NCBI RefSeq assembly: GCF_918697925.1
Contig: NZ_CAKKMF010000010.1
Coordinates: forward strand, 1 to 64,000
Origin: Arthrobacter sp. Bi26
Lineage (GTDB): Bacteria > Actinomycetota > Actinomycetes > Actinomycetales > Micrococcaceae
Reading direction: 5' to 3'
DNA: 64,000 nt
Of the stretch, positions 1 through 64,000 are shown one piece after another (the first letter of the stretch is position 1; every line of letters starts with the position of its first letter). The translations under genes were made by a program, and so were the position numbers. The notes beneath the pieces are model-generated. The model made no database searches. It was not told the origin of the DNA and saw nothing but the letters and a program-made list of their open reading frames with translations.

Positions 1-253
1 GGGCCAGGGTGGCGCGGGACTTGCCGGACTCGCTCTGGGCGCCGAGCCAGCGCCGGAGGGTCCCAAGCTCCAGCCCGGCAAGATCCTGGACCCCCTCGGT
101 CGCGGCGTGCGCCAGCAGGCTTTCGACGTCGGAGAGATAGGCCCGGACGGTATGGGCGGACCGGCCCCGCTCCGCTTCCAGGTAGCGGCCGAAGCGTGCG
201 GCGGCGCCGTCCAGCGAGGTGGGCAGCGCGGCGGGGGGATCCTGTGTAGGCAC
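1..253 (-). CDS. xerC: Tyrosine recombinase XerC, N-terminal part (runs off left edge)
   Basis: Reading leftwards from a GTG at 253 gives about 84 residues: an acidic/proline-rich start, then a phage-integrase SAM-like N-terminal domain with the motif RFGRYLEAERGRSAHTVRAY and a following helix LSDVESLLAHA. This is the core-binding domain of XerC, which with XerD resolves chromosome dimers at dif. The catalytic domain lies outside the window. An AGGAGG sits directly against the GTG, an unusually short spacing, so the exact start is uncertain. It lies 78 bases downstream of dprA on the same strand, the usual actinobacterial order dprA-xerC. Confidence 0.85.
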   Translation of the reverse strand, partial: MPTQDPPAALPTSLDGAAARFGRYLEAERGRSAHTVRAYLSDVESLLAHAATEGVQDLAGLELGTLRRWLGAQSESGKSRATLA

Positions 254-331
254 CCTCCTACTGTGGCAGTATTCCCGGGGCATTCAAGGAGCCGGTCGGC
301 GAGCCGCGCCTTCCCGGCGGCGCTCATCACC

Positions 332-1519
332 TCAGTCCGCTTTCCCGGAGCGTTTCCAGCCGCCGTGCCGGGATTCGGCCAGGCCCAGCAGCCCCAGCCT
401 GCCAAGCCCGGCGCGGACTGAGTCCGGGCCCAGACCGGCCACCGTGGCCAGCTTCTCGACCGAGCTGGTGGTGCGCAGCGGCAGGGCATCGAGCAGGATC
501 AGGTCCTCCAGGGTCAGGCCGTCGTGGGCCTCAGCCCGGCCTGCCTTGTCCGGGGGCACCCCCTCGCCGCTCGGGGAGGCGAGTTCGGCGATTTCCCCGG
601 CATCCGTGACGCACACGGCCCCGCCTTCGCGCAGGAGCCGGTGGCAGCCGGCGGAGTTGGCGCTGTGGATGGATCCGGGCACGGCGCCCACGGCCCGGCC
701 CAGGCTTTCGGCATGGTGGGCGGTGTTGAGGGCGCCGGAGCGCCACCGGGCCTCGACGACGACCGTTACAGAGGCCAATGCCGCAATGAGGCGGTTGCGC
801 TGCAGGAACCGGTAGCGGGTGGGCGCGGACCCGGGCGGGACCTCGGCCAAGACCGCGCCGTGGTCCGCCACGGCCCGGAGTAAGTCCTCGTTGCCGGACG
901 GGTAGAAGCGGTCCACTCCCCCGGCCATGACGGCAATGGTGGGCACGCCGCCCGTGCTTCCGGCCAGGGCCGCCCTGTGGGCGTGGGCGTCAATCCCGTA
1001 GGCACCGCCGGAGACGATCGTGAAGCCGCGCTGGGCCAGCGAGTACGCGAGATCGCCCGTCACCGATGCCCCGTAGCTGGTGCTGTCCCGGGAGCCCACC
1101 AGAGCAATGGACCGGGCCGCCGGGGGCAGCTCCTGTTCCACTCCGCGCCACCACAGGCACAGGGGTTCCTTGAGTTCGAGGTCCGCCAGCTGCCGCGGCC
1201 ACAAGTCGTCTGTGGGAATGAGGATCCGTCCGCCGAGCCGCTGCATGGTGGCCAGGTCCCGCTCCGGTGCTAGGTCGGGCACGCGCGGGGCCCAACGCTT
1301 CAGCGCCTCCGTGAGCCCTGACCAGCCCCCACCGGAGCCGCTGTCCGACAGGATTCCGGTCATCTCCTGCTCAAGCTCGGGACCGGCTGCGAGCCGGCCG
1401 CTGGCAATCCGCAGGGCGTCCTGCGTTCCCGCGGCCCGCACGAGTGCCAGCGCCGCCGCGTCCTGCGGCTCGAATAGTCGGGACAGGGCGGCCCGGGCTG
1501 TTCGTTCGTCATCGATCAT
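332..1519 (-). CDS. dprA: DNA-processing protein DprA
   Basis: This 395-residue protein loads RecA on incoming single-stranded DNA during transformation. The Rossmann-like DprA/Smf domain carries VGSR at residues 141-144, GGAYGID at 171-177 and FLQRNRLIA at 238-246. A C-terminal winged-helix segment (about 330-395) follows. The reading frame stays open well upstream, but I place the start at ATG 1519 because an AGGAA precedes it and MIDDERTARAALSRL begins the conserved part; the upstream stretch only overlaps comM in another frame. It follows comM by 47 bases and probably shares its transcript. Confidence 0.93.
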   Translation of the reverse strand: MIDDERTARAALSRLFEPQDAAALALVRAAGTQDALRIASGRLAAGPELEQEMTGILSDSGSGGGWSGLTEALKRWAPRVPDLAPERDLATMQRLGGRILIPTDDLWPRQLADLELKEPLCLWWRGVEQELPPAARSIALVGSRDSTSYGASVTGDLAYSLAQRGFTIVSGGAYGIDAHAHRAALAGSTGGVPTIAVMAGGVDRFYPSGNEDLLRAVADHGAVLAEVPPGSAPTRYRFLQRNRLIAALASVTVVVEARWRSGALNTAHHAESLGRAVGAVPGSIHSANSAGCHRLLREGGAVCVTDAGEIAELASPSGEGVPPDKAGRAEAHDGLTLEDLILLDALPLRTTSSVEKLATVAGLGPDSVRAGLGRLGLLGLAESRHGGWKRSGKAD

Positions 1520-1566
1520 GGTGGTTCCTTTCGCGTGGCTACGGGTGCTGATTCGCGCCGGCAGGC

Positions 1567-3114
1567 TCAGGGTGAGGCCGCGGCGGCCTGGCGGAGGCCC
1601 AGCGCCCGCCCGACGTCGTCCCCGTCCGGAACGTCGCGCCGGGAGAGGTCCGCAAGGGTCCAGGCGAGGCGCAGCACGCGGTCGTAGCCGCGTGCGGTCA
1701 GCACACCGCGCTCCAGCGCGTAGTCCAGGATGCGGGTGGTGGGGGCATCGAGCCGCAGGGCCCCACGGAGCAGCCGCCCCGGCACCTGCGCGTTGGTTTC
1801 CATCCCGAACGGCAGCAGCCGGTCCAGCTGACGGCTCCGGGCCGCCCGGACCCGTTCCGCGATGCTGGCGGTTCCCTCCTCGGCTGTAGGCTGGCCGAAT
1901 CCGGCCAGCGACACCCGCTCGACTTCGAGCTGGATATCGACCCGGTCCAACAGGGGCCCGGACATCCGGGCCTGGTACCGGCGGCGCATGGTGGGGGTGC
2001 AGATGCAGTCCACCCCTTTGCCGGTTGCCTTCCCGCACGGACAGGGGTTGGCTGCGAGGACCAGCTGAAATCGGGCGGGATAGGCCGCTGACCCGGCCGA
2101 GCGGTGGATGACCAGCTCACCGCTTTCCAGCGGCTGCCGCAGGGCGTCCAGGACGCCGCGGTCATACTCCGGGGCTTCGTCCAGGAAGAGCACTCCGCGG
2201 TGTGCACGGGACGCTGCCCCGGGCCGCGGCAGCCCGGACCCGCCACCGATGATGGCCACAGCGGTCGCGGTGTGGTGCGGGTTCTCGTAGGGTGGCCGGC
2301 GCAGCAGCTGCACAGAGCCCGACGGCAAAGAACACAGCGAGTGGATGGCGGTGACCTCCATGGCCTCGGTGTCGCCCAGATCCGGGAGCAGGCCGGGCAG
2401 CCGCTCGGCGAGCATAGTCTTCCCGGCGCCCGGCGGTCCGGTCAGCAGCAAGTGGTGGGCACCGGCAGCTGCCACTTCCAGGGCGCGCCGCGCCGCGGCC
2501 TGGCCGGAGACATCGCACATGTCCGGCGCCAGGGCGGGACCGCTGCCTGTATCGGGGCTGTCGGAGTCCTCGGACCCGGGCTCGAAGTCGAGGGCAAGGT
2601 CCTGCGGGTCCGCGCCGCAGTCGAAGGCGAGCCGGGCCAGGGTGGCATAGCCCCGGACCTGCGCGCCGGGGACGAGCTCGGCCTCCGCCACGTTGGCCCG
2701 GGCCACGACGACCTCGGGGTAGCCGGCCCGTACCGCGGCCATCACGGCCGGAAGGATGCCCCGCACGGGCCGCAGCCGGCCGTCCAGGCCGAGTTCGGCG
2801 ATGAAGACGGTGCGCCCCGTGGGCCGGATGTCGTTCGCCGCGAGCAGCACCGCCATGGCGATGGCGAGGTCGAAGCCCGAGCCGCGTTTGGGCAGGGACG
2901 CCGGGATGAGGTTGGCCGTAATTTTCCGACGGCTCAGCGGGATCCCCGAGTTCTGGGCCGCGGAGCGGATCCGTTCCTTGGCCTCGTTCAGTGAGGCGTC
3001 CGGCAGGCCAAGGATCACAAAGGCCGGCAGGGTCTGGCCGATGTCGGCCTCGACCTCGACGATGTAGCCGTTGAGGCCCACGAGCGCGACCGAATAGGTC
3101 CGGCCCAAGCCCAT
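1567..3114 (-). CDS. comM: YifB/ComM family Mg-chelatase-like AAA+ ATPase
   Basis: A 515-residue protein of normal family length. The N-terminal ChlI-type domain (about 1-125, with VILGLPDASLNEAKERIRSA) is followed by an AAA+ core with Walker A GPPGAGKT at 226-233, PHHTA near 280, and Walker B VLFLDE at 308-313, then a Mg_chelatase C-terminal domain. ComM in other bacteria is a hexameric helicase that promotes branch migration during natural transformation. Its ATG directly abuts the yraN TAG stop, so translation is probably coupled. Confidence 0.93.
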   Translation of the reverse strand: MGLGRTYSVALVGLNGYIVEVEADIGQTLPAFVILGLPDASLNEAKERIRSAAQNSGIPLSRRKITANLIPASLPKRGSGFDLAIAMAVLLAANDIRPTGRTVFIAELGLDGRLRPVRGILPAVMAAVRAGYPEVVVARANVAEAELVPGAQVRGYATLARLAFDCGADPQDLALDFEPGSEDSDSPDTGSGPALAPDMCDVSGQAAARRALEVAAAGAHHLLLTGPPGAGKTMLAERLPGLLPDLGDTEAMEVTAIHSLCSLPSGSVQLLRRPPYENPHHTATAVAIIGGGSGLPRPGAASRAHRGVLFLDEAPEYDRGVLDALRQPLESGELVIHRSAGSAAYPARFQLVLAANPCPCGKATGKGVDCICTPTMRRRYQARMSGPLLDRVDIQLEVERVSLAGFGQPTAEEGTASIAERVRAARSRQLDRLLPFGMETNAQVPGRLLRGALRLDAPTTRILDYALERGVLTARGYDRVLRLAWTLADLSRRDVPDGDDVGRALGLRQAAAASP

Positions 3115-3471
3115 CTACCCCACACCCCTGAGGTGCTCGACGTCGGGCTCGCCGATGCCGTCGTCCAGCACGGCGATCACGTCCACGCGGCACAGTGGGG
3201 CGCGCAGCCCCTGGGCACGACACCACGCCGACGCGAGCCGGTGGAGCCTGGCCAGCTTGTCCGCGCCCACGGCTTCAAAGGGGTGGCCGTAGGCGAGGGA
3301 CTTGCGGGTTTTCACCTCGGCGATGACCACGGCTTCGCCATCAAACGCGACAATGTCGATCTCACCCTCAGGGCAGCGCCAGTTCCGCTCCACGATCTGC
3401 ATGCCGTGGGCTTGAAGGTAATCCGCCGCGAGGTCCTCCCCGTGGCGGCCGAGCACGTCCTTAGCTCTCAT
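3115..3471 (-). CDS. yraN: YraN family (UPF0102) nuclease-like protein
   Basis: This 118-residue protein has the family signature: GRHGEDLAADYL near the N terminus, then NWRCPEGEIDIVA and VVIAEVKTR, which match the restriction-endonuclease-like fold with D...ExK residues. Cellular role is not firmly known; it sits with comM and dprA in many genomes. I use ATG 3471 (MRAKDVLGRHG) because it gives the family's usual length, although GGAGGT lies only one base before it. The gene starts at the edge of an inserted island, so its promoter is now next to foreign DNA. Confidence 0.9.
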   Translation of the reverse strand: MRAKDVLGRHGEDLAADYLQAHGMQIVERNWRCPEGEIDIVAFDGEAVVIAEVKTRKSLAYGHPFEAVGADKLARLHRLASAWCRAQGLRAPLCRVDVIAVLDDGIGEPDVEHLRGVG

Positions 3472-3521
3472 ACCTCCAGCATGGCGGGCCGCCAAGGACG
3501 GGCAGAGGGCACACTTTTGCT

Positions 3522-4016
3522 ATGTGGAAAAACCCATGGCCCGGTCGCGGCGGAGGAAAGGTCGCAGCGTTACCGGAGTATGAAGCACCGACTTGGAACA
3601 AGGAACGTGCACCCGGCTCCCTGGCGAATCAAGACATGGCGTACCAGAGTCTGAACGGCAACGCCAAGGGCTACTCACGACACAGGCGGTTCGCCATCAA
3701 CCCGGTCGCGGCCTATCCATTCAAGACGATTCAGCACGAGCTGAGCCACATCGTCCACGGTCACACAACTGACGAGAAGCTGGCAGAGTACGGCAATCAC
3801 CGTGGGATCTTCCAGTTCGAAGCCGAGGGGTCGGCCTACCTAATCATGAACAAGTCAGGGGCGACTGATCAGTTCGACGCCGACGAGAGCCGTCACTACG
3901 TCCAGTCTTGGCTACAGGGAAATAAGCCAGACGAGAAGCGTATCCGCAGGGTGTTCAGCACTGCTGATCGCATAATCAAGGCAGGACGAGAAGAACCGCA
4001 GGAGAAACAGGAATGA
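3522..4016 (+). CDS. ArdC-like zinc metallopeptidase domain, N-terminally truncated
   Basis: The protein has 164 residues. From about residue 20 it follows the C-terminal half of ArdC-type antirestriction proteins: WNKERA, then LNGNAKGYSRHRRFAINPVA, the zincin motif HELSHIVHGH, FEAEGSAYLI, SRHYVQSWL and STADRIIKAG. HExxH plus the downstream EAE would bind zinc. Full ArdC proteins carry an N-terminal ssDNA-binding domain of about 150 residues, which is absent; the first 15 residues look like sequence across a junction. Such proteins are common on phages and plasmids. Whether this remnant is functional is unknown. ATGA overlap joins it to the next gene. Confidence 0.7.
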   Translation: MWKNPWPGRGGGKVAALPEYEAPTWNKERAPGSLANQDMAYQSLNGNAKGYSRHRRFAINPVAAYPFKTIQHELSHIVHGHTTDEKLAEYGNHRGIFQFEAEGSAYLIMNKSGATDQFDADESRHYVQSWLQGNKPDEKRIRRVFSTADRIIKAGREEPQEKQE

Positions 4017-4441
4017 AAGTACTTTTCCTCGATATTGATGGAGTCGTCAACCGCGTGGGTACGCGACAGAGCTTTCACGGCTTCATGGGCATCGATCCGT
4101 TCCTGGCGTCCAGGGTCAGCAAGATCATCCTCGACACTGACGCAGCCGTTGTTCTTACGTCCACATGGCGGATCTTCAAAGACGGCCGGGAAGAGGTCGA
4201 CCGACACGTCTACAAGACCTTTGACGTGACTCCGACGGCAGACACAGGTTTTCGTGGCGAGGAGGTGAAGATGTGGCTGGACCAGCATCCAGAAGTTACG
4301 CGGTATGCCATTATCGATGATGACTCAGACTTCTATGCCGATCAGCCCCTGTTCAAGACCGCCTGGCAGACGGGAATCACCGACGAGATTGCGCAGCAGG
4401 TAACCGAATATCTAAACAGGGAGGAGAGAGCCAATGAGTGA
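4013..4441 (+). CDS. Small HAD-superfamily (HAD_SAK-type) hydrolase
   Basis: A 142-residue protein beginning MKVLFLDIDGVVN, the HAD motif I (DxDGV), with VVLTSTWR as motif II (Thr/Ser) and YAIIDDDSDF as the acidic motif IV. There is no large cap domain. This compact type is frequent in phages and plasmids and some members act on nucleic-acid ends or nucleotides; the substrate here cannot be read. The start overlaps the ArdC-like stop by four bases (ATGA), indicating a shared operon. Confidence 0.75.
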   Translation: MKVLFLDIDGVVNRVGTRQSFHGFMGIDPFLASRVSKIILDTDAAVVLTSTWRIFKDGREEVDRHVYKTFDVTPTADTGFRGEEVKMWLDQHPEVTRYAIIDDDSDFYADQPLFKTAWQTGITDEIAQQVTEYLNREERANE

Positions 4442-4739
4442 ACGTCTACCAGCCAACGAAGAGAACCTTATGATCAACTTCAGGACGTGCTGGAGCGAGT
4501 TAAATAGCCCCTACGTGACTTGCTCAACGTTGGGGACCTGGACAACCCTGACGAGCTGCGAGCTGCGAGCTGCCATACAGCTCTGCGAGCAACAACCGAC
4601 CGCCATGTACGTCGTCAGCCTCGAGGGCTTCGCGTCACACCTTGAGGACATGCCGCGCTTGTCAGTCCGCGACATCGAGTCAGTCGCTCTGATGAGGACG
4701 GAAACGTCTACTTCATCAAAAAAGCTCATGAATAAATAG
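4434..4739 (+). pseudogene. Decayed small gene downstream of the HAD gene
   Basis: An open frame of 101 codons starts at ATG 4434 and overlaps the HAD gene by eight bases. Its coding character jumps between frames. YDQLQDVLERVK and LDNPDELRAA read well in another frame around 4470-4565, and the last part reads SDEDGNVYFIKKAHE (ending at a TAA near 4734) in a third frame. The middle (MYVVSLEGFASHL...SVRDIES) has normal GC-rich third positions in the open frame. At least two indels are needed to restore one protein. The family is not recognised. Confidence 0.45.
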
Positions 4740-4913
4740 CAGATTGCTTCATAACGCTGCGCAATTGATGGGGGTTCTGCCACTGCCCACACTCGTCACC
4801 CGGGCGGCGGAAGGCGGTATCTATCTGGGCCCGGGTGCATTGCCCTGGACCGCATCGGGAAACCCTGCTGCGGCACCCAGGGGCTAGGAAGCCCGAAAAC
4901 TAGGAAGCCAGGG

Positions 4914-5240
4914 TCAGTTGCCCAGGTCTTCGACCTTGGGCAGGGCGAGCTCCTCGCTGCGCGGCAGTTCCTCGACGTTGACGTCCTTGAACGTGATGAC
5001 GCGGACGCTCTTGACGAAGCGGGCGGAACGGTAGACGTCCCACACCCAGGCGTCCTGCAGGGTCAGATCGAAGTAGACCTCGCCGTCGGCGCTGCGGGCC
5101 TGCAGGTCAACATGGTTGGCAAGGTAGAAACGCCGTTCGGTCTCGACCACATAGCTGAACAGCCCGACGACGTCGCGGTATTCGCGGTAGAGCTGTAGCT
5201 CCATGTCGGTCTCATAGTTTTCAAGGTCCTCGGCACTCAT
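4914..5240 (-). CDS. DUF2469 family protein
   Basis: A 108-residue protein starting MSAEDLENYETDMELQLYRE, which is characteristic of the actinobacterial DUF2469 family found next to rnhB. The function is unknown; no enzyme motif or membrane segment is visible. The C-terminal half is rich in aromatic residues (VWDVYRSARFVKSVRV). The start is ATG 5240, preceded by GGAA; the frame extends upstream but without conservation. It lies about 95 bases downstream of rnhB. Confidence 0.88.
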   Translation of the reverse strand: MSAEDLENYETDMELQLYREYRDVVGLFSYVVETERRFYLANHVDLQARSADGEVYFDLTLQDAWVWDVYRSARFVKSVRVITFKDVNVEELPRSEELALPKVEDLGN

Positions 5241-5336
5241 GGTTCCATCTTGCACCATCCGGCGTCGGCCGCGCGCCACCGCGCGCCCCAGAGAGGCACA
5301 GAGAGGCACAGCGTGCCACGGGCCGGCGCCCGCAGG

Positions 5337-6002
5337 CTAGAGCAGCTGCCAGCTGACCCGGTGGTACGGCGTGGGACCGGCGGTCCGCAGCGCTTCCTTG
5401 TGCGCCGCGGTGCCGTAGCCCTTGTTCTCGTCCCAGCCGTAGGCCGGGTATTGGGTGTGCAGCTCGCACATCATCGCATCGCGCTCGACCTTCGCAATGA
5501 TGCTGGCCGCGGCGACGCTGAGGCACTGCATGTCGGCTTTGACCAGCGTGTGCACCGGGGCGTCGCAGCCGGGTTCGGCGGGGGCGTCGTCAAAGAGTGA
5601 GGGCTGGAGATCGGGCGAGAGCCAGTTGTGGCTGCCGTCCAGCAGGACAACCTCGGGCCTGATGCCGGCGGCGAGCACCGCGAACCAGGCCCGGTTCCCG
5701 GCCAGCCGGAGGGCGGCGATGATTCCGAGTTCGTCAATCTCGTTCGCGGAGGCATGTCCCACGGCGGAGGCGACGCTCCAGTCCCGGACCAGCGGCACCA
5801 GCCGCTCCCGGTCCGCGACCTTGAGCAGCTTGCTGTCCCGGACATCGGCCAGGAGCTTCTGCTGTTGCAGGTCGACGACGGCGATCCCCACGCTGACGGG
5901 GCCGGCGAGGGCACCGCGGCCCACCTCGTCGATACCCGCGAGAAGCCGGGCGCCGGAGCTGCGGAAGCGGCGTTCGTAGTCGAGGGTGGGGGCGACTGAC
6001 AT
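5337..6002 (-). CDS. rnhB: Ribonuclease HII
   Basis: A 221-residue protein that removes RNA from RNA-DNA hybrids, including single ribonucleotides in DNA. The catalytic motif GIDEVGRG (D25, E26) is followed by [23 protein letters not shown] and KVERDAMM, all typical of RNase HII. The ATG lies ten bases after the stop of the upstream lepB gene, so the two are probably cotranscribed. Confidence 0.95.
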
Positions 6003-6012
6003 GAAGGGCGGC

Positions 6013-6990
6013 TTACTTTCCGGTCGGGGCGGGCACGCTGCTGAAGACGCCCGGATAGTTGTCCAGCACCGACATCCTGTTCAGCGGCCACGCTATGACG
6101 GCGGCTTTGCCTTCGATGTCGGACTCGTTGACGAAGCCGCCGTTGGTGTCCATATGGGCGCGTGAATCCGCGGAGTGGTTGCGGTTGTCGCCCATGACCC
6201 AGACCTTGCCCGCGGGCACGACGACGTCGAAGTCGCGGACCTGGGGAGTCTCGACGGAATTGATGTACTTCTCATCAAGCGGCGCGCCGTTGACGGTGAG
6301 CTGTCCGCCGGCGTCGCAGCAGACCACGTGATCCCCGGGGAGCCCGATCACGCGCTTGACCAGGTGCTGTTCCGAGTTGTCCGGAAGCAGACCGACGAAC
6401 GTCAGCCCGTCCTGAACCCAGGTGAACGGGCCCTTCGTCTTCTGGGCTGCGGGGGCCAGCCAGCCCTGGCTGTCCCGGAACACCACCACGTCCCCGCGTT
6501 GGAGCGCCATGGGCTCCGGCACGAGGAGGTTGACGAAGATGCGGTCGTTCACGTCGAGGGTGTTGACCATGGATTCGGACGGGATGTAGAAGGCCCGGAA
6601 CAGGAAGGTCTTGATCAGGAAGGACAGCACGATCGCCACGATGACCACCGTGGCAACCTCCTTCAGCCACAGGAAGAGCGGGCTGCGCCCTTCACGGGCC
6701 CTGGCCTTCCTGGCCCGGCGGGAGGACGCATCTGCGTGGGCGGGACCGGCTGTCCGGTCCCTGTCGCCCCGATCAGCCCGCCGCGCCCCGGCACTGCCGT
6801 CCTGCGACGCCGGCGCCGGCACAACAGCCGGCGCCGCGGCCTCCGCACCAGCGTGCTCGTCCGCGACCTGTGCCTGCGGCAGCCGGGTGGTGGGCTGCTC
6901 CGCCGGCTCGTCCCCGGGGATCGCCGAGGCGGCAACCCGGGGTCGGTCCTGGCCCTGCGGATCAGGAGTGCGCGGTTCGGTTTCGGGCAT
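6013..6990 (-). CDS. lepB: Type I signal peptidase LepB (long N-terminal extension)
   Basis: A 325-residue membrane serine protease that cleaves Sec and Tat signal peptides outside the membrane. About 105 residues of Pro/Ala/Glu/Arg-rich, probably disordered cytoplasmic sequence come before a single transmembrane helix (about 112-132). IPSESM carries the catalytic Ser140, and [10 protein letters not shown] carries the general-base Lys212. A MGDNR box follows. The ATG directly abuts the TAG stop of the second lepB gene upstream, implying translational coupling. Confidence 0.93.
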
Positions 6991-7671
6991 CTACTGTCCG
7001 TTCGTCGTCGTCGTTGTCGCAGCCGGTTCGGGCCGCGCTACTGCTGCAAATCTATCAAGCGGCCAGATGATCTGTACCGGTCTGCCAATGACGCGTTCGA
7101 GCGGCACCATGCCGCCGCCGGGGGCACCGAGGAGGCTCCGGGAATCGGCCGACATGGAGCGGTGGTCCCCCATGAGCCAGAGCCGTCCGGCCGGCACCTC
7201 AACAGCGAACTTCATATCGCTCGGGGTGTCCCCCGGATACAAGTACGGTTCCGCAACTTGCTGACCGTTGACTGTGAGCCGGCCGCCGGCATCGCAACAA
7301 ACCACGCGGTCACCGGGCAGTCCGATGACGCGCTTGACATACGTGGTGTCGCTGCCCGCGAGGCCGAGCCAGCGTCCGGCTTCGGCGAGAGCATCCACCA
7401 CGGGGCCGTTGCCGCTGTTGAGCGGGGCGAAGGAGCCGCGGCCGTCAAAGACGACGACGTCCCCCCTGTCCAGGGGTTCAGCCTGGAAGCCGGCCCGTGC
7501 CACCAGGATCCGGTCCCCGGTGTGAAGGAGCGGTTCCATGGACGCGGACGGGATGAAGAAGATGTCCAGCCACAATGAGCGGACCACGGCGCTGATGGCC
7601 ACGGCGAGCACCAGGGCCAGCAACGCAAAACGCCAGCCCGGTTTCCTGGGCTGGCGTTTTGGCTGTTCCAT
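6991..7671 (-). CDS. lepB: Type I signal peptidase LepB, second copy
   Basis: A 226-residue paralogue with a short basic N terminus (MEQPKRQPRKPGWR), one transmembrane helix (about 15-35), Ser44 in IPSASM, Lys113 in [11 protein letters not shown], and a MGDHR box where MGDNR is usual. The start at ATG 7671 fits the positive-inside rule. The first codons coincide with a strong terminator-like hairpin (7627-7660), so expression may be limited by attenuation of transcripts entering from rplS. Two adjacent signal peptidases are known in several actinobacteria. Confidence 0.9.
   Translation of the reverse strand: MEQPKRQPRKPGWRFALLALVLAVAISAVVRSLWLDIFFIPSASMEPLLHTGDRILVARAGFQAEPLDRGDVVVFDGRGSFAPLNSGNGPVVDALAEAGRWLGLAGSDTTYVKRVIGLPGDRVVCCDAGGRLTVNGQQVAEPYLYPGDTPSDMKFAVEVPAGRLWLMGDHRSMSADSRSLLGAPGGGMVPLERVIGRPVQIIWPLDRFAAVARPEPAATTTTTNGQ
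7627..7660 (-). terminator. Terminator-like hairpin inside the start of the second lepB
   Basis: The arms AAAACGCCAGCCC and GGGCTGGCGTTTT pair perfectly over 13 bases around an 8-base loop. On the minus strand the stem is followed by TTTTGCGTTG. It begins 11 bases after the lepB ATG and lies within codons for RQPRKPGWRF. It has the form of a two-way intrinsic terminator and would act on transcripts coming from rplS; its activity is not shown. Confidence 0.55.
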
Positions 7672-7801
7672 GTTCCGTATCCCTTGGCGCTGTAGTGAAC
7701 TAAATTGCGCTGTTGCGGATAGCTCCGGCGCCGCACTAGCTGACGCACCGGGTACGGTCCGTGGACCCGCGGTGGAAGCCTGTCGTGGAAGTCGAAAGGA
7801 C

Positions 7802-8161
7802 TTACTTGGCGGGCTGGAAGTCGCGCTTTTCCTTGATCTTCGCGGCCTTACCACGCAGGTTACGCATGTAGTAAAGCTTGGCGCGGCGCACGTCACCCTT
7901 GGAGACGAGCTCGATCTTGTCGATGATCGGGGAGTGCACCGGGAAGGTACGCTCCACGCCGACACCGAAGGAGACCTTGCGGACGGTGAAGGTTTCGCGG
8001 ACGCCATCGCCGTGGCGGCCCAGGACGAAGCCCTGGAATACCTGGACGCGGGAGTTCTTGCCTTCGATGATGTTCACGTGAACCTTGATGGTGTCACCCG
8101 CGCGGAACTCGGGAACATCGGTGCGCAGCGAGGCTGCATCTACGGAATCGAGGATATGCAT
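7802..8161 (-). CDS. rplS: 50S ribosomal protein L19
   Basis: A 119-residue protein with the L19 hallmarks [50 protein letters not shown] and [21 protein letters not shown]19 sits at the 30S-50S interface. Start ATG 8161 is preceded by AGGAG at good spacing. The 235 bases between rplS and trmD hold no gene; the promoter for rplS is probably there, since trmD is on the same strand upstream. Confidence 0.97.
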
Positions 8162-8396
8162 TGATCCACTCCTGGTGAACGCCACAGGTCACTCACGTTG
8201 GGTTACGGCGGCCAAGCCCGGGGGCATGTGCCGCCCGGAAATTTCCGCCGAAAGTTTGTCAATCCGGCCCTGTCAGGAATAGACGGGACCGGGGTGCCGG
8301 GCTGTTGGCAGCGCTCCCCCTGTGGCAGGTTCGCAACCCAGCAGGCACAAGGACTAATTTTGCCACATTTTGTGCGGGTTAGCCCAATCCCGGCGG

Positions 8397-9209
8397 TTAG
8401 GCGTCGGGACGGCGCACCAGGTGGCCGTCGACGACGTCGTACCCCAGGTCAGCGAACGCCGTGCGGTCCGCGCGCGGCAGCCTGCCGGCGTCGAACTCCA
8501 CCAGGAGGTCGGGGCGGCGTTCGGCGGTGCGCCGGTACTGCTCGTGCCGGCGCCACTGGGCGATCTTGCCGTGGTTGCCGCTCAGCAGCACCGCCGGGAC
8601 GTCCCGGTCCCGCCAGCTGGAGGGCTTGGTGTAGACGGGGTACTCGAGCAGCCCGTCCGAGTGGGACTCCTCGACCAGGGACTCGGGGTTGCCGACGACG
8701 CCGGGCAGCAGCCGCCCGATGGCCTCAACCATGGCCAGCACGGCGACTTCGCCGCCGTTGAGGACGTAGTCCCCCAGGCTCATCGGGCGCACCGTGAAGT
8801 GGTCCGCGGCCCATTCCAGGACGCGTTCGTCGATGCCTTCATAGCGTCCGCAGGCGAACACCAGCTGCTCTTCCTCGGCCAGTTCGTGCGCGGTGGCCTG
8901 GGTGAAGCGCTCCCCCGCCGGCGACGGGACAATCAGGACCGGCTTGCCGGCAGAATCCGGCACGCCGGCGTCTTCGGACCGCCCGGCGGCCACGGCGGTG
9001 AGGGCCTGCGCCCACGGCTCGGGCTTCATGACCATGCCGGCGCCGCCGCCGTAGGGGGTGTCATCGACCGTCCGGTGCCGGTCGGTGGTGAACTCACGCA
9101 GGTCGTGGACCTTGAGGTCCAGCAGGCCGTCCTGGCGGGCCTTGCCGATCAGCGACAGTTCCAGCGGGGCCAGGTACTCCGGAAAGATGCTGACGACGTC
9201 GATTCTCAT
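8397..9209 (-). CDS. trmD: tRNA (guanine-N1-)-methyltransferase TrmD
   Basis: A 270-residue SPOUT-class methyltransferase that makes m1G37 in tRNA. It begins [16 protein letters not shown], has [13 protein letters not shown], and in the knot region [12 protein letters not shown] and [11 protein letters not shown], which bind S-adenosylmethionine. The ATG abuts the rimM TAG with no gap (TAGATG), indicating coupling. Confidence 0.97.
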
Positions 9210-9767
9210 CTACGCGTTGCCCTGCTCATCGAGGTTGTGCTGGTCGGGGGCCTCGTCGGTGTTGACCTCGAACAGCCCGGGCGGCGGGGTGACGAGGACG
9301 TACTTTTCACCCACGTTGACCTCGGGCACAATCTGCTCGACGAACGGGATCAGGACTTCCTTGCCGTCGGTCGTGGTGACCACCAGCAGGTCCTGGACGG
9401 GCAGCGTGTGCAGTCCCGAGACCTTGCCGACCACGCTGGCGCCCACCCGGACGTCCAGGCCCACGAGCTCGTGCTCGTACCAGCCCTCGTCGTCGTCGGC
9501 GGCGCCGATTTCTTCGGTTTCGATGAACAGCTTCGCGCCGCGCAGGGTCTCGGCCTCGTTGCGGGTTTCGATCTCATCGAAGGCCAGCAACAGGATGTCC
9601 TTGTTCCAGCGCGCGCTGAACACCGTCAGCGGCCCGGCGGAGACGGGTTCCACGATGAACTGCGTGCCGGGAACAAAACGGTCGCCGGGCGCGTCGGTGA
9701 GCACCTGGACGGTCACTTCGCCGCGGATGCCGTGGGGCTTGCCGATTCGTGCCACCTGGAGCTGCAT
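9210..9767 (-). CDS. rimM: Ribosome maturation factor RimM
   Basis: A 185-residue protein that helps assemble the head of the 30S subunit with S19. MQLQVARIGKPHGIRGEVTV opens the N-terminal RimM domain, and the PRC-barrel domain (about 95-170, YEHELVGLDVRV...VLIPFVEQIVPEV) follows. ATG 9767 has AGAGGAA upstream; further upstream the frame stays open but reads into the terminator. Confidence 0.95.
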   Translation of the reverse strand: MQLQVARIGKPHGIRGEVTVQVLTDAPGDRFVPGTQFIVEPVSAGPLTVFSARWNKDILLLAFDEIETRNEAETLRGAKLFIETEEIGAADDDEGWYEHELVGLDVRVGASVVGKVSGLHTLPVQDLLVVTTTDGKEVLIPFVEQIVPEVNVGEKYVLVTPPPGLFEVNTDEAPDQHNLDEQGNA

Positions 9768-9825
9768 CTGTTCCTCTGTTCGGGGTTGGTGATTCTGTAA
9801 GTCTGTTGCGTAACGACGGGAAAAC

Positions 9826-9866
9826 AGTCCGGCCCCTCCACCATTATCTGGTGAAGGGGCCGGACT
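9826..9866 (-). terminator. Intrinsic terminator between the KH gene and rimM
   Basis: The arms AGTCCGGCCCCT (9826-9837) and AGGGGCCGGACT (9855-9866) pair over 12 bases, with a further CACC/GGTG pairing inside. On the minus strand the stem is followed by GTTTTCCC. It would partly end the rpsP-KH transcript before rimM-trmD, allowing different expression of the two pairs. Confidence 0.75.
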
Positions 9867-9889
9867 CAAGACAAGTAGTGCTGAAAGCG

Positions 9890-10132
9890 TTACCGGCGGC
9901 GGTCGGTGTCGACGACGTCGACCCTGACCTGCTCGCCGTCCGCCAGCGCCGCAACCACAGTGCGCAATGCGCGTGCGGTCCGGCCCTGCCGGCCGATCAC
10001 CCGTCCGAGGTCGTCCTGATGAACGCGCACCTCAAGGGTTTCCCCGCGGCGGTTGTTCTTCGCACTGACCTTGACGTCCTCGGGGCTGTCAACAATCCCG
10101 CGGACCAGGTGTTCGAGCGCTTCTGCCAGCAA
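9890..10132 (-). CDS. KH-domain RNA-binding protein (KhpA type)
   Basis: An 80-residue protein starting LLAEALEHLVRGIVD, with the KH signature VIGRQGRTARALRTVV (a GxxG-type loop, GRQG). KhpA-type proteins bind RNA and are encoded next to rpsP in most actinobacteria and firmicutes. I place the start at TTG 10132, one base after the rpsP stop, because conservation begins there and GAGGCTGAG in the end of rpsP can serve as ribosome-binding site. It is coupled to rpsP. Confidence 0.88.
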   Translation of the reverse strand: MLAEALEHLVRGIVDSPEDVKVSAKNNRRGETLEVRVHQDDLGRVIGRQGRTARALRTVVAALADGEQVRVDVVDTDRRR

Positions 10133-10133
10133 T

Positions 10134-10559
10134 TTACTCAGCCTCGGTGGTCTCTGCTTCGGCGGCGTCGGCGGGAGCCTCGGCAGCTTCATCCTTCTTG
10201 GCCTTCTTGGTGATGGCTTCCGGGATGATCACGGAACCCTTTTCCGGGGTAACGAAGGCAGCCTTGGGAGCCTTGGTCTTCAAGGTTCCCTCCTGGCCCG
10301 GGAGACCCTTGAACTTCTGCCAGTCACCGGTGATCTTCAGGATCGCGGCAACCTGCTCGGACGGCTGTGCGCCGACGCCGAGCCAGTACTGGGCACGGTC
10401 CGTGTCGACCTCGATGTACGAGGGCTCTTCGGTCGGGTGGTACTTGCCGATCTCTTCAATAGCACGGCCATCACGCTTGGAGCGTGAGTCCATGACGACG
10501 ATGCGGTAGTACGGTGCGCGCATCTTACCGAAGCGCTTAAGGCGAATCTTTACGGCCAC
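10134..10559 (-). CDS. rpsP: 30S ribosomal protein S16
   Basis: A 141-residue protein beginning [20 protein letters not shown], with [18 protein letters not shown] typical of S16. It has the actinobacterial C-terminal Ala/Glu-rich tail (about 110-141, [20 protein letters not shown]). The GTG start at 10559 has AGGAG upstream. The promoter must lie in the 218 bases before the next gene on that strand. Confidence 0.96.
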
Positions 10560-10777
10560 TTTTGTGGTCACTCCTGTTTCTGAAACGGGGTCGAGCCCGG
10601 CGTTCTGCACCCGTGGGGCGGGCCGTACTTGGGGGTTCTAAAGGACAAGATCCAGACGCGGAGAGAGGGGCCACGCAGATCGAGTACCTGTTCATTGTGC
10701 CAGAACACCGGCAGGATTTCGACTTGACGCGGGTCCGGCGCGCCAGCACGCCCCCTGGTCGCGGCGATCCAGGCCGG

Positions 10778-11215
10778 TCAGGACGTCCAGACGTAGAGGC
10801 CGGACCTGGTGGCGGGGTCGACTCCAGCGGCGAGCTCGGCGATCCGGCGGACATAGCCCCGCGCCTCGTCCGGGCCGAAGGGCATGTCCTCCTCGGCGGC
10901 CCAGTTGGCCGCGACGTCCTCGAGGACGTCGCCCTCCCCTTCGGTTTCATAGCTGAGCAGTTCCGCCAGCGTGCGGACCATCGCGGCGGGGACGCCGAGC
11001 AGCGAGTCGCTGGCCACGTCAACCATGGCCAGCTCGTAATCCGCGCCCGGGGCGTGCACGGCCACTCCGGCGAGGTCTCCCAGCCGCTCCACCTCAAAGT
11101 CACTAATCTCCGGGATGCGGACTGCCCCCGGCGCGGCCGGCCCGCCGCCTTCGAGTGCGCCGGCGCGCTTGAGGGCTTCTTCGTGGGTGGACACAAAGAG
11201 TTCGGTGAATCCCAT
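10778..11215 (-). CDS. Conserved hypothetical protein
   Basis: A 145-residue protein, MGFTELFVSTHEEALKRAGA. No signal peptide, membrane helix or familiar catalytic motif is visible. It is acidic overall, with an alpha-helical middle (LAMVDVASDSLLGVPAAMVRTLAELL) and a tail DEARGYVRRIAELAAGVDP. GC-rich third codon positions and absence of in-frame decay suggest a real gene. Function is not recognised. It stands alone upstream of rpsP on the same strand. Confidence 0.7.
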   Translation of the reverse strand: MGFTELFVSTHEEALKRAGALEGGGPAAPGAVRIPEISDFEVERLGDLAGVAVHAPGADYELAMVDVASDSLLGVPAAMVRTLAELLSYETEGEGDVLEDVAANWAAEEDMPFGPDEARGYVRRIAELAAGVDPATRSGLYVWTS

Positions 11216-11275
11216 GCAGCTTGTCCTTAGGGTTCGGCGGTACGCGGACCGCTGTTTTCGGCGTCGCTTCAGCCT

Positions 11276-11715
11276 AGCGTGCCTTTAGCGCACGGCGACG
11301 CTGGTGGACATGCCCTCCGTAACCGTGCCGGATGTCGCCATACTTGGTCCCACCCGTGGGCATGCCCTCCCCGGAGCGTGAGCACTGGACATATGGCAGC
11401 TATGTCCGTTCCCGGCTGCGACCGGTGGACATACCCAGCGGTCCTGAGGGCGACCAGTGGACATGTCCTCCTCCAGCCCGGGAAACCCAGCCCATCCGGC
11501 TGCGACCGATGGACACGTTCCGAAGTCCCGCCAACGAACAGTGGAAATGCCCTCCCCCGACGGTGAGCAATGGACATAAGGCAGCCATGTCCATTCCCGG
11601 CCGCGACCGATGGACATGTTCCGAAGTCCCGCCAACGAACGTTGGGCATGTCCAGTGGGGAGCTATGAAGGCTGGACATGCCCAGCGAACAGCGTGCCTT
11701 AGCGCACGGCGACGC
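11276..11715. repeat. Intergenic imperfect repeat block with 25-bp flanking direct repeats
   Basis: About 440 bases without a credible gene. TGGACAT or its complement recurs roughly ten times. A unit of about 70 bases at 11363-11432 returns at 11549-11618, and a unit of about 52 bases at 11501-11552 (GATGGACACGTTCCGAAGTC) returns at 11603-11653. The block is bounded by near-identical copies of AGCGTGCCTTAGCGCACGGC (11276-11301 and 11691-11715). The right copy is the 3' end of the dioxygenase gene and the left a displaced duplicate with one extra T. Confidence 0.75.
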
Positions 11716-12574
11716 GGATCCGGTTGCGCCACGGGTCCTCGAAGCGCAGCTCGGCGCCGGTGTGGTGCGAATCGACGCCGGCGACCTTAAGCCGGTCGGC
11801 CAGGCCTGCGACGTCGTCACCGGACGGCACTTCGATGAGGACTTCACCCAGGCCCAACGTGTCGCGCCGGGGACCCGCGCCGCGGCTGTTCCAGACGTTC
11901 ATGGCCATGTGGTGGTGGTAGCCGCCGGCAGAGACGAACAGTGCCTGGCCGTGCCAGCCCGCGGTCTTCTCGAATCCGAGGGTGCCGACGTAGAACTCTT
12001 GCGCGGAATGAACGTCGCCCACTTGCAGGTGGACGTGCCCGACGCCGGCGGCGGCCTCGCGCTGGCCGGTCACGGATTCTTCGGTCAGGAACTGCTGCAG
12101 GTAACGCTGCGGCGGCAGGGCCAGGCTGTCCATGACGACGTTCTTGCCCTCCCACGACCAGGCTTCCCGCGGCCGGTCCCAGTACAGCTCGATGCCGTTG
12201 CCCTCGGGGTCGTTGAAGTAGAACGCCTCGCTGACAAGGTGGTCCGCGCTGCCCGTGAAGGACTGGGGCTCATACTGGGCCGCGGTGGCCACGGTAGCCG
12301 CCAGGGAGTGCTGGTCCTCGAAGAGCAGGGCGGTGTGGAAGAGCCCGGCCTCGCCGCGGGAGGGAATGTTCAGGCCGGGGGCGGGCGCCAGGTGGACCAG
12401 CGGCTTGCGCTTGCGTCCGAGGTAGAGGCCGCCGTCCTGTTCGGCCACAATTTCCAGGCCGAGGGCCCGCTGGTAGTAATCGGTCATGAGCTTCATGTCG
12501 CCGACCTTGAGCATCACGGTGCCCATGCTGAGTTCGGCCGGAAGGAGATCCTGGGTGCTGGATTCTTGGGTCAT
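11699..12574 (-). CDS. VOC-family dioxygenase, CatE (catechol-2,3-dioxygenase) like
   Basis: A 291-residue protein made of two vicinal-oxygen-chelate halves. The first contains MGTVMLKVGDMKLMTDYYQRALGLE and FHTALLF, with YFNDPEGNGIELYWDRP as its metal-ligand strand. The second contains VGHVHLQVGDVHSAQEFYVGTLGFE and YHHHMAMNVWNSRG. This layout fits the CatE/YfiE group (COG2514), which uses Fe or Mn to open aromatic rings or act on quinones; the substrate is unknown. Start ATG 12574 (MTQESS) has CCGGAG upstream. Its promoter carries a palindromic operator, so it is probably induced by an aromatic or oxidant signal. Confidence 0.82.
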   Translation of the reverse strand: MTQESSTQDLLPAELSMGTVMLKVGDMKLMTDYYQRALGLEIVAEQDGGLYLGRKRKPLVHLAPAPGLNIPSRGEAGLFHTALLFEDQHSLAATVATAAQYEPQSFTGSADHLVSEAFYFNDPEGNGIELYWDRPREAWSWEGKNVVMDSLALPPQRYLQQFLTEESVTGQREAAAGVGHVHLQVGDVHSAQEFYVGTLGFEKTAGWHGQALFVSAGGYHHHMAMNVWNSRGAGPRRDTLGLGEVLIEVPSGDDVAGLADRLKVAGVDSHHTGAELRFEDPWRNRIRVAVR

Positions 12575-12619
12575 CGAAACGCTCCGGTGTCTTGCGGCCA
12601 CCGGGTATCGGCGACCTTT

Positions 12620-12649
12620 CGTATAGGGTTAAATTACTTGAAGCTTCAA
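12620..12649 (-). promoter_or_regulatory. Promoter with overlapping operator palindrome for the VOC dioxygenase
   Basis: On the minus strand TTGAAG (12649-12644) is followed after 18 bases by TATACG (12625-12620), a plausible -35/-10 pair about 46 bases before the start codon. The -35 lies inside the perfect 12-base palindrome TTGAAGCTTCAA (12638-12649). Perfect palindromes of this kind are typical MarR-family operators; the regulator is not encoded next door. Confidence 0.5.
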
Positions 12650-12656
12650 TTTATTC

Positions 12657-13739
12657 CTAACGGATGAAGTGCCCCCTCAGCACAATGTGCTGTAGGCCCG
12701 CGAGGGTGCCGAGGTGCTGCCGGGGGTCTTCGGCGCATACCAGGACGTCGGCGCTGGCCCCTTCGGCGATGCCGTCCGCGCCGAGCCACGTCCTCGCGGA
12801 CCAGGCCGCCGCGTCGAGGGCGGCTGCTGCGGGCAGGCCGGCGGCGTGCAGGGCATGGATCTCGTCCACGATCCGGCCGTGCCTGATCACGCTGCCGGCG
12901 TCGGTGCCGGCATAGATGGCCACCCCGGCCTCGTAGGCTTCGAGGACCCGTTCAGCCCGCCGTTCCCACAGCGAGCGCATGTGGGCGGCGTAGCGGGGGA
13001 ACTTGGCCTCCGCCCGCGTGGCGATGTCCGGGAACGTGGCGATGTTGATCAGAGTGGGCACGATCGGGACGCCTTGGTCGAGGAAGCGCGGCAGGTGCCG
13101 GGGCAGCAGCCCGGTGCCGTGCTCGATGCAGTCGATCCCGGCGTCGAGCATGTCATCCAGGGTGTCTTCGGCGAAGCAGTGCGCGGTGACCCGGGCCCCT
13201 TCATCGTGGGCGGCCTGGACGGCGTCCTTGACCGTCCGGGCGGGAAAGCTGGCCGCCAGGTCGCCGGCGTCGCGGTCGATCCAGTCCCCCACGAGCTTGA
13301 CCCAGCCGTCGCCCGCGCGGGCCTGCTTCCGCACCGCCTCTACGAGATCCTCCGGCTGGACCTCGATGGCCAGGCCCGGCAGGTAGCGCCGGGTCCTGGC
13401 GAGGTGCCGGCCGGAGCGGATGATCCGGGGAAGGTCCGCCCGCTGCTGGAGCCAGCGGGTGTCGTGGACCGCGCCGGCATCTCGGACCAGCAGCGTCCCG
13501 GCGTCCCGGTCCGCCAGGGCCTGGGATTCGGCGGTGTCCTCGGAAACGTCCCCGCCCGGGCCCAGGCCGATGTGGCAGTGTGCGTCCACGAACCCGGGAA
13601 TGACCCAGCCGTCCAGCACGGTCTCCGGCGCGGCTGCCGGGCGGCGGAAGGTCAGCAGTCCGTCCACCGACCAAAGTCCGCGGCGTTCCTGGTCCGCGGC
13701 CGTGAGGATGGGGCCGCTGAATTCGATGATGCCGGTCAT
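12657..13739 (-). CDS. Metal-dependent amidohydrolase
   Basis: A 360-residue enzyme of the imidazolonepropionase-like amidohydrolase group. Metal ligands can be read as H54/H56 (DAHCHIG), K148 (WVKLVGD), H187 (TAHCF), H207 (IEHGTG) and D280 (AGTDAG). It would hydrolyse an amide or cyclic substrate in the cytoplasm; the substrate is not evident. The ATG overlaps the stop of the acetyltransferase gene by four bases (ATGA). A related amidohydrolase next to ffh is known in mycobacteria, so this may be part of the conserved neighbourhood. Confidence 0.85.
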   Translation of the reverse strand: MTGIIEFSGPILTAADQERRGLWSVDGLLTFRRPAAAPETVLDGWVIPGFVDAHCHIGLGPGGDVSEDTAESQALADRDAGTLLVRDAGAVHDTRWLQQRADLPRIIRSGRHLARTRRYLPGLAIEVQPEDLVEAVRKQARAGDGWVKLVGDWIDRDAGDLAASFPARTVKDAVQAAHDEGARVTAHCFAEDTLDDMLDAGIDCIEHGTGLLPRHLPRFLDQGVPIVPTLINIATFPDIATRAEAKFPRYAAHMRSLWERRAERVLEAYEAGVAIYAGTDAGSVIRHGRIVDEIHALHAAGLPAAAALDAAAWSARTWLGADGIAEGASADVLVCAEDPRQHLGTLAGLQHIVLRGHFIR

Positions 13740-14242
13740 GGCCTAAGCCTAATCCGCATGACGACCCGCCGGCCCAGATCATCCAGCCCCAGCTGCGCTT
13801 CGTGCACCCGCAGGGCAGCCAACGCCTGGCCCGGCTGGGCGAATTCCTCGAAACCGCAGCTCGCGTAAAACGGCCCATTGAACGGAATGTCCGCGAAGGT
13901 GCTAAGCGTCATCGATAAACAGCCACGACTCCGGGCCGCATCGATGGCCGCCTCCACCACGGACCGGCCGATCCCCCGCCCGCCGAAGTCCGGCTGCACG
14001 GAGAGTTGCTCCAGGTGGGCCTGGCCGCCGAGTTCGTCAACGCGGGCAAATCCTACGGGCGGGTTTCCGGCGACAAGTATGAAGCGCGGCTCGACCGGCG
14101 TCGTCAACGCCGGAGCCGGGAGCGCCTGGTCCCCCGGCTCCGCTTCGAGGATGCGGTCTGCTGCGGCCTCGAGAACCGGCAGCGCCGGAAGGTCTTCCGG
14201 CGTCGCCGTCCTGATCCGGGCCGCGGCCCCGGGCACAGTCAC
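13736..14242 (-). CDS. GNAT-family N-acetyltransferase
   Basis: A 168-residue protein with the GNAT core: IRTATPEDLPALPVLEAAAD at the N terminus, HLEQLSVQPDFGGRGIGRSV (acetyl-CoA P-loop, GGRGIG) in the middle, and FYASCGFEEF near the end. The acceptor is unknown. The start is GTG 14242 with no clear ribosome-binding site. It is translationally coupled to the amidohydrolase and divergent from thiC. Confidence 0.85.
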   Translation of the reverse strand: MTVPGAAARIRTATPEDLPALPVLEAAADRILEAEPGDQALPAPALTTPVEPRFILVAGNPPVGFARVDELGGQAHLEQLSVQPDFGGRGIGRSVVEAAIDAARSRGCLSMTLSTFADIPFNGPFYASCGFEEFAQPGQALAALRVHEAQLGLDDLGRRVVMRIRLRP

Positions 14243-14255
14243 AATGCCAAGCTAA

Positions 14256-16987
<2,732 letters not shown>

Positions 16988-17015
16988 TGTCTAACCCTAT
17001 GGCACTTCAGTGCTG

Positions 17016-17045
17016 ATGCCGCCGGCGACACAGTCCCGGCGGCAT
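17016..17045 (-). terminator. Stem-loop after ffh
   Basis: The arms ATGCCGCCGG (17016/17-17025) and CCGGCGGCAT (17036-17045) pair over 10 bases and sit 12 bases past the ffh stop. No T-run follows, so termination efficiency is doubtful; it may instead protect the 3' end. Confidence 0.4.
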
Positions 17046-17057
17046 TAGCAGCTGCGG

Positions 17058-18641
17058 CTACTTGCTGCCGCCGAGGAACTTGTCGAAGCCCTTGGGCAAA
17101 TTCAGCTGGGACGGATCGAAGTCGCCGCCCTGCTGGCCGAACGATGCCCCGGTGGGCAGGGCCTTGGAGCCGGCGGCACGCCGGGCCTCGGCGTCGCGCA
17201 GTTCCTGCGCTGCCTTGGCCGGGTTGCCGGAGCGGGCCTTCTTCTTGGGCGCGGGCTTGGCTCCCTTGCGCGCCCCGCCGCCCATGCCGGGCATCCCCGG
17301 CATTCCGGGCATCCCGCCGCCGGCGGCCATCTTCTTCATCATCTTCTGGGCCTGGGCAAAGCGCTCCAGCAGTCCGTTGACCTCGGAGACGTGCACGCCG
17401 GAACCGCGGGCAATGCGGGCCCGGCGGGAGCCGTTGATGATCTTCGGAGCAACGCGCTCGTGCGGGGTCATGGACCGGACAATGGCCTCAACACGGTCGA
17501 TCTCGCGCTCGTCGAACTGCTCCAGCTGCTGGCGGATGTTCTGCGCGCCCGGCATCATCATGAGCATTTTCTTCATGGAGCCCATGTTGCGGATCTGCTG
17601 CATCTGGGCGAGGAAGTCATCCAGGGTGAAGTCTTCCTGGTCGGCGAACTTCTTCGCCATCCGGGCGGCTTCATCCTTGTCCCAGGACTTCTCGGCCTGC
17701 TCGATCAGGGTGAGGACGTCACCCATGTCGAGAATGCGCGAGGCCATGCGGTCCGGGTGGAAGAGCTCGAAGTCGTCCACGCCTTCGCCGGTGGACGCGA
17801 ACATGACCGGCTTGCCGGTGACCGATGCGACGGAGAGCGCGGCACCGCCGCGGGCGTCGCCGTCGAGCTTGGAGAGCACGATGCCGGTGAAGTTGACGCC
17901 CTCGTCGAAGGCCACGGCCGTGTTGACGGCGTCCTGGCCGATCATGGAGTCGATCACGAACAGGACTTCGTTCGGGACGATCGCGCGGCGGATCTGGCGC
18001 GCCTGCTCCATCATGTCGGCGTCGACGCCGAGACGGCCGGCGGTGTCCACGATCACGACGTCGTGGAGGGTGCGCTTGGCTTCCTCGACGCCGTCACGGG
18101 CGACGGCGACCGGGTCGCCGGCAGGGTGGTCCAGCTCGGTGGACGTGGCGCCTGGGTGCGGGGCGAAAACGGGCACGCCGGCGCGCTGGCCGACCACCTG
18201 CAGCTGGGTGACGGCGTTGGGGCGCTGGAGGTCGCAGGCCACCAGCATGGGGCTGTGGCCCTGGGACTTGAGCCACTTGGCGAGCTTGCCGGCCAGGGTG
18301 GTCTTGCCGGCGCCCTGCAGGCCGGCCAGCATGATGATGGTGGGTCCGGTCTTGGCGAGGCGGATCCGGCGGGTCTCGCCGCCGAGGATCTCCACGAGCT
18401 CCTCGTTGACGATCTTGACGATCTGCTGGCTCGGGTTCAGCGCCCCGGAAACCTCGGCGCCGAGGGCACGCTCGCGCACGCGGCCGGTGAACTCCCGGAC
18501 CACGGGCACGGCGACATCGGCGTCCAGGAGGGCACGCCGGATCTCGCGGACTGTGGCGTCAACGTCCGCCTCGGTCAGGCGGCCTTTGCCACGCAGATTC
18601 TTGAAGGTTGCTGTCAACCGGTCAGAGAGTGAATTGAACAC
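17058..18641 (-). CDS. ffh: Signal recognition particle protein Ffh
   Basis: A 527-residue SRP54 GTPase that binds signal sequences and 4.5S RNA and hands ribosomes to FtsY. The N domain (MFNSLSDRLTATFKNLRGKG) is followed by the G domain with GLQGAGKTT, DTAGRLG and SKLDGDARGG. A methionine-rich M domain begins near residue 320 (QQIRNMGSMKKMLMMMPG). The tail has repeated GMPGMPGMGG. The start is GTG 18641. Divergent from the G6PDH gene, with about 150 bases of shared upstream DNA. Confidence 0.97.
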   Translation of the reverse strand: MFNSLSDRLTATFKNLRGKGRLTEADVDATVREIRRALLDADVAVPVVREFTGRVRERALGAEVSGALNPSQQIVKIVNEELVEILGGETRRIRLAKTGPTIIMLAGLQGAGKTTLAGKLAKWLKSQGHSPMLVACDLQRPNAVTQLQVVGQRAGVPVFAPHPGATSTELDHPAGDPVAVARDGVEEAKRTLHDVVIVDTAGRLGVDADMMEQARQIRRAIVPNEVLFVIDSMIGQDAVNTAVAFDEGVNFTGIVLSKLDGDARGGAALSVASVTGKPVMFASTGEGVDDFELFHPDRMASRILDMGDVLTLIEQAEKSWDKDEAARMAKKFADQEDFTLDDFLAQMQQIRNMGSMKKMLMMMPGAQNIRQQLEQFDEREIDRVEAIVRSMTPHERVAPKIINGSRRARIARGSGVHVSEVNGLLERFAQAQKMMKKMAAGGGMPGMPGMPGMGGGARKGAKPAPKKKARSGNPAKAAQELRDAEARRAAGSKALPTGASFGQQGGDFDPSQLNLPKGFDKFLGGSK

Positions 18642-18793
18642 GCGCCGTGCACTTCTTTCAGTGGATCTACAGGTGGCGGCCGGTGCGGCACGCCAGCGTC
18701 GCGACTGGTGTTCGCCTGGACGAACCGCCTCGACAACAGGACTCGACTATCTAGGGTACCAAGATGCGCCTTCAAGATGGCATGCTGGCTTAG

Positions 18794-20182
18794 GTGACCA
18801 GCCAAACAACTGTAAAAACCCTGCTCATCCTGGGCGCCTCGGGCGATCTGACGGGCAGGCTCCTGTTGCCAGGGCTGGCCCGCCTGGTGGCCCGGGGCCG
18901 CGCCGACGGCCTCACCCTGGCCGGAGCGGGATCGGACCCCTGGACGCCGGAGCAGTGGCTGGGCCGGATCGAGGAGTCCTTTGCGGACGAGAACTCCCGG
19001 GCCGATGCCCACGGCAAGCGGGAGCTCAAGCGGATCCGCCAGGAGAGCAGCTACCACCAAATCGATGTCACGGCCAAAGGCCAGCTCGCCGGGCTGCTGG
19101 CGCAGATGGAGGGCCCCGTGGCCATCTACTTCGCCCTGCCGCCGCGTGTCAGCCAGCGCGCGTGCGAGGCGCTGGCTCCCGAGGACGTGCCCGCCGGCAC
19201 CCGGCTGGTCATGGAGAAGCCGTTCGGCTCGGATGAGCAGTCCGCGCAGCATCTGAACAAGACACTGGCCGCGCTGGTCCCGGAGGACCACATCCATCGG
19301 GTGGACCACTTCCTCGGCAAGGCAACCGTCCTGAACATCCTTGGCCTGCGCTTCGCGAACACGTTCCTGGAGCCGGTGTGGAACCGGCAGCACGTCGAAA
19401 AGATCGAGATCATTTTCGACGAGGACCTCGCTCTCGAAGGACGCGCCCGCTACTACGACGGCGCCGGCGCCCTCCGCGACATGATCCAGAGCCATCTGCT
19501 TCAGATCATGGCCCTCATGGCAATCGAGCCGCCCGCGTCCGTGGACGAACGCGACCTCCGCGATGCCGTGGCCACCGTGCTGCGGGCCAGCAGAATCAAG
19601 GCCCCGTACCGCCAAAACACCCGCCGGGCACGGTACACCGCCGGTTCGATCAACAGCCGGAAAATCCCGGACTATGCCCGGGAGGAGGGCGTGGACGCGT
19701 CCAGGGGCACCGAGACCCTCGCCGAGGTGCAGGTGGAGATCGACAACTGGCGCTGGCAGGGCGTGCCGTTCATCCTGCGCTCGGGCAAGGCGCTGGGCAA
19801 AAAACGCAAGGAGGCCGTGGTGACCTTCCGGCCGGTGCCGCACCTGCCGAAGGGGTTCACCGGCGTGGACGCCCCCAACCAGCTGCGGATCGGTTTTGGC
19901 CCGGACACCCTGCAGTTCGACGTCGACGTGAACGGCCCGGGCGATGTGCTGAGCCTGGACCGGGCCACGTTGCAGGCGGAGCTGAGCTCTTCCGAGCTCC
20001 TCCCCTACGGTGAAGTGCTGGAGGGCGTCCTGACCGGCGATCCGCTGCTCTCGGTGCGGGCGGACACCGCCGAGGACTGCTGGCGCATCCTGGCGCCCGT
20101 GCTGAAGTCCTGGACCGCCGGACATGTCCCGCTGGAGGAATATCAGGCCGGAACCCCTGGACCGGAGGGCTGGCCGGCGTAG
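18794..20182 (+). CDS. Glucose-6-phosphate dehydrogenase paralogue
   Basis: A 462-residue protein of the Zwf family, somewhat shorter than typical (about 490-510). GASGDL at residues 14-19 is the NADP-binding motif, EKPFG lies near 140, and RVDHFLGK near 170 is the substrate-site signature with the catalytic His. It would oxidise glucose-6-phosphate or a related sugar phosphate to the lactone. The GTG start at 18794 lacks a clear ribosome-binding site. It stands alone rather than in the usual tal-zwf-opcA cluster, so it is probably an extra copy with a specialised role. Confidence 0.85.
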   Translation: MTSQTTVKTLLILGASGDLTGRLLLPGLARLVARGRADGLTLAGAGSDPWTPEQWLGRIEESFADENSRADAHGKRELKRIRQESSYHQIDVTAKGQLAGLLAQMEGPVAIYFALPPRVSQRACEALAPEDVPAGTRLVMEKPFGSDEQSAQHLNKTLAALVPEDHIHRVDHFLGKATVLNILGLRFANTFLEPVWNRQHVEKIEIIFDEDLALEGRARYYDGAGALRDMIQSHLLQIMALMAIEPPASVDERDLRDAVATVLRASRIKAPYRQNTRRARYTAGSINSRKIPDYAREEGVDASRGTETLAEVQVEIDNWRWQGVPFILRSGKALGKKRKEAVVTFRPVPHLPKGFTGVDAPNQLRIGFGPDTLQFDVDVNGPGDVLSLDRATLQAELSSSELLPYGEVLEGVLTGDPLLSVRADTAEDCWRILAPVLKSWTAGHVPLEEYQAGTPGPEGWPA

Positions 20183-20220
20183 CACTGGCGCAGCGCCGGC
20201 GAGGCAACAGGGACGACAAA

Positions 20221-20255
20221 AGCGGGCCGGATGCCTCTCAGGCATCCGGCCCGCT
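20221..20255 (-). terminator. Intrinsic terminator of the amtB-glnB operon
   Basis: AGCGGGCCGGATGCCT and AGGCATCCGGCCCGCT pair perfectly over 16 bases with a 3-base loop. On the minus strand the stem is followed by TTTTGTCG. It ends the glnB transcript 53 bases past its stop and could also stop the G6PDH transcript from the other side. Confidence 0.85.
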
Positions 20256-20308
20256 GTGTCAGTGCCGCTGTGTCAGTACCGGCTTCGGTAGTGCGGAGCG
20301 GGGAGCAG

Positions 20309-20647
20309 CTAGATCGCTGCCGAACCGCGCTCTCCCGTGCGGACCCTGACAGCCTCGAACACATCCATCGTCCAGACCTTGCCGTCGCCGGCCCGGCCGG
20401 TGTTCGAACTGGCGATGATGACATCCAGGATGTCGTCCGCCTGTTCGTCGGTGGCCAGGACTTCTACCCGGATCTTGGGCAGGAGGTCCACGTTGTACTC
20501 GGCCCCGCGGTACACCTCGGTGTAGCCGCGCTGCCGGCCGTAGCCGCTGGCCGCGCTGACCGTGAGGCCCTGCACGCCGTAGGCCTCCAGGCCCTCGCGA
20601 ATAGCCTCAAGCTTTTCCGGACGGACGATTGCCGTGATCAGTTTCAT
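20309..20647 (-). CDS. glnB: Nitrogen regulatory PII protein (GlnB/GlnK)
   Basis: A 112-residue PII protein that senses 2-oxoglutarate, ATP and ADP and regulates AmtB by direct binding. MKLITAIVRPEKLEAIREGL is the typical start. Tyr51 in the T-loop (YRGAEYNVDLLPKI) is the modification site, which is adenylylated in other actinobacteria. The B-loop and C-terminal signature read GRAGDGKVW. ATG 20647 overlaps the amtB stop (ATGA). The usual downstream glnD is missing; a terminator follows instead. Confidence 0.95.
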   Translation of the reverse strand: MKLITAIVRPEKLEAIREGLEAYGVQGLTVSAASGYGRQRGYTEVYRGAEYNVDLLPKIRVEVLATDEQADDILDVIIASSNTGRAGDGKVWTMDVFEAVRVRTGERGSAAI

Positions 20648-22011
20648 GCCCCCACACTTTCCTTACCCGTTGCGTTCTGCTTGCCGTTGGACGCGGCGTC
20701 CACCGGCACTTCGGCGACTGCCTCTTCGCCCATCGGCTTGCCGGTGATCAGTTCGTGCAGCGGCTGGAAACTGCCGCCGTGCCCGCCGACGCCGAACTCG
20801 TAGGCGGTCTCTGCGTGCAGGCTCAGGTCCACACCGACGACTTCCTGTTCCTGGGAGACACGGAAGCCCATGAGCTTGTGGACCGGGAAGGCGATGATGA
20901 ACGTCATCACGGCGGTGAAGACGATGGCCATCAGTGCCGCGAGGCTCTGGGCGACCAGCTGCGTGGTGCCGCCGCCGTAGAACAGGCCCGCAGCGCCCTG
21001 GGTCGGGGTGGCGAGGAAGCCGATTGCCACAGTCCCGATAACACCGGCGACGAGGTGGACGCCGACGACGTCGAGCGAGTCGTCGTAGCCGAACTTGAAC
21101 TTCAGGCCGACGGCGAGCGCGGAGGCCACACCGGCAGCGACGCCGAGGGCGATCGCACCCAACGGGGAGACGTTGGCGCAAGCCGGGGTGATGGCGACCA
21201 GGCCGGCCACCACGCCGGAGGCGGCACCGAGGGAGGTCGGGTGGCCGTCGCGGAAGCGTTCCACCGCGAGCCAGCCGAGCATGGCGGCGGCCGGGGCGGC
21301 CAGGGTGTTGATCCAGATCAGGCCGGCCTGCTCCACAGTGGCAGCGGCACCGGCGTTGAAGCCGAACCAGCCGAACCACAGGATTGCAGCGCCGAGCATG
21401 ACGAACGGAATGTTGTGCGGGCGGTGGTTCGGGTCCTTGCCGAAGCCCTTGCGGTTACCGATGATCAGGACCAGGATCAGGCCCGCGACACCGGCGTTGA
21501 TGTGGACCACGGTGCCGCCGGCGAAGTCGATGACCGGCGCGAACGTCTGGCCGAACCAGCCACTGGCGGAGAAGAGTCCGCCGCCCCAGACCATGAAGGC
21601 CAGCGGCGCGTAGACGAGGGTGGCCCAGATGGGGGTGAAGACCACCCAGGCGGAGAACTTGGCGCGGTCGGCGACCGCGCCGGAGATCAGGGCCACCGTG
21701 ATGATGGCGAAGGTGGCCGCGTAGCCAACCTTGAGCAGATCAGCCGGTTCGGTGAAGCCGTGCAGGCCAAAGTGGCTGAACGGGTTGGCGAAGATCTGGT
21801 AGAAGTTGTCTTCGTTGCTGGTGGCCATCGAGGCGCCCCACAGGACCCACATGATGCTCACGGTTCCAATGGCGACGAAGCTCATCATCATCATGTTCAA
21901 GGCCGACTTGGCGCGAGTCATGCCGCCGTAGAAGAATGCCAGGCCCGGGGTCATGAACAGCACGAGTGCCGCGGCGACCAGGAGCCAAACGAGACCTGCG
22001 GTGAGTTCCAT
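20644..22011 (-). CDS. amtB: Ammonium transporter AmtB
   Basis: A 455-residue protein with about 11 membrane helices. LAFFYGGMTRAKSALNMMM, the conserved helix-5 HINAGVAGL (His of the pore twin-histidine pair) and GVHLVAGVIGTVAIGF mark the Amt family. It imports ammonium under nitrogen limitation. GAGAGGAC precedes ATG 22011. Expression probably depends on the GlnR-like box upstream at 22175-22190. Cotranslated with glnB. Confidence 0.96.
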   Translation of the reverse strand: MELTAGLVWLLVAAALVLFMTPGLAFFYGGMTRAKSALNMMMMSFVAIGTVSIMWVLWGASMATSNEDNFYQIFANPFSHFGLHGFTEPADLLKVGYAATFAIITVALISGAVADRAKFSAWVVFTPIWATLVYAPLAFMVWGGGLFSASGWFGQTFAPVIDFAGGTVVHINAGVAGLILVLIIGNRKGFGKDPNHRPHNIPFVMLGAAILWFGWFGFNAGAAATVEQAGLIWINTLAAPAAAMLGWLAVERFRDGHPTSLGAASGVVAGLVAITPACANVSPLGAIALGVAAGVASALAVGLKFKFGYDDSLDVVGVHLVAGVIGTVAIGFLATPTQGAAGLFYGGGTTQLVAQSLAALMAIVFTAVMTFIIAFPVHKLMGFRVSQEQEVVGVDLSLHAETAYEFGVGGHGGSFQPLHELITGKPMGEEAVAEVPVDAASNGKQNATGKESVGA

Positions 22012-22174
22012 GGTCTACGTCCTCTCTTGCAATAGGTGCGGAGTAGTCCGCCGGTCCCAACGCATTATTTGCGTTCTACATCGAGTTTCGCGGGGCCGTG
22101 TTTCGCTGGCGGAGGATTTACATTGCCGGGTTGTTACAAGAACCTCCCGGACGTAAATGGTGCATCTCACACTT

Positions 22175-22190
22175 GTTACGGTTATGTTTC
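22175..22190 (-). promoter_or_regulatory. Candidate GlnR box upstream of amtB
   Basis: The minus strand reads GAAAC-6 bases-GTAAC, matching the known actinobacterial GlnR pattern gTnAC-n6-GaAAC in either order. A second GTAAC lies 42 bases nearer the gene (22137-22133), about four helical turns away. GlnR activates amtB under nitrogen limitation in other actinobacteria; binding here is inferred. Confidence 0.4.
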
Positions 22191-22261
22191 ATCGAATCAA
22201 TTCCGCGCTTGAAGGACCCCGCCGCCAGCCGGCCCCGCATCTGCCCAAGGACGAACGCATC

Positions 22262-23512
22262 ATGAGCAAAACCTCCCGCCCCGGCGGCGAAGCCGCAGCC
22301 AAGGCGCCCGCGCCGGCCCCGGGGCGTTCCCGGCTGCCGCGGGACATCAAGGTGATGCTGGTGGCGGCCTTCCTGATCGCGATCGGCTTTGGCCTCGTCG
22401 CACCGGTGCTTCCCCAGTTCGCCACCACGTTCGACGTCGGCGCGACGGCGGCAGCCGTGATCGTGAGCATCTTCGCGTTCATGCGGCTCGTTTTCGCCCC
22501 GGCGGGCGGCGCCCTGATCGTGAAGCTGGGCGAACGGCCCGTCTACGTGGCCGGGCTGCTGATCGTGGCTGCGTCGACGGCCGCCTGCGCTTTCGCCCAG
22601 GACTACTGGCAATTGCTGGTCTTCCGGGGCCTGGGCGGGGCCGGTTCGGTGATGTTCACTGTGGCGTCCATGGCACTCGTGGTCCGGCTCGCGCCGCCGG
22701 AAAGCCGCGGCCGGGTCTCGGGGGCCTATGCCTCCGCCTTCCTGATCGGAAACGTCTGCGGCCCGATCGTCGGCGGGCTGCTCGCCAATTTCGGCCTGCG
22801 GGTGCCGTTCCTGGCCTACGCGGCGGCCCTGGTGCTGGCGGCCCTCGTGGTGCAGACCCAGCTCAGCCATGTCCCGGCCGCCGCCCGGCAGCCCGGCGCC
22901 ACGGCTCCGGCGATGGAACTCCGCGACGCGCTGCGGGACAGCGCCTACCGGGCCGGCCTGTTTTCGAGCTTTGCCAACGGCTGGGCCACCTTCGGGGTGC
23001 GGATGGCCACAGTGCCGCTCTTCGCCGTCGTGGCGCTCGGCGCGGGTCCGGAATCGGCCGGTTGGGCCCTGGCGGTTTTCGCGGGCGGAAACGCGGTGGC
23101 GCTGACGTTCTCCGGCCGGCTCGCGGACAGCCTTGGCCGCAAGCCGCTCCTACTCGCCGGGCTGCTGGTCACTGGCACTGCCACGGCGGCCATCGGATTC
23201 ACGCACCAGCTGCCCTGGTTCCTGCTCGCCTCCGCTTGCGCCGGGATCGGTTCCGGCCTGCTGGGACCGGCCCAGCAGGCCGCGATCGCCGATGTGATCG
23301 GCAACGAGCGCTCCGGTGGCCGCGTCCTGGCCGTCTTCCAGATGGCCTCAGACAGCGGCGCGATCGTCGGGCCGGTGGTGGCAGGGCTGCTGGCGGACCG
23401 CCTGGGCTACGGCTGGGCCTTCGGGGTCACCGGCGGCATGCTGTTGGCCGCCGCCGCAGTGTGGTTGCCGGCCCGCGAAACGTTCGCCCGGCCGGCAGCA
23501 AAGAGCGCCTGA
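22262..23512 (+). CDS. MFS transporter (drug/H+ antiporter type)
   Basis: A 416-residue membrane protein with about 12 helices. The N-terminal half has the loop 2-3 motif GERPVY and the proline-rich helix FLIGNVCGPIVGGLLANFGLRVPF (motif-C-like), and the second half has GRLADSLGRKPLLLAG (motif A). This matches the DHA1 export group; cargo is unknown. ATG 22262 with AAGGACG upstream gives a short basic leader; an earlier in-frame start would add 35 unconserved residues. It is divergent from amtB. Confidence 0.82.
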   Translation: MSKTSRPGGEAAAKAPAPAPGRSRLPRDIKVMLVAAFLIAIGFGLVAPVLPQFATTFDVGATAAAVIVSIFAFMRLVFAPAGGALIVKLGERPVYVAGLLIVAASTAACAFAQDYWQLLVFRGLGGAGSVMFTVASMALVVRLAPPESRGRVSGAYASAFLIGNVCGPIVGGLLANFGLRVPFLAYAAALVLAALVVQTQLSHVPAAARQPGATAPAMELRDALRDSAYRAGLFSSFANGWATFGVRMATVPLFAVVALGAGPESAGWALAVFAGGNAVALTFSGRLADSLGRKPLLLAGLLVTGTATAAIGFTHQLPWFLLASACAGIGSGLLGPAQQAAIADVIGNERSGGRVLAVFQMASDSGAIVGPVVAGLLADRLGYGWAFGVTGGMLLAAAAVWLPARETFARPAAKSA

Positions 23513-23696
23513 CCTGCGGCGTTGCCGCCGCCGGTCCGCCGCGCGTGCAGTCCTGTCAATGACCTTGTCCAGGACCCTCCCCGGACTTGGCCCGGGACCG
23601 TGACCGGGACCCCGTTCAGGACCTACCGGTCAGCGCAGGCCGTCACCCTTGGCTAAGCTGGGGGCACGTGCCACAATCTTCCGGAGGTAATCCCCC

Positions 23697-25388
23697 ATGG
23701 CCAGATTCGACTCTTCCCTAGGAAAAGCCGATAGCCCCGACCCCGCCGATCCAACGAACACGGGGAAAAGAAAGCGCGCACGGATGGTTGCCGGCGCCGG
23801 AATCGTCGCCGTCGTCGCAGCAACGGCCGTCCTGATTCCCCTCGCGCTCGGCTCCCCGACGCCGGCCCCGCCGGCCGCTTCCAAGACCGCCCAGTCGGCG
23901 GCACCGGCGCCCACCGCGGCTGAGGTGGGCCCCCCTGTCACCTATTACGCGCAGCCGGGCCCGCCGGCCGGGTCACCGCTGGAGAAGGTTGAGCCCCTCA
24001 ACGTCGACGTCTCCAACGACCTCGTGGGCACCTCCCTGAACAAGGGCCTGACCGGAATCTCCCTCGAGGCCACGGATCTGGCCGATCCGGACCTCAGCAG
24101 CGACAACGCGTCGATGGTCAAGCTCCTGAAGGAGATCGACCAGCCCGTCCTGCGCTTCGGCGGCAACGCCGTGGACCGCCGCTTCTTCTGGACCTCCACC
24201 GGCGAGGGTGTCCCCTCCGACTACAAGGGAGACAAGACCCACCCGGTCAAGGCCGTGGGCCCGGCAGACCTTGCCCGGCTCAAGACCCTGCTTGAGGCCG
24301 GCGACGCCAAGGTCAGCCTCACGGTGGACCTGGGCCACTACAACCCGGCCCGGGCAGCGGACATGGTCAAAAACGCCTCGGAGATCTTCGGCGACCGGCT
24401 GCTCAGCATCACGGTGGGCAACGAGCCCAACGGCTTCGTCTTCAACGACGTCAAGACCGGCAGTGGCTACAGCCTGGAGCAGTACGTCCGGGAACTGAAG
24501 GACTACGCCAACGCGATCTATGCCGTGGCCCCCAACGTGCCCATCTCCGGCCCGGGCGCCTACGACCAGAAGTGGTGGCAGCCCTTCGTCGATGCGGACA
24601 TCCCGCAGAAGAAGATCCTGACGTTCCACAACTACCCGCTCTACAGCTGTGACGGCAGTGATCCCAAGGGCTCGCCCACCATTGCCAACCTGATGAGCCA
24701 ACTGATGCACGACCGTGCCGCCGACTACCAGCAGTCTGCCCTCAAGGTCGGCCAGGCAGCGGGCCTGGAGACCTGGCTCCCGGAGACCGGGATCGCGGCC
24801 TGCCCGGGCTCGAACGAGACCTCGCGCACGCATGCCTCGGCGCTGTGGGCGGCTGATTATGCCCTCAACGCCGCCCAGCTGGGCATTACCCGGATCGGTT
24901 TCCACAGCTCGCTGCTCACATGCAAGGGCGGCCCGCCCCTGTCCGCCATCTGCAGTGCCGGCGCCTACCCGTCCGGCAACGGCCAGATGTCCGGCCGTGC
25001 CAACTTCTTCGGCATCTCCATGGTGGCCGAGCTCGAGGCCGGCAAGTTCATGAAACTGAACAGCGCAGGAGGCGGGCTGGCCTTCAGCTACGCGCTGCAG
25101 AACGCGGACGGCAGCACGAGTGTCGTGATCGTGAATGAAAACGACCCCGAAAAGGCCGCGCAGACTCTCGTCACCCTGAACCTGCCGGGCAGGCCGGTAA
25201 CCGGGACCATGACGCAGCTCAGCGGCCCCAGCTACTCAGCCGAGGACCAGACCGTCATCGACGGCGCCAAGACCGAGCCCAAGCCCCTCGCCCAGCGCGC
25301 CACGGTTCCCGGCTTCGCGTACAAGTCCCCGGCGCAGCAGTTCAAGCTGACCGCCGGAACAGTGACGGTCCTGAACTTCAAGTACTAG
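23697..25388 (+). CDS. Membrane-anchored glycoside hydrolase, GH79-like
   Basis: A 563-residue protein with a cytoplasmic start, one signal-anchor helix (about residues 29-51), a Pro/Ala linker to about 80, and a TIM-barrel domain. The acid/base glutamate reads TVGNEPNGF (E243) and the nucleophile LPETGIAACPG (E363). These, with the FGGNAVDRRFFW strand and a C-terminal beta domain, fit the GH79 (heparanase/beta-glucuronidase) clan. It would act on glycans outside the cell. GGAGG lies before ATG 23697. No partner genes are adjacent. Confidence 0.72.
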   Translation: MARFDSSLGKADSPDPADPTNTGKRKRARMVAGAGIVAVVAATAVLIPLALGSPTPAPPAASKTAQSAAPAPTAAEVGPPVTYYAQPGPPAGSPLEKVEPLNVDVSNDLVGTSLNKGLTGISLEATDLADPDLSSDNASMVKLLKEIDQPVLRFGGNAVDRRFFWTSTGEGVPSDYKGDKTHPVKAVGPADLARLKTLLEAGDAKVSLTVDLGHYNPARAADMVKNASEIFGDRLLSITVGNEPNGFVFNDVKTGSGYSLEQYVRELKDYANAIYAVAPNVPISGPGAYDQKWWQPFVDADIPQKKILTFHNYPLYSCDGSDPKGSPTIANLMSQLMHDRAADYQQSALKVGQAAGLETWLPETGIAACPGSNETSRTHASALWAADYALNAAQLGITRIGFHSSLLTCKGGPPLSAICSAGAYPSGNGQMSGRANFFGISMVAELEAGKFMKLNSAGGGLAFSYALQNADGSTSVVIVNENDPEKAAQTLVTLNLPGRPVTGTMTQLSGPSYSAEDQTVIDGAKTEPKPLAQRATVPGFAYKSPAQQFKLTAGTVTVLNFKY

Positions 25389-25454
25389 CCGCTTGACGTA
25401 CTAGCCCGTCCCAGCGGCAAAAGAGAGTGCCCCGGTCCTGTCCGTCGGTTCCAG

Positions 25455-25497
25455 CGGTCATTGCAACACCCAGAATTCTTGGGAGTTGCAATGACCG
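25455..25497. repeat. 43-bp inverted repeat
   Basis: CGGTCATTGCAAC and GTTGCAATGACCG pair perfectly over 13 bases around a 17-base centre that is itself partly symmetric (CCCAGAATTCTTGGG). It lies about 65 bases past the GH79-like stop and just before a patch of decayed genes. It could be an operator, a terminator without T-run, or the end of a lost mobile element. Confidence 0.6.
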
Positions 25498-25532
25498 TGT
25501 CGTGTTTAACGAAGATTTCTCAAGCCACTGCC

Positions 25533-25740
25533 TCAGTCGACGACTTCGCGCCGGGAGAGGCGCACCTCCTCAATGTCCAGGTCGGCCTGCACTTGGCGGA
25601 GCACGGTGTCGTCGATCCGGCGTTCGTCGCGGAGCCGGACGACGGATGCTCGTTTGCGGGCGAGCAGCCTCAGGCGCAGGGCGGCAGAAAGACCAGCAGC
25701 ACAACCTCCGGGGGCAGGTGGACTTCCCGGAGCGAGGGGA
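25533..25740 (-). pseudogene. Relic of a Na+/H+ antiporter (CPA1 type), ends joined by internal deletion
   Basis: Frame ending at TGA 25533 reads RLLARKRASVVRLRDERRID, then DTVLRQVQADLDIEE, the cytoplasmic C terminus typical of NhaP/CPA1 antiporters. Just upstream, in a different frame, LREVHLPPEVVLLVFLPP matches the second membrane helix of the same family near its N terminus. The roughly 400 residues between them are gone. This is a decayed gene with a large deletion. Confidence 0.55.
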
Positions 25741-25749
25741 GGAATCCGG

Positions 25750-25920
25750 CTTCTGCCGCTGTGGCGTCGCCGTAGGCGGAGCCCTGGGTGAAGATGACCG
25801 CATCGATGCCGGCGACCGCGTCCGCGAGAGTCGCCGCCCGGGTCAGCTCGCCCACAACCTTCAGTGCGGCGGCGTCGAACCGGCCTGCGCGGGATGCGCC
25901 GCGCACGAGAGCCCGCCGAG
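25750..25920 (-). pseudogene. Relic of an NmrA-like NAD(P)-binding oxidoreductase
   Basis: The segment reads RRALVRGASRAGRFDAAALK, then VVGELTRAATLADAVAGIDAVIFTQGSAYG. This is the strand beta2-beta4 region of NmrA/SDR-type NAD(P)H-binding proteins (RALVRxxxxA, VVGDLTD, VDAVVFTxGS). The glycine-rich GATGxIG start and the C-terminal half are missing, and the frame runs straight into the antiporter relic. No ribosome-binding site or full gene can be drawn. Confidence 0.5.
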
Positions 25921-26181
25921 TGTTGCCGCGGGGGGACCTGCCAGTACGTGGATCAACGGGCACTTCCTCACCCGGGTGATGCGCGATTAGCTGGATAGAG
26001 AGGCGCATGAGAGTGGGCGGGCCAGAACGGCCCTGTACCTCCCGTCGGCTTTCCGACGCTGGTCCCGGACCACACCGGCCCGCCGGCGCCGTCACCCGGG
26101 TTCACACGAACCGCTCCCGTTCCCCCACACGAAAATCTGGTGTCTCGACAAGCCGCACACCAGCAGAAGGAAACACAGAAT

Positions 26182-27012
26182 ATGAACAAGGAAACTGCAG
26201 TCCTCATCGGCACCGGCAGCATTGGTCTCGCGATCGTCCGACGCGCCGGCGTCGGCCGCACCATCCTGCTGGCCGATTACAACGAGACGACCATGACTAC
26301 TGTCGCCGAGCAGCTCCGAAACGAAGGCTACGACGTGGCTACCCAGGTCACCGACGTCTCCGACCGCGCCGCGGTGGCCGCTCTGGCCGACGCGGCCGCG
26401 GCGATGGGACCGGTCACCCGCGTGGTGCACGCAGCCGGCGTCTCACCCGTTCAGGCGACGACTCAGAGGGTCCTGGAAGTCGACCTGCTCGGCACCGCGC
26501 TCGTCCTCGAAGAATTCGGCCGCGTCATCGCGTCCGGGGGCTCCGGCGTCGTCATCTCCAGCATGGCCGGTCACATGGGCGACGGATTTCCGCACGAGGT
26601 CGAGCGTGCGTGGGCCTTCACCCCGGCGTCGGACCTGCTGGCCCTGGCGTCCTTGGCGCCCGCGGCAGCGGGGACCTCCCGGGATGCGTACATCCTGGCC
26701 AAGCGTGCCAATACGGTGCGCGTGCAGGCCGCGGCTGTCACCTGGGGAGAGCGCGGAGCACGCGTTAATTCAATAAGTCCCGGCATTATCTCCACGCCGC
26801 TGGCCCAGGAAGAAATGGCCGGTCCTGACGGCGACGGCTACCGCCACATGATCGCGACGTCGGCTGCCGGGCGCATCGGCACCCCCACCGACGTCGCCGA
26901 AGCGGGAGCCCTCCTGCTGGGGCCAGAGGGCGGCTTCATTACCGGAGCCGACCTCCTGATCGATGGCGGCGTCATCGCCGCCATGCGCGCGGAAGAGGCG
27001 CGGCAGAGTTAA
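26182..27012 (+). CDS. SDR-family oxidoreductase
   Basis: A 276-residue short-chain dehydrogenase. The cofactor loop reads AVLIGTGSIGLAIVRR, lacking the usual TGxxxGxG spacing at its first Gly. ADYNETTM suggests an acidic residue after beta2, hence NAD preference. VISSMAGH and YILAKRAN give the catalytic Ser and Tyr-x3-Lys, and RVNSISPGIISTPLA is conserved. The substrate is unknown. ATG 26182 has AAGGAA upstream. It lies beside decayed oxidoreductase and antiporter relics, so this whole patch may be accessory. Confidence 0.85.
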   Translation: MNKETAVLIGTGSIGLAIVRRAGVGRTILLADYNETTMTTVAEQLRNEGYDVATQVTDVSDRAAVAALADAAAAMGPVTRVVHAAGVSPVQATTQRVLEVDLLGTALVLEEFGRVIASGGSGVVISSMAGHMGDGFPHEVERAWAFTPASDLLALASLAPAAAGTSRDAYILAKRANTVRVQAAAVTWGERGARVNSISPGIISTPLAQEEMAGPDGDGYRHMIATSAAGRIGTPTDVAEAGALLLGPEGGFITGADLLIDGGVIAAMRAEEARQS

Positions 27013-27093
27013 GCGGCAGAGTTAACAGGACGCAGCGGCCCGGAGGATCCGTAGACGAGCACGTCGCCCCGGAACTCAATGCCCGCCCACGCA

Positions 27094-27125
27094 AAACGCC
27101 CGGCTGGGATTCCCCAGCCGGGCGT
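27094..27125. terminator. Two-way terminator between the SDR gene and ftsY
   Basis: AACGCCCGGCTGGG and CCCAGCCGGGCGTT pair over 14 bases with a 4-base loop. The minus strand continues GTTTTGCG, so it ends ftsY transcripts 14 bases past the stop; it can also stop the convergent SDR transcript. Confidence 0.8.
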
Positions 27126-27138
27126 TGGCGTGATCGTG

Positions 27139-28350
27139 TCAGTTCAGCAGTGCGTCCACGAATCCTTCGGCGTCGAACGGTGCGAGGTCGTCCGCGCCTT
27201 CGCCCAGGCCGATCAGCTTGACCGGGACGCCGAGGGACTTCTGGATGGCGACGACGATCCCGCCCTTGGCGGTGCCGTCCAGCTTGGTCAGGACGATCCC
27301 GGTGATGTTCACGACCTCGGAGAACACCCGGGCCTGGTTGAGTCCGTTCTGGCCGGTGGTGGCGTCCAGGACCAGCAGCACCTCGTCCACCTCGGCAAGC
27401 TTCTCGATGACCCGCTTGACCTTGCTGAGCTCGTCCATGAGGCCCACCTTGTTCTGCAGGCGCCCCGCGGTGTCGATCATGACGACGTCGACTTCCTGGT
27501 CGATGCCGGCCTGGACCGCTTCGTAGGCCACCGAGGCCGGGTCCGCGCCGTGGACGTCGGACTTGACGGTGGGGACCCCGACGCGCTGGCCCCACGTGGC
27601 GAGCTGTTCGGAGGCCGCGGCGCGGAAGGTGTCGGCGGCGCCCAGCAGCACGTCCTTGTCCTCGGCCACGAGCACGCGGGCGAGCTTGCCCACGGTGGTG
27701 GTCTTGCCGACGCCGTTCACGCCGACCACCAGCACGACGGCGGGCTTGTCGGCGTGGCGCTGGACGTTCAGGCTGCGGTCCATGGTGGGGTCCACGAGCT
27801 TGATGAGTTCCTCGCGGAGCAGGGCCTTGACGTGCTCGGGGTCCCGGGTGCCGATCACCTTGACGCGTTCGCGGAGCGCGTCCACGAGCTGCATGGTCGG
27901 TTCGGTGCCGAGGTCGGCCAGCAGGAGGGTTTCCTCGACTTCATCCCAGACGTTTTCGTCGATCTTGTCGGCCGAGAGCAGGGCCAGCAGGCCTTTGCCC
28001 AGGACGTTGTTGGACTTGACCAGCCGCTCGCGCAGCCGGGCGAGGCGTCCGGCCACCGGCAGCGGGGTTTCCACCGGCACAGTTTCCAGGCCGGCGGCGT
28101 TGTCCGGCACCTCGACCGCTGGTTGTTCGAGCTCGACGGCGTCCGGCGAGGTTCTTGCCGGTGCCGGCGCCGACGCGGGACGGTCCTCCACAAGGGTTCC
28201 GGCTCCCGGGGCCTGCACGGGGTCGTTTGCGTCACGCGTGCCTGAATAGGTCTCGGCGTTCTTCCGGGTCTTCATGAGCACCGGGATCAGCACACCAATG
28301 ACCACCAGGACAGCGAGAATGGGCAGAATAATGGGGAGGATGTCGTTCAC
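27139..28350 (-). CDS. ftsY: Signal recognition particle receptor FtsY
   Basis: A 403-residue SRP receptor GTPase. It starts with a membrane helix (residues 4-25, ILPIILPILAVLVVIGVLIP), as in other actinobacteria, then an acidic/Pro linker, the N domain, and the G domain with GVNGVGKTTTVGKLA, DTAGRLQNK and TKLDGTAKGG. It docks Ffh-ribosome complexes at the membrane. It lies 86 bases downstream of smc and is probably the last gene of that operon. Confidence 0.96.
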   Translation of the reverse strand: MNDILPIILPILAVLVVIGVLIPVLMKTRKNAETYSGTRDANDPVQAPGAGTLVEDRPASAPAPARTSPDAVELEQPAVEVPDNAAGLETVPVETPLPVAGRLARLRERLVKSNNVLGKGLLALLSADKIDENVWDEVEETLLLADLGTEPTMQLVDALRERVKVIGTRDPEHVKALLREELIKLVDPTMDRSLNVQRHADKPAVVLVVGVNGVGKTTTVGKLARVLVAEDKDVLLGAADTFRAAASEQLATWGQRVGVPTVKSDVHGADPASVAYEAVQAGIDQEVDVVMIDTAGRLQNKVGLMDELSKVKRVIEKLAEVDEVLLVLDATTGQNGLNQARVFSEVVNITGIVLTKLDGTAKGGIVVAIQKSLGVPVKLIGLGEGADDLAPFDAEGFVDALLN

Positions 28351-28436
28351 TCCCCTAGCTTCTCACAAACCCCAAATGGGCCGTGGCCAGCGTTTTCGTT
28401 ACACCCGGGCCGCCGCCCCGCCCAGATCTCCGCTGT

Positions 28437-31400
28437 CTAGACCTCCGCGCCCAGCCGCTGGCTGATCACCGTGGAGACGCCGTCGCCGCGCATTGTGACG
28501 CCGTAGAGGGCGTCGGCGACTTCCATGGTGCGCTTCTGGTGCGTGATGACAATCAGCTGGCTGGATTCGCGGAGCTCTTCGAAGATGGTGATGAGCCTGC
28601 CCAGGTTGGTGTCATCGAGCGCGGCCTCGACCTCGTCCATGACGTAGAAGGGCGAGGGCCGTGCCTTGAAGATCGCCACCAGCAGCGCCACCGCCGTCAG
28701 GGAACGCTCGCCGCCGGAGAGCAGCGAGAGCCGCTTGATTTTCTTGCCGGCAGGGCGGGCTTCCACTTCGATCCCGGTGGTGAGCATGTCGGAGGGGTCC
28801 GTCAGGACCAGCCGGCCCTCGCCTCCGGGAAACAGCCGGGCGAAAACGCGGACAAACTGCCGCGAGGTGTCTTCGAATGCCTCGGCGAAGACCTTCTGGA
28901 CGCGGTCGTCGACTTCCTTGATGATGTCCAGCAGGTCCCTGCGGCTGGACTTCAGGTCCTCGAGCTGGGTGCTGAGGAACTGGTGGCGCTCCTCGAGCGC
29001 GGCGAACTCCTCGAGCGCCAGCGGGTTGACCTTGCCGAGGGCCGCAAGGTCGCGTTCGGCGCGTTTGAGCCGTTTTTCCTGCTCCGCCCGGACGAAGGGC
29101 TTGCCCTCGGAAATCTCGCGGCCGGCCTCGTCCACCGGGGCGCGCAGGGCGGCCCATTTGTCCGCCGAGTCCTCGGCCGGCACCGGAACGGGCCGGTCCG
29201 GACCGTAATCGGCCACGAGTTGCTCTGCGGTCAGGCCGAGCTCCTCCACGCTCTTCAGTTCCAGGGCCTCAATCCGAAGCCTCTGCTGGGTGCGGGCGAG
29301 CTCGTCGCGGTGCACGGAGTCGGTGAGCTCGGCCAGTTCGCGGGCCAGGGCGTCGTTGCCGCTGCGGACCCCGGCAAGCTCACGGTCCATCGCGTCCCTG
29401 CGTTCCTCGGCGCTGTCCCGCTCCCGGCGGGCCAGCTCCACGGAGACGTCGATGAACCCGATGATGTGCTGCACGGCGACGGCGACGGCGGCGGCGCGCC
29501 GGGCCTGGAGCCGGCGGCGGCGGGCGCGTTCCGCGGCTTCCTCGCGGGCGCGGCGTTCGGTGGCGGCGGCCCGTTCCAGCGAGGCCGCCCGGTTGCGGGT
29601 GGCCGTGAGCTGTTCCTCGGCGCTGCGCAGGGCGAGCCTGGCTTCCATCTCGGCCGTGCGGGCCAGCGAGGCGGCCAGGGCCAGGGCGTCGCGGCGCTCC
29701 GGGGAGGGTTCCTGCTCCGCGGGGGCTTCGGTGGCCGCGGCGAGCCGTGCCGCCACCGCTTCCAGGGCATCTTGTTCGCTGACAATCTGGGCCTCGGCCC
29801 TGGCCAGGGACGCGGCCAGGCGCTCACTTTCCCCGACGGCGCTGCGCAGCACCGCGTTCAGATGGCCCAGGCGTTCGGCGACGGCCGCGAGTTTCGCGTC
29901 GGAGTCGTGGAGTTTTGCGAGGGCCGCGTCCGCCCGGTCCTGGGCTTCGGCGCGCCGGGTCCGGGCGGCGGAGAGGGCGAAGCGGTTGCGTTCGAGCCCG
30001 GCGGTGACGGCGGCCAGCCTCGCGGCGGCGTCGTCAACGGCGGCCTGGACTTCCAGCAGCGACGGCGCCGACGCGGAACCGCCGGTCACGGTCAGCACAG
30101 TAAAGACGTCCCCGGCCCGGGTCACGGCGGTGAGCCCGGGGCTCGCGGCGATCAGCTGCGCCGCGGCATCCAGATCCTCGACGACGGCGACGCCGGCCAG
30201 CAGGGCAGCCAGCGGCAGGCCGGCAGCGTCCGGACCCGCAGCCGAAACCAGCTCCGCGGCCCAGCGCGCGCCCGCGGGAAGCGTGCTCCCGCCGGCTAAT
30301 GCATCGGCCGACAGCGCACCGGCCAACAGCGGCGAGGGCCCGGCCGGAACGCCGGCGAGCAGCAGCGCGGCGCGGCCGGCGTCGTCCTCGCGCAGCAGCC
30401 GCACGGCGGCGGCGGCCGTCTCCTGGTCCCGGACCACCACGGCGTCGGACGCGCTGCCGAGTGCGGCGGCGACGGCGGCCTCGAATCCGGCCTCCACGGT
30501 GATCATGGACGCCAAGGGTCCCAGCACTCCGGCGGCCAGGACCCCTGCGGCGGCGCCGAGCACGTGCCCGGAGCCGTCCTTGCGGTTCAGGCCGAGCTGG
30601 AGGGCATCGCGGCGGGCCATGAGGGCGCCGCGTTCCCGCTCGCCGTCGCGCTCGGCCGCCTTCAGGGCGTCAATTTCGGCGATGACCGTGTCGAGGGCAA
30701 CGCTTGCGGCCTCGTAGTCGGCGTCGAGCGATTCCTCGCCGTCCTCGACGCCAGCCACCTGCGTCTCCAGGGCTGTGAACTCACTGTGCGCGTGCCGGCG
30801 GCGTTCCTCGCCGGCCTTTTGCGATTCGCGGAGGCGTCCGAGCTCGGACTGGGCCGACTCGACACGGGAGCGTGCCGCGCCGACCTGCCCTGCGAGCTTT
30901 GCCAGGCCTTCACGACGGTCCGCGGCGGCCCGGAGCAGGGCCGCGAGCCGCTTGTCCTCGGCGGCGGCGGCCTGTTCGGCCTTATGCTTGGCGGCTGTCG
31001 CGGCGGCCAGGGCCTCCGTCCGGTCCAGGATCTGCCGTTCCAGGCCGGCCTGCTCGTCGCGGACGCGGGCGGCCTGCTGCTCCAGCTGGTCCGGATCCCG
31101 GCCGGTGTCCGGCACCACGTCCGCTGCGCCGAGCAGCCGGCGGCGCTCCTCGGCGAGCGAGCCGAGCGAGCGGAGCCGTTCGCGCCCGGTGGAGAGCGAG
31201 TACCAGTTCTCCCGCGCCGCGTTCAGCGTTGGCGTGGCCTCGGCGGCGAGCCGTTCGAGGACCGCCTGGCGCTGCCGTCCAGCCTCGAGGTCGCGTTCGA
31301 CGACGCCGCGGCGGGCCTTGAGCGCCGATTCATCCGCGACGTCCTTGGCCAGCGCGGACTGCAGCTGGACGAGGTCGTCCGCCAGGAGGCGTGAGCGGGC

Positions 31401-32072
31401 GTCGCGGACCTCGAACTGGACGCTCTGGGCGCGCCGGGCAACTTCGGCCTGCTTTCCCAGCGGGGTCAGTTGCCGCCGGATTTCGCCGGTGAGATCGCTG
31501 AGCCGGGACAGGTTGGCCTGCATGGCCTCGAGTTTGCGGACCGTCTTTTCCTTGCGGCGGCGGTGTTTGAGGATGCCGGCGGCCTCTTCGATGAAGCCGC
31601 GCCGATCCTCGGGGGTGGCGTGCAGGACCTTGTCCAGCTGGCCCTGGCCCACAATCACGTGCATCTCGCGGCCAAGGCCGGAGTCGGAGAGCAGCTCCTG
31701 GATATCGAGCAGCCGGCAGCCGGCGCCGTTGATGGCGTATTCCGAGCCGCCGGTCCGGAACAGGGTCCGCGAGATCGTCACCTCGCTGTATTCGATCGGC
31801 AGGGCGCCGTCGCTGTTGTCGATGGTCAGCGAGACATGGGCCCGGCCCAGGGGCGGCCGGCCCGAGGTGCCCGCGAAGATCACGTCCTCCATCTTGCCGC
31901 CGCGGAGGGTTTTGGCGCCCTGTTCGCCCATGACCCACGCCAGCGCGTCCACGACGTTGGATTTGCCCGAACCGTTGGGGCCCACCACGGCGGTGACGCC
32001 CGGTTCGAATTCAAATGTCGTCGCTGAGGCGAACGACTTGAATCCCCGGACGGTCAGACTCTTCAGATGCAA
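28437..32072 (-). CDS. smc: Chromosome partition protein SMC
   Basis: A 1211-residue condensin ATPase. Walker A GPNGSGKSNVVDAL is near residue 32, followed by long Ala/Glu/Arg coiled coils, a hinge domain (about 500-660), a second coiled coil, and the signature LSGGERSLTAVALL and Walker B YVMDEVEAALDD near 1120-1165. It compacts and segregates chromosomes with ScpA/ScpB, which are not encoded here. The start is TTG 32072 (MHLKSLTVRGFKSF), which matches the family start. Confidence 0.97.
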   Translation of the reverse strand: MHLKSLTVRGFKSFASATTFEFEPGVTAVVGPNGSGKSNVVDALAWVMGEQGAKTLRGGKMEDVIFAGTSGRPPLGRAHVSLTIDNSDGALPIEYSEVTISRTLFRTGGSEYAINGAGCRLLDIQELLSDSGLGREMHVIVGQGQLDKVLHATPEDRRGFIEEAAGILKHRRRKEKTVRKLEAMQANLSRLSDLTGEIRRQLTPLGKQAEVARRAQSVQFEVRDARSRLLADDLVQLQSALAKDVADESALKARRGVVERDLEAGRQRQAVLERLAAEATPTLNAARENWYSLSTGRERLRSLGSLAEERRRLLGAADVVPDTGRDPDQLEQQAARVRDEQAGLERQILDRTEALAAATAAKHKAEQAAAAEDKRLAALLRAAADRREGLAKLAGQVGAARSRVESAQSELGRLRESQKAGEERRRHAHSEFTALETQVAGVEDGEESLDADYEAASVALDTVIAEIDALKAAERDGERERGALMARRDALQLGLNRKDGSGHVLGAAAGVLAAGVLGPLASMITVEAGFEAAVAAALGSASDAVVVRDQETAAAAVRLLREDDAGRAALLLAGVPAGPSPLLAGALSADALAGGSTLPAGARWAAELVSAAGPDAAGLPLAALLAGVAVVEDLDAAAQLIAASPGLTAVTRAGDVFTVLTVTGGSASAPSLLEVQAAVDDAAARLAAVTAGLERNRFALSAARTRRAEAQDRADAALAKLHDSDAKLAAVAERLGHLNAVLRSAVGESERLAASLARAEAQIVSEQDALEAVAARLAAATEAPAEQEPSPERRDALALAASLARTAEMEARLALRSAEEQLTATRNRAASLERAAATERRAREEAAERARRRRLQARRAAAVAVAVQHIIGFIDVSVELARRERDSAEERRDAMDRELAGVRSGNDALARELAELTDSVHRDELARTQQRLRIEALELKSVEELGLTAEQLVADYGPDRPVPVPAEDSADKWAALRAPVDEAGREISEGKPFVRAEQEKRLKRAERDLAALGKVNPLALEEFAALEERHQFLSTQLEDLKSSRRDLLDIIKEVDDRVQKVFAEAFEDTSRQFVRVFARLFPGGEGRLVLTDPSDMLTTGIEVEARPAGKKIKRLSLLSGGERSLTAVALLVAIFKARPSPFYVMDEVEAALDDTNLGRLITIFEELRESSQLIVITHQKRTMEVADALYGVTMRGDGVSTVISQRLGAEV

Positions 32073-32170
32073 GGTGCTTCGGCTCTCTTCGGTGGCGGCA
32101 GCGGGTGCTTTCCAGCCCTAAATCTACCTGTGTTACCGCGGAAGTCCGGGGATTTAGCGGCCGCCCAAGC

Positions 32171-33160
32171 TTACCAGCGGCCGTTCCGGGGGCGGGGCTG
32201 GCAGACGGGACAGGTGTACGAGGAACGGTTCATGAACTGTTCCCGCCTCAGCAGGCTGACCCGGCCGGCGGCCGCGCAGCGCTTGCATTCCTGGCCCTCC
32301 CGGCCGTAGGCGTTCAGGGAGCGGTCAAAGTACCCGGAGGCGCCGTTGACGTTGACGTAGAGCGAATCGAAGCTTGTGCCTCCGGCGGCCAGCGCATCCG
32401 TCATGACCTCGCGGGCAGCGTCGAGGAGCCGCAGCGCGTCGGCACGGCGCAGGGTGTCGGTGGGCCGGGCATAGTGCAGCTGCGCCTTCCAGAGGGCCTC
32501 GTCAGCGTAGATGTTGCCGATCCCGGAGACCAGGCCCTGGTCCAGCAGCGCCCGCTTGAGCCCGGTCTTGCGTGCCCGCAGGCGCCGGTAGAAGGCCTCG
32601 AAGGAAAACCAGGGGTCCAGCGGGTCCCGGGCAATGTGCGAGGCTTCCTCGGCGATGAGCGGCAGCGGTGTTTCGGCGAGGCCGCCTGGGCCGCCGTCGT
32701 CAGTGGGGATCAGCGAGGTGAGGAACAGGCCGCCGAAGATGCGCTGGTCCACGAACCGGAGCTGTGCGGGCATGCCGTCGGCGGGGCTGAGCCGCAGCCT
32801 GACCTTGAGGTGTTTTTCGTCCGGAACGCCGGGGTCCTGCATCAGCAGCTGGCCGGACATGCCCAGGTGGGCCATGAGTGCGACGGCGGGGGCCGGCTCT
32901 GCGTCCGGGACCGGCTCCCCAGACAGGACACTGCTCCCGGACGGGGCGGGCGTGTCCGCCAGCGGCATCCAGAGGAATTTGCCGCGGCGGACCACGTCCA
33001 GCACCCGGGCACCCTCAAGGTTGCCGGCAAAGTCTTCCGGCCCCAGGGCGTGCCGGCGCAGGGAGCGCGGGTCCAGCACATCGACAGAGGTGATGGTCCG
33101 GCCCCGCACCCAGCTCACCAGGCCGCGCCGGACCACCTCGACCTCGGGCAGTTCAGGCAA
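32171..33160 (-). CDS. mutM: Formamidopyrimidine-DNA glycosylase MutM (Fpg)
   Basis: A 329-residue enzyme that removes 8-oxoguanine. PELPEVE supplies the catalytic Pro and Glu after removal of the initiator. HLGMSGQLL is conserved, and a zinc finger ends the protein (ECKRC...YTCPVCQ). It is longer than usual (about 270-290) because of Pro/Ser-rich insertions near residues 70-90 and 155-175. The start is TTG 33160, nine bases after rnc; translation is probably coupled. Confidence 0.95.
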
Positions 33161-33169
33161 CGCGGCCGC

Positions 33170-33892
33170 CTAGCTGCCGGTCTGGGGCTGCAGCTGTTGC
33201 GGATCAGGCGTGGAGGGGGCGGTCAGCCGGCGCCAGGCATCGGCGGCGGCTTCCTGCTCGGCTTCCTTCTTGGAGTTGCCGGTGCCGGTGCCATAGTCGG
33301 TTCCACCGATCCGCAGCACTGCCTCGAATGTCCGGGCATGGTCCGGCCCGGAGCCGTCAACGGCGTAGTTGATGGTTCCGAGCTGCCGGCTGGCCGCCAG
33401 CTCCTGGATACTCGTCTTCCAGTCGGTACCGGCGCCGAGGGCGGCGGCGTCCTTCAACAGCGGGCCGACCAGCCGCATGACCAGCTGCCGGGCCGTCTCG
33501 ATGTCGTTGGAGACGTAGGTGGCGCCGATCAGCGCCTCCATGGTGTCCGCCAGGATGGACGCCTTGTTCTTGCCCTCGGTGAGCTTCTCGCCCTGTCCGA
33601 GGTAGATGTATTCGCCCAGCCCGATGCTGCGGCCGATGCCGGCCAGCGCCCGGGTGCTGACGACGGCGGAGCGGCGCTTGGCCAGGTCGCCTTCGGGCAG
33701 CGTGGGGTTGTCACGGTACAGCGCGTCCGTCACGGAGAAGCCCAGGATGGAGTCGCCCAGGAACTCGAGCCGTTCGTTGGTGGGAATGCCGCCGTTTTCG
33801 TAGGCGTAGGAACGGTGTGTGAGCGCAAGACGAAGCGTCCCGGCGTCAATAGTGACACCGAGACGCTTCAGAAGCTCTTCAGTTGAAGACAT
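33170..33892 (-). CDS. rnc: Ribonuclease III
   Basis: A 240-residue double-strand RNA endonuclease for rRNA and mRNA processing. The catalytic domain has [14 protein letters not shown] and [12 protein letters not shown] (Mg ligands). A dsRNA-binding domain begins near residue 160 ([16 protein letters not shown]) and ends with [20 protein letters not shown] 33892 lies 21 bases after rpmF. Confidence 0.96.
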
Positions 33893-33913
33893 CTTTTTCA
33901 GCCTGTCGGCGGA

Positions 33914-34117
33914 TTAGACGTCTGCGACCTTGCGGCCCTTGTATTCAAGGAACAGCGCGGTGCCAGCCGAGTCGGTAACGACCTTTGCCTGGTGCGGCAG
34001 GCTGTAAACAACCTGGCCGTTCTCTACGGTCTTCACCAGGTGGGGGGCAGTTGCCTTCCACTGGGAGCGGCGGGCGCGGGTATTCGAGCGAGACATTTTC
34101 CGCTTCGGGACAGCCAC
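33914..34117 (-). CDS. rpmF: 50S ribosomal protein L32 (cysteine-free form)
   Basis: A 67-residue protein, [20 protein letters not shown]. It has no cysteines, so it is the zinc-independent (C-minus) L32 type, which is usual in many actinobacteria. It lies between the DUF177 gene and rnc, the standard bacterial arrangement. Confidence 0.96.
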
Positions 34118-34153
34118 GGCTAACTCATTTCTCTCTAGAAAAACACTTACAAA

Positions 34154-34702
34154 TCAGTTTTGCCGGTCAGGCTTAGCCAAGTCAGCCAGGGCGGCCCAGC
34201 GAGGATCTACGACCTCGTGGTGATGCCCCGGCTCGTCTTCCAGGCGTACTCCACATTCGGAGCAAAGGCCCTGGCAGTCTTCCCGGCACACCGGCTGGAA
34301 CGGCAGTATGGTGACAACTGCGTCCCGCAACACCGGCTCAAGATCGATCAGATCGTGCTCGACTCGACGTTGCTCTTCTTCGTCTTCCTCGTCGGAGAAC
34401 ACAGCGTCCTCGTAGAAGAAAAGTTCTTGCACATCGACCTCTTGGTCATACGCAAGGGGATCCAGGCATCGGCCGCATTCGCCAGTTACTTCAACGAGCG
34501 CGGTTCCTGATACCAGAATTCCTTCGTGTACGGCCTCAAGCCGCAGGTCCAGCTCGATATCCGAGCCTTCCTGCACGCCAATGAGCGCCACACCAAGATC
34601 ACTTGGCGCGGGTACATGTTCCGTCAGCGTTCGCATGCTTCCCGGACTGCGTCCGAGGTCCTTGACGTCGAACGCCAAGGGCGAACTAGCATCTCGTTTA
34701 AT
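34154..34702 (-). CDS. YceD/DUF177 family protein (probable ATT start)
   Basis: About 182 residues. DVKDLGRSPGSMRTL, SGTALVEVTGECGRCLDPL and CQGLCSECGVRL are typical of the DUF177 family, which is coupled with rpmF and linked to 23S rRNA metabolism. The first conventional start is TTG 34678, but conservation with actinobacterial homologues (RDASSPLAFDV) begins before it. An ATT at 34702 has AGGAG exactly five bases upstream, and no ATG/GTG/TTG is in frame there. I therefore propose initiation at ATT, as known for infC. Confidence 0.85.
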   Translation of the reverse strand: MKRDASSPLAFDVKDLGRSPGSMRTLTEHVPAPSDLGVALIGVQEGSDIELDLRLEAVHEGILVSGTALVEVTGECGRCLDPLAYDQEVDVQELFFYEDAVFSDEEDEEEQRRVEHDLIDLEPVLRDAVVTILPFQPVCREDCQGLCSECGVRLEDEPGHHHEVVDPRWAALADLAKPDRQN

Positions 34703-34851
34703 GAGAACTCCTGTTGAACATATGACCGACGTACTATCTTAGCCTGAACTTCCGGACGGACTCAAACCGGGGCGCGCCGGCGGTTCACACCACAAGCGGC
34801 CTTGGATTCGGGCCACGCAACCGGCAGCAGGCCGCCGAGTACCGGTCAAGC

Positions 34852-35352
34852 TTACACTTTGCGCGCCCGGTTCTGGACCGGCTCGCCCGGAGCCAGCCGT
34901 TTCAGCACGGACCGGGGAACAAAGTCCGAGACGTCCCCGCCGAGGGCGAAGACCTCTTTGATGAGGGTGGAGGACAGGTGCAGGTAGTGGCTTTCCGCGG
35001 GCAGGAACACCGTCTCGACGCCGGTCAGCTGCCGGTTCATCGTGGCCATCGGCAGTTCGTAGTCGAAGTCCGAGGACGAGCGCAAGCCCTTGACGATCGC
35101 GGACACGCCACGCTGGCGGCAGTACTCGGCCAGCAGCCCCTCCCCCACGGGTTCCACGACGATGCCGCGCAGGGACGCAAACGTTTCCTGGGCCATGTCG
35201 ATCCGCTCCTCCAGGGTGAAGCGGTACTTCTTGGTGTAGTTCGTGGACACGGCCACGATCACCTCGTCGAAGAGGCCCGCGGCACGCGCGATGACTTCCA
35301 GGTGTCCATTGTGAATGGGGTCAAAAGAGCCAGGGCAAACAGCGCGTCTCAT
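34852..35352 (-). CDS. coaD: Pantetheine-phosphate adenylyltransferase
   Basis: A 166-residue enzyme making dephospho-CoA in coenzyme A synthesis. PGSFDPIHNGHLEVI carries the nucleotidyltransferase HxGH-type motif, and GLRSSSDFDYELPMATMNR and HLSSTLIKEV are conserved. The ATG at 35352 is 48 bases from the divergent aminotransferase gene. Confidence 0.96.
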   Translation of the reverse strand: MRRAVCPGSFDPIHNGHLEVIARAAGLFDEVIVAVSTNYTKKYRFTLEERIDMAQETFASLRGIVVEPVGEGLLAEYCRQRGVSAIVKGLRSSSDFDYELPMATMNRQLTGVETVFLPAESHYLHLSSTLIKEVFALGGDVSDFVPRSVLKRLAPGEPVQNRARKV

Positions 35353-35400
35353 GCTCCGAACCTACCGTATCCGCGCCGCAGGCCGGGATACCATGGCTGA

Positions 35401-36612
35401 ATGTCCCAGCTCCCTCCCCAGTTCCCGTGGCAGCGCGCCGCGACCGGCGCCAACCTGCTCTCCCCCGACGGTTCGCTGGGCGTCACGATCTTCGAGGAGA
35501 TGACCACCCTTGCGCTCAGCACGGGCGCCATCAACCTCGGCCAGGGCTTCCCGGACGAGGACGGCCCCGTCGAGATCAAGGAGGCCGCCCAGGCCGCCAT
35601 CGCCGCCGGCGCCAACCAGTATGCGCCCGGCAAGGGCATCCTGCCGCTGCGGGAGGCGATCGCAGTCCATCAGGAGCGGTTCTACGGGCTCACCCCCGAT
35701 CCCCAGACCGAGATCATCGTCACCACCGGCGCCACAGAGGCCATCGCCGCCTCGCTGCTCGCGCTGGTCGGTCCGGGAGACGAGGTGCTCACGTTTGAGC
35801 CGTTCTACGACTCCTACGGCGCCATCATCGGGCTCGCCGGCGCCACGCACGTTACCGCCCCGCTCCTGGCCCCGGATTTCATGCCGGACCTGGCCGCGCT
35901 CGAGGCCGCGTTCAATAACCGCACCAAGGTGGTGCTGGTCAACAATCCGCACAACCCGACCGGCGCGGTGTTCCCCCGCGAGGTGCTTGCGCGCGTCGTC
36001 GAACTGGCCGCGAAATACGACGCCGTCATCATCACCGACGAAGTGTACGAGCACCTGACCTTCGGTGTGCAGCACATCCCGCTGGCCACCCTGCCCGGTG
36101 CCGCCGAGCGCACGCTGACCATTTCCTCGGCCGGGAAGACGTTCTCCTTCACCGGCTGGAAGATCGGCTGGCTCTCCGGGCCGGAGCACCTCGTGGCCGC
36201 CGCCCGGACCGTCAAGCAGTTCCTGAGCTACAGTTCCGGCACGCCCTTCCAGGCCGCGATCGCGGTGGGGCTGGGGCTCCCGGACGAGTTCTACGCCGGC
36301 ATTGCCGACACGCTCCGGTACAAGCGCGACGTCCTCAGCGAGGGACTCCGCGCAGCCGGCCTGGACGTCCTGACGCCGCAGGGCACTTACTTCGTGAACG
36401 TGGACACCTCTCCGCTGGGGATCACCGATTCCGTGGAGCTGGCCCGCAGGCTCCCGGCCCTGGTGGGCGTCGCCGCGATCCCGGTGCCGGTCTTCTGCCA
36501 CGCCGAGGGCGCCGAGCGCACCCGCAGCCTGCTCCGCTTCGCTTTCTGCAAGCAGCTGCACGTGCTGGAAGAGGCGGCCGAGCGGCTGGCGACCTTGCGC
36601 GACAGGCTTTGA
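35401..36612 (+). CDS. Class I/II pyridoxal-phosphate aminotransferase
   Basis: A 403-residue fold-type I aminotransferase. INLGQGFPDEDGP, the PHNPTGAVF loop, the PLP-lysine K246 in SSAGKTFSFTGWK and LRFAFCK near the C terminus mark the group containing N-succinyldiaminopimelate, methionine and kynurenine aminotransferases. DapC or a methionine/glutamine transaminase is most likely; the sequence does not decide. Two bases separate it from the next gene. Confidence 0.88.
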   Translation: MSQLPPQFPWQRAATGANLLSPDGSLGVTIFEEMTTLALSTGAINLGQGFPDEDGPVEIKEAAQAAIAAGANQYAPGKGILPLREAIAVHQERFYGLTPDPQTEIIVTTGATEAIAASLLALVGPGDEVLTFEPFYDSYGAIIGLAGATHVTAPLLAPDFMPDLAALEAAFNNRTKVVLVNNPHNPTGAVFPREVLARVVELAAKYDAVIITDEVYEHLTFGVQHIPLATLPGAAERTLTISSAGKTFSFTGWKIGWLSGPEHLVAAARTVKQFLSYSSGTPFQAAIAVGLGLPDEFYAGIADTLRYKRDVLSEGLRAAGLDVLTPQGTYFVNVDTSPLGITDSVELARRLPALVGVAAIPVPVFCHAEGAERTRSLLRFAFCKQLHVLEEAAERLATLRDRL

Positions 36613-36614
36613 GC

Positions 36615-37400
36615 ATGGCCGGGCAGCCACCCGGAGCCTCGCGGTTCCTGCGGACCACCGGGCAGCATGCCACGATCGAACCGGATCCCTTTACCGACGG
36701 CGGCGTCGTGCTGAGCATCGGCGGCGCCGAGCAGTCCCACGTCAACCTGGCTGATCCCGCGGACATCTTCTACGAGTACCTGCGCAGGATCGGGCATGTG
36801 GTGGACCTCGCCGCCCCGTGGGGCGAGCCCATCAGCGCCCTGCACCTGGGCGCGGGCGCCCTGACGCTGGCCCGCTACATCCAGGCCACCCGGCCCGGCT
36901 CGGTCCAGTATGCGGTTGAGCTGGAGCGGGAACTGCTGGACTTCGTGCTGGCGCAGCTGCCCCTGCCGGAGGGAACGCAGCTGCACACGGTGATCGGCGA
37001 CGCCCGCGACGCCCTCGCCGGGCTTCCGGCGGAACTGCGCTTCGACGTCGTGATCCTGGACATCTTCTCGGGGCCCGAGGCGCCCGAACACATCGCGTGC
37101 ACCGAGTTCTACCAGGAGGCGGCCGCCCGGCTGACACCGCGCGGGGTCTTGATTGTCAACGTGGGCGACGAACCCGGGCTGACCCTGGTCCGGAGCCAGG
37201 CCGCGGCCATGCGCCGGGCCATGGCCGACGTCTCGGCCTTCGCCGAGGCCGGCATGTTCACCGGCCGGTACCCCGGGAACATCATCCTGACCGGGACGCA
37301 GGGCCCGTGGCCGTCGGTCTGGACGGCGGCCCTCACGGCGCGCGGTCCGCATCCGGCCAGGCTGCTCGCCGGCGTCGAACTGGACGTGCTGGCCGGTTAG
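36615..37400 (+). CDS. Spermidine-synthase-like methyltransferase-fold protein
   Basis: A 261-residue protein. LHLGAGALTLARYIQATRPG is the SAM/dcSAM-binding glycine loop, YAVELERELLDFV holds the acidic residue after beta2, and VIGDARDALAGLP and DVVILDIFSG follow. This matches the fused spermidine synthase-like family common in actinobacteria; the true reaction is uncertain. ATG 36615 is chosen, two bases after the aminotransferase stop. The end overlaps convergent rsmD by four bases. Confidence 0.78.
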   Translation: MAGQPPGASRFLRTTGQHATIEPDPFTDGGVVLSIGGAEQSHVNLADPADIFYEYLRRIGHVVDLAAPWGEPISALHLGAGALTLARYIQATRPGSVQYAVELERELLDFVLAQLPLPEGTQLHTVIGDARDALAGLPAELRFDVVILDIFSGPEAPEHIACTEFYQEAAARLTPRGVLIVNVGDEPGLTLVRSQAAAMRRAMADVSAFAEAGMFTGRYPGNIILTGTQGPWPSVWTAALTARGPHPARLLAGVELDVLAG

Positions 37401-38023
37401 TCCCCGACCTCTAAATCCACGCCGTCCACGGATTCGACCCCGGTTTCCACGGCTTCCACACCGGGCTCGGCGAACCACAGCCGGGTTTCGCCGTACTTCT
37501 TCTCGGCAAACCGTTCCATGCCCTCGGGCCATGCCGGCTCGGGGGTCCGGGATGAGCGTTCCACCACCACGACGGCCCCCTCGCCCAGGTGCGGCACCAG
37601 CTTGGCCAGCACGGCAGCCAGGGCCGGCTCGTCCAGGGGGTAGGGCGGGTCCAGAAACACCAGGTCCCAGCGCGCGGCCTCAGCGGTCCGGTCCAGGAAG
37701 GATTCGACCTTGGAACGGTGCACGGAGACCACCTTGCGGCCCGTGACGGTGTTGACCAGGTCCGCGTTGCGCTGGCAGACGGCGCTGGCCTTGGCATCGA
37801 ACTCGACCAGATCCACAGAGTCGGCGCCGCGGCTGCCGCTCTCCACACCCAGCGAGCCGGATCCCGCGTACAAATCCAGCACACGCGCACCGGCAATGAC
37901 ATCGAAGGCGTCCAGCCGGGAGAACAGCGCTTCCTTGACCCGGTCCGTCGTGGGCCGCGTCAGGCTCCCGGGGACGCTGGTCAGCGTCGTTCCGCCGGCC
38001 GCGCCCGAGATGATACGGCTCAT
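37397..38023 (-). CDS. rsmD: 16S rRNA (guanine966-N2)-methyltransferase RsmD
   Basis: A 208-residue methyltransferase: MSRIISGAAGGTTL, RPTTDRVKEALFSRL, VLDLYAGSGSLGVE (SAM loop) and LVFLDPPYPLD (catalytic DPPY). The C-terminal 15 residues (VETGVESVDGVDLEVGD) are an acidic extension. It lies 30 bases downstream of recG. Confidence 0.95.
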   Translation of the reverse strand: MSRIISGAAGGTTLTSVPGSLTRPTTDRVKEALFSRLDAFDVIAGARVLDLYAGSGSLGVESGSRGADSVDLVEFDAKASAVCQRNADLVNTVTGRKVVSVHRSKVESFLDRTAEAARWDLVFLDPPYPLDEPALAAVLAKLVPHLGEGAVVVVERSSRTPEPAWPEGMERFAEKKYGETRLWFAEPGVEAVETGVESVDGVDLEVGD

Positions 38024-38053
38024 GGGCGCGCCACCGTCGGCGCCTGGATTCTG

Positions 38054-40282
38054 TTAGCCGCGTTCAAGGAACGCCTCCTTCTCGGGGTTCAAATATTCGT
38101 CGATCGCGGCCGCGAGCCCGGGCTGGCCCGCCAGTGAGGGATCGGCGGCCACGATCCGCTGGGCGTCCTGCCGGGCCCGGGCGATCACGTCCTCGTGTTC
38201 CAGGACGCGCAGCAGCTTAAGGGTGGAGCGCCCGCCGGACTGCGAGGCACCCAGGATGTCGCCTTCGCGGCGCAGCTTGAGGTCCTCCTGGGACAGTTCG
38301 AAGCCGTCGGTGGTGGCCGCCACGGCATCGAGCCGGCGCCGGCTCGGATGGCCCGGCTCCAGGGTGGTGACCAGCAGGCAGGTCCCGGGCAGCCCGCCGC
38401 GGCCCACCCGGCCGCGCAGCTGGTGGAGCTGGGAGATGCCAAAGCGGTCCGCGTCCAGAATGACCATGAGCGTGGCGTTGTGCACGTCCACGCCGACTTC
38501 AATCACGGTGGTGGAGACGAGCACTTTGGTCTGATTGGCCGTGAAGGAGGCCATGGTCTCGGACTTCAGCACCGGGTCCTGCCGGCCGTGCAGCGGCGCC
38601 ACAGCCACCCCGGCGAGGGCCGGCTCGTCCTGGAGGTGCTCCACGACACCGGTGACGGAGGCGAGTTCGCGTGAGCCGTTCTCGCCTTCGAGGTCCGCGG
38701 CGGACGGTTCGGCCTCGCCCGGGGTGAAGTCGCCGTCGTCGTCCGCGCCGATCTTGGGGCAGACCACGTAGACCTGGTGCCCGGCGTCGATCTCCTCCCG
38801 CGAACGGGACCAGATGCGCGTGGCCCACCCCGGGTGTTCCGCGAGTCCCACCACATGCGTGGAGATCGGGGCGCGGCCGGCGGGGAGCTCATCCAGCACG
38901 GAGGTTTCGAGGTCTCCGAACACGGTCATGGCCACAGTCCGGGGAATCGGCGTGGCGGTCATGACCAGCAGGTGCGGCGGTTTGCTGGCCTTGGCCCGGA
39001 GGGCGTCGCGCTGTTCAACGCCGAAGCGGTGCTGCTCGTCCACCACAATCAGGCCGAGGTCGTAGAAGGACACGTTCTCGCTCAGCAGAGCGTGGGTGCC
39101 GATCACGATTCCCGCCGTTCCGGAGGCCGCGTCCAGCATGGCCTGCCTCCGCGCCGCGGTGGGCATGGAACCGGTGAGGAGGGTGACCTGGACCGCGTCC
39201 GGGCCGAACCCGCCGAGCATCCCGTCCCGGGAAAGCGGTCCGAGCGTGCGCCGGATGGATTCATAGTGCTGGGCGGCGAGGACCTCCGTGGGGGCCAGCA
39301 GGGCAGCCTGTCCCCCGGCGTCCACCACCTGCAGCATGGCGCGCAGGGCCACGATCGTCTTGCCGGAGCCCACCTCGCCCTGGAGCAGCCGGTTCATTGG
39401 CGAGTCCTGGGCGAGCTCGTCGGAGAGCGTCTTGCCGACGGCGGCCTGGCCGGCGGTCAGCGTGAACGGCAACTGGCGGTCGAACGCGGGCAGCAGCCCG
39501 TCCAGTGCCGGACGGCGGGCCGTTGCTTCCTCGGCGGCGAGTTGGGCACGGCGGCGGGCCAGGGCCGACTGGAGCACCAGGGCTTCCTGGTAGCGGAACC
39601 TGTCGCGGGCGCGCTGGAAGTCCGCCGGGGTTTGCGGGGCGTGGATCAGCCGGTACGCGTCGGCGACCGGCAGGAACTTCTCCCGCGCCGCGATCTCCGC
39701 CGGCAGCGGGTCACCGAGGGTTTCGAGCTCCACGGTGTCCAGCAGCGTCGAGATGACCTTCTGGATGGACCAGCTGGTGAGCTTGGCCGTGGCCGGGTAC
39801 ACCGGGATCGGCATGGCGGCGAGCTTCTCCGGGTCGATGCCGGGGGTGTCGGGGTCCTCGTCGAGCAGCAGGAAATCGGGGTTGGTCAGGCCGAGGGATC
39901 CGCCGTAGCGGGTGACCTTGCCGGAAAACATGGCGCGCCGGCCCGGCTGCAGCTCAGCCTTGGCCCGGAACCCGTTGAAAAAGCTGACCTTGAGCGTGCC
40001 CGGCAGCCTGCCGCCGGCGTCGTCGGAGATCACGACGTCGGTGAGGGAGCCGCGCCGGGCGCGCATGGGCCGGGTGCTGTTGGAGACCACCCGGGCGATC
40101 AGCGTCACTTCCTCGTCCAGAGGAACCTCGCTGATGGGTGTCAGCTCGCCGCGGCTGAGGTAGCGGCGGGGGAAGTAGTTCAGGAGCCCGCCGACAGTGG
40201 TGATGCCGAGGTGTTTTTCGATGACAGCCGCGGAGCGCTTGCCGATGCGGCGTTCCAGGCCCAGTTCAAGTTCAGCGTGCAT
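38054..40282 (-). CDS. recG: ATP-dependent DNA helicase RecG
   Basis: A 742-residue helicase that remodels stalled forks and Holliday junctions. The N-terminal OB/wedge domain contains LLNYFPRRYLSRGEL. Walker A is GEVGSGKTIVALRA, motif II DEQHRFG, motif III TATPIPRT and motif VI QLRGRVGRGG. I use ATG 40282 (MHAELELGLERRIGKR), where conservation starts; an ATG at 40336 would add 18 poor residues. It overlaps the end of the DAK2 gene by 11 bases. Confidence 0.95.
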   Translation of the reverse strand: MHAELELGLERRIGKRSAAVIEKHLGITTVGGLLNYFPRRYLSRGELTPISEVPLDEEVTLIARVVSNSTRPMRARRGSLTDVVISDDAGGRLPGTLKVSFFNGFRAKAELQPGRRAMFSGKVTRYGGSLGLTNPDFLLLDEDPDTPGIDPEKLAAMPIPVYPATAKLTSWSIQKVISTLLDTVELETLGDPLPAEIAAREKFLPVADAYRLIHAPQTPADFQRARDRFRYQEALVLQSALARRRAQLAAEEATARRPALDGLLPAFDRQLPFTLTAGQAAVGKTLSDELAQDSPMNRLLQGEVGSGKTIVALRAMLQVVDAGGQAALLAPTEVLAAQHYESIRRTLGPLSRDGMLGGFGPDAVQVTLLTGSMPTAARRQAMLDAASGTAGIVIGTHALLSENVSFYDLGLIVVDEQHRFGVEQRDALRAKASKPPHLLVMTATPIPRTVAMTVFGDLETSVLDELPAGRAPISTHVVGLAEHPGWATRIWSRSREEIDAGHQVYVVCPKIGADDDGDFTPGEAEPSAADLEGENGSRELASVTGVVEHLQDEPALAGVAVAPLHGRQDPVLKSETMASFTANQTKVLVSTTVIEVGVDVHNATLMVILDADRFGISQLHQLRGRVGRGGLPGTCLLVTTLEPGHPSRRRLDAVAATTDGFELSQEDLKLRREGDILGASQSGGRSTLKLLRVLEHEDVIARARQDAQRIVAADPSLAGQPGLAAAIDEYLNPEKEAFLERG

Positions 40283-41369
40283 GTCCGTCGGGGTTTCGGG
40301 TTTCGGCGGCAATTGCGGGCGCATCGAAGGCGGCAACAGTGGCGGCCCGCGGGTCCGGATCGCGCGGCACGGCGAGCTCGCTCACGGAAATTTCCGTGGG
40401 CTCACCCAGGGAACGGATCAGCGCGACGGCGGGTTCGGCATCCAGGACGTGGACGTGGACGCGCCAGCGGTAGTGCCCGGCGGCGTCCGCAGCGCCGCCG
40501 ACCTGGCTCATGATCACCGAGTCGCCCATTTCGTCGAGCCGTTGGCGCATCATGGCGGCGTCCAGCGGGGACAGGGAAATGGTGCACATGACTTCGACGC
40601 CTTCGTCGCGCGGCATGCCGACGTGGATATGCGGGTCCTGGACGTCGTAGCCGTGCAGGCCGTCCAGCAGTTCGCTCTGGAGCTCCTCGCCCAGCACGGC
40701 GGAGCGGAGGCAGTCCAGGATCAGGAGCATGCCCACACCGCCGGCGTCCACGACGTGGGCGGCATGCAGGGCATCGAGCTGGTCCTCCGTGCGCACCACG
40801 GCGGCCAGGGCTGCCTCGACGGCAGCATCCAGGGCCAGGCCGAGGGTCTGGTTGCTGTCATCGCCGTCGTGCGCGGAGTCGACGGCGGCCGCGGCCCGGG
40901 CGGCGGCTTCCATGACGGAGAGCATGGTGCCCGGCACGGGATCACTCAGCGCGGACCAGGCCCGGATCTGGGCCCGGTTCAGGGCCGCGGCCAGCAGCGG
41001 TGAGCTGATCCGGGTGTGCCCGGCCAGCGGTTCGGCGGCGGCGGCGAGGAAGACGGCAAACAGGGTTCCCGAGTTGCCGCGGGCCTGTTCCATGGCCACC
41101 TGGCCGGCCTGCGCCAGGACGGCGCCGACGTCGTGCGGGTTCGCGGCGGCGTGCGTGGACTGGCCAGTGGCCGTGCCACTGTCGACGACGGCGTCCGCGG
41201 CGTGGGCCGCGGCGCGGACGGTCAGGTAGAGGTTGGTGCCGGTGTCGCCGTCGGCCACGGGAAAGATGTTGATGGCGTTCAGGCGGTCGCTATGGTTGCC
41301 GAGCGTGGTTTCCGCCTTGCCCAACCACCGCTTCATCGCTTGCGCGTTGGCGGCAATCTTAGTCTGCAA
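40272..41369 (-). CDS. DAK2-domain protein (FakA/DhaL-like, short form)
   Basis: A 365-residue protein. INIFPVADGDTGTNLYLT and ARGNSGTLFAVFL are the nucleotide and metal motifs of the DhaL/DAK2 domain, as in dihydroxyacetone kinase and the fatty-acid kinase FakA. VVDAGGVGMLLILDCL follows. It lacks most of the FakA C-terminal domain (about 550 residues in full forms). The start is TTG 41369, overlapping thiL by 11 bases. The order thiL-DAK2-recG-rsmD-coaD is known in actinobacteria. Confidence 0.88.
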   Translation of the reverse strand: MQTKIAANAQAMKRWLGKAETTLGNHSDRLNAINIFPVADGDTGTNLYLTVRAAAHAADAVVDSGTATGQSTHAAANPHDVGAVLAQAGQVAMEQARGNSGTLFAVFLAAAAEPLAGHTRISSPLLAAALNRAQIRAWSALSDPVPGTMLSVMEAAARAAAAVDSAHDGDDSNQTLGLALDAAVEAALAAVVRTEDQLDALHAAHVVDAGGVGMLLILDCLRSAVLGEELQSELLDGLHGYDVQDPHIHVGMPRDEGVEVMCTISLSPLDAAMMRQRLDEMGDSVIMSQVGGAADAAGHYRWRVHVHVLDAEPAVALIRSLGEPTEISVSELAVPRDPDPRAATVAAFDAPAIAAETRNPDGHAR

Positions 41370-42471
41370 AGTGATCCCATCCCACAGCGTCAGCGGGCCT
41401 GCCCGCGATCGTTACTCCCGTGCTTTCGGTTGGTGCAGGGGCCTCTACCGAGCCTATCGCAGTGAACCCGGGAGGGAGTTGAACCCCTGCGGGGAAAGTG
41501 GCCAGCAGTCCGTGGTCTTCGCCGCCGCCGAGGACCCAGGACATCGGGTCTGCTCCCAACAGCTCCGACGCCGGCAGCAGCGCAACGGCCAGCTCCTTCA
41601 GGGCGGCGGCTTCCAGGTTCAGCACCGCGTGGCTCGCGGCCGCCATGCGGTTTCCGTCCCGGACCAGGCCGTCCGAAATGTCCATCATGGCCGACGCGCC
41701 GGCCTCACGCGCCAACGGGCCGGCCGCGAGCGGCGGCTGCGGGCGGCACTGGGTGTCCATGAGGGAGCGCTGCCCGGCGGTCAGATCCCCCATGGGGACG
41801 TCCGACTCCAGCAGCGCCAGCCCGGCTGCGGCCCGGCCCACTGTTCCAGCCAAGGCCACGGTGTCTCCCGGCCGGGCCCCGGAACGCAGCACGGGCGCCA
41901 TGCCGTCAAGGGTCCCCAGGATGGCCACGCTGACTGCCAGTTCGCGGCCGCGGCCGAGGTCGCCGCCGGCCACGGCGCAGGCCGGAGCGCCCAGCTCCCT
42001 GATCCCGGCCATGAGGCCGTCCGCGAAATCCTCCACCCAGGACACAAGGGTCTCAGGCGGCATCGTCAGGCTGACCACAAGTGACGTGGCCCGGGCGCCC
42101 ATGGCATTGATGTCGCTGAGGTTTTGCGCCGCGGCCTTCCAGCCGACGTCGTACCCGCTGGTGCGGTAGCCGTTGTTCCATTCCAGCCGGAAGTCCTGGT
42201 CCGCCACCTGGGTGTCGATGCTCAGCACGGTCCGACCGTCCGGCGCGGCGACAATCGCTGCGTCGTCCCCCGGGCCCAGCAGCAGGTACGTCGCCGCAGC
42301 CGGGCCGCCGGTGGGCTCAGCGTTGGTGAGCCGCGGGAAGATGCGCGCCAGCAACTGGGACTCCGAGAGCCCGGCAACGGTCAATGCGGTGTCCGCCCGC
42401 AGGGGTTGGGGCACGGCAGTAACAGGGACAGGAGTTGCAGGCACAGGAGAGTCAGGCACAGTTTCAGGCAC
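41359..42471 (-). CDS. thiL: Thiamine-monophosphate kinase
   Basis: A 370-residue enzyme converting thiamine phosphate to thiamine pyrophosphate. LLGPGDDAAIV, LSIDTQVADQDFRLEW, YDVGWKAAAQNLSDINAMGA and MDISDGLVRD are family motifs. About 25 Pro/Val-rich residues precede conservation, so the true start may be internal. It complements thiC elsewhere in the window but has no riboswitch. It lies 24 bases after the metalloprotease gene. Confidence 0.93.
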   Translation of the reverse strand: MPETVPDSPVPATPVPVTAVPQPLRADTALTVAGLSESQLLARIFPRLTNAEPTGGPAAATYLLLGPGDDAAIVAAPDGRTVLSIDTQVADQDFRLEWNNGYRTSGYDVGWKAAAQNLSDINAMGARATSLVVSLTMPPETLVSWVEDFADGLMAGIRELGAPACAVAGGDLGRGRELAVSVAILGTLDGMAPVLRSGARPGDTVALAGTVGRAAAGLALLESDVPMGDLTAGQRSLMDTQCRPQPPLAAGPLAREAGASAMMDISDGLVRDGNRMAAASHAVLNLEAAALKELAVALLPASELLGADPMSWVLGGGEDHGLLATFPAGVQLPPGFTAIGSVEAPAPTESTGVTIAGRPADAVGWDHFAD

Positions 42472-42495
42472 AGCCCTACGCTACCGCGAGGGGAG

Positions 42496-43868
42496 TTAGT
42501 ACGTAGCCTTGAGGCAGCCGAAGTGGGTGTTGCCGGACGACAGCCCTGCTACGCCCAGACCCCACGCGCACACGGTGTATACGCCGCGTCTGGTCACCGG
42601 AATGACAATCCGGTAGCCGTGGTTGCCGCTGATCTTCATAACCGAGTTGACGTCCGCCCTGTACCGGCTGGCCACATAGGCGGTGCCTTTCGTGGTGCCG
42701 TCGGGGGACGTGACGTAGAGGTGGACGGGAATGTTCGCCCGGGTCATGCCGGGGTCCACTCCCCAGCCGCTGGCCACCAGCGCCGATCCCGTTCCGCCCA
42801 GCTGGACCTTGACGGACTCCAGGTAACCGATCGGCGCGGGGGTGGCCGCAACGCGCACGGTGGTGCAGCCCAGGAGGCTGTTGCCCAACGGGAAGATGCT
42901 GACGGCAATTCCGTAGGCGCAGATCTTGTAGCTGCCCGGCGTCTTGACGGGCAGCGCCACCCGGTAGCCGTGGTTTCCGGTGGTCCCCATGACCTGATTG
43001 ACGTCCGCGCGCGCCCGGTTGGCCGTGTAGGCGGAGCTCCTGGTCACTCCGTTAGGGTCGGTGACGTAGAGGTGCACCGGGATGGAGGCTGCCGGCGTTC
43101 CGGGGTCCAGGCTCCATCCGCTGACCGTGATGGTCGCCGTCGGCGCGTCCGTCTTGACGACGGTGCTCTCCAGGAAGCCGGCCGGCGCCGGTGTTGCCCG
43201 CGGCGTCAGGGATTTGCAGCCCAGGAGGCTGTTGCCCTGGCTCAGCGGGGTGACGGCCAGGCCGTAGGCGCACACTTTGTACTGTCCGCTCATGGTCACG
43301 GGGATGTCCGAGGTGAAGCCGTGGTTTCCGGTCACGGACATCACCGTGTTGACGTCAGGGCGGCTCTTGTTGGCGGTGATGGCCTTCGTCGTCGCCTTGC
43401 CCGCCGGATCCGTCACGTACAGGTGGACCGGGATGGACGCGGTGGGCGTCCCGGGATCGTAGCTCCAGCCCGTCGCCCGCAGAACTGTCACCCCGCTGAC
43501 CCTGGTGAGTGCCATCGACTCGAGGTAACCGGCCGTGGGCGCCGACCCGGCCAGGGTCAGGGACCGGCAGCCCAGATCCACGGTTTCGACACTGCCCAGG
43601 GCGTACACGCAGACCTTATATACGCCGGCGGTGGTCAGGTTGAAGGAGCGGCTGAACCCGTGGTTGCCGGTCACCTGCATGATCTGGTTGACGTCCGGGC
43701 GGGCCTGATTGGCCGCCACGGCGTAGCCCGTGGCACTACCGCCGGGCGGCGTCACATAGATGTGGACCGTGGACGATTCTGAGGACTTGGCGGAGTCGTA
43801 GGCCCAGCCGGCGACGTGCAGGCGGGCCGTGGTGCCGGACTTGGTGATGGCCATGGACTCGACGTAAC
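42496..43868 (-). repeat. Four tandem 110-120-residue repeats in the metalloprotease
   Basis: Each repeat begins G[YF][LV]ES and contains VHLYVT/VHIYVT, RxDVNxVM (or RPDVNQIM), GNHG[FY] and two cysteines near YKVCAYG and LLGC. Repeats 2 and 3 are closest. The pattern predicts a beta-sandwich domain with one disulphide; the family is not one I can name. Confidence 0.8.
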
Positions 43869-45111
43869 CCTTGGCGGGCGCCCCGGGCGGGCGGATGGTT
43901 ACGGTGGCCGAGGTGTCGCTGACCGAATCGATGCTCACCTTTGTACCGGCGTGCGTGCTAAACGTCTGCCCGGCCTGCCAGGCCTGGGTGTTGCTGTAGT
44001 AGCCGTTGAAAGCGGTTGCGCGGGTATCGGGCGGGAGCAGGATCGAGGAGTTTCCTCCGCCCTGCTGGGTGATCTTCACGCCGCGGTTTCCGGCCTGCGC
44101 AATCACCGCGTCATAGCCCACGGCAGTCCGGAGCTCGAGGTAGTACACCTCGCCGGACTTCGGATCCGTGAACTTCACCGCACGGTTCGCGTCGTCGCCG
44201 GCCCAGGGTTTGAGCGTCACCCGGCGGGGTCCGGACACGGTGCCGAGGTTGGTGATTTCGTTCCCGTTGCCGAACCGGCCCATCTCCCACAGGCTGGCGC
44301 TGATTTCCGGCATCATGTCCCAGTGCGAGATCCCCATCAGGTCCAGGTTGTCGCCGTAGGTCTTGATGCTGCAAGTGGGATCGGCAAACCCGGCGAAGGG
44401 TCCGGAGGCCACGTCCATGGCCCCGCTGCCGCACACCAGGCTGTTGGCGTGGTCCATGCCCAGGGCATGCCCGAACTCATGGGTCAGCACGGGGGTGGTC
44501 AGCCGGCTGTTCTGCGGCATCAGGATGCGCCCGCCTGTGGTGCCGTTGCTGTAGGTCATGCCGGCGGTGCCGTTGCTCAGGTACGCGCCCGGGATGAAGA
44601 TCACCAGGGCGGTGTAGGAGCTCTGCGTCCAGCCCAGTTCCTGGGAAACTGTCTCCACGATCTGCGCCGGCGACTGAGTGGACTTCGCGGCGGACCTGTG
44701 TAGATGGCGTGAGGAGGTCAGGGCGATGTCCACGCGGCTCGAGGTGGCGTGTGCCCAGTAGCGGTTGGCCGCGCTGAGCGAGGCCTTCGCCGCGGCCATC
44801 GGCACTGCCGCGTCCGTCTCGGCTGCCGATTTGTCGGCCAGCTGCACCGTCACGAGGGTGGTCTTCAAGGTCCCCGCCATGGGCGCGCTCACGTAGGTGT
44901 ATTCGCTCCTGGCCCTGTTGGCCGGCGGCTCGGGCCGGACAAAGTCATCCACCACCTGCCCCTGGGGGCTCGGGTCCGACACCGCCGGGATGGCACCGGC
45001 GGACACCTGCGCGGCGGTCGGTACCTCTACAGCGGCCCCAGCGGCCTGGGGCAAGTATGCTGCCAGCATCACGGCGGCAATCACGGTTGCCGCTATGTTC
45101 AGTTTTCGCAT
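42496..45111 (-). CDS. Secreted zinc metalloprotease (M11 gametolysin-like) with four C-terminal repeats
   Basis: An 871-residue exported protein. A Sec signal peptide (about 1-27, ending QAAGAAVE) leads to a prodomain-like region. The protease domain carries HEFGHALGMDH (three zinc His) and the Met-turn-like YGDNLDLMGIS. A beta-rich part follows to about 415, then four repeats of about 112 residues. The closest known type is M11/gametolysin; targets are unknown. There are no cell-wall anchor motifs, so it may be released or held by the repeats. It is divergent from the ydcF-like gene. Confidence 0.85.
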   Translation of the reverse strand: MRKLNIAATVIAAVMLAAYLPQAAGAAVEVPTAAQVSAGAIPAVSDPSPQGQVVDDFVRPEPPANRARSEYTYVSAPMAGTLKTTLVTVQLADKSAAETDAAVPMAAAKASLSAANRYWAHATSSRVDIALTSSRHLHRSAAKSTQSPAQIVETVSQELGWTQSSYTALVIFIPGAYLSNGTAGMTYSNGTTGGRILMPQNSRLTTPVLTHEFGHALGMDHANSLVCGSGAMDVASGPFAGFADPTCSIKTYGDNLDLMGISHWDMMPEISASLWEMGRFGNGNEITNLGTVSGPRRVTLKPWAGDDANRAVKFTDPKSGEVYYLELRTAVGYDAVIAQAGNRGVKITQQGGGNSSILLPPDTRATAFNGYYSNTQAWQAGQTFSTHAGTKVSIDSVSDTSATVTIRPPGAPAKGYVESMAITKSGTTARLHVAGWAYDSAKSSESSTVHIYVTPPGGSATGYAVAANQARPDVNQIMQVTGNHGFSRSFNLTTAGVYKVCVYALGSVETVDLGCRSLTLAGSAPTAGYLESMALTRVSGVTVLRATGWSYDPGTPTASIPVHLYVTDPAGKATTKAITANKSRPDVNTVMSVTGNHGFTSDIPVTMSGQYKVCAYGLAVTPLSQGNSLLGCKSLTPRATPAPAGFLESTVVKTDAPTATITVSGWSLDPGTPAASIPVHLYVTDPNGVTRSSAYTANRARADVNQVMGTTGNHGYRVALPVKTPGSYKICAYGIAVSIFPLGNSLLGCTTVRVAATPAPIGYLESVKVQLGGTGSALVASGWGVDPGMTRANIPVHLYVTSPDGTTKGTAYVASRYRADVNSVMKISGNHGYRIVIPVTRRGVYTVCAWGLGVAGLSSGNTHFGCLKATY

Positions 45112-45321
45112 AAATTGCTCGCTTAGGGTGGGACCTCAGGCGGTGACCTGTTGGTGGGAGCGACGGAAGATGCCTATAGCATAAACGCCAATTCCCGTCT
45201 GTCACCCCAATAACTTTGATCCCTTGAATCACAACTGCATCACGCATTGTTATTGCCAAGTTTTTGCGCAGGACCGACACACCATTTCGCCACCTGAAAA
45301 CCGCGTGCCAAACTCTAAGCC

Positions 45322-45897
45322 GTGCCTTCTTCCGTCGCCGCGGTGAATACCGCCACCCGCAGGGTGCTCGCCTTCGCCGTCGGCGGCCTCCTGCTGTGGC
45401 TCATCATCGCCGTTCAACTCTTCGTCAACGTGGATCCGCTCAGCGTGCACCGGACGGACGCCATCATCATGCTGGGCGGCGCGGCCACCGAACGCCTTCC
45501 CGTGGCCCGTCAGATCCAGTCCGAATCTCACATTCCGGTCCTGGTGATCTCGCACACGGACACGTTAGGCAACCGTGCGGCGGATGAGGCATGCAATTCA
45601 GCTGCCTTTCCGAACCCAACCGTCATCTGCTTCCGGCCCCCGGACCTGGACACGAGGGGGGAAGCGCGGGCTATCTCCCGGCTGATCGAGGCCAACGGCT
45701 GGAAGTCCGTCACGGTTGTGACCTCCAGCTACCACATCACCCGTGCGGGGCGGCTGATCGGACAGTGCACGACGGCGGATGTACAGATGGTTGCCTCGCA
45801 TCCGGACCTGGATCCAGGCCAATGGATCCGGCGGTTTGTGGTCGAAACCGGAGGCCTATTGGACGTTTCCCTCAGGCCCGAATGCGTCAATCAGTGA
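45322..45897 (+). CDS. YdcF/ElyC-type (DUF218) membrane protein
   Basis: A 191-residue protein with one N-terminal helix (about 14-35) and a DUF218 domain: DAIIMLGGAATERLPVARQI, LDTRGEARAISRLIEANGWK and VTSSYHITRAGRLI. Related proteins affect envelope polysaccharide metabolism, in line with the genes that follow. GTG 45322 is the only usable start; the ribosome-binding site is weak. It shares an upstream region of 210 bases with the metalloprotease gene. Confidence 0.82.
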   Translation: MPSSVAAVNTATRRVLAFAVGGLLLWLIIAVQLFVNVDPLSVHRTDAIIMLGGAATERLPVARQIQSESHIPVLVISHTDTLGNRAADEACNSAAFPNPTVICFRPPDLDTRGEARAISRLIEANGWKSVTVVTSSYHITRAGRLIGQCTTADVQMVASHPDLDPGQWIRRFVVETGGLLDVSLRPECVNQ

Positions 45898-45973
45898 GCG
45901 GAAATGTAACAATTGAACCTCATCCGGTTGAACTGGTCAGCCGGTTCGGGCATCTGACCGACGCGAGGAGGAC

Positions 45974-46354
45974 ATGCTGGAACACTCTCCCGACGGCCCT
46001 CCGACGCTGGTGGCCGCACCACGACACCTGCGCCGGCGGCGCATGCACACGGAGATCCCGGACGCCCTCCTGGTGCCCGGAGCGGAGCCGCTTCCGCTCA
46101 CGGATCCGCCGGCCGAGGCGCCGGCTGCCGACGGCCAGGACGCTGCAACTCAGGCTGCCGACGGCCAGGACGCTGCAACTCAGGCTGCCGACGGCCAGGA
46201 CGCTGCAAGCCAGGCTGCCGCAATCCAGGAAAAAGAATCCCAGCAGCTCGTCCGTGACATGCAGAAACGGCGCAAACGGCGGGTGGCCCTCCTGTTCGTT
46301 CTCTTTGTCGCCATCGCCGTGCCGGCAATCGTGCTGGCCCTGCTGCTCGGCTGA
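45974..46354 (+). CDS. Small membrane protein with tandem decapeptide repeats
   Basis: A 126-residue protein: a polar, Pro/Arg-rich N terminus, three tandem copies of AADGQDAATQ (about 51-80), a short charged helix ending DMQKRRKRR, and one C-terminal membrane helix (about 104-125). The topology is a C-terminal tail anchor with the repeats in the cytoplasm. AGGAGG lies very close to the ATG. It has no recognised family. Set between ydcF-like and wecB, it may belong to the polysaccharide transcript. Confidence 0.65.
   Translation: MLEHSPDGPPTLVAAPRHLRRRRMHTEIPDALLVPGAEPLPLTDPPAEAPAADGQDAATQAADGQDAATQAADGQDAASQAAAIQEKESQQLVRDMQKRRKRRVALLFVLFVAIAVPAIVLALLLG
46124..46213 (+). repeat. Three tandem 30-bp repeats
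   Basis: The 30-base unit starting GCTGCCGACGGCCAGGACGC occurs three times head to tail with one change in the third copy, followed by a diverged partial unit. It is in frame and encodes AADGQDAATQ. Confidence 0.95.
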
Positions 46355-46404
46355 ATCCGAGCCATTAACTCTTCCAACCGCTCGCACACCTTTGGGGAAT
46401 AACC

Positions 46405-47550
46405 ATGCACAGCATCATGCCGATCTTCGGAACCAGACCGGAAGCCATCAAGATGGCGCCGATCGTCAGCGCGCTGCAGGAGTCCCCGCTCTTCCGGTGC
46501 ATCGTGACGGTCACGGGGCAGCACCGCGAAATGCTGGACCAGGTCAACGAACTGTTCGGCATTGTTCCGGACCATGACCTCAACATCCTGCAGCAGGGGC
46601 AATCCCTGTCGGCCATCATGACGCGGACCATTGACGGGCTCGAAAAACTCTTCGCTGTCACCCGTCCGGACGCCGTCGTGGTCCAGGGCGATACCACCAC
46701 CTCCACGGCCGCCGCCATCGCGGCGTTCTACCACGGCATCCCGGTGGTGCACGTCGAGGCCGGGCTGCGCAGCGGTGACCTGCTCTCGCCGTTCCCCGAG
46801 GAAGCCAACCGTAAGATCACAAGCCAGATCACCCGCCTGCACCTGGCACCGACCTCCACCAGCCGGGAAAACCTGCTGCGGGAAGGCATCAGCCCGCAGG
46901 ACATCGTGGTGACTGGGAACACAGTAATTGATGCCCTCCTCGCCACCGTGGACAAGCGGCTTCCCTTCACGGACCCCCGGCTGGAAGCGCTGGCCGCCAG
47001 CGACCGCCGGGTCCTGCTGGTCACCACGCACCGGCGCGAAAACCAGGGCGAATCCATGCGCAGGGTGGGACGGGCGCTCGCGCGGATCGCCGACGCCGAA
47101 CCGGACCTCGTGATCGTGCTGCCCGCCCACAAGAATCCCGTGGTGCGTGAGGCAGTGCTTCCCGCGCTGGAGGGCAAGCCCAACGTGCTGGTGACGGAGC
47201 CGCTGGCCTACGGCGAATTCACCCGGATGCTTTCGCAGGCGCACATCGTCCTGACGGACTCCGGCGGAGTGCAGGAGGAGGCCCCCAGCCTCGGCAAGCC
47301 GGTCCTGGTGATGCGGGAGAACACGGAACGGCCCGAGGCCCTTGAAGCCGGCACCGTGAAGCTGATCGGCACCGACGAAGAGCGGATTGTTGCCGAGGTG
47401 ACCCGCCTCCTGCACGATTCCTCGCACTTCGCGTCCATGGCAAACGCAGTGAATCCCTACGGCGACGGCAAGGCCGCCCCCCGGACGGTGGCAGCCATCG
47501 AAGAGCTGCTCGGCGTCGGCTACCGGACGGCGGAGTTCAGCGGGGCGTAG
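46405..47550 (+). CDS. wecB: UDP-N-acetylglucosamine 2-epimerase (non-hydrolysing)
   Basis: A 381-residue GT-B-fold enzyme making UDP-ManNAc from UDP-GlcNAc for surface polymers. MPIFGTRPEAIKMAPIV, TGQHREML, VVQGDTTTS, HVEAGLRSGD and TDSGGVQEEAPSLGKPVLVMR are all family motifs. It stands in the surface-glycan region with GH128 and glycosyltransferase genes. Confidence 0.95.
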   Translation: MHSIMPIFGTRPEAIKMAPIVSALQESPLFRCIVTVTGQHREMLDQVNELFGIVPDHDLNILQQGQSLSAIMTRTIDGLEKLFAVTRPDAVVVQGDTTTSTAAAIAAFYHGIPVVHVEAGLRSGDLLSPFPEEANRKITSQITRLHLAPTSTSRENLLREGISPQDIVVTGNTVIDALLATVDKRLPFTDPRLEALAASDRRVLLVTTHRRENQGESMRRVGRALARIADAEPDLVIVLPAHKNPVVREAVLPALEGKPNVLVTEPLAYGEFTRMLSQAHIVLTDSGGVQEEAPSLGKPVLVMRENTERPEALEAGTVKLIGTDEERIVAEVTRLLHDSSHFASMANAVNPYGDGKAAPRTVAAIEELLGVGYRTAEFSGA

Positions 47551-47641
47551 GCGGTGGCCAAATCGTGAAACAATGAAGCTCCCGGGGAGGGAGTGCTCAC
47601 CCCCGCGCGCAGCCGAGAGAAAAGTGAAAGTGGACGTGAGC

Positions 47642-48514
47642 ATGGACCGCAGGGACTTCTTCCGACTGTCGTTGGCGGCCTCTGCCGCCGCCACGCTGGC
47701 CTCTTGTACGCCGGAACCTAACGACGTCGGCCAGCCACCAATCACCAGCCAGCCACCAACCAGCAGCCGTCCCACGCCGGCGGGGGCCCGCAAGGGCGTG
47801 GGCCTTGCCGTGGGCAAGAAGTACGGCATCCAGCAGCTCGACGCCTTGGATGTGAACTGGTTCTACACATGGGGCGCCTCATATCCCGCAGCCCGCCCCA
47901 CGCAGGATTTTGTGCCGATGATCTGGGGCAAGGAAAGTGTCCGCCAGAACGCGGTCGCAGAGGTACAGTACGAACTCGAGCTGACCCGGGCCGCGGAACT
48001 GCTTGGCTTCAATGAGCCCGACCATCCCGAGCAGGCAGACATGAAAGTGTCCTCGGCCATCAAGTATTGGCCCGAGCTCGAGGCATCCGGGCTGCGGCTG
48101 GGCTCGCCGGCGCCCGTTCAGGCACTGGGCGACTGGCTCAAGGAGTTCATGGATGAAGCGTCCTCGAAGGATCTCAGGGTGGACTTCATCACTATGCACT
48201 CCTACCCTTCCCCGGACTCCGAGTCCTTCCTGAACAGCGTCCAGGAGCTCTACGACCGGTACGAAAAGCCCATCTGGATCACCGAATACGCCGTCGCGGA
48301 CTGGAAAGCCTCCGAAAAGTCGCCCACGCGCTACACCGAAAAAGAGATCATGGCGTTCATGAGCGAAACGGCCGCAGGGCTCCGCCAGATGCCGTTCGTG
48401 GAGCGCTTTGCCTGGAAGACCCGGGCCGAAGGGGACCCCATCATGGGCGCCTCGGCCCTGTTCCGCAAGGACGGATCGCTCTCCCCCACAGGCGAGCTCT
48501 ACAAGTCCCTGTAG
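47642..48514 (+). CDS. Tat-exported lipoprotein, GH128-like glycoside hydrolase
   Basis: A 290-residue protein. MDRRDFFRLSLAASAAATLASC is a Tat signal (RRDFF) ending in a lipobox with Cys22, so it is likely anchored outside. After a Pro/Ser linker the catalytic barrel has LGFNEPD (acid/base E125) and PIWITEYAVADW (nucleophile E215), fitting the GH128/Glyco_hydro_cc family of beta-1,3-glucan-active enzymes. I start at ATG 47642; earlier in-frame GTGs would only bury the signal. A paralogue follows. Confidence 0.8.
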   Translation: MDRRDFFRLSLAASAAATLASCTPEPNDVGQPPITSQPPTSSRPTPAGARKGVGLAVGKKYGIQQLDALDVNWFYTWGASYPAARPTQDFVPMIWGKESVRQNAVAEVQYELELTRAAELLGFNEPDHPEQADMKVSSAIKYWPELEASGLRLGSPAPVQALGDWLKEFMDEASSKDLRVDFITMHSYPSPDSESFLNSVQELYDRYEKPIWITEYAVADWKASEKSPTRYTEKEIMAFMSETAAGLRQMPFVERFAWKTRAEGDPIMGASALFRKDGSLSPTGELYKSL

Positions 48515-48719
48515 GGGGCGCGCCGCGCCCGGGACGCCAACATCCGACGCCGTGGTGAGGCTCACCGTCCACTGAGAAAACCTTGCGTTTTTCCTGCGCT
48601 TACCCGGGAGTTTCCTGTGTGTTTTCCGTGCTAGGTTTGCTCGAGCTTGAGTGCCGGGGGAGTTGATGCACGTCGCCCGTGGTGCCGGCTAACAATCTGG
48701 TCCCTACCGAGAGCGACTC

Positions 48720-49574
48720 ATGGAACGCCGTAAGTTTCTTACCATGCCCTTGGCAGCTATGGCCGCCCCGGGGGCTCTGCTGGCTGCCAACGCGGCAACC
48801 GCCGAAGCGGTTGTGAGCGTCCCTTCCATCACCACGCCCGCCAACACCTTGAAGGGTTTCGGGCATGGCGGCAAGGACGCTTTGGCGCTCCAGCAAATCA
48901 AGAGCCTCAACCTGAAATGGCACTACACCTGGGGTTCGCACCCTAACGTGACCACCACCCCTGCCTTCGTGCCCATGATCAAGAGCGCCAAGACGATGCT
49001 GGAGCAGGACGCCCTTGGCTATGTCACACGCCAGTTGGCCGAAACGAAGGCCACGCACCTGCTCGGCTTCAACGAACCCGACGTCGTGGCACAGGCGAAC
49101 ATGAGCGTGGACCAGGCCATCAGCCTTTGGCCCAAGCTTCAGGCAACGGGCCTACGGCTCGGCTCCCCTGCCACGACCAGTCCGAGCAGCACCTGGTTGG
49201 CGGCTTTCATGGCGAAGGCAAAGACGAGAGGCCTCCGCGTAGACTTCATGACCACCCACATCTATGCCTGGCCCCGGGCGGACGACTTCCTGAACAAGCT
49301 CACCATGATGCACGAGAAGTACGGGAAGCCGATCTGGGTCACCGAATACGCGGTGGCGGACTGGGACGCCACCGCGTCCAGGCCCTGCAAGTACTCCCGC
49401 GCCCAGACAGAGGACTTCATGCGGGCCACCGTAGCCGGAATGCGTGCGCTCCCCTTCGTGGAACGCTTTGCCTGGAAGACCCGCCCAGCAGGCGACATCA
49501 AGATGGGATGCTCCACCCTGTTCAACGCGAACGGCACCCTCACCAGCACCGGACGCCTCTACGCGGCGCTGTAA
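48720..49574 (+). CDS. Tat-exported GH128-like glycoside hydrolase, second copy
   Basis: A 284-residue paralogue of the preceding gene. The signal MERRKFLTMPLAAMAAPGAL has a twin-arginine motif but no lipobox cysteine, so it is probably released. LGFNEPD (E119) and PIWVTEYAVADWD (E209) match the catalytic pair of the first copy, and the C terminus also shares PFVERFAWKTR. About 205 bases separate the two, perhaps with a separate promoter. A stem-loop follows. Confidence 0.8.
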   Translation: MERRKFLTMPLAAMAAPGALLAANAATAEAVVSVPSITTPANTLKGFGHGGKDALALQQIKSLNLKWHYTWGSHPNVTTTPAFVPMIKSAKTMLEQDALGYVTRQLAETKATHLLGFNEPDVVAQANMSVDQAISLWPKLQATGLRLGSPATTSPSSTWLAAFMAKAKTRGLRVDFMTTHIYAWPRADDFLNKLTMMHEKYGKPIWVTEYAVADWDATASRPCKYSRAQTEDFMRATVAGMRALPFVERFAWKTRPAGDIKMGCSTLFNANGTLTSTGRLYAAL

Positions 49575-49639
49575 GGCTCTGTAGAGCCTCCCAACAGCGT
49601 TCCGGGCCTTGCGGACCTTGGAGCGGCTGCTCTAGCCAA

Positions 49640-49675
49640 GGAGGCCCCACCGGAGATTTATCCGGTAGGGCCTCC
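49640..49675 (+). terminator. Stem-loop after the second GH128-like gene
   Basis: GGAGGCCCCACCGGA and TCCGGTAGGGCCTCC pair over 15 positions with one mismatch and a 6-base loop, 65 bases past the stop. There is no strong T-run, so it is a moderate terminator candidate. Confidence 0.5.
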
Positions 49676-49984
49676 CTCATGTTCGAAGTTGCCGTGCGGT
49701 GGAAATATACGGGCAGACTGCTTCGAAGGCACTGGCCGGCCGTTATCGCGGGGGCGCTCCTGCAGCGCCGGCTTGGTGTAATCCGGTGCCTCCGGCCGGG
49801 GGCGGCGTTGGCGGGCCTGAACCCGGTCGATGATGTCCTTATCCGGACAGGCAGGCAAGGGCAGGAGCCTAAGGAGCCGGGGCCATCTGTTTCACAGCGT
49901 CCGTGGGTTGCCATTAGCAGCTCCCTTGGCCTGACGCCTTCTCGGGGGTGCGATGGCAGTGTCACATGTGAGGTTTGGGAGGTC
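49676..49984. other. Intergenic stretch, no gene recognised
   Basis: About 310 bases between the stem-loop and an IS110 fragment. Open frames cross it on both strands but none shows a known motif or a convincing start. It may contain further degraded insertion-sequence DNA. Confidence 0.5.
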
Positions 49985-50249
49985 GAATCAGGGCCCTACT
50001 GGGTTCGTTCTGGCCCGGTATCTGCGTGCTGCGGGCATCAACTGCGTCGTTGCGGCGTCCTCGAAACTGCTGCCCCGGGGACCGCGTGAAAACCGACCGC
50101 CGCGACGCCCGCGTGTTGGCCGAAATGCTCGCGGTCGGCTCGGTCACCGAGGTCCGCATCCCGGATCCGGACGAAGAAGCACTGCGGGACCTGTCACGGC
50201 TGCGCTCCGGCACGGCCGGGGACCTCGCGCACGCCCGCCAGCACTTTGA
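49985..50249 (+). pseudogene. IS110-family transposase fragment
   Basis: Two frames together read GPTGFVLARYLRAAGINCVV, AASSKLLP, then (after a frame change near 50080) DRVKTDRRDARVLAEMLAVG, EVRIPDPDEEALRDLSRLR and GDLAHAR. This is the middle of the RuvC-like DEDD domain of IS110 transposases (GPTGFxLARxLxAAG, GDRVKTDxRDA). Both ends are missing and one frameshift is present. It is unrelated in detail to the second IS110 relic at 52974. Confidence 0.8.
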
Positions 50250-50462
50250 CGAACCGGCACTGCAGTTCACCTACGACGCCGACGTCGAACAGGCCGGAAC
50301 TGCTCACCGCGCACCCCAGATTCCCCGTGCCATCACGGAGGACCCCTAGAAACCGCCCAGGGGCCGCGGGCCTGCCGACAGTGAACATTCCCGCCGCCGG
50401 CGGGATAGTGGTCAGTGGCCGGAACGTCCCGATCCCCGTCGCTACGGGCAACAGCTGACCAG

Positions 50463-51005
50463 CTAGCCAGCAATGGATGAGGTGTTACCCAACGCGGGAC
50501 AGTAGATGCTCAGGGCAAGGTTCTCGATTTCAAGCGAAGACCCCTCGAGCGGGGGCTTGTAGCCGTCGAAGCGCCGCTGGCAAGCCTCCGCAGCCCGACC
50601 GTAGAACGTCTCGGCCTGCTCGGGAGGGACGTTAGAGCTCAGGCCCGAGCCGTCCATTTTCTCGTGGAACAGGGCTTCCTTGTCAGCGGAATGCCACTGC
50701 TTTGCAAGCTCGATAATCTTCGCTGAGTCCGCGGGCGTCGCCTTCGTGTAGTCTCCGGTGAAGTGGACCTTGCCCTCGGCGAGTTGGTTGGGAATGGCGG
50801 TCGGCGGCAGTTGCCCCGGAGGCAGCGCCGCGTCCGGGACCACGGCCGAGTCCGTGGATTCGGCCGCGGTCCCCGGCGGCGGCGCTGACGCCGTCGTGGC
50901 AGCCGGGCTTTCCGGGGCCGAATTGGTGCCCTGAGACTGACCGGTGCATCCAGTAAGCCCAAAGAGGCCGATTAATGCTACAGCAGTGAGTAGTGAAACC
51001 TTCAT
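50463..51005 (-). CDS. Hypothetical lipoprotein
   Basis: A 180-residue protein with a lipoprotein signal and lipobox LTGC (Cys20), then a Ser/Pro/Ala/Thr linker to about 70 and a small domain ending with two cysteines (EACQRRF, SIYCPALG). It is likely outer-face membrane-anchored. The family is not recognised. It lies 54 bases downstream of the acetylesterase-like gene and may be cotranscribed with it. Confidence 0.72.
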   Translation of the reverse strand: MKVSLLTAVALIGLFGLTGCTGQSQGTNSAPESPAATTASAPPPGTAAESTDSAVVPDAALPPGQLPPTAIPNQLAEGKVHFTGDYTKATPADSAKIIELAKQWHSADKEALFHEKMDGSGLSSNVPPEQAETFYGRAAEACQRRFDGYKPPLEGSSLEIENLALSIYCPALGNTSSIAG

Positions 51006-51059
51006 GGTTGTTTCCCTGGTTCGTTGATCTGAAAACGCGAAGCGGCGTACGGCCGCGCG

Positions 51060-51868
51060 CTACCCCGCCACTTTAGTGCCAGTGGACTCTTTGGTGACCG
51101 TGGAGTAGCCGGTCTTGGAGCCTGTGACCTTGACGGTGATGGTCCTCCCCGCGTCACCAGTGCGGACCTTATAGGTGGAAGCTGTGGCATCACTGATCAG
51201 AACGTGCGAGCGGTACCAACGGTACGTCAGCGTCACCGGCGCAGGTCCCCAGGCGCCGGGCACGGCCGTCAGGGTGGACCCTAGCGCCGCGGTGCCCGTG
51301 ATCTTGGGAATCGGCGTGGCGAGAGTGCCCTTGGCGATGGTAGCGGTGGCGGGGGACGTCTTGGAGGCCGTGTTGAAGGCAGTCTTGGAGCCAGTGACCT
51401 TCACGGTGATGGTCCTGCCCGCATCACCGGAGCGCAGCTTGTACGTGGCACTGCTGGCATCGCTGATCAACGTACCGGACCGGTACCACTTGTAAGTCAA
51501 GGTCACCGGCGCCGGGCCCCAGGTTCCGGGCACGGCGGTCAGGGTGGACCCGACCTTCCGGGTGCCGGCAATCGTCGGCGTGGGAGCCGCGAGGGTGCCC
51601 TTGACGATCGAAGCCGTGGCGGCAGATGTCTTGGAGACCGTCGGGTAGCCGGACTTGGAACCGGTGACCTTCACGGTGATCGTCGCACCCAGATCACCGG
51701 CGACAGGAGTGTAGGCGGCGCCGATGGCGCCGCTAATCGCGGTCCCCGAGCGGTACCACTGGTACGCCAGGGTCACCGGCGCCGGGCGCCAGCCGCCAGG
51801 CACCGCTGTCAGAATGGCCCCGACCTTCGCCGAACCTTGGATCGACGGCATCTGAGCGTTCAGGGAGC
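51060..51868 (-). repeat. Three Ig-like repeats in the acetylesterase-like protein
   Basis: Each copy reads GxxxxGxxLTAVPGxWxPAPV, TLxYxWYRSG/H, LISDAS/ATASTYK and TITVKVTGSKxxxxT. Copies 2 and 3 are also very similar in DNA, for example around GTGACCTTGACGGTGATGGT. Such repeats are common in secreted actinobacterial proteins and probably bind carbohydrate or the wall. Confidence 0.85.
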
Positions 51869-52733
51869 CGTTGTCGACGACGGCGGCGGCGGTGGCCTGC
51901 TGGTATCCGGATAGGTAGTTTTTGCCCAGGAATTCGACGCCGGTCCGGGAAAAGTGGATTATGTCGCCAGTATTCGTGCCGCCAGCCATGGCCGCGGCAA
52001 ATCCGGTGTACGGAACCCGCGACGGGGTTTCCCGGTGCGATCTGTCGACGTTGAGCCGGACCGGATCTGCTGCGATTCCCTCAGGTGCCATTTGCCCCAC
52101 CACGACGGGGAGGTTCGGGACCGCCAACTGGGACCGGAAGTAAGCAATGACTGTATCCAGCCTGGCATTGTAGCCGGAAGTGGTCAGCGTCGCGTTGTTT
52201 TCCCCCTGGTGCCAGAGGACGCCCTTGAGCTCAACCGTACGACCGGACGCCTTGGCCGCCGCGATGCCTTCGAGGGTCTGTTTTACCGCCAGCGCGGAAA
52301 GATCGAGTTCCGGGGCGGAGGCCGCGCCGGGAATCCACGTGAGGGTGGACGCGGCAGTGGTGAATCCCGTGCCGCCGTGCGCCGCCGGGATGAGCAGCAC
52401 CCCGACGTTGCCGGGCTGGGTCTTCAAGTACTCACGGGCAAGAGTTGTGGCCGGCGAAAGCCCGGTCGCGATGTCGTGCATGTCCAGGGGCACACCCGCC
52501 TTCTGAAGCTCGCGGTCACTCGCGCCAAACTCAAAAATCCGAGGGTCCGCGGGGTCATCCGTGCTACCGGCGGGCAGGCCCCGCCCGGACATATTCGACT
52601 GCCCCGCCGCCAGGAACACATGCAGGACGGTGAGCGTCTCCGCTGCCCGCGCAGGCGCCACGCCCGCGAGCATCAGGGCAGTAACCGCCAGGCCGACCAG
52701 CAGCCCTCGAATCCCGCTCGCCAAATTCCTCAT
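51060..52733 (-). CDS. Secreted sialate O-acetylesterase-like (SGNH) protein with Ig-like repeats
   Basis: A 557-residue exported protein. The signal peptide ends near residue 31 (APARAAET). The SASA-type domain has LAAGQSNMSGRG (nucleophile Ser46), PAAHGGTGF and GVLWHQGENN, and it would remove acetyl esters from glycans. From about residue 288 there are three Ig-like repeats of about 87 residues. Start ATG 52733 (MRNLASG) has GGGGAT upstream. With the neighbouring hydrolases and glycosyltransferases it suggests editing of an acetylated surface or environmental glycan. Confidence 0.8.
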   Translation of the reverse strand: MRNLASGIRGLLVGLAVTALMLAGVAPARAAETLTVLHVFLAAGQSNMSGRGLPAGSTDDPADPRIFEFGASDRELQKAGVPLDMHDIATGLSPATTLAREYLKTQPGNVGVLLIPAAHGGTGFTTAASTLTWIPGAASAPELDLSALAVKQTLEGIAAAKASGRTVELKGVLWHQGENNATLTTSGYNARLDTVIAYFRSQLAVPNLPVVVGQMAPEGIAADPVRLNVDRSHRETPSRVPYTGFAAAMAGGTNTGDIIHFSRTGVEFLGKNYLSGYQQATAAAVVDNGSLNAQMPSIQGSAKVGAILTAVPGGWRPAPVTLAYQWYRSGTAISGAIGAAYTPVAGDLGATITVKVTGSKSGYPTVSKTSAATASIVKGTLAAPTPTIAGTRKVGSTLTAVPGTWGPAPVTLTYKWYRSGTLISDASSATYKLRSGDAGRTITVKVTGSKTAFNTASKTSPATATIAKGTLATPIPKITGTAALGSTLTAVPGAWGPAPVTLTYRWYRSHVLISDATASTYKVRTGDAGRTITVKVTGSKTGYSTVTKESTGTKVAG

Positions 52734-52973
52734 TACGGATCCCCATTCCGTCAATGGGCGGCGCACCACCCGAACCTGCAAAGACGCAGAACCCTTAACC
52801 CTAGCCCTAAAACACCCTGCCCTGTCCGCGGTTGACGGTCGAGTCGCCGATTAGTTCCTTTCTGCGGTGTCCCTGAGTCTAGATCGGTGACGGAAACCAC
52901 CGGCACCTATATGCCCTGCTAGTCATTGCATTGGTGGTCGGCCTGATCTTCGGAGGGCGGCCGCCGCCGAGGT

Positions 52974-53886
52974 CAATACATCTCGACGGTGACCAGATGG
53001 GCGTCGACCAAAAACGAGGTTCTGGCCTTGCGCGGGCATCTGCTGTGTGAGCAAGTGACGCTGGTGGTGATGGAAGCCACCAGCGACTATTGGAAGCAGT
53101 TCTATTTCCTGCTGGAGGACGGGCTGAACGTGATGCTTACGAACGCCCAACAGGTAAGGAACATGCCCGGGCGCAAGACCGACGTCTCGGACGCGGCGTG
53201 GCTGGCCCAGCTCGGCGCGTTCGGACTCGTGCGTGCCTCGTTCGTGCCGCCCGAGCCCGTCCGTCAGCTCCGGGACCTGACACGCACGCGCACGATGTCC
53301 ATCCGGCAGCGCGGCAGTGAGATCCAGCGCCTGGAGAAGCTGCTGGAAGACGCCGGGATCAAGCTGTGTTCCGTGGCCACGGATCTGACAGGTGTCTCCT
53401 CCAGGGCGATGCTGGGGACCCTCATTGAGGGCCAGGGGATCCGGCCGTACTGGCCGATCTTGCCGTCTACAGCCTGCGAACGAAGATTCCCGCCCTGACC
53501 GAAGCACTCAACGGAAGATTCAACGCCCACCATGCGTTCCTGGCCGGACTGCACCTGAACATCATTGACGGACACACCCTGGCCATAGAACAGCTCAGAG
53601 CCTGGACTGAAGCAGTCCTGGCACCCTTCGGCCCGGGACCTGCCGGTGTACTTCGGCGCCAAATACCGGCGCCTCGCGGCCAGACGGGGACCCATGAAAG
53701 CCCTTGTAGCCGTCGAACATGCAATACTTACCGCGGTCTGGAACATGCTCAGGACCGGGGAACTCTACAGGGCCCCGGACCCGACTACTACACCCGCCTG
53801 CAACCGGCCAAAACGCGGGCACGCGCAGCCAGCTCGAATCCATGGGTTTCACGGTCACCATCGAACCCACACAACAAACCGCCTGA
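52974..53886 (+). pseudogene. IS110-family transposase, 5' truncated, internally deleted and frameshifted
   Basis: Frame 1 (52974-53440) reads LVVMEATSDYWKQFYFLLED, NAQQVRNMPGRKTDVSDAAW, VPPEPVRQLRDLTR and EDAGIKL. After a frameshift ADLAVYSLRTKIPALTEALN continues to about 53635. There the transposase core is missing, and the C-terminal part resumes as VYFGAKYRRLAARRGPMKAL, AVEHAILTAVWNM, with a second frameshift near 53776, ending QLESMGFTVTIEPTQQTA. The first about 45 residues are also absent, so the element cannot move. Confidence 0.88.
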
Positions 53887-54021
53887 CCGACCCCTTGGGC
53901 GGCCCGATACATACTCGCCCACGCCGTCGCACACCATCCGCGGTCACCTTAATTTTCGTGGGAGCCTTGACACTGCAGTCACCAAAAAGACTCGCCAACA
54001 CCCCCGTCACCGCGACCGGCG

Positions 54022-54075
54022 GGCATAGACGAACGTCCCCCGGAACCAAAACTCCAGGAGCCGTTCATCTATGCC
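54022..54075. repeat. Inverted repeat between the IS110 relic and ugd
   Basis: GGCATAGACGAACG and CGTTCATCTATGCC are complementary over 14 bases with one mismatch, spaced by 26 bases. It sits 25 bases past the ugd stop, so it may be the ugd terminator (no T-run), or an end of the lost IS element. Confidence 0.5.
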
Positions 54076-54099
54076 TCTTGACAACCGAACCTACATAAA

Positions 54100-55449
54100 T
54101 CAGTTGGCGGAAGCGGCCAGGTCCAGCAGTTCGCTCTTGTGGCCGAGCGAGACGATGTCCCAGCCGGCAGCGCTCCACTTGTCGTGGTCCAGGACGTTGC
54201 GTCCGTCGAAAATGCGCTTGCGCGAAACCGCAGCAGAGAGTTCCGCAGGATCGACGTTCACGAACTCGGTCCATTCCGTCAGCACCATGACCAGGTCGGC
54301 GTCAGCCGCTGCCGTGGCGAGCGAATCGACGTAGTTCAGGCGCGGGTACCGTTTGCCGGCGTTGGCGTTCGCAGCGGGGTCGTAGACGCTGACGTCCGCT
54401 CCGCTGTTGAAGAGCCTGGCCGCCACGTCGAGGGCCGGTGAATCGCGGACGTCGTCGCTGTTGGGCTTGAACGCGACGCCGAGGACGGCAATGCGCTTGC
54501 CCTCGAGCGAGCCGAGCAACGTTTCGGCAACGTGGACCGCACGGTCACGACGGCGGAGGTTTACTTCGTCGATTTCGTTCAGGAACCGCATGGTGCTGTC
54601 CAGGCCGAGCTCGGAGACCCGGGCCTGGAGCGCGCGGATGTCCTTGGGCAGGCAGCCGCCGCCGAAGCCGATGCCGGCGTTGAGGAAGCGGCGGCCGATC
54701 CGGGCGTCGAGGCCGATAGCATCCGCCAGGGTGCGGATGTTGCCGCCAACGGTCTCGGTGACCTCGGAGAAGGCGTTGATGAAGGAGATCTTGGTCGCAA
54801 GGAACGCGTTTGCAGCGACCTTGACCAGTTCCGCCGTCTCGAAGTCCGTGGCGATGAACGGGGTGTCGCGGCTGATGGCGTCGGCGTAGACCTCACGCAG
54901 GGTGGTCTCGGCAGCGTCGGAGTCAGAGCCGATAACCAGGCGGTCCGGACGCAGGGTGTCCTCCACGGCGAAGCCTTCCCGCAGGAACTCGGGGTTCCAG
55001 GCGAAGTTGACCTGAACGCCGTCGCGCGATTCTTCGGCGACGAGGCCCTTCAGGCGACGTGCTGAGCCAACCGGAACGGTGGACTTGCCGACGATCAGGG
55101 AGTCCTTCGTGGCGGCACGTGCAATCGCTGTCACGGACGCGTCAACGTAGGTCATGTCGGCAGCGTGCTCGCCGGCCCGCTGAGGGGTACCGACGGCAAT
55201 GAAGTGCACGTCACCGAAGGCGCCGGCTTCTTCGAACGAGGTAGTGAAGCGCAGGCGGCCGGATTCTGTGTGCTTGCGCAGCAGTTCGGGCAGGCCAGGT
55301 TCGTGGATGGGTAGTTCGCCTCGGCTGAGGCTATCGATCTTCTCTTTGTCGACGTCGACACCCAGAACTTCGAATCCGAGTTCCGCCATGCATGCCGCAT
55401 GGGTCGCGCCGAGGTATCCCGTACCGATCACGGTTAGTCGTAGTGTCAC
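54100..55449 (-). CDS. ugd: UDP-glucose 6-dehydrogenase
   Basis: A 449-residue enzyme making UDP-glucuronate for surface polysaccharides. The Rossmann loop reads RLTVIGTGYLGATHA, and the active site contains K220/N214 (VAANAFLATK) and nucleophile C266 (GFGGGCLPKD). VLGVAFKPNSDDVRDSP opens the C-terminal UDP-binding domain. The start is GTG 55449, with GGGGGAC upstream; the frame runs 18 codons further without conservation. Confidence 0.95.
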   Translation of the reverse strand: MTLRLTVIGTGYLGATHAACMAELGFEVLGVDVDKEKIDSLSRGELPIHEPGLPELLRKHTESGRLRFTTSFEEAGAFGDVHFIAVGTPQRAGEHAADMTYVDASVTAIARAATKDSLIVGKSTVPVGSARRLKGLVAEESRDGVQVNFAWNPEFLREGFAVEDTLRPDRLVIGSDSDAAETTLREVYADAISRDTPFIATDFETAELVKVAANAFLATKISFINAFSEVTETVGGNIRTLADAIGLDARIGRRFLNAGIGFGGGCLPKDIRALQARVSELGLDSTMRFLNEIDEVNLRRRDRAVHVAETLLGSLEGKRIAVLGVAFKPNSDDVRDSPALDVAARLFNSGADVSVYDPAANANAGKRYPRLNYVDSLATAAADADLVMVLTEWTEFVNVDPAELSAAVSRKRIFDGRNVLDHDKWSAAGWDIVSLGHKSELLDLAASAN

Positions 55450-55873
55450 TAGTCCCCCAGTAGCCGCAGTTGATTTCTTTGCCTTGGGCGCCAAACAGCG
55501 CAACCAAACGCGTCCACTATATAACTGTTGCTCGCGATATCCGATTTCAGTTCGCCACCGTGACCAACGTCATCCCTCTACAACTGGTGTCGCGCACTTG
55601 AAGGCCGGATGTCTTGAGTACTGACGCATGATGCTCGCGGGTCTCGATTCCCAAATGGCCGCGGACATTGACTTTCCGACGACAGAGCAAGGCCTGCTGA
55701 CGACGAGCGGCGCCGGGCTGGGCGGTGGAAGCGCTGGTCCGCTTAGCGGCTCCCAAGCCCGACAGGACGTCAATCCACGTCCACGGTGCCGCTGGATCAT
55801 CACGGAACGACCAATCACGGAACGATGGACTTCGGGCCCTAATCAGCTTGCTCTGATGTGCTGAGCCCAGAGG
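55450..55873. other. Intergenic stretch upstream of ugd
   Basis: About 420 bases. No protein motif is recognisable in any frame. It should hold the ugd promoter. A short direct repeat, ATCACGGAACGA, occurs twice near 55798-55826. AT content is higher close to ugd (around 55510-55570). Confidence 0.5.
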
Positions 55874-56788
55874 CTATACGTAGAGGACGCTACTTATGTC
55901 GCAATAGTTCGATCTTCTGTTGATGTTGTGACCCCAGAACCCACCGCCATTCTTGTGGTGGGTCTCGGTAAGTTCGCCGTAGAAGCCCTCTAGCAGATCG
56001 TTGAAAGTCGGAATCACGTCGACGGAACGGAGCCCTGCGAAGAAATCAGCCTTTTTCTCCTGAGGATTCAACCAATTACCGCCGCGCCCCTGATCCACCT
56101 GTCCCACGGAGAGCTCGTATTGACGCCTCTGCGCGGCCCTCTCCAAGGACATTTCTTGATCCACACTTCTCAGATGGAGCAAACCCAAAGACGTCTCGTA
56201 CGCAAAGTCCTCGCGAGATCGGTGCAGCCCAGCACCGAATTCACTGCGGGCCTTCCAGATTACGGGCTTTGTGTACCCGGAGGCGAAGAATCCGTAGCCG
56301 CGCTGCAATTCAATGTCCTGAGACGGATCAAAAGGCGCCTCTTTCTCCGTGTGCTGGACAATTTCGAAGCCGATTGGCGCGGTTATCCCGTCCAAGGACT
56401 GCAGCTTGGGCAACACTTCATCGGCGCCGATCCCCAAGCCGACGAGCAATTCGTCGCAGTCCGTTGCTACGACGATGTCATAGCAGTGCAACAACATCTT
56501 GGCAAAGCCGGACATCGCCATCGCCTTGAAGTCGTCGTCAAAGGGCACTGGGGGGATACTGACAAAATTGAGGTTTACACCGTTGTAGCCGGGGCTATTG
56601 GCCAGAGACTCCGACAGCGATGGGCTGGAGGCGTGGTCGATCACGTAAAAGGCCGCTTCTGGACAGATGCGAAGCCCGTTTTTTACCCACGCCTCAAGCA
56701 GGATGGTCTCATCCCGTGCCATCGTAAGGAAGGCAATGGGAGCCTGGCGGCTTCTCGCCGGCCAAAACTCAAGGCGAAAATCCGCCAT
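55874..56788 (-). CDS. Glycosyltransferase family 2-like protein
   Basis: A 304-residue protein. PIAFLTMARDETILLEAWVK and FYVIDHASSPS open a GT-A fold of the Glyco_tranf_2_4 type, and IVVATDCDELLVG supplies the DxD-like metal site. The C-terminal half (LLHLRSVDQEMS, HKNGGGFWGH) is typical of this group. It would transfer a sugar in the cytoplasm. ATG 56788 is chosen because GGAG lies six bases before it; the frame continues upstream but without conserved sequence. It has no close downstream partner. Confidence 0.75.
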   Translation of the reverse strand: MADFRLEFWPARSRQAPIAFLTMARDETILLEAWVKNGLRICPEAAFYVIDHASSPSLSESLANSPGYNGVNLNFVSIPPVPFDDDFKAMAMSGFAKMLLHCYDIVVATDCDELLVGLGIGADEVLPKLQSLDGITAPIGFEIVQHTEKEAPFDPSQDIELQRGYGFFASGYTKPVIWKARSEFGAGLHRSREDFAYETSLGLLHLRSVDQEMSLERAAQRRQYELSVGQVDQGRGGNWLNPQEKKADFFAGLRSVDVIPTFNDLLEGFYGELTETHHKNGGGFWGHNINRRSNYCDISSVLYV

Positions 56789-57361
56789 TCTAAACTCCAC
56801 TCGATAGTGATCCAGGCAGATGCTGAATAAGATCAACGACAGTCGCCCTCGCTTCTGAGGGTGTGCGCGGTCGAGGCCCCCAACAGCATAGAACAACTCA
56901 AGTGGCTTCCGTACTTTCGCCGTCGCCTCGGGCTGCAGCACCCGTGCGTCGTCGCGCGCCCGCTTTGCAGCGACCGGTGTGAAGGGCTTCCTGGCGCCGT
57001 GATGGGCAATCGATTCGTTGAGATAGGCTGAATCGCCCTATTAATGTCCGAGGCTGCGAAGCAGAGGGGTGAGCGGCCACACGGAGCGCGATGCGTTTAG
57101 AACCAGGACGACGGCTCAAATCCAGTATGACCAGGATGAAGGAGCCGCAGTGAAGGAATCGGCTCGATTTCGTAGAATCCGACGCACAGTTCGAGGCCGG
57201 CGGTACGGCCGTGCTGATCGAGAGGATTCCACCAAGATTAATGGGTCTGAGTCGGGAGTCCATCAAGCGGCGGTCGGTCCCTCTCCTCAAGTACCGAGCA
57301 GTGCAACACAAACTAGTCATCGCCAGGATCGCCAGGTGCGCAGCCCAGCCCAGCCCCGCCC
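56789..57361. other. Intergenic stretch, no intact gene
   Basis: About 570 bases with no recognised protein. Codon usage is mixed and AT-richer than the flanks. The right end runs into an IS481-type transposase remnant, so part of it may be older insertion-sequence DNA. Confidence 0.5.
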
Positions 57362-57532
57362 AAGCCGGAAGGCTGGGCCTACCGGCAGCCGTTCACATCC
57401 AATCAGGCCCGCGCTGATGCCCTGCAGCCATGGCTAGACGTCTACCACATCCACCGGCCCCACAGCAGCCTCGGAGGCAACCCACAAATCAGCAGGTGCA
57501 ACCAAACTACTGACTGTGTACATCTAGGCTGA
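57362..57532 (+). pseudogene. IS481-type transposase C-terminal fragment
   Basis: The plus strand reads KPEGWAYRQPFTSNQARADA, LQPWLDVYHIHRPHSSLGGN and PQISRCN before TGA 57530. WAYxxxxxSxxxRxxALxxW, YNxxRPHSSLGG and PPxSR are the hallmarks of the rve-domain end of IS481/IS3-type transposases. The catalytic part is absent. Its last nine bases overlap the end of the convergent ATP-grasp gene. Confidence 0.8.
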
Positions 57533-58897
57533 CGCGTGCGCCGCCTCATATCCGGCCACAACCCGCCGGGCATGTTCGTAACCTCCGTCTGCCAAGGCCT
57601 TGAGAGTTTCCAGCGCGGACTGGTCACCCGAACTCAACCGCACCTCCGCCGCCCGCGAGGTGTGCCACGGGTTGCCCGCTGATCGCTCATCATGGAAGGC
57701 GGTTGCGGCTTCCTCAAACTCAGCCAATCGCCGCGTTCCATAGAAGTGCTTACCGCCGCGTCGGACGGCGGCCTGAATGTTAAATGCCTGGCTGCCATCG
57801 CCGCTGAGGTGGCCGATGACGTAGGCCGCCAGGCTAAAGACGGCCTTTGTAGAATCCTGCACCAGCAGAGCGGGCAGGAGTTGTGCATAGCGGGCATCGC
57901 CCTGTGACGCGCCGCCGGAGAGCCTCGCCACGAGGTGCTCGTCGGCCACTATCGTCGCGTTCGGCGACAGATCCTGCCGGAACTTGTCGAGGTCGATATC
58001 AAACCCGGACAAGGCTGCAGCACGACCAGTCAACATGGCAGCATCGAGGGCCCGGATGATGCGTTCGCTGTAGCGGAGCATGCCTGTGTCGTCGCCGCCG
58101 GAGGCGAAGGTGAACTCGCCGAAGACGGGACCGTTGGGCCCGTCGTAACAATCCACCTTAACAAACCGGGTTTCGAGGTTCAGCGACAATGTCGACGCCA
58201 TTTCCAGCATCGCCCCCGCGAACCGTGGGAGGACGTGCTGCTCCGGCAGCCATCGATTCTCATCAATCGAATAGTCCTTCCCGAGCTCGAGCGGGATAAA
58301 TGCCCCGTCGAACAGGGCAACCCGCGGCGGGGACACATTCCGGTCGATTTGGGTGATGTGGCTGACCTGTCCCCGGAAGGCATAGATCTTATAGTCCAAC
58401 GGAACGGGCTTGCCTGCCGGCAATGACGGAATGCATTCCTCAGCGAGCCAGTAATCAGGCGCGGCACCCACTGCCTTGATGTCGGCGGCAGCGAGGACCT
58501 TCATCCTCAACAGGTCGAGGTAGGAGCCTTCGCCGAGCTTCTCAAGCACGTAGACACCGGAAGCCGAATGGCGGTTCGGCTGCTTGATCACGAGCCTGTC
58601 CCCGAACAGCTCCCCCGCTGCCAAGGCCTCGGCCGCGCTGCTTGTCCGCGCATACCGCGGGACGGCATATCCGGCCTGCTCAACGTACTTGTAGGCCGTT
58701 TCCTTGTCGTCCAGTTCCCACGGTACGGGATCCAGCCCAGGATCGTTTCGCTGGTTGAACCTCTGGCGCATCAGCCCCAGGAACGAAATCCCGTCCATGT
58801 GCAGTTCCTTCCCTAACTCTTCGCGCGTGGGCGGACATTGTTTGCCGACCGCCGTTCGGTGGAGTGTCAACCGGCACTCTGCGCTGAGTGCGGTCAT
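57524..58897 (-). CDS. TupA-like ATP-grasp protein
   Basis: A 457-residue protein. LDDKETAYKYVEQAGYAVPR, RLVIKQPNRHSASGVYVL (ATP-grasp lysine) and VPLDYKIYAFRGQVSHI, FVKVDCYDGPNGPVFGEFTF (metal ligands) match the ATPgrasp_TupA family, named after the teichuronopeptide protein that joins amino acids to glucuronate-containing polymers. The C-terminal 150 residues are extra, ending in a Sel1-like helical pair. ATG 58897 is six bases from GGGGAG. UDP-glucuronate from Ugd nearby fits this role. Confidence 0.72.
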   Translation of the reverse strand: MTALSAECRLTLHRTAVGKQCPPTREELGKELHMDGISFLGLMRQRFNQRNDPGLDPVPWELDDKETAYKYVEQAGYAVPRYARTSSAAEALAAGELFGDRLVIKQPNRHSASGVYVLEKLGEGSYLDLLRMKVLAAADIKAVGAAPDYWLAEECIPSLPAGKPVPLDYKIYAFRGQVSHITQIDRNVSPPRVALFDGAFIPLELGKDYSIDENRWLPEQHVLPRFAGAMLEMASTLSLNLETRFVKVDCYDGPNGPVFGEFTFASGGDDTGMLRYSERIIRALDAAMLTGRAAALSGFDIDLDKFRQDLSPNATIVADEHLVARLSGGASQGDARYAQLLPALLVQDSTKAVFSLAAYVIGHLSGDGSQAFNIQAAVRRGGKHFYGTRRLAEFEEAATAFHDERSAGNPWHTSRAAEVRLSSGDQSALETLKALADGGYEHARRVVAGYEAAHASA

Positions 58898-59163
58898 CAT
58901 AATCTCCCCGCGATCTAGCGGTGGCGGAGCACCCAATCGGAGTTCTTGACGGAATTGACCCATCAGAGTGTCGGCGTGATCTCATCGCATATCCTACGCT
59001 GGCGGCGGACATGCTGCGTACGCTCCCGGCGGGGACAGCCGGGAAGGCCCTGGAGGCCCAGCATCTGAAGGCATACTGGCCTCGACCACGGCCCGCGACA
59101 CCCGGCGAGTAGCGCGCCCTTGGTGTGGAAGAATCGAGTCCAGAAAACAGTGATGAGGGAAAA

Positions 59164-60516
59164 ATGCTCAAAGGCTACGTCGATTCAATCTCACCGAACA
59201 AGCGGTCGCTCACTGGCTGGGTTCAAGTAGGAGAGGGCGGTGAAGACCCGGATCTCTGGCTCGATCTCGACGGCGAACAGGTTGGAAAAGCTGTCTTCGG
59301 TGCCGAACGCGCGGACGTCCGTTCCGCTCTGGGGCTGGCCAACAAGTCCTTCACCCTGACTCTCGAGACACCTGTCCAGAGTCAGAACGTCCTGGCGAAG
59401 GCTCACCAAGTAGCTGCGGTGGCCGACGGCGTGAGGAGTTTCATTCCGCTGGGTGGCAGCGCCTACCACCAGATGCTGGCAGATTTCGTCCGGGCCTCGG
59501 CCGCCAACGTCAGGGGTGCGCGCGAGGTGATACTTGATGCCCTCGAAGTCAACGAACTCAAGCTCTCAAAGCACTTCGCGGAAGTGAGGGAGTCGTCGGA
59601 GGCAGGCGAACTCTCCTACCTTGGATTTCCGGTCGGGTTGCGGTCCAGTGACGACGTCGGACAGATTGGCAAGGACGGCCACCTATTCCTGACGGGCGGC
59701 AGCAACGCGCTGCGAGACCAGTACAGGGCGCCCGAAGACGCGGCGGAGGAGGCCCTGCTGGAAAAAAGGGCCACTATGTGGGCCTCGGCGATCCGCACCA
59801 ACAGCGAGGTGCTGGACGATCTGGGAATCCCGTTCCTTCAGGTCGTCATACCCGAGAAGTTGACGGCCCTGCGGCACCTCGCCCCGCTGGCAATAACTGG
59901 CCCGACCCCGCTGTACCGTCGCCTCGATGAACTCATGGCGAATGAGCCCAACTACGTGAGTTTCCTGAGCATGTTCGAGGGCTGGTCGGGTGATATCGGA
60001 GCTTGGCAGCGGAACGACACTCATTGTTCCCCGGCCGGCACGTTGGCAATGGCACGTGCACTTCTGGATCGGCTCCCCGGCTGCGATCCAGCCATTCTTG
60101 ACGGAGTCGAACTGACGGGAACCATATACCGCAACGGCGATCTGGCGCCGAAGTTCTTCGATATCCCGCTCTGGGACAAGCAGCAAATTCCTGCCCCTGG
60201 AACACTGGGTGATCCAGAAATCGAACTCGCGTTCTCTCATAGTCCGGGAAATTTCGTCGGCTCGCACAACGTCTGGACTAACGAGAGCGCGCCGATCAAG
60301 AAAAAGGTGGTTGTCTTTGGCAACTCATTCTTCGGTAGCGTGACGAGCCCAACCCGGTTGAGCTGGTGGTTCGCCCGTCTCTTCAGCGAATACCACCTGA
60401 AGTGGGAAAACACCGTCGACATGGACTACGTGCGGGACGTCCGTCCTGACTATGTCATCGCGCAGTCAATCGAGCGGTTCCTGGTACGGCCACCGAGGAT
60501 CCCAGGCACGAGCTAG
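59164..60516 (+). CDS. AlgJ/AlgX-like SGNH hydrolase with GW-type N-terminal domain
   Basis: A 450-residue protein without signal peptide. An N-terminal beta domain (about 1-100: GYVDSISPNKRSLTGWV, ADVRSALG) resembles the small domain attached to many glycosyltransferases. Then GKDGHLFLTGGSN, NDTHCSPAGTLAMARALL and VVFGNSFFGS give the AlgJ-type G-x-D-G-x-LFL, D-x-H and catalytic-Ser motifs. Such proteins O-acetylate exopolysaccharides. The cytoplasmic location would be unusual. GAGGG lies before ATG 59164. It is divergent from the ATP-grasp gene. Confidence 0.72.
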   Translation: MLKGYVDSISPNKRSLTGWVQVGEGGEDPDLWLDLDGEQVGKAVFGAERADVRSALGLANKSFTLTLETPVQSQNVLAKAHQVAAVADGVRSFIPLGGSAYHQMLADFVRASAANVRGAREVILDALEVNELKLSKHFAEVRESSEAGELSYLGFPVGLRSSDDVGQIGKDGHLFLTGGSNALRDQYRAPEDAAEEALLEKRATMWASAIRTNSEVLDDLGIPFLQVVIPEKLTALRHLAPLAITGPTPLYRRLDELMANEPNYVSFLSMFEGWSGDIGAWQRNDTHCSPAGTLAMARALLDRLPGCDPAILDGVELTGTIYRNGDLAPKFFDIPLWDKQQIPAPGTLGDPEIELAFSHSPGNFVGSHNVWTNESAPIKKKVVVFGNSFFGSVTSPTRLSWWFARLFSEYHLKWENTVDMDYVRDVRPDYVIAQSIERFLVRPPRIPGTS

Positions 60517-60521
60517 CGGCA

Positions 60522-60566
60522 TAACCGAAGACCCCGGCAGATTCAGTCTGCCGGGGTCTTCGGTTA
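60522..60566. terminator. Strong two-way terminator hairpin
   Basis: TAACCGAAGACCCCGGCAGA and its exact complement TCTGCCGGGGTCTTCGGTTA pair over 20 bases with a 5-base loop. It lies six bases past the SGNH stop and about 40 bases past the convergent glycosyltransferase stop, so it can end both transcripts. No long T-run is present. Confidence 0.8.
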
Positions 60567-60607
60567 CCGTCGCGAAAGACGTAAGTCCTCTCGTGCTGCC
60601 CCAGGGC

Positions 60608-61723
60608 TTACTTCTGGCTTCCGGCAAGTCGTTGGGTTGCCCGGAGCCAGTTCCGCACGTAGTGTCCGACCAGGTTCTGCTGCCGCGAATGCGCACTCGC
60701 CTCTGCTCCTTCCAGCGTCGAAGGCGCCGCCGGGCGTTCGTCCAATGTCAACAACACTTCCTGAAGAGCAGTCGACAGCGTGAATCTCGACAGGTCCCCG
60801 GACTTCAACTCGACCGCAAAGTCGGTCGCTGCTTCAATGCCGCTGGCCAGTTCGGTTGCGATATCTTCCGGACTCTTGACTGCGAAGCCCCTGCCCGAAA
60901 AGTTATGGAATTCCGCCACGGCAAAGTTTTCAGCATCCAGCCAGCCAGGGCCACCGAACTTGTCGTAGCAATATACCGGCACACCGGCCAGCATCGCGTA
61001 CTGTACCGTCTTGCCAATTGTCACCACCCCGTCCAGCGCAGCAAGCGTCTCGGGCGTGACGCGGGCGGCGACCGAGTTGGCCACATCGCCACTGCCAATG
61101 GGCAAAAAATCCACTCCGGCCGGCGGGTCTTCCAGCACCTTACCCAGCTCGCCAGGGACATGGTTAGAAACGACGCCGATCAACTGCTTCCTGCCCCGGC
61201 TCGGCTTGCCCGCCGCTCCGAAGGCATCAGGGGCGGGGTTGGCAAATACCTTCATCCGGGCCGGGTCAAACGCCTCTGCCGCCCCGTCTGCGAGATGCGC
61301 CTCCAAGGTCTCTGCAGAGTTGTAGACGTGCAAGCCCGCAAGCTTGGCCTCCACGACTGCTGACCACGACGATTCCAGAGGGTGGGCAGACGACATGTGA
61401 TTGAACACAAACGCCGTCACGCCCGGATTCTGGAGGAGCCACTGAGGGACGATCTGGTGATGGATCCATGCCAGTTGCGGCGGATCGCTCTCTAGCACCT
61501 TTGAAAGCTGGTCGTCGTCGATGTCGAAGTAGGAAATATTGGCGCGGTCGGTCAAATGCGACAGTACCGGCCTGCCAGCGCTCCATGTTCCGATGGTTAC
61601 CTTGGAGCCCGCAGCAGCAAAATGCTCCGCGAGCTCCAAAGTGACCATTTCCGAACCGCCGTAACTTACCAAGTGAGCTTGGGAAATAAAGACGTGGGAA
61701 AGCGGCGATGTGCTGTTATTCAT
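60608..61723 (-). CDS. Glycosyltransferase family 4-like protein
   Basis: A 371-residue GT-B fold protein. FISQAHLVSYGGSEMVTLEL is the N-terminal GT4 loop, and GVPVYCYDKFGGPGWLDAEN in the second domain carries the nucleotide-sugar glutamate region. ISYFDIDDD and FNHMSSAHPLESSW lie between. It would transfer a sugar onto a lipid- or polymer-linked acceptor. It follows the next glycosyltransferase by about 47 bases in the same transcript, ended by the hairpin at 60522-60566. Confidence 0.78.
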   Translation of the reverse strand: MNNSTSPLSHVFISQAHLVSYGGSEMVTLELAEHFAAAGSKVTIGTWSAGRPVLSHLTDRANISYFDIDDDQLSKVLESDPPQLAWIHHQIVPQWLLQNPGVTAFVFNHMSSAHPLESSWSAVVEAKLAGLHVYNSAETLEAHLADGAAEAFDPARMKVFANPAPDAFGAAGKPSRGRKQLIGVVSNHVPGELGKVLEDPPAGVDFLPIGSGDVANSVAARVTPETLAALDGVVTIGKTVQYAMLAGVPVYCYDKFGGPGWLDAENFAVAEFHNFSGRGFAVKSPEDIATELASGIEAATDFAVELKSGDLSRFTLSTALQEVLLTLDERPAAPSTLEGAEASAHSRQQNLVGHYVRNWLRATQRLAGSQK

Positions 61724-61770
61724 GTGCGGGTCTCTCAGTTGGTTCCCGTTGCCTTGGCGAACAGTCGTAT

Positions 61771-64000
61771 CTACAGGGCAGGCGTGCTGTCGTTGTCGGC
61801 ACCATCCGACACTGATTTCCGGTGCGCCCGGGCTGCCTCCAGCAGGGTCTCGGCACGCTTGTCAAAGTTGTGTTCGTCGCGGATCATCTGGCTGATAGCA
61901 GCCATCTCCGAATCATCGGGGAAGCCGCTCGGATCAGCCAGAATTTCGGCAAGCTGCTCGAGCGAAGCATATGTCCGGACGGCGCCCTTGAAGATCTCGT
62001 CGATACCGTCCACGTCGTCACTGATCACCCTCGCACCGGAGGCCACGGCATCGTAGAGGCGGTTGTTGGCGAAGCCCCACCTTGCCATGTCTTCAAAATG
62101 ATCGTTGAGGACAATTGTGGACGAGTTGTAGACAGCAGCAAGGTCATCGTTGTCGATGAAATCGGCCACCACCAATTCTGCCGGGATGAACTGCTCCCAC
62201 CGGGGGCCCCACACACTGACATTTTGGCCAAGGCCAACACAATCGGCGACGATCTTGCGCCCAATTGGTTTTCGCGGGCCCCCCACGAAAGTCAGGTCGA
62301 ACTGGGGGCTTCCCTCAGTCGCCGCCGTCGGGTGGAATCGCTTCGGATTCGTGGCCTGAGGCAGGTAATGGGCTTCGATCCCCCACTCGCTGCGGACATA
62401 CTCGCACCAGATTCCGGACGCCCCGAAAATGAGGTCGAACTCAAGGAGTTCTTCTTTGGCAATCAAGTCCGGCCGGCTGATCGCCCACAGGATATTTGTC
62501 TTTCCTGGCTGAGGATCGCAGCGGTGCAGGCCGCGAATGACCACCACAACATCGTCCAGGTGATTGGAGGGCCGCGCGAGGGCTGCGGCCCTGTCGACCA
62601 CAACCTCCTGGCCGCGGGCAGTGAGTGCCTCTGCAAGGTCCGCCGCATACGGAACGTCGCCCCAGCGGTCTCCGCCGACACTGAACTCAGCGCCGATCTT
62701 GATCGCCCATCGCAGACGCTCCGCCGGATCCGACCCGGAGGTCTGCCTGACGACTACCGGCGCCGCAGGCTGGAGCCTCGGGTTTCGTGGCGCAGTGAAC
62801 GCAACGACGTCCAGGCCAATGTCACGGTAGTGGGCTTCAACCGGCCGCGCAGGCTCCTTGGATGCACTCAGCCAATCCGCATCCGCGGCGGACAAGGAAG
62901 GGTGCTCCGCATAAGCATCCGCCGAATGGTCTACTGCGACCGCTGCGCCCTCCACGACGAACTCCCCTGCCCCGGAGTTGCCGAGCCTCCGCAGAAAATC
63001 GGTCACTGCCGCTTCGCCGGCAAAGATCGTATTGAATCGTCCTAGCCGTTCGAACGCCTCCCTTCGCACCACAAAGGCGGCTGGTGCCAACTCGTCAACC
63101 ACCCTGCCGCCGTGGCGCCGGGCATCGGCAATGTTCAAGCCCCGGAACAAGGGGACGGCGAGGCTGTTGCGGTGCGCAACAGCGCCAGCGGAGACGACGA
63201 CTCCAGCGGGATCGGTCAACAGGGGCTGTGCCGCAACGACGGATGGATGGTCAAGCTGTTCCAGGAGCTTGTCTAGGGCACCGGCGCGAAATTCGACATT
63301 TTCCTTGGCGAACAGTAGGTTCGCTCCGTCAGCGTGGACGGAACCAATGTTGTAGGCGATCGCTTCCGTGTAGCGTCGCGGCAGCTTGATGTATTTTAAG
63401 CCGGACAGGCCAGCGAGAGCGGCCCGCAGGCGCAGCGAAGTGCGGAAGCCCTGGACCTCGTCGAGCACAACCAGTTCGACCAAGTCGGCGTCGACAGTTT
63501 CCTGGATCCGGCGAACATTCCGGATCGCCTGGTCGATGTTCTCCGTGATGCGCATTATTACCGACAGGGAAGGAACCCTCACCCGTTCCGGAACAGAATC
63601 AGGAACAAACCGCCCTTGAACGTTCTTGCCCAGTACCGCGTATTCCCAGTTCCCGGACTCCTTGCGGGTGATTCTGTCATCGTTGTCGTCGTCTACGTAA
63701 TCGCAACCGATAAAGGGGAAGTACTCGATGCTGGTCGTCTCGGTAATCCGAAGGACGAGGTCATAGTCAACCCAGCGGCGCAGAGAGTTGTCGAAACCGC
63801 CCAACTCCCGGATAAAGGACGTCCGCACCACGAGAACATTGAGATCCACGTAGTTGCGCACCAAGAGTTGATCAGCCGTGATGGGTTGGCCGGTGAATTC
63901 CAGCCGGCCGTTCAGCATGCGTACGGCAGAGTAGCCCGCCTGGCCGCCGCTGGCAATGAGCCCGGCATGCATGTTCCTAAGAAAATCCGGTCGCCAGGTG
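61771..64000 (-). CDS. Large multi-domain glycosyltransferase (GT2 parts plus CgeB-like GT), runs off right edge
   Basis: The frame stays open through base 64000, so the start is outside the window; at least 742 residues are visible. The first part (WRPDFLRNMHAGL, VVRTSFIRELGGFDNSLRRW, DYDLVLRI) is the C-terminal half of a GT2 domain. The middle is a second GT2-like domain (PSLSVIMRITENIDQAIRN, YTEAIAYNIGS, FVVRREAFERLGRFN). The last 300 residues are CgeB-like (Glyco_trans_1_2): NILWAISRPDLIAKEE, DLTFVGG, NNRLYDAVASGARVISDDVD. Such fused enzymes build repeat units of surface polymers. Confidence 0.8.
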   Translation of the reverse strand, partial: TWRPDFLRNMHAGLIASGGQAGYSAVRMLNGRLEFTGQPITADQLLVRNYVDLNVLVVRTSFIRELGGFDNSLRRWVDYDLVLRITETTSIEYFPFIGCDYVDDDNDDRITRKESGNWEYAVLGKNVQGRFVPDSVPERVRVPSLSVIMRITENIDQAIRNVRRIQETVDADLVELVVLDEVQGFRTSLRLRAALAGLSGLKYIKLPRRYTEAIAYNIGSVHADGANLLFAKENVEFRAGALDKLLEQLDHPSVVAAQPLLTDPAGVVVSAGAVAHRNSLAVPLFRGLNIADARRHGGRVVDELAPAAFVVRREAFERLGRFNTIFAGEAAVTDFLRRLGNSGAGEFVVEGAAVAVDHSADAYAEHPSLSAADADWLSASKEPARPVEAHYRDIGLDVVAFTAPRNPRLQPAAPVVVRQTSGSDPAERLRWAIKIGAEFSVGGDRWGDVPYAADLAEALTARGQEVVVDRAAALARPSNHLDDVVVVIRGLHRCDPQPGKTNILWAISRPDLIAKEELLEFDLIFGASGIWCEYVRSEWGIEAHYLPQATNPKRFHPTAATEGSPQFDLTFVGGPRKPIGRKIVADCVGLGQNVSVWGPRWEQFIPAELVVADFIDNDDLAAVYNSSTIVLNDHFEDMARWGFANNRLYDAVASGARVISDDVDGIDEIFKGAVRTYASLEQLAEILADPSGFPDDSEMAAISQMIRDEHNFDKRAETLLEAARAHRKSVSDGADNDSTPAL

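Follow-up and report, generated by a model that had tools for sequence, protein, structure and literature searches.

The question raised by this locus is whether a TupA-like ATP-grasp ligase and the AlgJ-like SGNH protein encoded beside it make up a new, dedicated two-enzyme system that both amidates and O-acetylates a uronic-acid polymer, as a sequence-only reading had proposed. The genes lie at positions 57524-64000 of the window, by which we mean the whole 64,000-nucleotide stretch of Arthrobacter sp. Bi26 DNA that was analysed; it opens its contig, and the two share one numbering. The observation as a whole was confirmed, with every open reading frame named in that reading found in the window, and its interpretation was partly supported. 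A literature search, with most subscription journals outside it, returned no described pair of ATP-grasp and SGNH proteins and no such Arthrobacter locus. In animals, according to the available part of one report, an ATP-grasp domain is fused to a different SGNH-like esterase (PMC2824669).

The surrounding polymer cluster

Judged by its gene families, the 57524-64000 region appears to form the variable central part of a cluster for a wall polymer of the teichuronic-acid type that is exported by an ABC transporter; the cluster would occupy about 45-79 kb of the contig. WecB, a UDP-GlcNAc 2-epimerase (46405..47550, plus strand), matched TIGR00236 with 469.8 bits (cut-off 210.15), and Ugd, of the UDP-glucose 6-dehydrogenase family (54100..55503, minus strand), matched TIGR03026 with 431 bits (cut-off 189.8), which bears out the earlier placing of both genes near the ligase. 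WecC, encoded on the contig past the window end, passed its cut-off as well; equivalog cut-offs were used for WecB and WecC and a subfamily cut-off for Ugd. The ABC exporter was found by a family scan to consist of two genes, one for an ATPase and one for a permease. The cluster thus holds UDP-uronic acid genes, glycosyltransferases (GTs), fusions among them, and export genes; from these genes the polymer is predicted to be of the teichuronic-acid type, with a uronic acid in the wall. The suggested link to a uronic-acid polymer gained support from this shared cluster of WecB, WecC, Ugd, ABC exporter and GTs, and from 38 other TupA loci, of which 10 have a gene for a UDP-sugar dehydrogenase no more than about 10 kb away, versus none of 36 control stretches.

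Further members of the cluster are two Glyco_hydro_cc (PF11790) proteins (47573..49574, plus strand), with relatives in the matching cluster of three genomes (G098, G082 and G077), and a 355-aa GT2-like protein (55874..56941, minus strand; weak PF13704), relatives of which (27-29%) are encoded near SGNH relatives at two loci (L040 and L041). A promoter and terminator scan returned fewer sites than in shuffled sequence.

As far as the available text of two reports goes, the teichuronic acid of Micrococcus luteus (ManNAcA-Glc) and that of Streptomyces (TUA) have the UDP-ManNAcA route, the GTs and the wall-polymer setting in common with this cluster, and TUA clusters likewise differ in gene content among close relatives (PMC3005890, PMC13274773). 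A further likeness is that Streptomyces TUA terminates in a 4-O-acetylated uronic acid; a difference is that it contains diamino-uronic acids and is attached to teichoic acid (PMC3005890, PMC13274773). The terms ATP-grasp, SGNH, amidation and ABC transporter do not occur in the text on Streptomyces TUA.

The ligase and the SGNH protein

The ligase is a 424-aa protein of the TupA-like ATP-grasp amidoligase type (57524..58798, minus strand), and its score against PF14305 (TupA), 49.5 bits versus a curated cut-off of 25, upholds the original call. Its reading frame stays open to 58963, but the gene most likely spans 57524-58798, because homologues begin at an internal ATG of this frame and an AAGGA-type ribosome-binding site precedes that ATG. 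The SGNH start is likewise most likely at 59164, where GAGGG precedes it. The two genes are divergent, with about 365 bp between their starts. A degenerate active site in the ligase had been named as a possible objection; the positions were intact, with K32, K72, E120, D135, K137, D216 and E228 invariant in a 6-row alignment, residues that we take, from general knowledge of ATP-grasp enzymes, to serve the ATP and metal sites. No solved relative of the ligase was found at E<=0.01.

Two described enzymes resemble the ligase. The TupA-like domain of Cj1438 in Campylobacter jejuni forms an amide at C6 of GlcA (PMC11800379). According to the available text, this C-terminal capsule amidoligase has in common with ours the TupA-like ATP-grasp fold, a UDP-GlcA-making cluster and a GT2 partner; it is fused to a GT, whereas ours is a separate gene, and the two are likened by description, not by sequence. 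TupA of the Bacillus halodurans teichuronopeptide, the namesake of PF14305, also belongs to a glucuronate wall polymer; that polymer is a polyglutamate-polyglucuronate, known then from one other alkaliphile, and this likeness too is one of description, not of sequence (PMC8153356, in part). By analogy, amide formation on a uronate is a plausible candidate activity of the ligase.

The 450-aa SGNH protein (59164..60516, plus strand), characterized by family profile, model and hydropathy as a cytosolic protein of the AlgJ/PatB1 type, is the unexplained part of the locus. By itself it matched nothing in Pfam, NCBIfam or PDB. The profile of its 18-member family did match AlgJ (4o8v, E 3.8e-12) and PatB1 (E 1.4e-3 and 2e-3), and 13 of the 18 members, the window member not among them, matched Pfam ALGX (PF16822) at E<=0.1. 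Its AlphaFold model (pLDDT 83.4) aligned with PatB1 at Z 20.0 over 258 residues (3.6 Å), with a DHHW protein at Z 19.7, with AlgJ at Z 17.9 and with AlgX at Z 15.4. The AlgJ/AlgX-like call was sustained by the family profile and by the model, and the structure prediction that had been suggested as a check gave, for this protein, a PatB1/AlgJ-type fold. Alignment and fold search placed the SGNH catalytic domain at model residues 160-448 (59641..60507, plus strand). Within it the order is permuted, a D-x-H motif standing ahead of the serine: D285 and H287 (60016-60024) and S388 (60325-60327), all on the plus strand, are invariant in 18 rows.

The N-terminal domain had been taken for a glycosyltransferase-type domain, which could not be confirmed; residues 1-103 of the model (59164..59472, plus strand) form an Ig-like beta-sandwich instead. 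When this domain was submitted to a fold search by itself, the top match reached Z 7.3, and the matches were unrelated Ig-like and starch-binding domains with no specific relative among them. A profile of the domain found no GT in the loci searched; its only matches were the SGNH proteins, a five-repeat protein (L089) and a short marginal ORF (L034). An enterobacterial GT that looked alike by eye was not matched by this profile. The whole-model search listed the N-domain of Staphylococcus aureus TarL at Z 6.5; it was absent from the rows of the N-domain search and may reflect a common arrangement only.

The absence of a signal from the SGNH protein, also claimed earlier, agrees with its hydropathy, which revealed no signal peptide or transmembrane segment: the maximum over 19 residues was 0.96, versus 2.32 for the ABC permease of the cluster and 2.05 for a secreted neighbour. 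In 17 of the 18 family members the maximum was at most 1.54; the remaining one (L038) reached 2.43 at an internal position.

Genomic associations of the two genes

The pairing was assessed in genome samples. The SGNH family was present in 4 and PF14305 in 40 of 295 Micrococcaceae genomes, and in 9 and 18, respectively, of 396 genomes of the phylum, where eight weak SGNH-profile matches ranged from E 3.5e-14 to 2.9e-4; in both samples the two occurred together only in the query. No SGNH gene was found at the 38 other TupA loci, and no TupA-profile match in the stretches around 16 other SGNH genes. Within the genus, a TupA-like gene was present in 3 of 4 SGNH genomes versus 5 of 150 overall (p 0.0016 without the query), and the excess vanished given the cluster core, which is present in 8 of the 150 (p 0.37). 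Because core and accessory genes are rare, these statistics rest on few and non-independent genomes (core GT in 8, TupA in 5 and SGNH in 4 of 150 congeners). Arthrobacter sp. Leaf141 (G098) carries the TupA, CsaC-like and GT fusion genes, but two SGNH/TupA relatives, the SGNH gene among them, are located apart from its cluster. The co-occurrence check thus came out in favour within the genus, but not once the core was taken into account. On the genome samples, the TupA loci and the cluster-core correction, TupA and SGNH were rejected as a fixed pair.

A partner that the SGNH gene tracks better than the ligase is the giant GT fusion of 1026 aa (61771..64000, continuing to 64851 on the contig, minus strand). 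The sequence-only reading had described it as a GT2/GT2/CgeB fusion; GT2 (PF00535) and CgeB-type (PF13524) domains were found, but the second GT2 was seen only weakly. Of 150 congeneric genomes, 4 encode SGNH, and these are the very ones that encode the fusion; p is 1.9e-6 when the query is left out and 0.029 when the cluster core is allowed for. Among the 8 actinobacterial loci where an SGNH relative is clear, the fusion adjoins the SGNH gene or is one gene off in 6. In a seventh, G077, where the SGNH match is weak (E 4.4e-7) and part of a 759-aa protein, it lies no more than 5 kb away, and in G098 it is unlinked. The 371-aa glycosyltransferase-like protein between them (60608..61723, minus strand; weak PF13439, below cut-off) has a 62% identical homologue that adjoins the fusion in G098.

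These results bear on the proposal that ligase and SGNH protein form a dedicated system for amidation and O-acetylation, the latter acting as acetyltransferase. The divergent arrangement, the genus excess, the intact catalytic positions in both proteins and the AlgJ/PatB1 fold speak for it. The restriction of co-occurrence to the query in both samples, the TupA and SGNH loci that lack the other gene and the loss of significance given the core speak against it, as do better partners, namely the GT fusion and a CsaC-like gene described below. The claim of a new system of this kind was not supported, and we regard such a dedicated pair as improbable.

Candidate routes of polymer decoration

The AlgJ/AlgX and PatB1 proteins share the fold and the permuted D-x-H-before-Ser order with the SGNH protein, but as described in the accessible text they act outside the cytosol together with an MBOAT (PMC9487903, PMC12148441). 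Neither this extracytoplasmic location nor an MBOAT partner was found here. PF03062 (MBOAT) gave no match at E<=0.001 in the query genome, which is 99.98% complete, while a control search matched 3 of 14 genomes; the scanned cluster proteins (most, not all, ORFs of the region) included no AT3 or MBOAT family. A PF16822 search was uninformative, with no match in the query genome or the controls. With both MBOAT and export signal missing, canonical AlgI/AlgJ or PatA/PatB acetylation was rejected, and the AlgI/AlgJ style envisaged earlier was dropped.

O-acetylation of the polymer may well occur, and the best-supported candidate enzyme is not the SGNH protein but a CsaC-like alpha/beta hydrolase encoded just beyond the window (contig 65014-65925), whose likeness to CsaC is weak but specific and extends to the Ser-Gln spacing. 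A profile of four relatives matched CsaC of the Neisseria meningitidis group A capsule (PDB 6yuo, there called SacC) weakly, at E 2.7e-4, and aligned its serine and glutamine with Ser114 and Gln138 of CsaC (PMC7501274); a wider profile of 9 rows matched CsaC only at E 0.1, with another alpha/beta hydrolase ranking first. S147 and Q171, 24 apart, were invariant in 9/9 rows. CsaC-like genes flank 6 of 38 TupA loci (5 at >=90 bits) versus 0 of 36 control stretches; two of the six (L107 and a partial one in L133) do not show the GSSxGG elbow. In the text available, CsaC acts on ManNAc units of the assembled capsule, using acetyl-CoA, and its polymer is phosphate-linked ManNAc, whereas ours is a uronate-type cluster (PMC7501274). 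Since a CsaC-like candidate is present and glucuronate amidation has been published for TupA-like domains, an amidated and O-acetylated uronate polymer made by known kinds of enzymes is plausible.

What was observed is which genes are present, their families, the conserved catalytic positions, the missing export signal and the genomic associations; from these we infer which reactions take place, on what substrates and where. WecB and WecC would supply UDP-ManNAcA and Ugd UDP-GlcA; the large GT fusions would polymerize both in the cytosol, and the two-gene ABC transporter would export the chain. Decoration would precede export and take place in the cytosol: there the TupA-like ligase would, at the expense of ATP, couple an amine or amino acid to a uronate carboxyl, as the Cj1438 domain does, and the CsaC-like hydrolase would move acetyl from acetyl-CoA. 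The SGNH protein, working with the giant GT fusion and not with the ligase, would probably add or remove an acyl group on the product of that GT, its beta-sandwich holding the glycan. We lean slightly towards this account as a whole, a variable module with cytosolic decoration before ABC export and SGNH paired with the GT fusion. In AlgJ, PatB and Dlt-type systems, as far as described in the sources at hand, an MBOAT or AT3 protein carries the acyl group across the membrane, where an SGNH enzyme on the outside receives it. A conserved SGNH family with such a fold, no export signal and no MBOAT detected in the genome puts donor and acceptor in question, and the locus offers a concrete GT partner. 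The locus also hints at an actinobacterial wall polymer that may bear amides as well as O-acetyl groups, which, if true, would alter its charge; which toxin particles bind depends, in Streptomyces, on how such polymers vary (PMC13274773, in part).

Other readings concern single enzymes. The SGNH protein might be a cytosolic esterase, not a transferase, that removes misplaced acyl groups or puts right the product of the GT fusion. This is unlikely though worth serious thought: SGNH enzymes are mostly hydrolases, AlgJ and AlgX are described as also being acetylesterases in vitro (PMC9487903), no MBOAT donor partner was found and the CsaC-like gene is a likelier acetyltransferase, but the nearest folds are the polymer O-acetyltransferases PatB1, AlgJ and AlgX. 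More speculatively, and with little confidence, it might be a new kind of cytosolic acyltransferase, with the AlgJ/PatB1 fold, no MBOAT and acetyl-CoA or an acyl carrier protein as donor, that caps the chain end made by the GT fusion while the beta-sandwich holds the polymer. Capping would set the length before ABC export. The polymer would then receive three modifications in the cytosol: amides from the TupA-like ligase, internal O-acetyls from the CsaC-like enzyme and an acyl cap from the SGNH protein. It is similarly doubtful that the ligase, instead of acting on the polymer carboxyl, produces a small amide building block or a short peptide side chain for use in another place. Such a role would fit the 28 of 38 TupA family loci in whose surroundings (about 10 kb) no UDP-sugar dehydrogenase was seen, and the TupA genes that are separated from the cluster core by about 100 kb (G139) or found in a genome without it (G091). 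Against it stand the published glucuronate amidation by a TupA-like domain (PMC11800379, in part), the 62% identical relative that immediately adjoins ugd in G098, and a full-length relative (37% identical) on an Enterobacter plasmid, which lies between two GT genes and has genes for a nucleotide sugar dehydrogenase and for an ABC exporter of polysaccharide beside it. Among viral contigs, one TupA relative was matched.

Cluster setting and the TupA-like ligase

We read the locus as a decoration module, and a variable one, within a type of polymer cluster already known. Besides a ligase of known type it includes a probable CsaC-like acetyltransferase, located beyond the window, and an SGNH protein, cytosolic and with a putative catalytic role; this last element lifts the locus above the ordinary. 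The genes studied belong to a cluster that reaches from near 45 kb to near 79 kb of the contig, past the window end, and they make up its near half. The contig has 84,835 bases, of which the window covers 1-64000. The flanks are housekeeping genes, named by recognition: recG-like and other genes on one side, ddl-, gpsA-, plsC- and murA-like genes on the other. The GC content is 0.58-0.62 over 55-64 kb and mostly 0.62-0.67 over 44-55 kb. In NCBIfam, WecB (46405) and WecC (contig 70985) score above the cut-offs of equivalog models, and Ugd (54100) above that of a subfamily model. The cluster also encodes an ABC transporter, with its ATPase at contig 74228 and its permease at 75105, and several glycosyltransferase (GT) fusions. 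A polymer that contains ManNAcA, and perhaps GlcA, and leaves the cell by an ABC exporter would be expected to need such a gene set. Read from genes, it is like that for teichuronic acids, such as the ManNAcA-Glc polymer of Micrococcus luteus (PMC3005890).

Within the cluster, 51060-52781 (minus strand) encodes a protein with a signal-like N-terminus and a SASA-type acetylesterase domain (PF03629), which could deacetylate the polymer after export. Transposase-like fragments, recognized by eye at 52923-53746 between the esterase gene and ugd, are a possible trace of the variable part's arrival.

The TupA-like ATP-grasp ligase (57524-58798, minus strand) scores above the PF14305 cut-off. In keeping with the amide ligase proposed in the sequence-only reading, its active site is not degenerate: when 6 relatives are aligned, the charged positions are kept. 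Where a D-Ala ligase has Asn as the third metal ligand, these rows have Thr, as judged from an alignment that is itself non-significant. Campylobacter Cj1438 offers a published precedent: according to PMC11800379, its TupA-like domain makes amide bonds on glucuronate.

PF14305 is present in 40 of 295 Micrococcaceae genomes. We compared one TupA locus per genome from 38 of them (the window's genome and G091, a congener, left out), with about 10 kb per side where contigs allowed, with 36 control stretches. A UDP-sugar dehydrogenase was found at 10 loci, an ABC ATPase at 9 and a CsaC-like gene at 6, versus none in the controls; the SGNH gene was found at 0/38 loci and 0/36 controls. A full-length ligase relative (37% identical) adjoins a nucleotide sugar dehydrogenase in an ABC-export capsule-like cluster on an Enterobacter plasmid (L139:1734-14654). 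Among 5426 E. coli genomes, 3 have a near-identical gene on plasmids; the E. coli plasmid stretch L138:9956-16409 likewise holds ABC-export capsule-like genes.

Partner of the SGNH gene

The ligase and the SGNH protein (59164-60516, plus strand) had been proposed to form one new system. The gene-neighbourhood check spoke against this pairing, and pointed to the giant GT fusion (61771 to contig 64851, minus strand). Among 150 congeners, SGNH matches occur in G000 (the window's genome), G077 (weak), G082 and G098 (Leaf141), and GT fusion matches in exactly the same four; TupA matches occur in G000, G077, G091, G098 and G139. With the query left out, co-occurrence gave p 1.9e-6 for SGNH with the GT fusion and p 0.0016 for SGNH with TupA. 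Given the cluster core, a marker GT present in 8 of the 150, these became 0.029 and 0.37; the genomes underlying co-occurrence and linkage are all related and the numbers small.

The GT fusion is the next gene to SGNH, on the same strand, in G082, G219 and G341. One gene separates the two in the window and also in Sanguibacter, where ends overlap; they are convergent in G173, about 5 kb apart in G077 and unlinked in G098. PF14305 had no match at all in the SGNH-bearing genomes G173, G219 and G341. Since the GT fusion occurs with TupA and without SGNH in G302 (and a partial fusion likewise in G358), any dependence would run from SGNH to the GT.

In Leaf141, the SGNH gene (L016:2946-4295) and a second TupA-like copy (L016:19098 to L017:369) sit 15 kb apart outside the cluster, with no recognized polysaccharide genes in between. 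Elsewhere, 484-aa proteins, 60% identical to each other, adjoin the GT fusion where the SGNH gene would be (L018:4793-6247, L021:6964-8418); they had no Pfam match, and by eye look like asparagine-synthetase-type ATP-pyrophosphatases. G077 carries Kdo synthesis genes (KdsB, KdsA and KdsC families and a SIS/CBS protein; L021:13701-16843) in a Gram-positive wall-polymer locus, adjoining a protein of 759 aa that carries a distant SGNH domain.

O-acetylation candidates

Profile and fold comparison bore out the AlgJ-like assignment, grouping the SGNH domain with AlgJ, AlgX and PatB1, whose fold and catalytic layout it shares. Pro230, Lys232, Asp285, His287, Gly386, Ser388, Glu437 and Arg438 are invariant in 18 aligned proteins. 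Hydropathy revealed no convincing N-terminal signal in any family member, as had been read for the window's protein, and a search of the window's genome gave no MBOAT. The protein thus has the acetyltransferase fold but misses two features of AlgJ/AlgX/PatB1 systems.

A collection scan gave 17 SGNH loci, in Arthrobacter, Paeniglutamicibacter, Sanguibacter, alpha- and gammaproteobacteria and a few bins. One relative lies within a polysaccharide cluster of a Bradyrhizobium plasmid. At L040:12866-14584 the domain is fused to a sulfotransferase domain. At L035:9203-11783 a relative is followed by genes recognized as acyl carrier protein-like and FabZ-like dehydratase, a hint that the donor may be an acyl carrier.

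The likelier cytosolic O-acetyltransferase of the cluster is a candidate predicted from sequence, a CsaC-like alpha/beta hydrolase just beyond the window (contig 65014-65925, L002:1014-1925) with Ser and Gln 24 residues apart. Its relatives adjoin cluster GTs in G077, G082 and G098. A 4-row profile matched CsaC at E 2.7e-4, placing these residues on Ser114 and Gln138, both named in PMC7501274, which describes Gln138 as conserved in several uncharacterized bacterial proteins. With a 9-row profile the CsaC match was weaker (E 0.1) and a different hydrolase came first; Ser, Gln and two His are invariant in that alignment.

Among the CsaC-like genes near TupA loci, 5 score at least 90 bits, and four of the six show both a Ser elbow and the Gln: L103 (elbow GASGGG), L128, L131 and L136. 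Because of these genes, the proposed combination of amidation and O-acetylation may recur at TupA loci, with an acetylating enzyme that is probably not the SGNH protein of the sequence-only reading. In G091 (L023), a CsaC-like domain is followed by what by eye appears to be a hexapeptide-repeat acetyltransferase.
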